From contig NZ_AWNH01000111.1 in assembly GCF_000482245.1 (NCBI RefSeq), positions 1 through 33,768 of the forward strand: a stretch of DNA of 33,768 nt, read 5' to 3'. Below are positions 1-33,768 of the stretch, one piece after another (the stretch's first letter is position 1; every line of letters begins with the position of its first letter). The DNA comes from Leptolyngbya sp. Heron Island J (lineage in GTDB: Bacteria > Cyanobacteriota > Cyanobacteriia > Phormidesmidales > Phormidesmidaceae). A program made the position numbers and the translations under genes. Below the pieces are notes generated by a model that worked only from the letters and a program-made list of their open reading frames with translations, was not told the DNA's origin and did no database searches.

Positions 1-79
1 CCGTCAGATAAGCCTCAGCTACCCCCGGCATTCTTGTAATCAATGAAGTCAATCACTGATTCCTCAAGGAGCTTTAACC

Positions 80-592
80 ATGAAACGCACACTGCTTTCC
101 GCCTTAACTGTTCTCGTTGCATCCGCTGCGATCGCACCCGTTGCTTCCGCCGTCGAGCCCGCTAGCTTCAATATTCAGTCCGCTCGCCTCGAAGAACTCG
201 ACGCACGCACTAAGAATTCCGTCCACAAACTACGCCTTGAGCACCTCAACAACCAAACCAAGGCCATCGAAGATATCCAAGCAACTCGCCTCGACGCTCT
301 CGATGCCCGCACTAAGGCTATCGATAACATTCAATCTGCTCGCTTAGAGGCTCTAGACGCTCGTACTAAAGCCGTTGATAACATCCAAGAGACTCGTCTA
401 GATGCCCTGGATGCCCGCACTAAGAACGATGTTCACAAGCTACGCATCGAACATCTCAACAACCAAACCAAAGCCGTTGAGGATATCCAAGCCGCTCGTT
501 TAGATGTCCTGGATGCTCGTACTAAAGCAGTCGATAACATCCAGGAAGCTCGCCTGGATGTGCTAGATGCTCGGACTAAGTCCATCCGCTAA
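80..592 (+). CDS. Secreted protein of 17-residue helical repeats, copy 1
   Basis: 170 residues. The N-terminus is a typical Sec signal peptide (basic MKR, hydrophobic core, cleavage probably after ASA near residue 24), so the protein is exported. The mature part is almost entirely tandem units of about 17 residues with the consensus ARLDALDARTKAVDNIQ, interrupted twice by a related unit HKLRLEHLNNQTKAIEDIQ. The charged, Leu-spaced pattern predicts continuous helix or coiled coil. The DNA shows the matching 51-bp periodicity. AGGAG lies 8 bases before the ATG. A paralogue with the same leader and 3' hairpins is at 30646-31125. I do not recognise a named family; the function is unknown. Confidence 0.85.
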   Translation: MKRTLLSALTVLVASAAIAPVASAVEPASFNIQSARLEELDARTKNSVHKLRLEHLNNQTKAIEDIQATRLDALDARTKAIDNIQSARLEALDARTKAVDNIQETRLDALDARTKNDVHKLRIEHLNNQTKAVEDIQAARLDVLDARTKAVDNIQEARLDVLDARTKSIR

Positions 593-624
593 CAGATTGC
601 TGAGCTGTTGCGGTACCCAAGCTT

Positions 625-684
625 GGGTGCCCGGTGCAGACTCCGTTAATCTGTGAAATGCTTCATTCTCAGGGCACCCTTTTT
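625..684 (+). terminator. Long-loop hairpin with T tract after the repeat protein
   Basis: GGGTGCCC (625-632) pairs with GGGCACCC (672-679) and is followed by five T. The ~39-nt loop is also kept almost unchanged in the right copy (30546-30605), which suggests the loop sequence has a role beyond termination. Confidence 0.6.
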
Positions 685-716
685 CTACTCAGACTCTCCC
701 TGTACACACTCTCCAG

Positions 717-745
717 AGCCTCTACCGATTGGTGGGGGCTTTTTT
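717..745 (+). terminator. Rho-independent terminator
   Basis: AGCCTCTACC (717-726), loop gatt, GGTGGGGGCT (731-740), then T6. This is a ten-pair stem with two G-U pairs. The equivalent hairpin at 30486-30514 is conserved. Confidence 0.8.
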
Positions 746-833
746 ATAGAATATGGCTGAAATGATTGACTGAACTGCGTTTCAGCTATCGATTTTCAAT
801 GAAGTATGTACAACTCTACTTTGTAGAACTCTA

Positions 834-1421
834 TCAAGGTGCGGATGGCATATCACCCCCTTCACAATAGACTTCAATCGCGTATTCCAATCCGACGTAG
901 GGGTCCTCTCTGGCTATAACTGCCTGATAGGCTTTGGAACGCTCATTCGCTGAAGTAATGTTACGTTCAGCCTCAGCAAACGGAGCTAGATCACGGGAGA
1001 CTGCCGCTTGGTGGCGAAAACTCGCTGCTAGGTATGATTTCAAAAGGTTTAGATCTTTGTTGCTCAACTCTAGAGATTCTAACGAATTCGCTGTGTCGAC
1101 TTCGATTTCAGCGTGTTTCAGATAACCGGCTTGTGTCAGCTTTATATCCGTGTAAAAGATTTCTTGATCGTAAGTAGCCATAACTTGATCATAGCTAGCT
1201 CTTGTAATCTCGTAGACCTGTTGGCACTCGGCACGACGATCTTCAGTGCGGCGCGCTTTTATGCCGAACGGGTCATCTAAGTCTGAGGTGCAGGCCGTTA
1301 AGTTCACGAGTGCAGTTACACCTATGAACGTTCGCAGCAACATCTGACTGGCGCTTGGAGCGATTGGCATTTTGGATCGTGAGAGGTTAAGCGAGTTTTG
1401 GCTGAGCCCATTATTCTTCAT
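834..1421 (-). CDS. Putative lipoprotein, helical
   Basis: 195 residues from the first ATG. A hydrophobic stretch (LRTFIGVTALVN) ends in the lipobox LTAC at about residues 41-44, predicting lipidation at the Cys and membrane anchoring. The 26 residues before the hydrophobic stretch make an unusually long n-region, so translation more likely starts at an internal Met (MPIAPS at 1370 or MLLRTF at 1343). No clear Shine-Dalgarno (SD) sequence decides it. The mature part is charged and mostly helical with no family I recognise. It is the one gene of the left arm missing from the right arm. Confidence 0.7.
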   Translation of the reverse strand: MKNNGLSQNSLNLSRSKMPIAPSASQMLLRTFIGVTALVNLTACTSDLDDPFGIKARRTEDRRAECQQVYEITRASYDQVMATYDQEIFYTDIKLTQAGYLKHAEIEVDTANSLESLELSNKDLNLLKSYLAASFRHQAAVSRDLAPFAEAERNITSANERSKAYQAVIAREDPYVGLEYAIEVYCEGGDMPSAP

Positions 1422-1563
1422 GTGCAGATAGCTTTGTCCAGGAAGGTACTTCTTAAACTGACTAGGACTTACGCAGGGCCGAAAGGGATCTTGTTGAAAC
1501 CTTTGCCCACATAGGAGTTCGCCCTACTACTGACCACTACATAGCAACACCTATTCAGACCAC

Positions 1564-1584
1564 AAAAAAAGGGGCCGAAGCCCC
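1564..1584 (-). terminator. Rho-independent terminator with TTCG tetraloop
   Basis: On the minus strand: GGGGC, TTCG, GCCCC, then T7. It starts 7 bases after the stop codon of the 1591-1908 gene and supports that gene being transcribed. The rest of the 1422-1590 gap shows nothing else. Confidence 0.9.
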
Positions 1585-1590
1585 ACGTTG

Positions 1591-1908
1591 CTAGTAAGCA
1601 GATGGCGGATGAACCACCACCCGAGTACGCCCACCCCGCTGACCACCGGACAACCGGATAGAACCCTGGGGCACCGTGACCGGCATCGACACCATGAAGC
1701 GACCAGGCCCACCGGCAGGAACCGACCGGACCAAAACCGAGTAACCAACCACCGCCGCCCAGCGCTGGGCGAAAAAGGTGGGCAAGAAGCCAAACCAAAA
1801 CTCGGCCACATAACCCGTAAACGACCGATCAGACTCGCGCCAGCAGCACTCGACCGCGCCAAACTCAGTGGCTAAACCAGACACAAACTCAAAAGGGACA
1901 GAACGCAT
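1591..1908 (-). CDS. Conserved small Arg/Val-rich protein, left copy
   Basis: About 105 residues from MRSVPFEF (the open frame extends to 1920). The copy at 28922-29218 shares MRSVPFEFVSGLA, EFGAVECCWRES, RSFTGYVAE, WAAVVGY and GGQRGGR, with mainly conservative changes (E/D, A/T), so the reading frame is under protein-level selection even though it is GC-rich and other frames are also open here. The pattern is mainly beta-strand with two adjacent cysteines (VECCW). No signal peptide or membrane segment. The family is unknown. It follows the conserved non-coding element and ends at a strong terminator, so it is probably a single-gene unit whose leader is that element. Confidence 0.65.
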   Translation of the reverse strand: MRSVPFEFVSGLATEFGAVECCWRESDRSFTGYVAEFWFGFLPTFFAQRWAAVVGYSVLVRSVPAGGPGRFMVSMPVTVPQGSIRLSGGQRGGRTRVVVHPPSAY

Positions 1909-1920
1909 AAACATAACCAA

Positions 1921-2215
1921 CGCAACGCGCCCTATTCACCCAATGACAAGGCGTTGGTTATTTGAGATCACGTAGTGTCAAGCGAACTTGTAGCCGGAGT
2001 TTGAGCACTATTGCGATGCTGCAGCTGCTGGATAACGGAGGCTGCAAGCTTGGCTTGACGCGCTGCATATTACGGGTAAACTTGAGCGGCTGTGGTGGTG
2101 ATAAATCTGTTGGGTTGGAGCAAGCCTGCAGGAAGATGCACATGCAACTTTGTAACTAGAGTGCAACCTAACTCAAAGGCCCATGCTACAATCACTGCGC
2201 TTGAGTGCGCAGCCG
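1921..2215 (-). other. Conserved non-coding element with a foldable core, left copy
   Basis: This gap between the three-gene terminator and the small Arg/Val-rich gene is matched nearly base for base by 28613-28910 in opposite orientation. The core folds: GTCAAGC (1977-1983) with GCTTGAC (2053-2059), and CTTGTAGCC (1987-1995) with GGCTGCAAG (2040-2048). In the other copy the single T-G pair of the inner stem is G-C. A second hairpin (CTGCGC...GCGCAG, about 2196-2213) also changes a T-G pair to C-G. Small open frames here are not conserved between copies. It could be a structured leader, a small RNA, or an origin or transfer element; I cannot decide. Confidence 0.6.
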
Positions 2216-2219
2216 CCTA

Positions 2220-2256
2220 GCAAAAAGCCCCAGCGACGGCCAGGGCCAAGTTAGTC
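2220..2256 (-). terminator. Terminator of the three-gene set, left copy
   Basis: On the minus strand GCCCTGGC, loop CGTC, GCTGGGGC, then T5. It lies ~80 bases beyond the stop of the last gene of the set and is identical in the right arm (28586-28610). Confidence 0.8.
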
Positions 2257-2337
2257 ATATTCATAAGCCTAGGGCAGCGTCAGCAATGATGCAGCTAAGC
2301 AGACTACTCGTTAGTAAATTGAGATCGCAACTCCTAA

Positions 2338-2790
2338 TCATTTTGCCCAAGGCAACCACTTCCGTGTCTGCTTCGACTGCTCCCTAACCACACCAAGAAT
2401 CCGCGCGTCCACCTCTTCTTGGGTTTCACCGCCGATAGTGCCATGCAGCCGCTCCAGCTCATTCGCCGACAGCGACTCATTCACCATGTAAGCTTCCTGC
2501 GCAGCCTGGGGTAGCGTGGACCGATCACGAATCTTTCCGCCCGTCATCTTGTACAGCTCATTAACTGTGCAATCAAACAGCTCTTTAGTTTCCTCAACAA
2601 CAGCGTTTCTGTAACATTGAGGACCACCGCCGTTATCTTTAATTGACTGAGTGAAGCGCTTAAAAACAATTGCGCCAGTTGCTCGCTCACGCTGCGGTGG
2701 CAGTAGCTGGGAGTCGCCAAGTAGATCCATCTGGGACTCCGATGGCTCGATATTCTCCTTCTCGCTCTTCCACCATTTGGAAAAACCCAT
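2338..2790 (-). CDS. Conserved unknown protein, third gene of the three-gene set (left)
   Basis: 150 residues from MGFSKWWKSEKEN at 2790; the frame is open to 2817, but the copy at 28051-28500 begins at the equivalent Met, so I choose 2790. Conserved blocks are AIVFKRFTQSIKDNGGGP, TKELFDCTVNELY, TGGKIRDRSTLPQAAQEAYM, NESLSANELERLHGTIGGE and a C-terminal RKWLPWAK. Soluble, helical, no signal. It overlaps the preceding gene by 104 nt in another frame, and the overlap has the same length in the other copy. A decayed third relative is at 24427-24620. No named family recognised. Confidence 0.8.
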   Translation of the reverse strand: MGFSKWWKSEKENIEPSESQMDLLGDSQLLPPQRERATGAIVFKRFTQSIKDNGGGPQCYRNAVVEETKELFDCTVNELYKMTGGKIRDRSTLPQAAQEAYMVNESLSANELERLHGTIGGETQEEVDARILGVVREQSKQTRKWLPWAK

Positions 2791-3187
2791 GTGCTTCGTC
2801 TCTCTCGTTAGGGGCAAAGTCCTCTGAGAACAGCTGTTCTAGACCTTGTTTGATAATCTCCAAACCATCGGGATACATCAAAAAGGCATCGAGAATTTCA
2901 TGCCGATATTCATAGTCCCAGCGATCGGCAGTGAAATTGAAATCGTGCAAAATTAGCATGTAGGCATCAAGGCACCCTTCGTAGGCGTTGACGGCCTCAA
3001 AATAGGCGAGGGCCTTGGCCCAGGTTTTCTTATAACGGCGGTCGCCAAAACGCTTTGTATCCTTGTCAAAGTTTTCAGGCTGAAGCACCACACCGCCTTT
3101 CCAGGTGTTGAGAGTGTTCCATGACTGTTTGACTCGGCGTTTTAGCTCCTGCAGTTTCATACGTGCATACGGGGACGCTCTAACCAT
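2687..3187 (-). CDS. Conserved unknown protein, second gene of the three-gene set (left)
   Basis: 166 residues, soluble and helical, rich in aromatic residues: RFGDRRYKKTWAKALAYFEA, CLDAYMLILHDFNF, DRWDYEYRHEILDAFLMYP. These blocks are nearly identical in the copy at 27657-28154. The start is not certain: MKLQELK (residue 10) aligns with MKLPELK in the copy, but the copy's upstream ATG has the better-placed SD. The C-terminal ~35 residues are encoded in the overlap with the next gene and are less conserved (low-complexity ATATAA end). The lipoprotein gene lies only ~10 nt upstream, so translation is probably coupled. Function unknown. Confidence 0.8.
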   Translation of the reverse strand: MVRASPYARMKLQELKRRVKQSWNTLNTWKGGVVLQPENFDKDTKRFGDRRYKKTWAKALAYFEAVNAYEGCLDAYMLILHDFNFTADRWDYEYRHEILDAFLMYPDGLEIIKQGLEQLFSEDFAPNERDEAHGFFQMVEEREGEYRAIGVPDGSTWRLPATATAA

Positions 3188-3196
3188 AGATTACAT

Positions 3197-3610
3197 CTAA
3201 TCTCCTGAATCACTAAATCGATATCCGGTGGCGGTATACCCGCTGTAATAAATGGCTACCCAACGACTATTGGGCAGCTTGTAATAGTCGGCGGTACTGT
3301 CCCGATAGGCTGGAAAACCAAACCGCTCGGAAATGGCTTCATAGCTCTGGGGGAATTGCAGATACAGCAATGCCTTAATTTCGGATTCGTTAAGTTCACC
3401 ATCCAGGCCATAGGGTTCTAGACCTGCTGGCGGCACCGCCGAGGGAGCGACCGCTTCGGCAGGCTCACTAAGCAGACTGATTTGACTGCCGTTGGAGCAG
3501 CCGATCAGAAACGCGATGGTTAGGGCAACGGCAAAGTCGATCCAGGGAATCCGTGGTGATTTTCTACTAAAGAAGTCCACATAAGTTGGAAGACACACAT
3601 TTATAATCAA
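3197..3610 (-). CDS. Lipoprotein, possibly BamE-like, first gene of the three-gene set (left)
   Basis: 137 residues. A hydrophobic segment (IDFAVALTIAFLIG) ends at Cys in the lipobox LIGC (about residues 35-38), so a shorter start near MIINV or later is possible. The mature domain runs from a Pro/Ala-rich linker (PSAVPPAG, identical in the copy) to EIKALLYLQFPQSYEAISERFGFPAYRD and a beta segment ending in YRFSDSGD. The layout (short helix, F-G-x-P turn, then strands with an aromatic hairpin) is reminiscent of the SmpA/BamE fold, but this is a weak resemblance by eye. The copy at 27295-27642 has a wholly different signal region and a conserved mature part. Confidence 0.75.
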   Translation of the reverse strand: MIINVCLPTYVDFFSRKSPRIPWIDFAVALTIAFLIGCSNGSQISLLSEPAEAVAPSAVPPAGLEPYGLDGELNESEIKALLYLQFPQSYEAISERFGFPAYRDSTADYYKLPNSRWVAIYYSGYTATGYRFSDSGD

Positions 3611-3617
3611 AAGACTT

Positions 3618-3648
3618 GATATTTACTGTAAATCATCCAGTAAATATC
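3618..3648. promoter_or_regulatory. 11-bp perfect inverted repeat before the left three-gene set
   Basis: GATATTTACTG (3618-3628) and CAGTAAATATC (3638-3648) with a 9-nt spacer, just upstream of the lipoprotein start and just downstream of the 3662-3940 gene. No T tract follows clearly on either strand, so an operator is as likely as a terminator. The half-site resembles the palindrome at 4051-4067 (both contain TTACTG/CAGTAA-type cores). Confidence 0.5.
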
Positions 3649-3661
3649 AGCATGTAAAAAT

Positions 3662-3940
3662 TTATGTTTTCTTGGTCTGCCTGAGCACTGCTTCAAAAAT
3701 ATGCTCCTGACTGCCAGCGGCTTCGAGCATGCGCTTAATGGTGAGGGCGTAGCCCAAGGTGTTTTCATACTGCGGCGGCATTCCAGAGAACTCTACACCT
3801 GGCCCCCAGCGCTCGATGGTATTTTCTTCCAGGCCGATCACCTGGGCCAACAGCTGCACACATTGGCTGCGATATCCTCGCTTAGCTTCGTCCTCAGCCG
3901 ATGCGCCAAACCAGGCGCGGCAGAACTCTTGAGCCCTCAT
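3662..3940 (-). CDS. Small unknown protein, possible DNA-binding
   Basis: 92 residues. The segment LLAQVIGLEENTIERWG (about 30-46) looks like a helix-turn-helix in spacing (helix, G-turn, recognition helix with TIERW), but I cannot assign a family. No signal or membrane segment. It occupies, in the left arm, the position held in the right arm by the HTH gene at 26711-27298, directly upstream of the three-gene set and on the same strand; the two proteins are not visibly related. It is divergent from the GIY-YIG gene, with a shared 140-nt intergenic region containing palindromes. Confidence 0.6.
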   Translation of the reverse strand: MRAQEFCRAWFGASAEDEAKRGYRSQCVQLLAQVIGLEENTIERWGPGVEFSGMPPQYENTLGYALTIKRMLEAAGSQEHIFEAVLRQTKKT

Positions 3941-4050
3941 AAAATCAGTAACGACTGCAATGACTGATCTACCTTTACTGCGTTATTGGGTCGTGGGCTC
4001 TAAATACTGGAAACATTCAGGCAAAGGCAGCCTTCAAAGGCTCTATTATC

Positions 4051-4067
4051 ACTGTAACAATTACAGT
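4051..4067. promoter_or_regulatory. 17-bp perfect palindromic operator candidate
   Basis: ACTGTAA, spacer CAA, TTACAGT, ending 13 bases before the ATG of the GIY-YIG gene, where a bound protein would block transcription or initiation. Confidence 0.55.
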
Positions 4068-4079
4068 TAATTAGCAGCC

Positions 4080-4451
4080 ATGGCCAGCTACCCCAGCTTC
4101 TCGGTTGATCAAATCCTCTCCAATCCAAACGCTGTCAATCCATGGCTGCTAGAGGCTAAACCATTTACCCAAAAGCGAGAACTCCCTAGCGTAGCCGCGA
4201 TTTACTTTGTACTGAGGGCTGACGAAATCCTTTACAGCGGGTCGTCTATCAACCTAAGGAAACGATGGAATGGATCAGGACACCGTATTAGTCAGCTTAT
4301 TGTGGACCGACCTCTAGAGAACGAAATCCAACTCACCTGGCTACGCTGCCAAGGTAATCAAAGACTCTATTTACAAAACATGGAAATGGCTCTTATCAGA
4401 GGACTTGATCCACTACTGAATAAAACTTTCAAAAGAACTAAAAATAAATAG
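4080..4451 (+). CDS. GIY-YIG domain protein (putative nuclease)
   Basis: 123 residues. The GIY-YIG signature is seen as AAIYFVLRADEILYSGSS (about 39-56; GIY replaced by AIY, YIG by YSG) followed by NLRKRW with the conserved Arg, then a His (SGHR) and a C-terminal MEMALIRGLDPLLNKTF with the metal-binding Glu and the final P-x-x-N. The layout matches the minimal single-domain family (UvrC N-terminal, homing-endonuclease and restriction-enzyme type). No DNA-recognition domain is attached, so the substrate is unknown. It sits just upstream of the AGACATAT repeats of partition cassette 1. Confidence 0.75.
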   Translation: MASYPSFSVDQILSNPNAVNPWLLEAKPFTQKRELPSVAAIYFVLRADEILYSGSSINLRKRWNGSGHRISQLIVDRPLENEIQLTWLRCQGNQRLYLQNMEMALIRGLDPLLNKTFKRTKNK

Positions 4452-4714
4452 ACACATATATGTCAAGACATATTGACTGCTCAAAACAACGAACTAAAGA
4501 CATATAAAAACCTAGACATATTTAATTAAAGACATACTAACCAATGACAGCAGCAACAGAGTGCAGACATATAAACATCGAGACATATCACACCAAACTC
4601 TTACAAAGCAATAATTTTTAAAGGATAAGCTCAATCCATTTTTTTGGTTTTTGTGATTTAAATTAAAGACATATATATGTCAAGACATATTTAACTAGAG
4701 ACATATTGACATAT
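4450..4714. repeat. AGACATAT iterons, centromere/operator candidate of partition cassette 1
   Basis: Copies of AGACATAT (or one-base variants) start at 4450, 4466, 4498, 4514, 4530, then 4565, 4581, then 4667, 4683, 4699, 4707; reverse-complement units sit at 4458 and 4675. Within each of the three blocks every start falls in one 8-bp register (spacings 8, 16 or 32). Contiguous 8-bp units are how RHH partition proteins such as ParR/omega-type regulators are known to bind. The array fills the gap between 4451 and the parA start. Confidence 0.85.
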
Positions 4715-4768
4715 TGATAAATAGAACGCATGCACTTATCTTGGGGGCACCGAGTTGGAGATGAGTCC

Positions 4769-5533
4769 ATGCAAACCTGCTCTGCGATATCCCTATCCGG
4801 TGGCCAGGGTAAGACCACCACGATTTTTTTCACTGCGCTACTGCTAGCCAAGCAAGGCAAAAAAGTATTAGTTATCGATGCTGACCCCCAGGCCAATCTG
4901 ACCTTTTATCTCAACCACGAAGTCCAGGCCGATGACCCCAGCCTGTTTGAAGTGCTCACCCGTGAGGTCACCATCGAAGACGGCATCTACGAAACTCAAT
5001 ACGAAAATCTATTTATCGTCCCAGCGGATACAGGTCTATTTAAAGTATCCGACCGATTGAGCAGTAGCGGAGCTGGTGCTTTTGCGCTGCGGCGCTGCCT
5101 TAAGGATGTGGCCGATATTTTTGACTACACACTGATCGATGTGCAGCCGTCGCGATCGCAAATCAGCCTGACCGCTGCAGGTGCATCCAACCACGTTCTT
5201 ATTCCTGTCGAAGCCAACGTTAAAGGCGTTAACTCCCTAGTTGAAACTCTCGCTTTCCTAGATGAACAAGCCGACATCGAAGCATTTAATGGTCAGGTAT
5301 TGGGTATCGTTCCATTTCGAGATCGCTGGGTAGGCAATACCCAAACCAAAGAAAGCCGCGAAAACGTTGCCGCCATGAAAGAATTCGCAGGCGATGTCCC
5401 GGTACTTGCTTCCATCCGCGAATCAGAAAAATACAAAAACGCTATCCGTACCGGCAAGCTACTATCTGACATCGGACAGCTCGATTTGCAGTACCCTTTT
5501 GAACAAATCACGGAGTCCTTGAGCAATGAGTGA
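4769..5533 (+). CDS. parA: ParA-family partition ATPase, cassette 1
   Basis: 254 residues from MQTCSAISLSGG; I prefer 4769 to the ATG at 4730 because ParA proteins start directly before the P-loop and GGAG lies upstream. Deviant Walker A SGGQGKTT (residues 10-17), A' motif VIDADPQAN (35-43), Walker B DYTLIDVQPS, and the VPVEAN-like loop IPVEANVKG. The first residue of the canonical KGGxGKT signature is Ser instead of Lys; this Lys normally contacts the phosphates of the partner subunit. Expected to form the nucleotide-dependent partner of the RHH protein encoded next, with which it overlaps by 8 nt. Preceded by the AGACATAT array. Confidence 0.9.
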   Translation: MQTCSAISLSGGQGKTTTIFFTALLLAKQGKKVLVIDADPQANLTFYLNHEVQADDPSLFEVLTREVTIEDGIYETQYENLFIVPADTGLFKVSDRLSSSGAGAFALRRCLKDVADIFDYTLIDVQPSRSQISLTAAGASNHVLIPVEANVKGVNSLVETLAFLDEQADIEAFNGQVLGIVPFRDRWVGNTQTKESRENVAAMKEFAGDVPVLASIRESEKYKNAIRTGKLLSDIGQLDLQYPFEQITESLSNE

Positions 5534-6005
5534 TGCCTTGAGCAGACTTAAAAATCGACAACGTCCCAAGGTGAGTCCTCGCAACAATCAGGTCGTTCAG
5601 AAGAGTCCAGACATACAGAGTCAGAGACATACAGAATCAGAGGACTCCGTTAGATCAATACCTGAGGTGAGTGTAGACATATCGAATCCAGGTCATATTG
5701 ATGCCTCGAACCCTAGTGCAGACACATTGATATCTAGACATATTGAGTCTGAGACATCACTTAAGGATCTGGAAGTGAAGCGTAGTACTTTCCGTCTGGA
5801 GGTAGGGTTGATCAATCGACTACATCAGCATTGTAAGGAAAGCGGTATTAGCCGTGAGGTGCTGATTGAGTCGATGTTTGAGTATATAGAGGCTAATCCC
5901 GGGGCAATGGCTCAGGTGATGGCAAAAGCCGAAGAGAAGAATGCTTATAGGCAGCAGCTGGCCAATCGGAAACGCGCGCAGGCCATGATGGATAAGTTTG
6001 GATAG
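5526..6005 (+). CDS. RHH partition partner (ParB/ParR-like), cassette 1
   Basis: 159 residues; starts inside the end of parA. Residues 84-130 form a ribbon-helix-helix: strand KRSTFRLEV, helix LINRLHQHCKESG, turn, helix SREVLIESMFEYI; this is the DNA-binding and dimer unit. A basic helical tail follows (AYRQQLANRKRAQAMM). The first 80 residues look disordered, Ser/Asp/His-rich, and are encoded by DNA holding the partition iterons (next feature). The protein presumably binds AGACATAT units as arrays and stimulates ParA. Long for this class: the RHH proteins at 25279 and 29421 are 101 and 89 residues. Confidence 0.85.
   Translation: MSDALSRLKNRQRPKVSPRNNQVVQKSPDIQSQRHTESEDSVRSIPEVSVDISNPGHIDASNPSADTLISRHIESETSLKDLEVKRSTFRLEVGLINRLHQHCKESGISREVLIESMFEYIEANPGAMAQVMAKAEEKNAYRQQLANRKRAQAMMDKFG
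5609..5759. repeat. AGACATA iterons inside the RHH partition gene
   Basis: Units start at 5609, 5625 (AGACATAC), 5675 (AGACATAT), 5691 (two mismatches), 5720 (AGACACAT), 5736 (AGACATAT) and 5752 (AGACATCA). Spacing within each group is exactly 16, twice the 8-bp register upstream of parA. Because 16 is not a multiple of 3, the same bases are read as PDIQ, QRHT, SRHIE or ETS in different frames, so conservation is at DNA level. Confidence 0.85.
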
Positions 6006-6209
6006 GATTATCAAGGGGTTGAGATCGTACCTATTATTTAAGATTGGTAGTCTACATCCTGAATGTCTATGATTACTCCTGTACAGACCACTCATAACCC
6101 ACACAAGTTTAACTGCAACTAGAAGAAAACCTGTACGAAAAATAAGAGTTCGTGCTGAAGCTTTAGATAACGTGCGGCTATAGTGGGCAATCAGCACGAT
6201 ATGCCGCTG

Positions 6210-6247
6210 CGAGTAAGCTGAAGACATAGTAGGTATCAGCTTACTCG
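6210..6247. terminator. 12-bp perfect hairpin at the 3' end of the small membrane gene
   Basis: CGAGTAAGCTGA (6210-6221), 14-nt loop, TCAGCTTACTCG (6236-6247). It overlaps the stop codon of the minus-strand gene. There is no strong T tract, so it may stabilise the mRNA end or act as a bidirectional terminator against cassette 1. The remainder of 6006-6209 shows nothing I can name. Confidence 0.5.
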
Positions 6248-6510
6248 ACACTAGAAATACTAATAGCGTTAGCAGCCACCCCATGCTTCTCTAAGTAGGC
6301 TTGCACATATGCATAACGTTTAGAAATCTCCTCAAGATGATCAACGGACACGATGAACGCATCTGCGCCTATCCCGTGTTTAGCGAGATAGCTTTGAACA
6401 GATACATATTCTTTGATCACGGGTTGCACAGTTACATGCTCCTTGGGAGAATTTCTCTCTACGAAACGCCTGAGTACTTCTTTAACCAGTGTCATCAACA
6501 TAATCAGCAT
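6241..6510 (-). CDS. Small membrane-anchored protein with a duplicated YLxKHG motif
   Basis: 89 residues from the ATG at 6510, chosen because GGAGG lies 7 bases upstream; the frame is open to 6549. The N-terminus MLIMLMTLVKEVLRRFVE is a short hydrophobic/amphipathic anchor with a basic cytoplasmic flank. The rest contains the same unit twice: SVQSYLAKHGIGADAFIVS and YVQAYLEKHGVAANAISIS, about 35 residues apart. I do not recognise the family. It stands alone, convergent with partition cassette 1. Confidence 0.6.
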   Translation of the reverse strand: MLIMLMTLVKEVLRRFVERNSPKEHVTVQPVIKEYVSVQSYLAKHGIGADAFIVSVDHLEEISKRYAYVQAYLEKHGVAANAISISSVE

Positions 6511-6653
6511 AACGATGCCTCCAGGTTCGATAAAAATGTCTTTATTCACTCACACCTTTAAATCCGGTTCAGTAACACCCAAAATTAAAATCAGACAAAT
6601 CAACACATCAACGTCGATTCATCTATAAACAGATTTTAGCTATTCAAAATAAT

Positions 6654-6859
6654 GTGTCAATGTACAAATTACACATTTGTCAAAAATAACAATAATACAT
6701 AACTACTAAATGCCTAATATATGGACAATAACTAATTGTTTATTAAAAAAAGAGGAAAAGTGTCAATTAAAAAGACTTTAATTCGAAAAAATTTGTTTCA
6801 GCTCGACATAATAATTTTTAGCTGTCTTGACATTTTTGATTTACTCTATTGACACTTTT
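6654..6859. promoter_or_regulatory. TGTCAA/TTGACA repeat region upstream of the island
   Basis: TGTCAA occurs at 6655, 6678 and 6761 and its complement TTGACA at 6827 and 6849; three copies extend to GTGTCAAT. AAAAGTGTCAAT (6757-6768) and ATTGACACTTTT (6848-6859) are a perfect 12-bp inverted pair. The 6550-7052 gap is AT-rich and otherwise empty. These are likely operator sites for the HTH protein encoded next; the TTGACA copies could also act as -35 elements. Confidence 0.55.
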
Positions 6860-7052
6860 AGGTTGGCCATCTAATATCGTGATGACACATAAATATTGGT
6901 GAATGTTTTTGGGTGCCATTTAATCTGACAGATAAGACATCTATATATAGAAATCGTGTTTGCCAGAGCAGGTACAACTAAAAATCAGATCACAAGACTG
7001 TCATCCAGTTGATCTGATTTCGCACTCATAGTTAGTTCAAGGAACATCATCC

Positions 7053-9671
7053 ATGGCCAATCCAAAGCCGACAAAAGCCATCCATATATATGAGGAGAAA
7101 TACAGGGAACAAAAGTCTCGGATTTGGAAGGGATTTAATCAATACCTGGGGACACTCCAGGATGCCTATGATGTCACCGTCAAAGAATTAGCCGATGGTC
7201 TAATGATTAGTCGTCAAAAGTTCTATGACTTTAGGGCTGCTCCTGAAAAGGGATTGTCAATTGATCAGACAGCACTGATAATCCTGTGGGAATGTTTGAG
7301 CGATCCTGGCAATCTCAAAGATAAACGGATGTCAGCAGAGATAAGAAAGAAGCGGGAGACTTTACGGCAAGAAGGACCTAATCATTTATTAAAAGCTGCT
7401 GGCTTCTCAGCTATAGAAAATGACGAGGAATCAGAAAGGAAGGAAAAAGCCACACTGAAAACTGATACAAGCCTCGATCGCATTAAAGCAAGACTCAATA
7501 GCTCATGGATTGAAGATGGTCTTCGTAAAGCTCAAATTATTGATTCTATTTTTGATCTTGTTAAAGACAAAGGGCGGTTAGACAAAACATTACACACCCA
7601 ACCTATCAGCGCGATAGAAGCCCTAGGCTGGTTAGAAGGGCATCCACTAGATGTCACTGACCAGGACGTGCTCCGCATGTATAAGGACGAAATTCGTAGG
7701 CTGGCTCGGTCTGGGAAAAATCAGTTTGTTGGGGCTGAACTGTTTGAGCTCTACCAAAACATACTGGAATACCTATCGATCGATAGTTACGGCAGTAAAG
7801 GAATGCGCATTACTAGCTGCCAGTTTCGCATTCTATCGGCACCACTCCCGGCTTCAGTACAGGATATATTTGAAGAATTTAGCCAAATCTATCAGAACGC
7901 AGAAATCGCATTACTACAGTTGTTGTGTAATCTCACAGATTTTGATCCTAATGCACTATCGCAGGCTGAATTGTTTACACCAGTGGTTCGAGCTCAGATC
8001 ACCAGCTATTTAGACGATGGAAAAAAAGAAAAACTAGACGATAGAAAGAAAGAAAAAATTGTCTGGAGATATAGCTCTACCGGAACCCACCTTGAAAATA
8101 TGCTATCTGCCATCAAACTGGGACTGGGACACTCCTTAGAAATGACAGGATTTTCAATCCATGCAATGGGACCTACGGCCAAAAGTCTGGCACGGGTCTC
8201 CATTGGATTAGCTGAACGCAATGATGATGGCACAGTTGGCAACGTCTACCAGGGATGGTGGGTCGGATCTAATGCCATTATATCGGTGTTGACAGCAGCT
8301 GTGATTGCCACCAAGGATTGGCTATATAGCCAGGCCGCTAGCCGCTCTCATTACTTTACCACTTGTAAGCAACTAGGGGACATCGACAATAAGCTTTATC
8401 TCATCCGTGAAAATGTACATGAGTTCTTTTTTCGAAGTGTCAGCGATTACTTTAAAAATTCTGAGTATTCTGACGAAGAAACCTTTTTCAAGACTGCAGA
8501 AACTCGGATTTTAGAAATCGAGAACGGTTTAAGCGTAGAACAACAGCAGCCTTCCTTTAGGGATCGCAACCAGGCATTAAAAAATAGACTGTTCAAGACC
8601 AAATTAACGCGCATGCGCTTGGCTCTGAAAAAATCTGCTATCGGCGCAGCAACCCACAATCTTGATGACGTCAAGTCATTCATCGCCACTTACGAAAACG
8701 ATAACCTCTCAAAAGACTATGAGTCAGAAGAAGAGGCTTATCGCCATATCCTCTTCCTACAGGCATCCGAGTGTGTGATGCTATATAACTTCTATGCAGG
8801 GGATCGAGAGTTTCTAAATGGAAAACTGTGGCGATATCGTCCTCGATATAAGTACGAAAACGGCCTGAAAAAACTAGGCAAGTATATTAAAGCGGTAGGA
8901 GCGCTCAACTTTGATACCTTCTCCTGCGCATCCCAAGTCTTTGGCAATATCGGCATTTTAGAGCTTTATATGGCCCAAGAAAAAGACACTCAGTTTTTAC
9001 AACAAGCTGCCGAAAATTTACTATGGGCTGCCCACTACTCACAGCGGATTGGCTACGTCAGACGGGCCACCTACTGGTTAACCCACGCTAGCCGCGTTTA
9101 TTGTCGGTTAGGAGAACTAGAAAAGTCTGAACGACTTTCTACAATTGCCCAAGCTGCTGCAAATTCAGTCCATCAAGACCATCAAGAAGAGCTAGAGTAC
9201 GACTCTAGATTTAAAGATTTTATCGCTGCCATTAAAACCCTGACAGAGGGGGAACGATTCCTTGCTAACCAGGAGCCAACGAAGGCAATTTTATCTTTTT
9301 TGAACGCATTAGATGTCTTTGTGAATATTCACGCTACGGATCGACTCACAGCAGATACACTCTATGGTTTATACAGGGCCTCTCAGGTTGTTGACGATGA
9401 AGTTGGCCATGTCTTTGAAATTCTCAAAGATAATTTTGAATATACTCAACCAGACCCAGGTATGAGGGCTATTCTCGAAAAAATCATTCAGTCCTTAAAG
9501 CAAATTCCCCCTGAAGCTTCTTGGAAATCAATCTCTCCAAAATTTAAAGAGCTTGCAAAATCAATCTGGCATCACTGGGTAGAAGAAGGCAGCGAGGCAT
9601 CAGAAACCCATCCTATTGAAGATGCTATGGACCGAGATCAATTCCTAATCGCTGTCAAAAAATCTGACTAG
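7053..9671 (+). CDS. Large HTH protein with helical repeats, island paralogue A
   Basis: 872 residues. An XRE-like helix-turn-helix is visible at about 41-60 (TVKELADGLMISRQKFYDF). The rest is soluble and mostly helical; the C-terminal third has TPR-like helix pairs (about 655-700, ENLLWAAHYSQRIG ... ASRVYCRLGELEKS). The protein is collinear over its full length with the product of 12013-14610: shared marks are the HTH, a W-Y-S-S-x-T-H-x-E-N-M motif (~337-350), ASRVYCRLG (~685) and an end of the type IWHHW ... HPIEDxM. No P-loop or catalytic motif is visible. AAGGA precedes the ATG. First gene of an apparent operon with the ThDP enzyme and the cupin. Family not recognised; a sensor-regulator is an inference. 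Confidence 0.8.
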   Translation: MANPKPTKAIHIYEEKYREQKSRIWKGFNQYLGTLQDAYDVTVKELADGLMISRQKFYDFRAAPEKGLSIDQTALIILWECLSDPGNLKDKRMSAEIRKKRETLRQEGPNHLLKAAGFSAIENDEESERKEKATLKTDTSLDRIKARLNSSWIEDGLRKAQIIDSIFDLVKDKGRLDKTLHTQPISAIEALGWLEGHPLDVTDQDVLRMYKDEIRRLARSGKNQFVGAELFELYQNILEYLSIDSYGSKGMRITSCQFRILSAPLPASVQDIFEEFSQIYQNAEIALLQLLCNLTDFDPNALSQAELFTPVVRAQITSYLDDGKKEKLDDRKKEKIVWRYSSTGTHLENMLSAIKLGLGHSLEMTGFSIHAMGPTAKSLARVSIGLAERNDDGTVGNVYQGWWVGSNAIISVLTAAVIATKDWLYSQAASRSHYFTTCKQLGDIDNKLYLIRENVHEFFFRSVSDYFKNSEYSDEETFFKTAETRILEIENGLSVEQQQPSFRDRNQALKNRLFKTKLTRMRLALKKSAIGAATHNLDDVKSFIATYENDNLSKDYESEEEAYRHILFLQASECVMLYNFYAGDREFLNGKLWRYRPRYKYENGLKKLGKYIKAVGALNFDTFSCASQVFGNIGILELYMAQEKDTQFLQQAAENLLWAAHYSQRIGYVRRATYWLTHASRVYCRLGELEKSERLSTIAQAAANSVHQDHQEELEYDSRFKDFIAAIKTLTEGERFLANQEPTKAILSFLNALDVFVNIHATDRLTADTLYGLYRASQVVDDEVGHVFEILKDNFEYTQPDPGMRAILEKIIQSLKQIPPEASWKSISPKFKELAKSIWHHWVEEGSEASETHPIEDAMDRDQFLIAVKKSD

Positions 9672-9729
9672 GACAAAGCATTGCGTCATGGATAAATCCA
9701 AATGTATTCAGATGATTGGAGGAGATATT

Positions 9730-11442
9730 ATGTACAAGAAAGCCAAATATACTCGAGCCTCAGCGCTACAGACCAAAAAATTAGTCAGCAACAATACCCG
9801 ATATTTCGGGGTAGCTCACAACAATATTACAGGTACAAAGCCATCAGATTTTTTTACACGGTCATCTCATCAGCCTTGGTGGCCAACGTCCAAAAAGAAA
9901 GAATCACAGAGTGCTGCTGAATTACTGGTGAAATGCCTTGAGGCTAAAAATGTTCATTTTGTTTTTGGCCAACTTAGAGACAGTAAGTCTTTACTGGAGC
10001 AGGCCCTCCATCAGTCGTCAATTCAGTTTATTCCCACCCGCCATAGTGGAGAAGCTGCTTCCATGGCTCATGTTCACAGCCGCTTTACTGGTCAGGCAGG
10101 AGTCTGTCTTGCGACATCAATGCAAAGCATACTCAATTCTTTGCCTGCTGTGGCTGTGGCTAATCTCAATAATATTCCTCTGATTTTAATTACGGAGCAA
10201 TCAATCAGTAATTATCTTGCCATCAATACGCAGGAAAATCTAAATCTGAACAACATAATTGCTCCGGTAACTCAATGGAGTCATCAAATTGATCATCCTG
10301 TAGATATACCAGAGGTTGTTCATAAAGCGTTTGCACAAGCAGAAATAGGAACCGATATAAAACTGCCAGGAGCAGTGCATATTAACTTACCGACAACAAC
10401 AGCAATAAGGTCAACTTCAGCGACGCCTCTCAAACTTGTTACGGAGAAAAAGGTTAACCCAAATACTAAACTCTTGAGCCAAGCAGCACAATGGATCAGT
10501 AGAGTGGACCATCCCATAATTTTGGTTGGTAGTGGTGCTATTCAATCAGAGGGTAGAAGTCAAGTAATTAAACTTGCTACACAGCTAGAAATTCCAGTCG
10601 CTAATACAGTGATGGCCAAAGGGATAATCCCTGAGAATCATCCTCTTTCTGTAGGGACCGTAGCCTCATCAAAGGACTATAGTCGCTATGGCTTTGATTG
10701 GGCTGACCTCGTAATTACAATAGGGTGCCACCCAACAGAATGTACTCCTAAAGACTGGAATCCTGATGGGGATATTCCTACACTTCACATCGGTCAATCA
10801 TCTGCTGAAATTACTCCCTACTATCATCCTACTCTCGAACTCGTGGGTAATCTTCCAGAAACTTTAGCTGCTTTTCTAAACCGGGCGAATCGGCAGGATA
10901 AATACAAGGTAGCTTCCCCCAAGGGATATGCAATCAGCTCGACAACTCCTCGCCAGCAAAGCCATGAAATTCAAATTCCTTGCAAACCTCAGGCCTTAAT
11001 CAAAGTCCTGCGAACAGCTCTAAAATCAGAAGATATTTTACTCTCAGATAATGGTACACATCGCGAGTGGATCATCCGTGACTATCCTTGTGAGTTACCT
11101 AACAAATGTCTTCTCTTCAACGAGTCTGCATCTACAGGATTGGTAATTTCAGGAGCGATTGCCACAAAATTGACCAATCCCCAACACAACGTACTTGCTG
11201 TGACGGGTGCTGATGGCTTTATGAAAAGCTATTCAGCACTTGAACCAGCCCAATGGCTCAAAACCCCATTTGTCACATTGATTTGCAATCAGGGCGGGTA
11301 TTATCCTAACTTTGTCGAGATCGCTAAGAGTATGGGTTTTCGGGGATATCGCATAACCAGTTCAGACGACCTGCTACCCATAGTCAAGGATTCTTTAACT
11401 CAGCAGGTTCCGATAATCATTGACTGTCCTATGGACTACTAG
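9730..11442 (+). CDS. ThDP-dependent enzyme, acetolactate-synthase-like but divergent
   Basis: 570 residues from the ATG at 9730, which has GGAGGAG five bases upstream; an in-frame ATG at 9688 lacks an SD. The three-domain ThDP layout is seen: pyrimidine-binding domain (~60-225; RHSGEAASMAH, then TSMQSILNSLPAVAVANLNNIPLI), central NAD/FAD-fold domain (PIILVGSGAIQSEGRSQV ... ), and the diphosphate-binding domain (~380-550) with GADGF ... CNQGGY for the usual GDG ... NN. In the family motif RHEQGAA the cofactor-activating Glu follows His; here that position is Ser and a Glu stands two places later. The first ~60 residues are an extra extension. It sits between the two large HTH genes. Substrate unknown; a 2-oxo acid is likely if it is active. 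Confidence 0.85.
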   Translation: MYKKAKYTRASALQTKKLVSNNTRYFGVAHNNITGTKPSDFFTRSSHQPWWPTSKKKESQSAAELLVKCLEAKNVHFVFGQLRDSKSLLEQALHQSSIQFIPTRHSGEAASMAHVHSRFTGQAGVCLATSMQSILNSLPAVAVANLNNIPLILITEQSISNYLAINTQENLNLNNIIAPVTQWSHQIDHPVDIPEVVHKAFAQAEIGTDIKLPGAVHINLPTTTAIRSTSATPLKLVTEKKVNPNTKLLSQAAQWISRVDHPIILVGSGAIQSEGRSQVIKLATQLEIPVANTVMAKGIIPENHPLSVGTVASSKDYSRYGFDWADLVITIGCHPTECTPKDWNPDGDIPTLHIGQSSAEITPYYHPTLELVGNLPETLAAFLNRANRQDKYKVASPKGYAISSTTPRQQSHEIQIPCKPQALIKVLRTALKSEDILLSDNGTHREWIIRDYPCELPNKCLLFNESASTGLVISGAIATKLTNPQHNVLAVTGADGFMKSYSALEPAQWLKTPFVTLICNQGGYYPNFVEIAKSMGFRGYRITSSDDLLPIVKDSLTQQVPIIIDCPMDY

Positions 11443-11478
11443 AAAATCTGTCTACAACATTATTAGGAGAATATTATT

Positions 11479-11940
11479 ATGAGTAAGCCTAGTCAGATCA
11501 CACTTCATCCATTGTCCTCCGAGAAATCGGGCAGCTCTGAGTTTTACGAACTGCAACGGAGCGATCAAACACTTGTAGTAGAGGTAGGTGCCGGGGTGAT
11601 TGAGGACCTATTTGTCCATCATTTCCAAACGGATCAGCTGGTGGTGGTCAAAGGCAGTCTAGTCATAGTGACATTGCAAAACCAACGTTACGAATACCAT
11701 GCTCTCAGCGAGCACACACCCACAACACTTGAGATTCCACCTGGTATTCCGCACAGTGCTATTAACTTAAGTCCTGAGCCTTGTGTGGTAGTAAATTCTG
11801 TCTTACGCCATGGTCCGCCCCATGAGCGGGATTATCAACCTACGAAGCCGCCTTTTCCATACGATATTGCTAAAGCAATGCAGCTACTGAGAACGGTCAC
11901 AGGTGATCAGTATCAGTATCCAATGCTTAAAGCTATATAA
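11479..11940 (+). CDS. Single-domain cupin protein
   Basis: 153 residues. Cupin motif 1 is reduced (LFVHHFQTDQLVVVKGSLVIV, residues 44-64; HH instead of HxH) and motif 2 is intact (EIPPGIPHSAIN, 85-96; PxG, His and Asn all present). The spacing and the D-Q-L-V-V-V-K-G segment recall the RmlC-like sugar-nucleotide epimerase branch, but the protein is too divergent for a specific call. AGGAGAAT precedes the ATG, and it lies 36 bases after the ThDP gene, so the two are surely co-transcribed. It could metabolise the product of that enzyme or bind a small ligand. Confidence 0.8.
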   Translation: MSKPSQITLHPLSSEKSGSSEFYELQRSDQTLVVEVGAGVIEDLFVHHFQTDQLVVVKGSLVIVTLQNQRYEYHALSEHTPTTLEIPPGIPHSAINLSPEPCVVVNSVLRHGPPHERDYQPTKPPFPYDIAKAMQLLRTVTGDQYQYPMLKAI

Positions 11941-12012
11941 GGGCTAAACCGCTGAGACTACATGCAAATACAAAAAAGCTCAAACACCAGAGGACAGCTG
12001 GATTGAAGAACT

Positions 12013-14610
12013 TTACCTAACAAGTTTTAGATATTTCCCCTTCTTAATCTCATCCTCCAGAGGATGTTTTGCATCCAGATTTCCAGACGATGTAACTGCC
12101 CAGTTATGCCAAATCTTTTGAGCCGCCTGCTTAAAAAATGGGGCGGCATCCGCCAGCATCATATTGCTATCTAAGCTAGAGATCGCATCAATCGCCTCAG
12201 CCACAAAATGATTACCAGTGCATTTTTGCGAAATACTGTAACACCCTAGCCAACTTCCCAGATTCACAGGCTGTTCCAAAACTTCAGCCGTACGGGCAAT
12301 ATTGTAGAGACCATCAGCGAGCAGACGTACAAACCCTAAATAGGCCGCCCCCTGAAAAGAACGGCCAAAATGGTATATTGCTGCCTGCGGGTCCTGGTCA
12401 ATAAGCAATACTTTCTCTCCACGACTAATATGGATCTCTGCCATAATCGCATCCTTATATTGATCGCCATAGCGCTGATCAATTGACTGACGAAGCAATT
12501 GATCAGTCATACAGATTAACTTATTAGCCATCCCACCATCCCCTAACCGGCAATACACCCGGCTAGCATTCGCCAACCAATGGGCCGTACGCTTACGCTC
12601 CCCTACTTTGGATGCATAATAGGCCGCTATCAGCAGGTTGTCAGCGGCCTGAACCAAGTAAACCTCTTCTGCTTCAGTGGAAAATACAAATTCTAATCGC
12701 CCTGCACGAGCATAAATTTCGGAAGCACACAGATAAACATTCGTATCCAATCGGCCACGGTATCGACGCTGAGTACCACTAGAATCAGCTCCAAAAATAT
12801 AATCTCTCAACCATTTGAGATGACTTGGAAATGAGTCTCTCCACTGCCTACCTGCAATAAATGTGTGATCTCCTGAATAGAATTTCTGCAACATTTGCTC
12901 TTGATAAAGACGCAAATTAAGAGCCACATCTTCATCAACTCCAGGCAACCGCAATGTCTTTTTAGCCTGCTTTAAAAACTCAGCAGCCTGCTTTAAGTCA
13001 CCTTCTACATGACAAGACCGAGCACAGGCAATTTGAGAAAGGCAATACTTCCTTTCCAAATTGACGCCATACCATGATTGCAAAATAGGTGTCGGAACCA
13101 AAATTTCCTGCCGTAAATGCTCAATCGGCCGTACCACGTTTTTAAGTAAATAATCCCGAGCAGGAGCCACCCTTTCCTCCTCCTGTGACTGAAGCACATA
13201 ATCACTTAGAGATTTACAACCATGGCGCAGGCAATCTGTTGCCTCAGCCATATCAGTGCATGCGTCATAATATCGAGCATAGACTTCAACATTAGGCAAC
13301 TTAGTAGTCAACCAGCTTTTCAAAGCAACTACAACGGATTGAGCCGCACCCACGACAGTGCTTTTATCCACCCAAATACCTTGATGTAACCGATCTTCTC
13401 CACGTTCCTTGAGTGTTGTAGAAGCTTTCACTAAACTGTCAACACGTCGTCCTATACTAATCGTTGAAAAGTCAACTAACTCTAGCTCTCCTTCACATCC
13501 CATGCCTTGATAAATAGCAGTAAACATATTTTCAAAGTGGGTTGCAGAGGAAGCATAACTCCAGGAAATTCGTTCGCTATGCTTCTGTTGGTTTCGATAC
13601 GTTTGAAAAATACAGGTTACCGATGCTTTTGTAACAACATCGGCAACCACACCCCTAAGATATCGCTGTCGCTCATCTGAATGACTCTCCTTCAAATAAT
13701 CATCGCCCGAAAAGCGAAGTCTAGATTCTGCATATAGAAATAACTGCATCAACTTATCTCTAAAGTCTCGATCTCCAGAATCATCTAATTCCAGAATTGA
13801 AAACGTCAAATCTGAAAATTGACATTGTGAAACCCTTATCTTGAAAACACTTTCAATCTTTCTATAGATTTTTTCATTTTCCAGTATGGATAAATAGAGC
13901 TCGAATATTTCTCGACTTTTAAGCGTATGCCTGCCTTGCCTAGTCAATTTATATATGGCTCTTCTAAATCGCTTTTCTATTGAAGGGTTTAACTCCATAT
14001 ATATATTGTTTTCAATCCACTGAGTGACCCAATCATCAATATTTTTTTCAGATAAATATTGATCAGATAATTCTTCCTCAGCAGACATCTCTGCTAAATG
14101 CTTAAGACCAAAGGTTCTCGAAATAAATTCTCTTTCTAGAAAATCAATTAAATCAATAAAATCAGTGGCATCTTGAACCGGGATCATCGATAAACCAGAC
14201 GCAATTCGCTGGATTTGTTGATAACGTTCTGGATGTGCTGATAGCTTGAGCTGCTCACCCTGAGGCAAAAATCCGGCTACTTGAAGCAACCGATCGGGAC
14301 CAGCTTTCTGTAGTATCTTACGAGCATCCTGATGTTTTACTGATAAACGTTTATTTTGTAAACCTTCTGACGATGTCAGTGCATGCCAAAGACACATTAA
14401 ATGCATTCTTTGAATGGGCAAGTCTGGCCGACTCTTCTGCATAAATGACACTAAGGGCTGGCGACTAATCGTCAATCCTTCTGCAAGCTCTATATTTGTT
14501 GCCCCTAACTCGTGCTTATATCGCTGCAATTCTTGGCGTAATTGGGCCCAATAATTGTTTTGCTCACGCTCATATTGTTTGACAGCATTATTCTCTGTTG
14601 AAAATTTCAT
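12013..14610 (-). CDS. Large HTH protein with helical repeats, island paralogue B
   Basis: 865 residues, convergent with the A-ThDP-cupin operon. HTH at about 38-56 (NIELAEGLTISRQPLVSF); WSYASSATHFENMF at ~350-363; TPR-like C-terminal region with ADNLLIAAYYASKVG and ASRVYCRLGDGG (~655-700); end of the type IWHNW ... HPLEDEI. All of these fall at the same positions as in paralogue A, so this is full-length paralogy, not a shared domain. The middle (100-330) differs most. No SD is evident before the ATG. It is divergent from the pentapeptide-repeat gene, with AGACA-type repeats in between. Presumed DNA-binding regulator with a ligand- or protein-binding superhelix; function not known. Confidence 0.8.
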   Translation of the reverse strand: MKFSTENNAVKQYEREQNNYWAQLRQELQRYKHELGATNIELAEGLTISRQPLVSFMQKSRPDLPIQRMHLMCLWHALTSSEGLQNKRLSVKHQDARKILQKAGPDRLLQVAGFLPQGEQLKLSAHPERYQQIQRIASGLSMIPVQDATDFIDLIDFLEREFISRTFGLKHLAEMSAEEELSDQYLSEKNIDDWVTQWIENNIYMELNPSIEKRFRRAIYKLTRQGRHTLKSREIFELYLSILENEKIYRKIESVFKIRVSQCQFSDLTFSILELDDSGDRDFRDKLMQLFLYAESRLRFSGDDYLKESHSDERQRYLRGVVADVVTKASVTCIFQTYRNQQKHSERISWSYASSATHFENMFTAIYQGMGCEGELELVDFSTISIGRRVDSLVKASTTLKERGEDRLHQGIWVDKSTVVGAAQSVVVALKSWLTTKLPNVEVYARYYDACTDMAEATDCLRHGCKSLSDYVLQSQEEERVAPARDYLLKNVVRPIEHLRQEILVPTPILQSWYGVNLERKYCLSQIACARSCHVEGDLKQAAEFLKQAKKTLRLPGVDEDVALNLRLYQEQMLQKFYSGDHTFIAGRQWRDSFPSHLKWLRDYIFGADSSGTQRRYRGRLDTNVYLCASEIYARAGRLEFVFSTEAEEVYLVQAADNLLIAAYYASKVGERKRTAHWLANASRVYCRLGDGGMANKLICMTDQLLRQSIDQRYGDQYKDAIMAEIHISRGEKVLLIDQDPQAAIYHFGRSFQGAAYLGFVRLLADGLYNIARTAEVLEQPVNLGSWLGCYSISQKCTGNHFVAEAIDAISSLDSNMMLADAAPFFKQAAQKIWHNWAVTSSGNLDAKHPLEDEIKKGKYLKLVR

Positions 14611-14750
14611 AGTGCAACAAAGCCATAGAACAACAGGTCTAAATCAGACTCAAACATTTTTAAACTGTGTATCAATCTCCCACAACACAAACTTCAATGT
14701 CTATGATGAAATCGGAATAGAGACCTTTCCACAGTATTCTGACTAAGAAG

Positions 14751-14868
14751 TAGACAAAACCTCTTTTTCTGTCTAAACAATAGACGAAGTTATAGGTTTA
14801 TAACTGTTTTTATTTAATTTTAGACACTTAATAGACAAATTAGTTATCCTATGTAGGTCTTTAAGACA
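14751..14868. promoter_or_regulatory. TAGACA/TGTCTA repeats in the divergent promoter region
   Basis: TAGACA or a one-base variant starts at 14751, 14781, 14821, 14832 and 14863 (AAGACA), with the inverse TGTCTA at 14770. They lie between the start of paralogue B and the pentapeptide-repeat gene in a 290-bp AT-rich gap. The core differs from the TGTCAA sites before paralogue A by one base, as expected for related regulators with shifted specificity. Operator function is inferred. Confidence 0.5.
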
Positions 14869-14902
14869 AACTCCAAAAGTTTTTCTATAGGTCAGGTGTC
14901 CT

Positions 14903-16768
14903 ATGCCTAATTCAACCCTGACCCCTGGAGGCGACTACAGTGGCCAAGACTTCCAGGGTCGTGATTTGCGTGAACTTGATCTTAGTCGCGCCAACTTGAG
15001 TGGTGTGGATCTCTCTAACGCCAATCTTAAAGATACTGACCTCAGCTATGCCAATCTCACAAACGCAAACTTATATTGTGCCAATCTTGAGGGGGCTCGT
15101 CTTGACCACGCCAATCTGGAAGAGGCCAACTTAGAAGGGGCTCACCTACTGAGAACCTCATTAATTAGAACTCACTTACAACGAACTAAATTAACTGGGG
15201 TCAACCTCAACCACGCCGACCTGAGAGACGCTGACCTCAAATTTGCTAATCTCAGCAGTGCTCAACTGGAACAAACGAATCTCTCCTCTGCTGACTTGAG
15301 TGATGCCACATTAGAACAAACTAATCTACGGCAAGCGAATCTTCGACAATCAAAACTTAAGGATGCCAAGTTGAAAAATGCTGTCCTGGTCCAGGCTGAC
15401 CTCAGTGGGGCCGACTTATCCTATGCTGAATTGCGCGGCAGCGATCTTAGAGATGGGCAGCTGACAGGAGCCATTCTACGGGATGCTCACTTAACCTCCT
15501 GTTCTATGGAAAACGCTCAGCTCAACAGTGCTGACTTAACCAATGCCTCCTTACGCAATGCCTACCTCAGTAATGCAAACTTGAGTCAAGCCGTCCTGAA
15601 AAACGCTAAACTTTCACGCGCTCAAATCAGCGCTGTACAACTGCATAATGCTGAGCTTAAGAAGGCAGACCTTAGTGGAGCAGTTTTAAATCAAGCCAAT
15701 CTACGAGGGGCGGATCTCTCAGAAGCACATCTAGACAGTGCCAGTCTGCTGGCCACTGATCTGTCCGGGGCTAACCTTCAAAAAGCTTCGCTGGGTCGAT
15801 GTTATCTAGTGGCTGCTGATATGAGCCATACCAATTGCCAAGAAACTTATTTTGGAAATGCTGTATTGATTGCAGCGGACCTATGCCATGCCGATTTTCG
15901 GCATGCCGATTTTGGTGGAGCCAAACTGATACTCACGGATTTAAGCCATGCCAATCTCGACAATGCAAGTCTTCCCAGGGCCAATTTAAGTGATGCGAAT
16001 CTGCAAGACACCTCTTTTAAGGATGCTACCCTCACTCGGGCTTATCTAGCAGGGGCTACTCTCAACCGGGCCAATCTAAAAGGCGCTGACCTCAGTGCAG
16101 CAAACTTACTCAATTCTCGATGGATTCATACCTCAGCAGAAGGTGCTTATATGAATCGCGCCTATTTCAGCGATGTTAAGGTTACTGATAGTAACTTGCT
16201 AGAGGCAGATTTCATTACAGCCGATCTAACCCGCACAGAGTTCAACAATACGGCTGTCAAAAAAACAAAGCTGGGGGGCAATCGTGGATTAAATCAGCTA
16301 TGGAAAGAAACACTACATGAACAAGGCGCTATTTTTCTAGGTTCAGTCACCAATGCTGCTGATAGTAGCCCTGAAGAAGAAAACCAGGAAAATTTCATGC
16401 CACACCATGTTATTGATCGGTTCAAAGGAGACGTAAAATTCCGACTATTGGATGCCAGGGACACCGTTAATTTACTCAAAGACGCAATTCGGTTAGTGCG
16501 CACTACGATTGAAGATGTTACCGATAGCAATATTGGGAATCAAACAAAAGAACAATTACTTGAGCAATTGCATCACTCCACTCTGCAGATGGAGAATAGC
16601 CTTGATGAGTATCAAAATGATTTATTTGAGCACTGCGAAGGCAACTTGGGGGAAGAAACATGGACACCCTCTGAGTTATCCATGGAGTTTGACCATATTC
16701 ACGAACAAATCCTGTTAGTTGGCAAACACATTCGATTTGTTTACCAAATGTGGAAACAACTGGATTAA
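14903..16768 (+). CDS. Large pentapeptide-repeat protein with helical C-terminal domain
   Basis: 621 residues. From about residue 15 to 450 it is nearly uninterrupted A(D/N)Lxx pentapeptides (for example LSRANLSGVDLSNANL), which fold into a right-handed quadrilateral beta helix of roughly 20 coils. The C-terminal ~170 residues are different: charged, helical, starting around NRGLNQLWKETLHEQG and ending VYQMWKQLD. Pentapeptide proteins of this size are common in cyanobacteria; some (MfpA/Qnr type) mimic DNA, but those are about 200 residues and have no such tail. No signal or membrane segment. Divergent from paralogue B, whose sites it may share. Confidence 0.9.
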   Translation: MPNSTLTPGGDYSGQDFQGRDLRELDLSRANLSGVDLSNANLKDTDLSYANLTNANLYCANLEGARLDHANLEEANLEGAHLLRTSLIRTHLQRTKLTGVNLNHADLRDADLKFANLSSAQLEQTNLSSADLSDATLEQTNLRQANLRQSKLKDAKLKNAVLVQADLSGADLSYAELRGSDLRDGQLTGAILRDAHLTSCSMENAQLNSADLTNASLRNAYLSNANLSQAVLKNAKLSRAQISAVQLHNAELKKADLSGAVLNQANLRGADLSEAHLDSASLLATDLSGANLQKASLGRCYLVAADMSHTNCQETYFGNAVLIAADLCHADFRHADFGGAKLILTDLSHANLDNASLPRANLSDANLQDTSFKDATLTRAYLAGATLNRANLKGADLSAANLLNSRWIHTSAEGAYMNRAYFSDVKVTDSNLLEADFITADLTRTEFNNTAVKKTKLGGNRGLNQLWKETLHEQGAIFLGSVTNAADSSPEEENQENFMPHHVIDRFKGDVKFRLLDARDTVNLLKDAIRLVRTTIEDVTDSNIGNQTKEQLLEQLHHSTLQMENSLDEYQNDLFEHCEGNLGEETWTPSELSMEFDHIHEQILLVGKHIRFVYQMWKQLD

Positions 16769-16814
16769 CGGTTGTTGCTAACGGGAAGCTTAGCCACTTA
16801 CCACCAACGTGTCG

Positions 16815-17312
16815 TTAGCGCTTGGGTTTAGCTTTTGCTCTAATTTTTCGTTCTCGCTTGCTGTTCGGAAATAAATCTCGAGTGACAATGTAGTATAAAC
16901 CAAAGAAATCTGATGCTACCGCTGCCAAATAGCCTATTTGCATTCTTTCAGAAACATCAGCCTTTTCATTGAATACTGGCACGGACAAAAGAACCATCAG
17001 CCAGATAGGAATAACTGCCATTGGGCCAATCAGAGATAATAAAACCCATTTTCGTAATTTAAGACGCTGCTCTAGTTCCGCATTTAAGTATTCATCTTCT
17101 GGTGATGTGATCGCATTTGGCGCAATTACATCATCCGTTGAAGTGACGTCTCGCTCATCTGAGTGCAACTCCATTGAGCCATCGCCAGCAGCATTCTTCC
17201 CTAGAAAATCTGTGGTTGAGACGACCTTTTCAGAAGGCACTTGCTTAACCTTATCAGTTACTCTTGCTTGCCTATTAAGCAAACGCTGAAAATCAAAAAA
17301 GCCTATTGCCAT
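16815..17312 (-). CDS. Integral membrane protein with cytoplasmic linker
   Basis: 165 residues. The first ~85 are polar and acidic; a basic segment (LEQRLKLRKW) leads into two hydrophobic helices (VLLSLIGPMAVIPIWLMVLL at ~94-113 and IGYLAAVASDFFGLYYIV at ~132-149) and a strongly basic tail (KRERKIRAKAKPKR) that should lie in the cytoplasm. GGGAGAAG before the ATG supports the start. Convergent with the pentapeptide-repeat gene, 46 bases apart. Function unknown. Confidence 0.75.
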   Translation of the reverse strand: MAIGFFDFQRLLNRQARVTDKVKQVPSEKVVSTTDFLGKNAAGDGSMELHSDERDVTSTDDVIAPNAITSPEDEYLNAELEQRLKLRKWVLLSLIGPMAVIPIWLMVLLSVPVFNEKADVSERMQIGYLAAVASDFFGLYYIVTRDLFPNSKRERKIRAKAKPKR

Positions 17313-17382
17313 GGTCTTCTCCCAGACGCTTCAGGAGTGATCAACTATTAAACAGACCCATTGACTTCCATAGAGCAATGAC

Positions 17383-17598
17383 CTAAGGCACTACGATCTG
17401 TTTAACAACCTTCTCGTTCTCATCAATAACTGCCAAATCACGCCCCTTTGCCCCTTCCTCTTGGGCGATGCCATACAAAGCCAAGCCAGTCCTTAGAACA
17501 TCTGCCATATTTTTGCCTGATTCCTCAGATAATTTCTTCAGCAGATCGTATGCTTCGGGGGTTAGATCCAAGTTCAAACGCTTGCGCTCCTTAGCCAT
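17383..17598 (-). CDS. Small RHH (CopG-like) regulator
   Basis: 71 residues. Ribbon-helix-helix in residues 5-50: strand KRLNLDLTPE, helix AYDLLKKLSEESG, turn with K-N, helix MADVLRTGLALYGIA; a short acidic tail ends VVKQIVVP. GAGG lies upstream of the ATG. CopG-like proteins are autorepressors or antitoxins; no toxin-like gene is adjacent (the upstream neighbour on the same strand is the 17755 gene 157 bp away). No obvious tandem repeats upstream, unlike most other RHH genes here. Confidence 0.8.
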   Translation of the reverse strand: MAKERKRLNLDLTPEAYDLLKKLSEESGKNMADVLRTGLALYGIAQEEGAKGRDLAVIDENEKVVKQIVVP

Positions 17599-17754
17599 TT
17601 TAATTATCCTCGCTATTGCTTCCTACAAGTGTATACATGGAATATGGCATTAATTACGCTTAATTTTATGTTTTTTTTACACAAATATTAAGCCCATATA
17701 TCAATACATACTAACAGGTAAATTCTAAACTACGAATATATGCAATTCATGAAC

Positions 17755-18057
17755 TTACGAAAAAAATATATATTTTAGGCTTAATTCTTGCTCAGCTTCA
17801 TTATCTGGCAACGAGTAGAGCTGCCAAAATCTAGCATTGTGTTTTGGCAGCACAGGCATCAAACGATTGAAGCCAAATTCCATCAGACGCAAGGGGACAT
17901 GGAAGTATCTGTCTATTAAATCTTGTATGGCTGTTTTTAGCTGGCTCCGACTCGGACGGTGACCAGACGCTGGATTACGGAAAGTCCTAAAAAGCACAAC
18001 AAGAAATTCAAGGCAGGGCTTTAGACTCCATAGAGAGTAAACAGCATGTAATTGCAT
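17755..18057 (-). CDS. Small unknown protein
   Basis: 100 residues. An excellent SD (AAGGAG, 7 bases before the ATG) supports it as a real gene. N-terminus with a hydrophobic patch (LEFLVVLFRTF), then PASGHRPSRSQLKTAIQDLIDRYFHVP and an aromatic C-terminal part. No family recognised. It follows the NfeD-like gene by 81 bases on the same strand, probably one operon. Confidence 0.55.
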   Translation of the reverse strand: MQLHAVYSLWSLKPCLEFLVVLFRTFRNPASGHRPSRSQLKTAIQDLIDRYFHVPLRLMEFGFNRLMPVLPKHNARFWQLYSLPDNEAEQELSLKYIFFS

Positions 18058-18138
18058 CAGATTCTCCTTTTTGATTAGAACTTAAGCAAAAGGCACAGGC
18101 ATTTCTCAAGGCGAGTCCTTTTGCCCAACACAGATTAT

Positions 18139-18483
18139 TCAACCAACCGTTTGCAAATGCCTTATTTGCCCTCCGGTGATTTCTTGAGCACTACTTTTTT
18201 CGAGCACAGGCAACGGCTTCACCAACAGGGTATTAGCTTCTCTTCCTAAGACTAAAACCCTTGTCTTGGGAAGGATACAGAGACCTTGTTGAGATGCTGC
18301 ATACCAATAGATACCGCGGTAACGCACTCGCCCTCGCTGATGGGGACTAATAGCCTCTACCACTTCAGCAACTTGTTCAAACTCCTGCACGGTCAGATGG
18401 GTTCTCCTGTTACTGACCTTGACAGTCGACTGCTTGGACACAGAAAACAATTCTAGTAAACTCTGGAATCCTAAGCTTTTCAT
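18139..18483 (-). CDS. NfeD-like OB-fold domain protein, soluble
   Basis: 114 residues. The segment from about 45 to 95 (PHQRGRVRYRGIYWYAASQQGLCILPKTRVLVLGREANTLLV split over five strands) has the pattern of the NfeD C-terminal OB domain: G-R-V-R-Y-x-G-x-x-W-x-A, then I-x-x-x-T-x-V-x-V-x-G, then a final strand ending V-K-P-L. NfeD proteins partner with membrane stomatins, but this one has no membrane helices. AAGAGAG precedes the ATG. Partner not present in the window. Confidence 0.7.
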   Translation of the reverse strand: MKSLGFQSLLELFSVSKQSTVKVSNRRTHLTVQEFEQVAEVVEAISPHQRGRVRYRGIYWYAASQQGLCILPKTRVLVLGREANTLLVKPLPVLEKSSAQEITGGQIRHLQTVG

Positions 18484-18960
18484 AACACTCTCTTGGTAAA
18501 TAGAGACAACACATTGAGATAGAAACGATGCTTTTATTACCCATGCACAAAACAGAGTTAGAAAATTTTCGGCCAGTACCTATAGATCTGAAAGCATCTA
18601 TGCATCAACTCAAGGCCAATTCAATAAACATCAAATACGACTTGAATTGAATATTAAAACCTCAATAAATATATATTAAATACACAAATTCTATGTGTCA
18701 ACTTCACGCCAGATAATCTTACTCTGAATGATTCGCATCACATCCTCTCTAAATCCGAAGTAGTCATGCTATCTGTTGTCGAAAAAGCGTTTCAGCGTTT
18801 CAGAGCTTGATGTCGCTTTATTTTTTATTTGTAGAATATTATTTGATCATTATTTTTCATTCAAAGCTTGATCGTTGCTGCCCCTTCACCATCCAACACA
18901 TCCAAGTACCACTGAACCTGACAAGCTTGTGTATTACTAACCGTCTAAATCGGGGTTTGA
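18484..18960. other. 477-bp stretch without a convincing gene
   Basis: AT-rich. A 40-codon ATG frame (18528-18650, plus strand) and a longer open frame at 18807-19001 have no SD or recognisable content. The tandem AGCGTTTC-AGCGTTTC near 18787-18803 is the only repeat I see. The missing 5' end of the nuclease gene would be expected at its right border. Confidence 0.5.
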
Positions 18961-19389
18961 GTAGAAGGCTCTATCTACGATGGCGATACACTGCGGGTTG
19001 AGCGTGGTGGGCAGGAGCTGAAAATCAGATTGTGTGGCGTTGATGCTCCAGAACTAAAGCAGGCTGGGGGGATTGAGTCACGGGACCATTTGCGATCGCT
19101 AGTTGCTCAGGGTGGTGGGGCTATCGGTGTGGTTGCGATTGAGAAGGACCAATATAAGCGCACGGTGGCAGATTTGTTCATCATGAAATCAGATGGTTCA
19201 GAGATTCACCTGAACTCTCAAATGGTGATAGACGGCCACGCCTACCACTATGAGAAGTATTCGGGCAGCTGCCCACAGCCAGATGTGTTGGTGCGTGCTG
19301 AGGAGATAGCTAAATCGAACGGAGTGGGACTATGGTCCACTCCCAAGGCTGAGAAGCCATGGGAGTTTAGAGAAAAAGCCAATCCTTAA
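18961..19389 (+). pseudogene. Staphylococcal-nuclease-like (thermonuclease) gene lacking its start
   Basis: The frame is open from 18961 (after TGA at 18958-18960) and reads VEGSIYDGDTLRVERGG, then KIRLCGVDAPEL, then EKDQYKRTVADLF and NGVGLWS. These are the SNase signatures with all expected catalytic residues: the DGDT Asp, the Arg of IRLCG, the Asp and Glu of VDAPE, and the Arg of YKRTV. The family cleaves DNA and RNA with calcium and is normally exported. There is no ATG, GTG or TTG before the DGDT block; the first usable start (TTG at 19030) would lose it and the first Arg. No signal peptide is seen. Probably a 5'-truncated gene, or a non-standard start I cannot recognise. Confidence 0.75.
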
Positions 19390-19392
19390 CTA

Positions 19393-20655
19393 TTAATATC
19401 CTGAGCGTTGCTGAGTATATGTTGTTATGACGGGTGGCTGGTATGGGGTATGGGTATATCCTAGATCCGTTCCAATCTCGTCGTTCACCCTATCAGCAAG
19501 TCCCCCATATTGGGAGGCTGTATCCTCCACTATTACAACCTGCTTATTTGGTCTTGATTGGTAGTTCTTGGGTAAGTTCTTTAGCCTTTCCTCCAGTTCT
19601 AGAACCTGCGCCTTCAGTTCCGATTGGTCATCCAAGCTATCTATTCTCTGACTCAAGGAATCGATTTGTTGCCATAACTTAGAGTTTCCATCTGCCAGCT
19701 TAGAAATAAGATTCCAGAGAATATCATCGAGTTCACTATTGTTGCTATCCTGTTGCCATAACTTAGAGTTTTCATATTCCAGCCCATAAGTTGGATTCCA
19801 GAGAATATCATCGAGTTCACTATTGCTGTTATCAGATACCTCCAGCTTACGTTCAATGTCTACTCGAAGTCTCTGAGCAATATCTTCTTGTTGGTAACAT
19901 TCTTGTGGCCAACTTGTCTCCTGGACCTCTTTAGTTGAATCGGCCAACATTCCGGCTGAAATGCCACTAGCCATTGCGAAGAAGGGCAGGGCTATGGAGG
20001 TTGGTGGCACTAGAAAAGGTATGACAAAAAGGCCACCTGTCAAAATAGCGGTAGCCATTGTTTTGATACTACTGCTGTCAGACGTTGTGTTAGTCGCCTC
20101 TCTAAAACCTTCTTTTAATTGCTCGTTACGCAAAATATATTCAACCACGTCTTGCTTACGAGACTCTAGTTCCTTAACTTCTCGCCATAGCTCAGAAGTT
20201 TCATCTAACGTTTCTTCCAGAGCCTCAACTTGTTTCCACAGGCTGTCTTTTTCACCCTTCAATGCATCTATGAAACTCTGAAGACCCTGATGCATAGCAA
20301 AACGGCTATCAGGGTCTTTCTGCCAGAGGGTTTCCCAATATTCTTTGATTGCATCGGATAGGATGTCAGTTGAAATGCCACCAGCTGTTGCTAGTAGAGA
20401 TGCAGCGATAGGAGCTGAAGGTACCAGACAAGAAGCGATAACAAAGCCACCTGTTAAGACGCCAGCTGTCATAGTCTTCAGAAGATTGCCATTGGATTTA
20501 GGTTGAACTGCCTTTCTGAGGCTTGCCAGCAGTTCTTCATCTTTTAGAAGGTATTCAATGGCTTCCTGCTTCCGAGCCTGCACGGCACCTTCTAATGCCT
20601 GAAGATATACTGGATTATCTTTAAGTGTATGGTCGCAAATAGGACACTGAATCAT
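19393..20655 (-). CDS. Zinc-ribbon protein with duplicated membrane-active module and coiled coil
   Basis: 420 residues. N-terminal CPICDHTL is half of a zinc-binding knuckle. A module of ~110 residues then occurs twice: helix (EAIEYLLKDEELLASLRKA / DVVEYILRNEQLKEGFREA), linker, KTM(T/A)(A)xxLTGGFVI hydrophobic hairpin, Pro-rich turn (VPSAPIA / VPPTSIA), second hydrophobic Gly/Ala segment (ATAGGIS / AMASGIS) and an acidic helix. The copies are at about 28-115 and 168-250. The C-terminal half has ILWNPxxx...NSKLWQQ repeated twice and heptad-like coiled coil, then a Tyr/Thr/Pro tail. The hydrophobic pairs could form hairpins in the membrane. No known family; it is convergent with the nuclease remnant. 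Confidence 0.7.
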   Translation of the reverse strand: MIQCPICDHTLKDNPVYLQALEGAVQARKQEAIEYLLKDEELLASLRKAVQPKSNGNLLKTMTAGVLTGGFVIASCLVPSAPIAASLLATAGGISTDILSDAIKEYWETLWQKDPDSRFAMHQGLQSFIDALKGEKDSLWKQVEALEETLDETSELWREVKELESRKQDVVEYILRNEQLKEGFREATNTTSDSSSIKTMATAILTGGLFVIPFLVPPTSIALPFFAMASGISAGMLADSTKEVQETSWPQECYQQEDIAQRLRVDIERKLEVSDNSNSELDDILWNPTYGLEYENSKLWQQDSNNSELDDILWNLISKLADGNSKLWQQIDSLSQRIDSLDDQSELKAQVLELEERLKNLPKNYQSRPNKQVVIVEDTASQYGGLADRVNDEIGTDLGYTHTPYQPPVITTYTQQRSGY

Positions 20656-20798
20656 AGGACCGTTAGGAATGTAGATGCATTAGATACTGGACATGTCTTT
20701 GTCTAAAGACATTACCTGCAACCCGATAAGACACAAAGTCATCCACTAGCATTCCGGAACATATCAAAATTTCTTAATATTAAAGTGAATGGGTCACC

Positions 20799-21011
20799 TT
20801 ACATTAGCTGAACCAATTTTCGGACTTGCTTCTCCAGGGCTGTGAGTCGTTTTGCCATAGATGTTACATTGCTTGGCTCTGTTTTCTCTAGATATAAGCC
20901 AATCGCTTCCTTAACTACTTCGCTGGGAGTGCGGCCCGTTTCTTGAGAGATCGCACGTATCTGCTCATCCCAACTATGGGGAATGCGGGCGGCGGCGATG
21001 GGCTTGCTCAT
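20799..21011 (-). CDS. RHH regulator with C-terminal coiled coil
   Basis: 70 residues from MSKPIAAARIPHSW; the frame is open to 21062, but the extra 17 codons (MPMADEPWVNAVNVVYT) are just the GTTAAC repeats read as protein, and RHH proteins of this type begin at the strand. Strand KPIAAARIP, helix DEQIRAISQETG, helix TPSEVVKEAIGLYLE, then a short leucine-patterned coiled coil (MAKRLTALEKQVRKLVQL). Neither ATG has a good SD. Flanked upstream by two three-unit repeat arrays; likely autorepressor. Confidence 0.8.
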   Translation of the reverse strand: MSKPIAAARIPHSWDEQIRAISQETGRTPSEVVKEAIGLYLEKTEPSNVTSMAKRLTALEKQVRKLVQLM

Positions 21012-21014
21012 GGT

Positions 21015-21106
21015 GTAAACAACGTTAACAGCGTTAACCCATGGCTCATCGGCCATAGGCATTCTTTTTATGGCTAAAAACCGTTAACGCTGTTAACCGT
21101 GTAAAC
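21015..21106. promoter_or_regulatory. Two GTTAAC triplet arrays with 9-bp period
   Basis: GTAAAC 21015, GTTAAC 21024 and 21033; and GTTAAC 21083 and 21092, GTAAAC 21101. Each array has units every 9 bp and the arrays are mirror images. The first abuts the preferred start codon of the RHH gene. Operator of that gene by position. Confidence 0.75.
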
Positions 21107-21222
21107 GCCTACGAACATTGAGCTAAGCCCCATGAGACAGTTGATTCTTACCTATGGTGATTCTCAATAAGAAACTACGGTTTTTGGACGTTTCAGCGCA
21201 ATGCCTTGAGAATTGGGTATTC

Positions 21223-21255
21223 TATAGTTCGTATTCTCCAAGAATAAGAACTATA
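21223..21255. promoter_or_regulatory. 33-bp dif-like palindrome before the tyrosine recombinase
   Basis: TATAGTTCGTATTCT (21223-21237), spacer CCA, AGAATAAGAACTATA (21241-21255); arms match at 14 of 15 positions. The arm length suits one recombinase monomer each; the 3-bp spacer is shorter than the 6-8 bp of known crossover regions, unless the inner bases belong to the spacer. Related TTCTTA/TAAGAA and GATTCTCAA pieces lie at 21140-21175. The site ends 19 bases before the recombinase gene. Confidence 0.6.
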
Positions 21256-21274
21256 AGGCAGAGTTAGACAAAAA

Positions 21275-21907
21275 ATGCCAAAGGTTAACCGAAAGGGGCA
21301 GGCGGAAGTATTAAGCCGAGATCAGTTGGCTCAACTTTGGGCTGAGTTAAACCAGCCCCATCGGTTGATCACTCAGCTAGCGTACTACACCGCGAGTCGT
21401 ATTAGCGAAGTATGTGCGCTGCGGGCTGAAGATATCAGCGCTGGGAAAATCGTGATTCGGCAGAGTAAGACGGAGCGGACCAAGGAAGTGGTGATTGTGC
21501 CGCCGTTGCAGGATGCGATCTCAACCGCTCCCCTGCCCACCACTGGCTATCTTTTCCCGCCAGCGAAGTGGACCCGTGCGACGGTCAAGCGCTATCGCAT
21601 TCAACGTCATAAAACCGGTGGCCAGCACTTTGAATTGGTGGGTGAACTTCCCCCACGACAGCACATTAGTTCTCGGGCAGTGGATAAGGCGTTGCGAAAA
21701 GCCTGTGATGGTCTGGGAATTCAGGGTGTGAGCACGCATACGTTTCGGCGGTCGTTAGCCACACATCTCTATGATGCTGAGGTGCCGTTGCGGCAGATTA
21801 TGGAGATTACGGGCCATGCGAGTTTAGCTTCAGTGACGTGCTACCTAAACCTAGAGCAGCGCGCGGCAGAGAATGCGTTATTGAATTTTTTTAGAGATTC
21901 ATTATGA
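21275..21907 (+). CDS. Tyrosine recombinase, catalytic domain only
   Basis: 210 residues. All catalytic residues of the family are visible: R42 (TASRISEV), K65 (RQSKTERTK), H155 and R158 (THTFRRS), H181 (TGHAS) and the nucleophile Y190 (TCYLNL). The N-terminal SAM-like core-binding domain of XerC/D (about 100 residues) is absent, so DNA clamping must differ or need a partner. Such short recombinases are found on cyanobacterial plasmids. It could resolve plasmid multimers at the adjacent palindrome, or drive fusion and separation of replicons. Confidence 0.9.
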   Translation: MPKVNRKGQAEVLSRDQLAQLWAELNQPHRLITQLAYYTASRISEVCALRAEDISAGKIVIRQSKTERTKEVVIVPPLQDAISTAPLPTTGYLFPPAKWTRATVKRYRIQRHKTGGQHFELVGELPPRQHISSRAVDKALRKACDGLGIQGVSTHTFRRSLATHLYDAEVPLRQIMEITGHASLASVTCYLNLEQRAAENALLNFFRDSL

Positions 21908-22055
21908 CTTGGATCTGAGCGAGTTAGCTGCGTAGTTTGTCCCCCAGGATAGTCTTTGCCGTTTTCCTATTGAAGTGCCTACTGGTTGTGGGAAAGCCTT
22001 TAGCTGTCCAGAGCTAAGAGCTTTTCCATGAGGAACTAGTTTTCATAGAGCAAGA

Positions 22056-22250
22056 TTATAGTTTCTCAGTTATACGAACAGCTTTGAAGTGAATGCGATA
22101 GTGACCATCATCTTCAGTAAAGTCTACGTGATGAAAGCCGCCATTTTGTTTGACACTATGAGTTGTGTCATCAATCTCCTTAAAGACAAGATCTTTGCCG
22201 TTCTCAAAAGAAATGTGAATGTTGTTAAGGATTGTCGTAACTAAATCTAG
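22056..22250 (-). pseudogene. Open protein-like frame without a start codon
   Basis: 64 codons ending at TAA (22056-22058), bounded upstream by TAG. The product reads ILNNIHISFENGKDLVF, KEIDDTTHSVKQNGG, FHHVDFTEDDGHYRI and HFKAVRITEKL, which looks like a real beta-rich protein with balanced composition. No ATG, GTG or TTG lies in a useful position, so this is likely a gene remnant, or its start depends on a changed base. The flanks (21908-22055, 22251-22330) show nothing. Confidence 0.45.
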
Positions 22251-22330
22251 CTACACTATCTTGCTCACACAGATTGATAGTTCATAGCCTAATGGAAAGA
22301 CTTTCAAGAATACTTTTACCGATGACCCGC

Positions 22331-23563
22331 TCAGTTCAGACTGATAGCTTCAGGTATTAACTTTTTTTCTTTAATTACCATAGTAAGAAGAGGGCAGCTG
22401 AATCGAGCCCTTGTTAAATCTGTTTCAGAAAAGTCTGCATAATCTAAGTTCGCATCACGAAAATCCGTTCCCTCAAGATTACAATTACGGAAACAAGCGC
22501 CGGAAAGATCAGCACCTTGGAAGTCAACATACTTTAAGTTTGCAGACTGCAGATTGGCATTTCGTAGACTTGCATTCTGGAAAGTCGAACCGAAGAGCGT
22601 AGCACCAACCAGGCAAGCATCGTCTAACATACTTTGATCAAAGTTTGCATCGTTGAAAAAAGAATGCTTTAGAGAAGCCTGACTCATGTTAACCCGCCTT
22701 AATTTCGCACCATCCCAATTTACACAATCGAGATTGGCTTGTTTCAAATTGGCATATCGAAAATCAGAATTTTCAGCCCGGCTGTATTTTAAGTTGGCTG
22801 AGAAGAGATTGGCATGAACCAAACAAGCCCCCTCAAAATCTACGTTTTCGAGATTGGCATGATTTAAGTTTGCTTCGTATAAATTGGATTTGGAGAAGTT
22901 CGCTTGGTGTAGAAAAGCTCTCGCTAAGTTTGAAGAGGCCATTCGTGCACATGCGAAGTCCATACCTTCAAGATGCTGACCGGATAAATCTACACCATAA
23001 AGAGATAGACCTTGAAAAGGTAAAAATGAAGAAGCTGTATTCAGCTCCTCAATCTTTTGTAGATATCTATCTTGTAACGTCTGCCCTAATTTTCTCATAT
23101 GAAAATTATTTCCTGACAAAATAAACACTTTACTTGTAAGAACTTCTTCTAGATTTTGTCGAGCTAAGAGTTCTTTGACAGATAAGGTACTAGTGTCATT
23201 GCAGTCGAAGTCCTGAGGGCGATGAGTGATGATAGCGCCCAAAGAATTCTTCATACAGCAAATCACCTCAACAGCTGATTCATAATCAGAAGTCTGAATC
23301 TGACGAGCAGCATGTAGGCACTCACCAGAGGTGTCACAGATCATCACTCGAGACTGAATTGCAAGTGCTGCTACCTCAGCTGCATTTGTATTCTGTAGCT
23401 TCCTAATAATATCAATAATCCGATTGAAGCCGATATCTGTCAGATAGCCCTGAATTTGGCTGAATTTAAGAATTTCCCAAATATCAAGCGGGTCATCTTT
23501 ATCCCAAACCCTATTCAGCAGGGCATCCAAGAGCATATCGGCATCAATCAGTATTTCAAACAT
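22331..23563 (-). CDS. PIN-domain and pentapeptide-repeat fusion protein
   Basis: 410 residues. Residues 1-140 look like a PIN domain: hydrophobic strand to the first acidic residues (EILIDADMLLDALL, D7, D9), helices, a strand with late Asp (VMICDTSGEC), and AIITHRPQDFD, the usual penultimate strand and helix of VapC-type PIN proteins. Residues ~180-395 are some 40 A(N/D)LxxA-type pentapeptides forming a beta helix. PIN enzymes cut RNA with bound metal; adding a beta helix is unusual and might target or regulate the nuclease. The XRE gene 120 bases upstream on the same strand could be its antitoxin-like regulator. No SD visible. Confidence 0.75.
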   Translation of the reverse strand: MFEILIDADMLLDALLNRVWDKDDPLDIWEILKFSQIQGYLTDIGFNRIIDIIRKLQNTNAAEVAALAIQSRVMICDTSGECLHAARQIQTSDYESAVEVICCMKNSLGAIITHRPQDFDCNDTSTLSVKELLARQNLEEVLTSKVFILSGNNFHMRKLGQTLQDRYLQKIEELNTASSFLPFQGLSLYGVDLSGQHLEGMDFACARMASSNLARAFLHQANFSKSNLYEANLNHANLENVDFEGACLVHANLFSANLKYSRAENSDFRYANLKQANLDCVNWDGAKLRRVNMSQASLKHSFFNDANFDQSMLDDACLVGATLFGSTFQNASLRNANLQSANLKYVDFQGADLSGACFRNCNLEGTDFRDANLDYADFSETDLTRARFSCPLLTMVIKEKKLIPEAISLN

Positions 23564-23685
23564 TTTTTGTGAGATTAATCAAAGTATGCTTCTTGCATCT
23601 TTGCTGAGGGGGTATTTTTCAATCAATTGATGTCGCTCAACCGAGTGAGATACCAGACAAGGTTTTTTTGATCTCGTGTCTTGCT

Positions 23686-23994
23686 TCAAGAGGCTCGTTT
23701 TTTCCTATCTTGCGTGCCAATTATTTGATGCAGTTCATCAAGTGATAAATCTCCTATATTAGTTGTTTCTAGGAGGTTGTCTGGACTGATCACTTCAACC
23801 AAATCTTCTAGTGTGCAATCAAGAATTCTACAAAGTTTGATTAACTGGAGGACGAGAGGAAGGCCACTACGCCCTTTTTCCCAGTTAGCGATAGTTGTCT
23901 CTGTTACGCCTATTGCTAAAGCCAGCTCCAACTGTGTTAACCCTTTCTGATCGCGAAGGGTAGCTATTTTGGAACGAAAGTTTTTTGTTTCCAT
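23686..23994 (-). CDS. XRE-family HTH regulator
   Basis: 102 residues. Classical XRE domain at residues 8-65: IATLRDQKGLTQLELALAIG, recognition helix VTETTIANWEKGRS, then LIKLCRILDCTLEDLV. A C-terminal ~35-residue extension (NLLETTNIGDLSLDELHQII) is helical. GGGAAG lies upstream of the ATG. Upstream are four CCTAAA repeats with an exact 14-bp period, almost certainly its own operator. It precedes the PIN fusion gene on the same strand and probably controls it. Confidence 0.9.
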   Translation of the reverse strand: METKNFRSKIATLRDQKGLTQLELALAIGVTETTIANWEKGRSGLPLVLQLIKLCRILDCTLEDLVEVISPDNLLETTNIGDLSLDELHQIIGTQDRKKRAS

Positions 23995-24035
23995 GCACTT
24001 CCCGCATTCTGCTTACCCATTATAACAATTCTTTG

Positions 24036-24093
24036 CCTAAATAAAATAACCTAAAATAAATCACCTAAATTGTTAGCCCTAAATATTTTTAGG
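24036..24093. promoter_or_regulatory. CCTAAA operator array, 14-bp period
   Basis: CCTAAA starts at 24036, 24050, 24064 and 24078, exactly 14 bp apart; the last forms the palindrome CCTAAATATTTTTAGG (24078-24093). It lies between the divergent XRE gene and the 24140 small frame. Confidence 0.8.
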
Positions 24094-24139
24094 TAAAATG
24101 TTTGAAAGTGTATTTAGTTTTAACTTTGGGTGAGAGTTC

Positions 24140-24307
24140 ATGAGAATGAAGTGCGTTTGGTTTAGGTTACTTTGCTTGTCTAGAAAAGTTAGGGCTTTCT
24201 GCGTCGCTGTCTATCCACCTATAGGGTTGATGTCTGCAGTGATAGAGGTTCTCTTGGGGCTGTATTTTGTGTTGGCAGAGCTAGATGCCAGCGGCCCTAT
24301 TACTTAG
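24140..24307 (+). CDS. Small possible membrane peptide
   Basis: 55 residues (MRMKCVWFRLLCLSRK ... LLGLYFVLAELDASGPIT). It has a basic N-terminal half and one hydrophobic segment (LMSAVIEVLLGLYFVLA). Only a weak GAG-type SD. Divergent from the XRE gene across the CCTAAA array, so it could share control, and it ends just before the long hairpin at 24344. Existence uncertain. Confidence 0.35.
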   Translation: MRMKCVWFRLLCLSRKVRAFCVAVYPPIGLMSAVIEVLLGLYFVLAELDASGPIT

Positions 24308-24343
24308 CTTGTTCAATGTAAGAAATCTGTAATCGATTCATTG

Positions 24344-24398
24344 AATTATGAGTTAAAGCCCCCACTAGAAATTCTAGTGGAGGCTTTAACTCATAATT
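24344..24398. terminator. 55-nt near-perfect hairpin
   Basis: AATTATGAGTTAAAGCC... pairs with ...GGCTTTAACTCATAATT around a central CACTAGAAATTCTAGTG; one mismatched position in 27 pairs. Between the 24140 frame and the remnant at 24427. No T tract after it, and it is longer than usual terminators. Confidence 0.6.
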
Positions 24399-24426
24399 TG
24401 CTAAGTTTGCGATCTCAACCAAGTCA

Positions 24427-24620
24427 TCACCAAGGCAACCAATTCCGCCGAGTTTCCCGAATCGTCTGCCTTACTGAGCCCACGATTCTATCGTTCACTT
24501 CCTCCTGCGACTCACCGCCGATAGTCCCTTTCATCCGCTCCATCTCAAAGCCAGCCAACGTCTCATTGGCCATGTCAGTATCCTGCACAATAGACGGCAG
24601 TGTTGGCAGTTACGACTCAA
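24427..24620 (-). pseudogene. Decayed third copy of the third gene of the three-gene set
   Basis: On the minus strand this reads LPSIVQDTDMANETLAG, FEMERMKGTIGGESQEEV, NDRIVGSVRQTIRETRRN and WLPW before a stop. That aligns with the last ~55 residues of the proteins at 28051-28500 and 2338-2790 (NESLSANELERMHGTIGGETQEEV ... RKWLPW). The upstream part of the gene is absent. The sequence after the stop (gagatcgca) also resembles the other copies. Truncated relative, most likely a remnant of a third arm. Confidence 0.7.
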
Positions 24621-24679
24621 CCCTTCAGCTCAACGTATCGCCCACCCCCTTGACTCCTCACGACAACGTGCTAATAGTA

Positions 24680-24710
24680 TTACTGCAATACTGCCTTACT
24701 GCATTAAGTA
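24680..24710. repeat. TACTGCA iterons upstream of parA, cassette 2
   Basis: TACTGCA, TACTGCC, TACTGCA as direct repeats every 8 bp, the last reading TTACTGCATTA, ending at the parA start codon. Same unit as the arrays at 25581-25616 and 25860-25875. Operator and centromere candidate for the RHH partner. Confidence 0.8.
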
Positions 24711-25292
24711 ATGATTGTCACCCTCTGCCAGTTCAAGGGTGGTGTGGGCAAAACCACCAGCGCTATTCACTTTGCGGCGTTGCTACAAGCGAAAGCCCAC
24801 ACACTTTTGATCGACTCAGACCCGAATAAGTCAGCTTCCTTATGGGCCAGAAAAGGACTGTTGCCGTTTGATGTTTGCCTGGAAGCCGAAGCCCCAAAGC
24901 GGCTAATGAAAGGCAACTATACCCATACCGTTATCGATACCCCGGCTCGTCCATCATCCGATGAAGTGGAAAGCATCGCCAACGGTACGGACTTGTTAAT
25001 CCTACCGACGACTCCCGATCCGCTCTCAATTTCTGCGCTGATTCAAATGGCGGGGAGTCTGCCTGAAGGTACTAACTATAAATGTCTGATTACGTTGGTT
25101 CCGCCACCGCCGCAAAAAGATGGGACTGAGGCCAAAACGGCATTAGAACGTCATGGGTATCCGATATTTCAGCGACCGGTTCGACGCTACAAGGCGTACA
25201 TCCATGCGGCGAGTAATGGTCATACCGTAAAAGGGCCTGCTCAAAATGACTGGAAAGCTATCTGGGAGGAACTGAGCGATGAACTTGGATGA
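24711..25292 (+). CDS. parA: ParA-family partition ATPase, cassette 2
   Basis: 193 residues, the short form without an N-terminal DNA-binding domain. Canonical deviant Walker A FKGGVGKTT (8-16, signature Lys present), A' LLIDSDPNKSAS, Walker B-like HTVIDTPARPSS, and LPTTPDPLS. Typical of type Ib plasmid ParA/ParF proteins. Overlaps the next gene by 14 nt. It differs strongly from the ParA of cassette 1 (254 residues, SGG P-loop), so they come from different lineages. Confidence 0.9.
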   Translation: MIVTLCQFKGGVGKTTSAIHFAALLQAKAHTLLIDSDPNKSASLWARKGLLPFDVCLEAEAPKRLMKGNYTHTVIDTPARPSSDEVESIANGTDLLILPTTPDPLSISALIQMAGSLPEGTNYKCLITLVPPPPQKDGTEAKTALERHGYPIFQRPVRRYKAYIHAASNGHTVKGPAQNDWKAIWEELSDELG

Positions 25293-25584
25293 TGTGTTTG
25301 CTGCAGCGCAAAGTAAGCCCCCAGCTAAGAAGGACAAATCTAAAACGCCTAAAGCTGATGCAAAGGATACTCCTGAGCCAAAACCTCAGGCTCAATCCGA
25401 TGCAGAAATTTTGGCGGATATCTTAGCGCCGACCGATGCCCCGGAACGCAACATTAGATTTACGGCTGACCTGCCGGAGTCATTACATAGACGCCTAACC
25501 ATGGCGGCGGCCACCAGTGGTAAGCGTAAGGTAGATATCGTAAGAGCAATACTTGATGCTGTACTTCCTCAAGTAAGTGATTAA
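25279..25584 (+). CDS. RHH partition partner (ParB/ParG-like), cassette 2
   Basis: 101 residues. The N-terminal half is disordered and Lys/Pro/Asp-rich; in ParG-like proteins such a tail contacts ParA. RHH at ~55-98: strand RNIRFTADLP, helix SLHRRLTMAAATSG, helix KVDIVRAILDAVLPQ. Start overlaps parA, indicating translational coupling. Its stop codon lies inside the 36-bp palindrome of its presumed binding site. Confidence 0.85.
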   Translation: MNLDDVFAAAQSKPPAKKDKSKTPKADAKDTPEPKPQAQSDAEILADILAPTDAPERNIRFTADLPESLHRRLTMAAATSGKRKVDIVRAILDAVLPQVSD

Positions 25585-25616
25585 GTATTTACTGCATTAA
25601 TGCAGTAAATACTTAA
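25581..25616. repeat. 36-bp perfect palindrome with TACTGCA units
   Basis: TTAAGTATTTACTGCATT followed by its exact complement AATGCAGTAAATACTTAA. It overlaps the stop codon of the RHH gene. Contains one TACTGCA unit per arm, so it is a likely binding site of the cassette 2 RHH protein. Confidence 0.85.
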
Positions 25617-25943
25617 AGTTTGCAACCTGCAGATCGGAGGTATATTACAGGTGGTCGGGAAACCTTAGCCGTCTAGCGTATATGTCTAGGCGGTTTTGAA
25701 TCTTTGGGTGATGAATATGAAGAACCTACCCCTGGCGATGAGATTAGTTCAGCATGGCTGAGTCAGCCGATTCTGTGGGTTGTAATTGAAGCGTTGCTTG
25801 AGTAGACATTGAGCGAGTCACTTCAGTCTGAATGTAATCAAAAACACTTAAGTAAGTAATTACTGCATTACTGCACTAAAAACATGAAAAGGCTAAAAAT
25901 TTTAAGTGCAAAAGAGGCTTGAGTTAGCTTGGCAGTCGCTACT
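25617..25943. other. Gap after partition cassette 2: terminator and further iterons
   Basis: A hairpin CCGTCTAG...CTAGGCGG followed by T4 (25669-25697) should terminate the parA-RHH operon. At 25860-25875 lies TTACTGCATTACTGCA, two further 8-bp-spaced units. A ~30-codon acidic open frame between them (to about 25804) has no ATG. Otherwise nothing visible. Confidence 0.6.
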
Positions 25944-26489
25944 CTAAACTTTTTCGGTTTTCCATGTATTCTCAGAGCCCGACTTACCCGACTTCGTAAA
26001 CCGATATCCGAACCGTTCAAAGTCTTTGGTCGGTACCGAGTTACACCCCAGCAACGCTGCTAATTCACTGCTGGGCAACAGCCAGCCCCGCTCGGCCACC
26101 GTATCCAGCCATTGATAGCGGCCAAAGGGTTCGCTTTCGGTCGCCTCTCGTATGGCTCTGAGGTTAGGGGCTTCATCACCGGACAATTGATTCTTTTGTA
26201 TGGCAGACACTGTCTGATGGATGTCTGGCGTTATTGATGTCTGAATTTGGGCGGCGACATCGGCGGCAGCTTCTTCGGTGATTAGGCCTTCTTCCGAAAT
26301 GAGACGATGCATTTCATCCAGGCAGCCGAGAACGGCTTTATTCACATAGGCTTTGACGCCAATTTTGAAGGGAGCCAGGTCAGGATTAAGAGCTTTCAAT
26401 GCATTAATGCGAGCGTAGACCTGCGATCTAACGACTTGATATCTGTCCGTGAGTTCAGCAACTGGAAAATCGGTATCTTGTCTTCGCAT
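25944..26489 (-). CDS. Probable DNA-binding protein, unknown family
   Basis: 181 residues. The start (FPVAELTDRYQVVRSQVYARINALK, ~9-33) has the form of a helix-turn-helix used by excisionase/AlpA-like and plasmid regulators. Middle region rich in Ala/Glu/Ile, helical; a second possible HTH lies near RGWLLPSSELAALLGCNSVP with a nearby F-x-R-F-G-Y-R-F motif. The gene is divergent from 26711, sharing a 220-bp region with both sets of repeats. AAGAG upstream of the ATG. Three CTTTGTAGG-type units with a 12-bp period directly upstream suggest autoregulation. Confidence 0.7.
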   Translation of the reverse strand: MRRQDTDFPVAELTDRYQVVRSQVYARINALKALNPDLAPFKIGVKAYVNKAVLGCLDEMHRLISEEGLITEEAAADVAAQIQTSITPDIHQTVSAIQKNQLSGDEAPNLRAIREATESEPFGRYQWLDTVAERGWLLPSSELAALLGCNSVPTKDFERFGYRFTKSGKSGSENTWKTEKV

Positions 26490-26498
26490 CTCTTAATT

Positions 26499-26529
26499 CT
26501 TTGTAGGCTCCTTTGTAGGATTCTTTGTC
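26499..26529. promoter_or_regulatory. CTTTGTAGG repeats, 12-bp period
   Basis: CTTTGTAGG at 26499 and 26511, CTTTGTC at 26523; exactly 12 bp apart, ten bases upstream of the 25944-26489 gene. Confidence 0.65.
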
Positions 26530-26617
26530 TTAGCTGAGATTCCTATAAATTAAAAGGATTGATCGAAGTGACTTTAGTTTTTTGATGACTGTCTGTTGAT
26601 TATTTTGGAGGTTGTCC

Positions 26618-26791
26618 GTACAATCTATGTACAAATTCTGAACGCTTGTCGGACGTTGGGCGAACAACAAGCGTTCAGACCGTAAACCCTTGATAGATAA
26701 GGATTAACACATGGATCATATAACCGATCCGGCGATTGATCGAACAATTGCCGGACAACCTGATGTACAAACTTTGTACACGGCTGTACAA
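26618..26791. promoter_or_regulatory. TGTACAA repeats across the start of the 26711 gene
   Basis: (T)GTACAA at 26618 and 26628 upstream, and TGTACAA at 26764 and 26785 plus the inverse TTGTACA at 26774 inside codons 18-27. Spacing is 10-11 bp, one helical turn, in both groups. Confidence 0.65.
26637..26679. promoter_or_regulatory. 13-bp perfect inverted repeat in the leader of the 26711 gene
   Basis: TCTGAACGCTTGT (26637-26649), 17-nt loop, ACAAGCGTTCAGA (26667-26679). It would form a leader hairpin 31 bases before the ATG or serve as a dimer-binding site. No T tract. Confidence 0.65.
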
Positions 26792-27298
26792 ATCGCTGAA
26801 CGGTTGAACGTTAGCGAAGCAACGATTCGTAACCGTTGGTTTGAGTGGATTGAAAAAGTGGTGCCAGAGCCGCTATTGAAGCAGGGTAAAAATCAATATA
26901 CTCAGCTGGCCCTGGAGCTATTTAGTAAGTTTGTGACGGTGGAACGGTGCGATCGCAACCAATGGGTCATCGACACTAAAGCCCACTACGCCCAGGAATG
27001 GGCCAGTGCTGGGGTCATTGAAGGTGAATTGATGCCCGAGGAAGTGGGCAATGTCTTAGCCCTACGTCAAAGCCAAACAACAGAACTAGAGCTGGCCGTT
27101 GCTCAGCAGCTGCAGAGTCTAGAAAGTCTGATCGACCAGGCCAATACCGCTGAAAGCAACCTATCCGAAGCTGACTTGAAAGCAGCTGTGACACGGGGAC
27201 AGCAGCGAGCGGTGATGCTTTACCAGGCCGAACTACAGGCCGAGTTACAAACGATGAATTCCCTAAAGCAGCGACGAATGCAAGGGGGCCAGGAATGA
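26711..27298 (+). CDS. HTH DNA-binding protein heading the right three-gene set
   Basis: 195 residues. N-terminal helix-turn-helix at ~24-42 (VQIAERLNVSEATIRNRWFEW), of MerR/excisionase-like pattern; then KQGKNQYTQLALELFSKF, a helical middle, and a C-terminal coiled-coil-like region rich in Gln/Glu/Ala. Its stop overlaps the ATG of the lipoprotein gene (ATGA), so it is the first gene of a four-gene operon. It is absent from the left arm, where the unrelated 3662-3940 gene occupies the place. The TGTACAA repeats around and within the 5' end suggest that it binds there; a role as replication or copy-number regulator would be compatible but is not shown. Confidence 0.75.
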   Translation: MDHITDPAIDRTIAGQPDVQTLYTAVQIAERLNVSEATIRNRWFEWIEKVVPEPLLKQGKNQYTQLALELFSKFVTVERCDRNQWVIDTKAHYAQEWASAGVIEGELMPEEVGNVLALRQSQTTELELAVAQQLQSLESLIDQANTAESNLSEADLKAAVTRGQQRAVMLYQAELQAELQTMNSLKQRRMQGGQE

Positions 27299-27642
27299 CA
27301 CGGAATGTAATCGGGATGTTGTGGATTGCGATCGCAACTACTAGCTGCCCAGACCTAGAACTTTTCCAGACCGCACCCGTTGAAGCAATAGAGCCCTCCG
27401 CTGTACCGCCCGCTGGTATGCAACCCTACGGTGTGGACGGCGAACTGAGCGAAGCAGATATCAAAGCGCTGCTGTACCTCCGGTTTCCTCAAAGCTATGA
27501 GGCTATCTCTGGTCGGTTTGGTTTTCCAGCTTACCGAGATAGTGTTTCTGACTATTACAAGCTGCCCAATGGTCGATGGGTAGTGATTCAGTATGCAGGT
27601 AAAACTGCAACTGGTCTTAAATTCAGTGATTCAGGCGACTAG
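27295..27642 (+). CDS. Lipoprotein, possibly BamE-like, first gene of the three-gene set (right)
   Basis: 115 residues. Short signal peptide ending in TTSC (Cys at ~18), a lipobox. The mature part matches the left copy closely: PSAVPPAGMQPYGVDGEL, IKALLYLRFPQSYEAIS, RFGFPAYRD, DYYKLPNGRWV and FSDSGD. The signal regions of the two copies are unrelated, so the export signals were replaced or diverged without constraint. Overlaps the HTH gene by 4 nt. The weak SmpA/BamE resemblance applies as for the left copy. Confidence 0.8.
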   Translation: MTRNVIGMLWIAIATTSCPDLELFQTAPVEAIEPSAVPPAGMQPYGVDGELSEADIKALLYLRFPQSYEAISGRFGFPAYRDSVSDYYKLPNGRWVVIQYAGKTATGLKFSDSGD

Positions 27643-27656
27643 GAGCACGTTAATCT

Positions 27657-28154
27657 ATGGGTAATGCCAAACTATTGGTCGCAATGAAACTGCCAGAGCT
27701 GAAGGACAAAGTATGGAAGGCATGGGCGTTCCTCAATGAATGGAAGGGGCAAGTGCTCCAGCCTGAGAACTACGTGTCTGAAATTAAACGCTTTGGCGAC
27801 CGTCGATACAAGAAAACATGGGTCAAGGCATTGGCCTACTTTAAGGCCGTAAGCGCCTATGAAAACTGCCTTGATGCCTACATGCTGATCTTGCACACTT
27901 TTAACTTTACGCCCGACCGGTGGGACTATGAATATCGGCATGAAATTCTAGATGCTTTTTTGATGTATCCAGATGGAATGGAGATTATCAAAAAAGGTCT
28001 AGAACAATTATTATCAAAAGACTTTAGCCCCCAAGAGAGAGAAGAAGCAAATGGGTTTTATTCCTTGGTGGAAGAACGAGAAGGAGACACTGGAGCCGTC
28101 GGAATCACAGCTGGATCTCCTCGGAGAATCCCAGGAGCTGTCACCGCAGCGTAA
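27657..28154 (+). CDS. Conserved unknown protein, second gene of the three-gene set (right)
   Basis: 165 residues, starting 14 bases after the lipoprotein gene with AGGAG upstream. Same blocks as the left copy: RFGDRRYKKTWVKALAYFKA, CLDAYMLILHTFNF, DRWDYEYRHEILDAFLMYP. Soluble, helical. The last ~35 residues are translated from the overlap with the next gene and diverge more than the body. Function unknown. Confidence 0.8.
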   Translation: MGNAKLLVAMKLPELKDKVWKAWAFLNEWKGQVLQPENYVSEIKRFGDRRYKKTWVKALAYFKAVSAYENCLDAYMLILHTFNFTPDRWDYEYRHEILDAFLMYPDGMEIIKKGLEQLLSKDFSPQEREEANGFYSLVEEREGDTGAVGITAGSPRRIPGAVTAA

Positions 28155-28500
28155 ACGGGTTGACGGTGCGATTGTCTTTAGACGCTTTACCAAAGCGATT
28201 AAGGATAATGGCGGTGGTCCTGAAAGCTATGAAAAGGTGATTCAGGCCGAAACTCAGGAGTTGTTTGACTGCAACGTGCGGGAGCTTTACGAGCAGACGG
28301 GCGGTAAGATTCGTGATCGCTCCTCATTACCTCAACCAGCCCAGGAGGCTTATATGGTGAATGAGTCGCTATCAGCCAATGAGCTAGAGCGTATGCATGG
28401 CACGATTGGCGGTGAAACTCAAGAAGAGGTGGATGATCGGATTATTGGTTTAGTGAGGCAGCAGTCTAGGCAGACTCGGAAGTGGTTGCCTTGGGCTTGA
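28051..28500 (+). CDS. Conserved unknown protein, third gene of the three-gene set (right)
   Basis: 149 residues, beginning MGFIPWWKNEKETLEPSES and ending RKWLPWA. Overlaps the second gene by 104 nt in another frame, as in the left arm. Conserved motifs: FRRFTKAIKDNGGGP, LFDCNVRELY, TGGKIRDRSSLPQPAQEAYM, GTIGGETQEEVDDRI. No transmembrane segment. The internal phrase T-G-G-K-x-R-D-x-S-x-L-P-x-x-A-Q-E-A recalls cyanobacterial hypothetical proteins I have seen, but I cannot name a function. Confidence 0.8.
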   Translation: MGFIPWWKNEKETLEPSESQLDLLGESQELSPQRKRVDGAIVFRRFTKAIKDNGGGPESYEKVIQAETQELFDCNVRELYEQTGGKIRDRSSLPQPAQEAYMVNESLSANELERMHGTIGGETQEEVDDRIIGLVRQQSRQTRKWLPWA

Positions 28501-28585
28501 TGGTTAGGGTTGCGATCTCAACGCCGTTCTAGCGGAGCCTCGCAACTTCCTTGTTAACCTAGTGCTAATGGAATAGTACTAACTT

Positions 28586-28610
28586 GGCCCTGGCCGTCGC
28601 TGGGGCTTTT
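28586..28610 (+). terminator. Terminator of the three-gene set, right copy
   Basis: GCCCTGGC, loop CGTC, GCTGGGGC, then T5; identical to the left copy (2220-2256, minus strand). Confidence 0.8.
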
Positions 28611-28612
28611 TG

Positions 28613-28910
28613 CTGGGCGGCTGCGCCTAGGCGCAGTGATTGTAGCATGGGTCTTTGAATTGGGTTGCACTCTTGTTACAAAGTTGCATGTGCATCTTCC
28701 TGCAGGCCTAATCCCAACCAACGGAATTATCACCACCATAGCTGCCCAATTTTACCCGTCCAGGCATCGCGTCAAGCCAAGCTTGGAGCCTCCGTTACCC
28801 AGCAGCTGCAGTATCGCAACGGCGCTTAAACTCCGGCTCCAAGTCCGCTTGACACTGCGTTATCTCAAATAACTAACGCTTTGCCATTGGGTGAATAGGG
28901 CGCGTTGCGT
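28613..28910 (+). other. Conserved non-coding element with a foldable core, right copy
   Basis: Counterpart of 1921-2215. Core stems: GTCAAGC (28771-28777) with GCTTGAC (28847-28853); CTTGGAGCC (28782-28790) with GGCTCCAAG (28835-28843), here nine Watson-Crick pairs where the left copy has one T-G. Outer palindrome CTGCGCCTAGGCGCAG (28621-28636). The central GCAGCTGC is kept in both. A possible promoter (TTGAAT, 16 bp, TACAAA) falls near 28656-28683. It ends at the start of the small Arg/Val-rich gene, which it may lead. Confidence 0.6.
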
Positions 28911-28921
28911 TGGTTTGGTCT

Positions 28922-29218
28922 ATGCGTTCTGTTCCGTTTGAGTTTGTGTCTGGTTTAGCGGCTGAGTTTGGCGCGGTCGAGTGCTGCTGGCGCGAGTCTG
29001 AGCGCTCGTTTACGGGCTACGTGGCCGAGTGCTGGTTTGCGCAGCTGCCGTCAGCGTTTGCGTCCAAGTGGGCAGCCGTGGTGGGTTACCAGGTGCGGGT
29101 GCGTTGTGTGTCGGCTGGGCCTGTGCGGTTTGCGGTGTCGGTGGTGGTGCCTGAGGGGCAAGTGTTGCTACGCGGTGGTCAGCGTGGGGGGCGAGTGCGG
29201 GTGAGGTTGGTGCGTTAG
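28922..29218 (+). CDS. Conserved small Arg/Val-rich protein, right copy
   Basis: 98 residues from MRSVPFEF (open to 28910). Blocks shared with the left copy: MRSVPFEFVSGLA, EFGAVECCWRES, RSFTGYVAE, WAAVVGY, LRGGQRGGR. Predicted beta-rich, basic C-terminus (RVRLVR). No terminator like the left copy's TTCG hairpin follows. Unknown function. Confidence 0.65.
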   Translation: MRSVPFEFVSGLAAEFGAVECCWRESERSFTGYVAECWFAQLPSAFASKWAAVVGYQVRVRCVSAGPVRFAVSVVVPEGQVLLRGGQRGGRVRVRLVR

Positions 29219-29362
29219 TGGTGGTGGTGTTTACCAGGATTCAATCTTCTCTAAAGCAGGAGGGATGCATATGAAACGAAAACCGTATTTCTTCGAGGAG
29301 AGTTATAAATAACTGTTAACTCTGTAGCTAAAATAGCTCTCTTATGGGCAACAGAGCTAACA

Positions 29363-29410
29363 TTGATGCATCAAAAGACATCAATTGATGCGTTTTGATG
29401 CATGTTGATG
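29363..29410. promoter_or_regulatory. TTGATG iterons, 10-bp period
   Basis: TTGATGC at 29363, inverse CATCAA at 29379, then TTGATG at 29385, 29395 and 29405 exactly one turn apart, ending ten bases before the RHH start codon. The preceding gap (29219-29362) contains only a 13-codon frame with a strong SD (29271-29312). Confidence 0.75.
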
Positions 29411-29420
29411 GGTATTGCGT

Positions 29421-29690
29421 ATGGCTGATACAACTCGCTGGACAATTACTCTACCTAGTAAGACGGCAGAGGCTGTCGATATATTAGCTGCAGATTCTGG
29501 AGCTAAACGAGCTCAGATAGTGAATATGCTTCTGGGTAGAGGCTTATCAATTGAGTATTTACTAGAGGAAAGAGGAGGATCGATTATTTATCGATCACCT
29601 GATGGGCAAGAACAAGTACTACTTGAGAAAGTTGATCAGATGAGCATTCAAAAACTTAAAAATTCTGGGCTTTTATCAAGTTATTCATAG
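29421..29690 (+). CDS. RHH regulator
   Basis: 89 residues from MADTTRWTIT; the ATG at 29421 is preferred over the upstream TTG. Strand TRWTITLPS, helix TAEAVDILAADSG, helix RAQIVNMLLGRGLSIEYLLE, then a C-terminal part with YRSPDGQEQVLLEKVDQ, which could be a small beta hairpin for effector or partner contact. Preceded by the TTGATG array. Belongs to the arm-specific insert of the right arm. Confidence 0.8.
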   Translation: MADTTRWTITLPSKTAEAVDILAADSGAKRAQIVNMLLGRGLSIEYLLEERGGSIIYRSPDGQEQVLLEKVDQMSIQKLKNSGLLSSYS

Positions 29691-29821
29691 GCCTGGAATG
29701 TAAGCCGAGGTTGCAGCAAAAATCAGTGTGGTGTGTGAGTTTTTGTTTTAAGAGATTCTAGGCGTTGCCAATCCGTCTGAATAGGTCACTCGTTGAAAAC
29801 CCACAACGTGGGGAATTTGTC

Positions 29822-30217
29822 ATGCGACATGATTTTTATGAATTAAGAGGGCTATTGGGCTGGACCAGAGCACTGAGGAAAAGTTTAGGGGGAATAATGC
29901 GTTCACCAAACAGATTTGAGCAGCGCCGAGCTGCATCTACTAGCCAGTCTGATAAGGTTCAAACACTTAAACAAGCAATAGTTGAATTGTACGAGTTTTC
30001 TAGTTGTCAAGAGGCACTTCCTGAGATTTCGGAATCTATGCCAGAACCTAGAGATTTTTCTGGAGCCGTAGCTTTTCGACGTCAATTAACCAAGGCACTA
30101 CTGACTTTGATCGCTGTTGTTGCTGTTGTTGCTGCATTGAAATCAGACGCAAAAACAATTTTAGATTCCCTTTTGCCTCTTCTCGCATTTATTTTGGGAT
30201 ACTACTTTCCCCACTAG
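29822..30217 (+). CDS. Small membrane protein with C-terminal hairpin
   Basis: 131 residues from MRHDFYELRG (GGGGAA upstream; the frame is open to a TTG at 29765). The N-terminal ~85 residues are polar and basic; two hydrophobic helices follow (LLTLIAVVAVVAAL and LLPLLAFILGYYF) and the protein ends YYFPH. No family recognised. Followed after 69 bases by another small membrane protein on the same strand. Confidence 0.65.
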   Translation: MRHDFYELRGLLGWTRALRKSLGGIMRSPNRFEQRRAASTSQSDKVQTLKQAIVELYEFSSCQEALPEISESMPEPRDFSGAVAFRRQLTKALLTLIAVVAVVAALKSDAKTILDSLLPLLAFILGYYFPH

Positions 30218-30286
30218 GTAGTTGTTAGAAGTTCAGGAGAAAAGAAGCGCAAACCGTTTGTATGTTGATTAAAAGGAGATTGAGTG

Positions 30287-30448
30287 ATGCCTCTATTGCC
30301 TGCAATCATATGTCTGACCTTAACTCTAGTGTTTTTCTCTAGGGATGTTCTGAAGCCTAAGCCAGAAAAAAAGGAGAATCCTGATGAAAAACTAATAAAG
30401 GCAGTTGCTGAATATATGGCAATTCAGCAACCAACTAAGGACGTATAA
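30287..30448 (+). CDS. Single-pass small membrane protein
   Basis: 53 residues: MPLLPAIICLTLTLVFF forms one membrane segment, followed by a charged tail (RDVLKPKPEKKENPDEK, then LIKAVAEYMAIQQPT). GGAG lies upstream of the ATG. Organisation (one helix plus a soluble charged tail) and spacing suggest an operon with the preceding membrane gene. Function unknown. Confidence 0.5.
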   Translation: MPLLPAIICLTLTLVFFSRDVLKPKPEKKENPDEKLIKAVAEYMAIQQPTKDV

Positions 30449-30485
30449 AATCCGCCTTCATTTGTTTGAAGAACCCCAAACCCCA

Positions 30486-30514
30486 TAAAAAGCCCCCACC
30501 GGATCGGCAGAGGC
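30486..30514 (-). terminator. Terminator after secreted repeat protein, copy 2
   Basis: Minus strand: AGCCTCTGCCG, loop ATC, CGGTGGGGGCT, then T5; 11 pairs with three G-U. Equivalent to 717-745. Confidence 0.8.
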
Positions 30515-30545
30515 TTGGAGTGTGTGTGTTGGAGAGTTTCAGTAG

Positions 30546-30605
30546 AAAAGGGTGCCCTGAAATAATGAAGCATTTCACAGATTACGGAGTCTGCACCGGG
30601 CACCC
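30546..30605 (-). terminator. Conserved long-loop hairpin, copy 2
   Basis: GGGTGCCC and GGGCACCC arms with T4 on the minus strand; arms and loop match 625-684. Confidence 0.6.
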
Positions 30606-30645
30606 AAGCTTGTTCACCTGAGTACCGCAACAGCTCAGCAATCTG

Positions 30646-31125
30646 TTAGCGGATGGACTTAGTGCGAGCGTCTAACGCATCGAGGCGAGCTTCCTGGATG
30701 TTATCGACAGCTTTAGTACGAGCATCCAACGCTTCCAAACGAGCGGATTGAATGTCCTCAATGGCTTTAGTTTGGTTGTTTAGGTGCTCAAGACGTAGCT
30801 TGTGAACGGTGTTCTTAGTGCGAGCATCTAGTGCTTCAAGGCGAGCTTCCTGGATATCTGTAACTGCTTTAGTCTGGTTATTCAGATATTCAACCTGGAT
30901 TTTGTTCTCAACCGTTGTATTGGTACGAGCCTCTTCGAAAGCCTTGGTTTGGTTGCTGAGATGCTCAAGACGTAGTTTGTGGACAGAATTCTTAGTGCGG
31001 CTATCCAGTTCTTCGAGGCGAGCGGACTGAATGTTGAAGCTAGCGGGCTCAGCGGCGGCGGCGATGGGTGCGATGGCAGCGGAAGCAACGAGAACAGTTA
31101 AGGCAGAAAGAAGTGTGCGTTTCAT
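30646..31125 (-). CDS. Secreted protein of 17-residue helical repeats, copy 2
   Basis: 159 residues, with the same signal peptide as 80-592 (two substitutions near the cleavage site) and the same consensus unit (ARLEALDARTKAVDNIQ). The unit order differs: here a block with RTNTTVENKIQVEYLNNQTK appears and one unit fewer is present, so repeats were gained, lost or exchanged while both ends (signal peptide and DARTKSIR terminus) stayed fixed. AGGAG precedes the ATG. Exported, probably a coiled-coil filament or binding protein; function unknown. Confidence 0.85.
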   Translation of the reverse strand: MKRTLLSALTVLVASAAIAPIAAAAEPASFNIQSARLEELDSRTKNSVHKLRLEHLSNQTKAFEEARTNTTVENKIQVEYLNNQTKAVTDIQEARLEALDARTKNTVHKLRLEHLNNQTKAIEDIQSARLEALDARTKAVDNIQEARLDALDARTKSIR

Positions 31126-31348
31126 GGTTTAAAGCTCCTTGTGTATCAGTGAAGTGTGTTGACTTGCTTCATTGATTACAAGAATGCCGGGGCTACCTGA
31201 ACGCTATCTGACGGCTAACTGAAAGTTGCTTAAGGGGTTTCTGAGTTTGGCTGAGGAATGTTGGTGACTGGTGTCACAAGGGTGATGGGGTGTTTGAGTT
31301 AGCTAGGCGAATCACCTCGCGATTAACTGTTAAGCAGGATAGGAAATC

Positions 31349-31543
31349 TTACTCGACCGTATGACCTTTTGCAGTAATCGCTTCCCGCACAGCACTTTCA
31401 GAGGCGCTGGTTTCGGTGGATACCTCCTTCGTCTCAACATTGACCTTGACCTTTGCACCGGAGTCCAGCTCGGTGATGGCTTTGGTAATCGTGTCAGCGC
31501 AACCATCACAAACGATGGAAGGCACCTTGAGTTGTATAGCCAT
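31349..31543 (-). CDS. Heavy-metal-associated domain protein (Atx1/CopZ-like)
   Basis: 64 residues, a single ferredoxin-like HMA domain: strand IQLKVPSI, metal loop VCDGC (C12, C15), helix ADTITKAITELDSG, strand AKVKVNVETKEV, strand and helix ASESAVREAITAKG, HTVE end. Cyanobacterial Atx1 copper chaperones have this length and pass Cu(I) to P-type ATPases; no ATPase is in the window. The Met/Thr before the first Cys of the classic GMTCxxC is Ile-Val here. Not part of the duplication. Confidence 0.85.
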   Translation of the reverse strand: MAIQLKVPSIVCDGCADTITKAITELDSGAKVKVNVETKEVSTETSASESAVREAITAKGHTVE

Positions 31544-32189
31544 AGGGATAGGGTGTCCTCTTCAAAACAGTGGCACTTTTAATGTAGATCGTTTTTAACA
31601 CAGACTAGATGGGTCAAAAGCAGACCCTCAGGCCCCTTTGCCTACCTAAGTTTCAGCACCGATAGCAGTCACGATTGAGGTTAAGAGTGAAATCTTCTAG
31701 GAGTTTGGTATTACAAAAGATCAACGGTGCATTGTCTGTGATAACTCCGTAAGGTGTAGCGGTGGGTAGAGCTCAGCTTTAAACTAAAACAGCACCCAGA
31801 ACACTCAACTGAGGGACTCTTCTACAGTAAACAAGACTGCTTAGAGTTGTTGTATATCAGGCGAACCTATTATCAACAGGGCTCTCTAGTGCAAGCAAGA
31901 AGAAATATCAGTGATGCGTTTGGGTGCTGTTTTTGAGCTTTCGGATGATTCTATCGAACTATTGATCGTTAGACCTCCTTATGTAGCGGCTATGAGCTTT
32001 TCAACTCATGTGTATAAAGCATATTCCTGTAGTGCTACGAAATCTTTTGCATGATACAAACGTTAACTTGTTATTTGTCACTGCTGTTGCTGTCGAGTAG
32101 TGAGATAAGTCTATGGGATGTCGTGGTAAAGATTGGCTTTGCGATCGCAAAGCATCATCTAGACTAAAATCAACGCTAACGACGTTTGT
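31544..32189. other. 646-bp stretch without a recognisable gene
   Basis: No ORF of useful size with an SD, no repeats or strong hairpins that I can see. A HIP1 octamer lies near 32141. Confidence 0.5.
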
Positions 32190-32348
32190 ATGAAGTCAAT
32201 TCCACAGAGTATCCAGGTTATCCAATCGCTACGTCCAGGCGACCTCGTCGGCCACTGTCAGCAGCCTGAGCGGCGTTCGCTGGCGGCGCGGTTGCCGGAA
32301 GCGGCGCTGCGGTTTATTGCGTTGGAGGATGTAGTGGTGCCGTTTTAG
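32190..32348 (+). CDS. Short frame ending LRFIALEDVVVPF
   Basis: 52 codons (MKSIPQSIQVIQSLRPGD ... SLAARLPEAALRFIALEDVVVPF). The last 43 nt are repeated at 33100-33142, in frame with a similar C-terminus (LRFIALRDVVVPF). May be a remnant of a larger gene family member; no SD. Confidence 0.3.
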   Translation: MKSIPQSIQVIQSLRPGDLVGHCQQPERRSLAARLPEAALRFIALEDVVVPF

Positions 32349-33142
32349 GTTGGGGAGTTACATTTTGGAGGTCAAATTACCACCATGAGTCAACTTGAGT
32401 GCCAGTAGCCATTATGTTGTTTCAGAGCGTTTAATTCTGAGAAATGAGCACAACTATTGCCTTGATAAGGCATGGGAAACCCACAATTACACCACAAGGG
32501 TGGATCGGCGGTTGTGAGCTACAGCAGGTCATTAATCGATATCAATTAGCCAGGATTGCAAGTGATTCCTTCCCGCCAGAAGATGTTCAAACGTTAGTGC
32601 AATCAGCAAAGCTAGTTTTCACGAGCAATCTTCCTCGTGCTATGCACTCTGCCCAAATCCTTGGGCCTACCATTGCCCCTGTTAACAATCCTATTTTTCG
32701 TGAAGTAGACTTTTGGCTTGAATGTCCTATCAATATTCGTTTACCGTTCCATATGTGGCTTTTTCTGGATAGGTTGCTATTGAGTTTAGGTTATTCTTCT
32801 TACTCTCAATTTTAGGCTGATAACAAAGAACGAGTTAGAAAAGCCACTGAATTATTAGAACAGAAATCTTATGAGACTGGGTCTGTAGTCCTGGTTGGTC
32901 ATGGCATCACAAACCTATTTATTTCTAGAGAATTAAAAAAACGAGGATGGGATGGTCCCCGGACGCCAAAGATGGAGCACTGGGGATGTACGACTTATAG
33001 CCTTTGAGCTATCAGCTGAAACTTTTAGGGTAGTGATAGCTATGAGGTGCTGACTGTGGATGAGCAGCGCTTGCTAGCGGCGCGGTGGCGGGGATTGGTG
33101 CTACGGTTTATTGCGTTGCGGGATGTGGTGGTGCCGTTTTAG
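32306..33142. repeat. 43-nt direct repeats flanking the phosphatase pseudogene
   Basis: Copies at 32306-32348 and 33100-33142 (39 of 43 identical), both ending in GTGGTGCCGTTTTAG. The second copy also ends an open frame (from about 33029) reading SLL-like LLAARWRGLVLRFIALRDVVVPF. They bracket 32444-33007. Confidence 0.7.
32444..33007 (+). pseudogene. Histidine phosphatase (phosphoglycerate-mutase superfamily) with in-frame TAG
   Basis: The frame from 32444 begins MSTTIALIRHGKP with the catalytic RHG motif, continues through FTSNLPRAMHSAQILG (the second Arg) and REVDFWLE, and meets TAG at 32813-32815. The same frame then continues ADNKERVRKATELLEQ, TGSVVLVGHGITNLFISREL (the second catalytic His, GHG) and ends WGCTTYSL with TGA at 33007. 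A full gene would be 187 codons, normal for the superfamily. A single nonsense change (for example CAG to TAG) separates the two halves; readthrough cannot be excluded. Substrate class not predictable. Confidence 0.9.
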
Positions 33143-33188
33143 GGGTGGGGCGTTGCGATCACAAGTTTTGTTTTATCTCTCTACATAC

Positions 33189-33410
33189 TTACAGCCTTGA
33201 TCTATGAGCAACTTTACTACTATTTTTAGTAGCAGTCTTACGTGTTTTAATAACTTTAGTAAGTGATGCAAGATTTCCTACTAAAGTTTTCCGTGGAAGT
33301 TTACTAGAGTAAAGACTGGCAGCAATTCGAGTGAGGCTTCTGTTGATAGATTTTGAGTTGGTTGCGCGATCGCTTCCAACACTATTAGACTTAATCGGAA
33401 ATAAGGTCAT
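33189..33410 (-). CDS. Small highly basic Ser/Thr/Lys-rich protein
   Basis: 73 residues; after an acidic-free N-terminus the sequence is dominated by Lys, Arg, Ser, Thr and Ala (SINRSLTRIAASLYSSKLPRK, TKVIKTRKTATKNSSKV). Such small basic proteins occur in cyanobacteria, some with nucleic-acid binding, but I cannot match this one to a family. It lies between the pseudogene and the insertion sequence; the ATG has no clear SD. Confidence 0.35.
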   Translation of the reverse strand: MTLFPIKSNSVGSDRATNSKSINRSLTRIAASLYSSKLPRKTLVGNLASLTKVIKTRKTATKNSSKVAHRSRL

Positions 33411-33452
33411 TTGCTAGAATAACTGCTCGTATCCCCCCTCAGGTTAGGTCAG

Positions 33453-33768
33453 ATGAGAATGCAATATGCAACTCTGAAAAATAAACCTCGTACGCTTCGC
33501 AGCTTAACGGGTTTCAACCCATCTGAGTTTGAGGCATTGCTGCCGAGTTTCAGTGTGGCTTGGGAGCGTTTTGTCTCAGAGACGTTCAAGCGTTCAGGGC
33601 GCAAGCGTGCCTACGGAGCAGGTCGCAAAGCCCATCTGAAACAACTAGAAGACAAGTTACTCTTTATCTTGGTGTACTTCCGGATATACCCGACGCAGGA
33701 AGTTCACGGCTACTTGTTTGGTATGAGTCAAGGGCAAGCGAATGAATGGATCCATCGGCTTACAGGGG
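33453..33768 (+). mobile_element. IS5-like transposase gene, 5' part, cut by the window edge
   Basis: First 105 residues, open to the last base. MRMQYATLKNKPRTLRSL leads to the N-terminal helix-turn-helix of IS5-family transposases: FNPSEFEALLPSFSVAWERF, then KAHLKQLEDKLLFILVYFRIYP and TQEVHGYLFGMSQGQANEWI. The DDE catalytic domain would lie beyond the window. I cannot see the terminal inverted repeat with confidence; the element's left end should lie between 33390 and 33450. Confidence 0.85.

Follow-up and report, generated by a model that had tools for sequence, protein, structure and literature searches.

Organization of the locus

The window analysed here is a stretch of 33,768 nucleotides of contig NZ_AWNH01000111.1 from Leptolyngbya sp. 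Heron Island J, and all positions refer to it. Five open reading frames lie at 7053-16768, and their coordinates, sizes and orientations are those given in the first-pass annotation. Two of them, termed HTH-A and HTH-B, encode large HTH proteins that bracket a ThDP-fold gene and a cupin gene, and the fifth encodes a pentapeptide-repeat protein. Together with the promoter elements and the genes downstream, the features are as follows.

6651..6859: TGTCAA half-site cluster upstream of HTH-A, five half-sites (three +, two -)
6756-6767 / 6848-6859: perfect 12-nt inverted pair inside the TGTCAA cluster, AAAAGTGTCAAT
7053..9671, + strand: HTH-A, 872 aa
7179-7235, + strand: HTH of HTH-A, about residues 43-61 (boundaries from alignment with HTH-B; HTH-A was not folded)
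7800-8333, + strand: LeuA-like allosteric domain of HTH-A, about residues 250-427 (boundaries from alignment with HTH-B)
Within HTH-A, + strand: TPR superhelix, about residues 428-872 (boundaries from alignment with HTH-B)
9688..11442, + strand: ThDP-fold protein, probable pseudo-2-oxoglutarate decarboxylase, 584 aa, catalytic residues lost
11479..11940, + strand: cupin, member of a cyanobacterial family, 153 aa
12013..14610, - strand: HTH-B, 865 aa
14440-14496, - strand: HTH of HTH-B, residues 39-57
13300-13851, - strand: LeuA-like allosteric domain of HTH-B, residues 254-437
Within HTH-B, - strand: TPR superhelix, residues 438-865
14740..14756: operator-like copy 1, TGACTAAGAAGTAGACA, one mismatch to TGTCTA-N5-TAGACA
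14770..14786: operator-like copy 2, TGTCTAAACAATAGACG, one mismatch to TGTCTA-N5-TAGACA
14903..16768, + strand: pentapeptide-repeat protein, 621 aa (Pfam Pentapeptide over cut-off)
16334 on, + strand: non-repeat C-terminal region of the pentapeptide protein, from about residue 478
16815..17312, - strand: 165-aa protein with hydrophobic, membrane-like segments (judged by eye)
17383..17598, - strand: 71-aa ribbon-helix-helix-like (RHH) protein (Pfam RHH_1 14 bits, below the cut-off of 20.5)
18139..18483, - strand: NfeD-like protein, 114 aa (Pfam PF01957 36.5 bits, cut-off 29.1)

Gaps of 16 nt (HTH-A to ThDP) and 36 nt (ThDP to cupin) are compatible with an operon, and co-transcription of the three genes is predicted from this spacing. 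HTH-B is convergent with them and divergent from the pentapeptide gene, with 292 nt between the two.

HTH-A and HTH-B belong to one family

HTH-A and HTH-B can be aligned over their full length, with 28% identity across 16-871 (E 5.4e-67) and 25% when the whole family is aligned, in keeping with their earlier description as paralogues that are collinear from the HTH to the C terminus. They form a single full-length family, present in 15 of 388 cyanobacterial genomes (this one included), in which an HTH region, weakly recognisable by sequence, is followed by an allosteric domain of the LeuA/citramalate-synthase type and then by a TPR superhelix. In the family tree, HTH-A clusters with the genes of loci L021 and L031 and HTH-B with those of L030 and L032 (100/100 each, with a long-branch caution for HTH-A). 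Because each paralogue thus groups with genes of other loci, a local duplication as the origin of the pair was rejected. The alignments and the tree exclude L074, whose gene is split over two frames; L073-L076 are outside the family alignment (A1), and L065-L072, being copies of contigs already counted, are excluded from every count. No relatives of the family were found in viral contigs; two plasmid records match, one copy being locus L019.

A LeuA-type domain lies between the HTH and the TPR superhelix

Structure prediction of the large proteins, suggested by the first-pass annotation, was carried out for HTH-B and revealed both a LeuA-type domain and a TPR superhelix. In a Foldseek search with the full AF2 model (pLDDT 82, pTM 0.76), the top four matches were M. 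tuberculosis LeuA (best E 7.5e-3, prob 1.00), with none reaching E <= 1e-3, and LeuA was absent among the 50 matches listed by VIA for the whole protein. For the allosteric domain modelled alone (pLDDT 84), all 12 Foldseek matches with E <= 1e-3 were LeuA or the regulatory domain of Leptospira citramalate synthase with isoleucine bound, the latter giving the best value (1.6e-5), at modest TM-scores of about 0.35 by query and 0.52-0.55 by target. VIA aligned the same model with 3f6h (Z 11.1, 120 of 125 residues, 3.8 A) and with LeuA (Z 9.8-10.0); the next unrelated match has Z 8.3, and no other family stands above among those listed.

The homology also emerges from profile comparison, in which hhalign joined 18 family members to 28 LeuA_dimer domains (those left after three of 31 matches, L135, L141 and one without a locus, were dropped) with Prob 92%, P 6.1e-7 and a score of 43.6. 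The alignment spans 70 columns, or 100 under a loose setting. The highest score in 200 column shuffles was 24.6, none of the 200 equalling 43.6, and the HTH, TPR and reversed controls gave Prob <= 0.3%. The three A-type rows alone reached 81% (P 1.2e-5), the B-type rows alone 80% and the C-type rows alone 29%. Pfam LeuA_dimer matched none of 16 family members.

In the AF2 model, the domain displays the bbba-bbba fold of the LeuA allosteric domain with a helical insertion. It agrees with the allosteric domain of LeuA and citramalate synthase (LeuA_dimer, PF08502) in fold, in the order of strands and helices and in the profile alignment, whereas the copy described here resides within an HTH/TPR regulator that has no synthase domain, carries its helical insertion after the first strand, lies below Pfam detection and lacks the GxGP motif. 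This motif, at the start of the first helix, is present in 28 of 28 LeuA domains (it also served to choose the strand of these rows, none being dropped for it) and in none of the 18 family members, 13 of which have (S/T)-x-T-H at this position. Since GxGP is absent, the pocket may have a different ligand or none. Solved members of the LeuA/citramalate-synthase allosteric family bind leucine or isoleucine, and in its known homes the domain is a dimerising, ligand-binding unit. HTH-A and HTH-B look like proteins that sense a ligand through this domain, for which leucine and isoleucine are putative candidates. If the ligand is one of these, a working likeness to CodY and Lrp is possible. The latter are regulators responsive to branched-chain amino acids, and their folds and origin differ from those of the HTH family.

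The C-terminal part of HTH-B resembles the superhelices of several known regulators, with best structural Z values of 19.7 for Rap, 17.8 for MalT (domain III), 17.2 for AimR, 16.8 for NprR and 14.6 for PlcR. NprR, PlcR and AimR have an N-terminal HTH, and the RRNPP-type arrangement of a TPR superhelix C-terminal to the HTH is also present in the HTH-B model. The likeness to the RRNPP receptors is in fold only: the HTH-family proteins are more than twice as long, carry the extra allosteric-type domain and are cyanobacterial. As to MalT and other STAND regulators, Pfam gave no NTPase match in 16 family members. It is possible, and we hold it as a tentative alternative, that the LeuA-like domain is a dimerisation scaffold only and that sensing of a peptide or protein falls to the superhelix, in the manner of RRNPP receptors, which would suit both the RRNPP alignments (best Z 14.6-19.7) and the loss of GxGP; however, Z values of this size are common among helical repeats, and the ranking places human TPR proteins at the same level or above (APPBP2, Z 22.4).

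A conserved palindrome precedes HTH-B-type genes

The first-pass annotation had noted related repeats in the two promoters, and these withstand scrutiny. The 500 bp upstream contain five copies of TGTCAA before HTH-A and five of TAGACA before HTH-B, both strands counted, and none of 300 dinucleotide shuffles reached five in either region (TGTCWA shuffle means 1.05 for HTH-A and 0.8 for HTH-B), for a motif picked post hoc, after the repeats had been seen. For the A-type relative L021, 500 bp contain a single TGTCWA.

The TAGACA repeats are half-sites of a 17-bp palindrome, TGTCTA-N5-TAGACA, that is conserved upstream of HTH-B-type genes. At up to one mismatch, 14 of 16 sites fall in the 560 bp preceding family genes, a zone that makes up 3.3% of the sequence searched (11,897 of 361,887 bases); perfect palindromes do so in six of six cases. 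No upstream site appears with any of the 12 other spacings (0-12 without 5), and shuffled half-sites yield at most one. At the same stringency the palindrome was not found at L023, L025 or the two loci most closely related to HTH-B (L030 and L032), nor at any of seven A- and C-type loci, of which L031 offers only 137 bp of upstream sequence. In five relatives the start codon follows 19-37 bp after the end of the sites, which suggests self-repression. Palindrome counts across seven genomes are not above a reversed control, and the present genome has 13 one-mismatch places, two of them at the HTH-B locus, versus 38 for the control. A regulon beyond the locus was considered on the basis of 10 further exact 16-base sites (six in reading frames, two between genes, two unplaced), and nothing is claimed from them. 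No paper on the palindrome was recognised among the PubMed Central matches listed.

Neighbours of the family and a possible role in conflict

In 20 related loci, the recurrent neighbours, which accompany HTH-B-type genes, are NfeD (11/20), the 71-aa RHH protein (7/20, with neighbouring copies 64-80% identical; it is single-copy in this genome) and a divergent pentapeptide protein (6/20). Relatives of the 165-aa protein occur at L026 (37%, in a similar position) and L029 (24%, E 1.4e-8). The C-terminal region of the pentapeptide protein is found in 13 of 388 genomes, this one included, seven of which lack the regulator; the two occur together in six genomes (13 and 15 carriers; hypergeometric 1.6e-6, a value that ignores kinship, as three of the six belong to one genus and two to another).

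Conceivably, the family controls conflict effectors (anti-phage or cell-death), with pentapeptide and STAND-like proteins kept off until a trigger arrives. The divergent partner at L022 and at L027 is STAND-like and contains TPRs, and the one adjoining the regulator at L027 also matches TRADD-like (40.4 bits against a cut-off of 23.7) and TIR (51.3 against 28); the pentapeptide protein of L024 matches TRADD-like_N (26.1 bits, over 23.7), and the plasmid copy L019 is located about 7.5 kb from dpdD. However, such a partner occurs at only two of 20 loci, and the label "STAND" is partly by eye, since its NTPase matches are all under Pfam cut-offs. In addition, the pentapeptide protein at 14903..16768 has no TRADD-like match, no match was found in phage sequences, and PADLOC yielded no convincing match in the HTH family (DpdC and BrxA each matched a single member, at E about 0.007). 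We regard this role as somewhat doubtful.

The ThDP protein is probably a pseudoenzyme

The product of the gene downstream of HTH-A has the three-domain ThDP fold (Pfam TPP_enzyme N, M and C, all over cut-off), preceded by an N-terminal extension of about 70 aa. Over some 500 residues it is about 42-47% identical to cyanobacterial 2-oxoglutarate decarboxylases (NCBIfam PRK08322, named acetolactate synthase), scoring 416 bits against a cut-off of 509, versus 848 for an intact chromosomal copy in the same genome. The latter follows an aldehyde-dehydrogenase gene of the succinic-semialdehyde type (best NCBIfam match succinic semialdehyde dehydrogenase, 615 bits, below the cut-off of 730), and because of this neighbour the ThDP protein is read as decarboxylase kin, in place of the acetolactate synthase identity.

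Unlike these relatives, the protein lacks catalytic residues, a loop and the C-terminal tail: it has E50S, D435A (GDG to GAD) and D462Q, and the loop with L467 and K471 is deleted. Glu50, GDG with Asp435, Asp462 and Lys471 are kept in six of six intact comparison proteins, the numbering having been transferred by motif from PMC10418658, whose Microcystis protein is not in the alignment. As reported in that paper, E50A, D435A and D462A each inactivate the Microcystis enzyme, and docking places Glu50 in the active site of the other subunit. The label "enzyme" is therefore doubtful, and the sequence suggests that the protein is probably a pseudoenzyme descended from 2-oxoglutarate decarboxylase. 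The cupin (Cupin_2 21.4 bits, below the Pfam cut-off of 27.2) belongs to a family with members (E <= 1e-10) in 101 of 388 genomes, this one included, and retains HHFQTDQ and PPGxPHxAxN; its alignment leaves out five of 18 relatives without exact HHFQTDQ. A ThDP-cupin pairing as a shared unit was rejected: one of 18 cupin loci has it (G163, L094, with an intact decarboxylase), the G163 proteins are not closest to those of the HTH-A operon, so no shared unit is claimed, and no ThDP gene lies by the cupin in the other 17 (mostly about 3 kb per side; less in L106, L108 and L110).

It could be that the ThDP protein acts as a poison or tuning subunit, pairing with the chromosomal decarboxylase and damping it when HTH-A is active. 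The intact copy and the docked Glu50 contribution between subunits (PMC10418658) would accommodate such pairing, and the reading frame has been kept (no stops, with about 17 expected for random change at the same divergence; changes by codon position 215/154/334). Yet this constraint may be older than the inactivation, the protein is only 44% identical to the chromosomal copy, and relatives of the pseudoenzyme that would attest to its upkeep were not found; we consider the idea unlikely. That the ThDP protein and cupin make or remove a ligand sensed by both HTH proteins, as first proposed, is very improbable: the 16- and 36-nt spacing, the allosteric-type domain of HTH-A and a ThDP family that acts on a 2-oxo acid fit such a scheme, but the neighbourhood search proposed with it placed ThDP or cupin genes beside the HTH family in none of 20 related loci within the flanks covered (less than 2.4 kb on at least one side for L023, L031 and L032), the kind of outcome that the first-pass annotation had named as counting against it, and the lost residues include those whose replacement inactivates the Microcystis enzyme.

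A proposed self-regulating sensor-regulator

Taken together, the LeuA-type domain, the operator-like site and the catalytically dead-looking ThDP gene argue for a sensor-regulator rather than an enzyme-and-sensor pathway. Of the small-molecule signal system first envisaged, the sensing half is retained, both HTH proteins having a LeuA-type allosteric domain, and the part assigned to the ThDP protein and cupin is not supported. We consider it probable that HTH-B is a self-regulating one-component regulator with a LeuA-type ligand sensor, controlling the divergent pentapeptide module, and that HTH-A is a sister regulator. The HTH of HTH-B would bind, probably as a dimer, to TGTCTA-N5-TAGACA in its own promoter, and would thereby control HTH-B and the divergent pentapeptide protein, with NfeD and the small RHH protein often nearby. 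The LeuA-type domain, between the HTH and the superhelix, would most likely set DNA binding according to a small ligand (an amino acid or oxo-acid), so that HTH-B represses itself and the ligand relieves or strengthens repression. HTH-A may use the other half-sites (TGTCAA) and is apparently co-transcribed with the dead decarboxylase relative and the cupin, an operon seen only in this genome. A more elaborate version, in which the LeuA-type domain reads a branched-chain amino acid, the superhelix reads a second signal, the pseudoenzyme reports or damps the 2-oxoglutarate branch and the locus weighs carbon against nitrogen status, seems to us quite unlikely.

Narrow word searches of open-licence PubMed Central returned no paper on a transcription regulator with a LeuA/citramalate-synthase allosteric domain. 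The 17-bp palindrome constitutes a defined candidate site that is ready for testing. The locus also offers a likely ThDP pseudoenzyme whose ancestor acted on 2-oxoglutarate, the metabolite that in cyanobacteria indicates how carbon and nitrogen are balanced (PMC3898017). Should the domain bind an amino acid in the HTH proteins, a well-studied feedback sensor would have been turned into a gene switch.

A sharply bounded regulator family

The first-pass annotation described a layout of five genes, every one of which was recovered as stated; two smaller genes lie just beyond them.

7053-9671 (+): HTH-A, HTH/LeuA-like domain/TPR regulator, 872 aa
9688-11442 (+): ThDP protein
11479-11940 (+): cupin
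12013-14610 (-): HTH-B, regulator of the same family, 865 aa
14903-16768 (+): pentapeptide protein, divergent from HTH-B
17383-17598 (-): RHH, 71-aa protein
18139-18483 (-): NfeD-like protein

HTH-A and HTH-B are indeed collinear paralogues, and their alignment spans the entire length of both. No Pfam or NCBIfam family was found for either protein, Pfam matches being at chance level only. The family is sharply bounded in the 388-genome sample, because an 18-member profile and a single-protein search recover the identical set of 15 genomes, this one included, with profile E ≤1.4e-256 in each. Members also occur on two cyanobacterial plasmids (Nostoc C057 and Fischerella NIES-4106) and in four more named genomes (12 loci matched, of which 8 are contigs already counted). 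At three loci (L073, L074 and L076), a protein of ~270-280 aa that looks CBS-like by eye lies immediately 3′ of the regulator gene; the L073 copy has no Pfam match.

A domain related to the LeuA allosteric domain

HTH-B was modelled with AlphaFold2 (mean pLDDT 82): helices make up the HTH region at its N-terminus, residues 254-437 form a mixed domain, and the C-terminus is a long run of helical repeats. Secondary structure in the mixed domain follows the order strand, (inserted helices), strand, strand, helix, strand, strand, strand, helix. With the whole model, the top four Foldseek matches are M. tuberculosis LeuA, and no match of any kind is at E 1e-3 or better. When 254-437 is folded alone, all 12 matches at E ≤ 1e-3 are LeuA or the regulatory domain of Leptospira citramalate synthase with isoleucine bound, with modest TM-scores (0.52-0.55, normalised by the short target); a VIA comparison of the lone domain aligned 120 of 125 residues (Z 11.1). 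An independent sequence test agrees with these structural matches: in hhalign, the family domain matches 28 LeuA_dimer domains, taken from relatives and found with PF08502, at P 6.1e-7, beating 200 of 200 column shuffles, and none of the controls (HTH, TPR, reversed) yields a match. The A-type and B-type subgroups each match alone, and the C-type members (n=4) weakly (hhalign, 29%). On the other side, Pfam's LeuA_dimer model matches none of 16 members, and the family lacks LeuA's GxGP motif. Homology to the allosteric domain of LeuA and citramalate synthase is thus well supported, but leucine binding is not. The C-terminal part of HTH-B aligns with Rap, AimR, NprR, PlcR and MalT, as well as with human TPR proteins, one of which aligns better than any of these.

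A palindrome upstream of B-type genes

Both sets of promoter repeats proposed earlier are present, as five TGTCAA half-sites before HTH-A and five TAGACA half-sites before HTH-B, but the two promoters resolve differently. In relatives of HTH-B, the TAGACA repeats are halves of the palindrome TGTCTA-N5-TAGACA. Across 21 sequences holding 22 family genes (361,887 bases), 14 of the 16 sites with ≤1 mismatch lie upstream of a family gene, that is, within 560 bp (binomial 2e-19), as do all six perfect sites; half-sites at 12 other spacings (0 to 12) yielded none upstream of family genes. By locus, such sites occur at 11 of 15 B-type loci, with none upstream at HTH-B's nearest kin, L030 and L032, and at none of the seven loci of A and C type. 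The relatives are not independent of one another, but the palindrome is present in four deep B-type branches of the family tree. The start codon follows its end by 19-24 bp in L024, L026, L028 and L029, and a two-mismatch site in L023 ends 37 bp before the start codon; this proximity suggests that the regulator may repress itself. The pattern shows no genome-wide enrichment, and so control is claimed as local only.

Neighbours of the regulator genes

The first-pass annotation tied the regulators to the ThDP and cupin genes, a linkage that the homologue comparison it proposed does not bear out. Neighbours were counted by tblastn (E ≤ 1e-3) at 20 related loci, from 14 class genomes, two plasmids and four named genomes, with short flanks in L023, L031 and L032. 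Neither the ThDP protein (0/20) nor the cupin (0/20) recurs. NfeD was found at 11 loci (the L027 copy 6 kb off; one more, at L030, with blastp only), RHH at seven, the pentapeptide protein at six and a STAND-like TPR protein at two. The RHH and NfeD links are unlikely to be chance, because the Leptolyngbya genome holds just one and three copies, respectively. The C-terminal region of the pentapeptide protein occurs in 13 of 388 genomes, six of which also carry the regulator.

Such partners raise the alternative that the HTH proteins govern conflict effectors, holding pentapeptide and STAND-like proteins off until a trigger. The STAND-like TPR protein at L027 (8985-12149, +), which includes a TRADD-like and a TIR domain, is divergent from an HTH-B-type regulator, a perfect palindrome lying between them, and the pentapeptide protein of L024 has a TRADD-like match. 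According to PMC7159879, the parts of described conflict systems of prokaryotes include TPR, pentapeptide and apoptosis-type domains, and several of these systems are cyanobacterial; the reading draws on this likeness, but we regard it as rather unlikely.

Genomic setting

The complete contig (33,768 bases, in an assembly of 8.06 Mb and 119 contigs) is cyanobacterial, judging from its relatives. It carries plasmid-like or mobile content, namely two ParA-type genes and a tyrosine recombinase; a search for an exact overlap of its ends found none.

4730-5533 (+): ParA-type ATPase gene 1, small gene next
21275-21907: tyrosine recombinase, 210 aa
24711-25292 (+): ParA-type ATPase gene 2, small gene next with a weak RHH match

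Elsewhere in the window are a Staphylococcal-nuclease homologue (19030-19389, +; SNase, 50.5 bits) and a 410-aa protein (22331-23563, -) in which a PIN-type domain (PIN_3, 27.4 bits, cut-off 27) is fused to a further pentapeptide-repeat region. By eye, a near-repeated segment resembling GTIGGExQEEVxDRIxGxVRQ is common to ORFs 28051-28500 (+) and 24427-24588 (-), and a 159-aa protein (30646-31125, -) begins with a signal-like stretch and contains repeats resembling ARLEALDARTK...HKLRLEHLxNQTKA.

The ThDP protein and the cupin

The nearest NCBIfam model for the ThDP protein is PRK08322, with a score under the cut-off. Matches at E ≤ 1e-60 occur in 281 of 388 genomes, the best among the matches listed being 46% identical, with no closer relative among them. 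Its chromosomal relative in the same genome stands after a gene for a succinic-semialdehyde-type aldehyde dehydrogenase, and in PMC10418658 the cyanobacterial 2-oxoglutarate bypass is built from this type of decarboxylase together with a dehydrogenase of that type. Residues were inspected in six intact proteins (numbering transferred by motif); relative to these, the window protein carries E50S, D435A, G436D, D462Q and M410T. It retains H385, N461 and Y465, but its C-terminal tail is missing, as is the loop bearing L467 and K471. A second pseudoenzyme may exist outside the six proteins inspected. The same paper reports no activity for the Microcystis enzyme with E50A, D435A or D462A. Judged from its sequence, the ThDP protein most likely no longer works as the original type of enzyme. 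Its gene has nonetheless been maintained as coding for a long time, because its frame is still open (~17 stops are expected under random change) and codon changes at third positions exceed those at second positions (334 against 154).

Members of the cupin family are found in 101 of the 388 genomes, this one included. HHFQTDQ and PPGxPHxAxN, present in the window cupin, recur in 13 of 18 relatives fetched, and seven of the 18 loci share a neighbour that resembles a response regulator by eye and gives no function. At one of these 18 loci only (L094, G163:C70), an intact gene of 2-oxoglutarate decarboxylase type is followed by a cupin of the window family.

The earlier proposal that the two enzymes act with HTH sensors is not supported. 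The core finding, which is real, is the regulator family with its allosteric-type domain and its palindrome, and the locus is more interesting for its regulator than for its enzymes.
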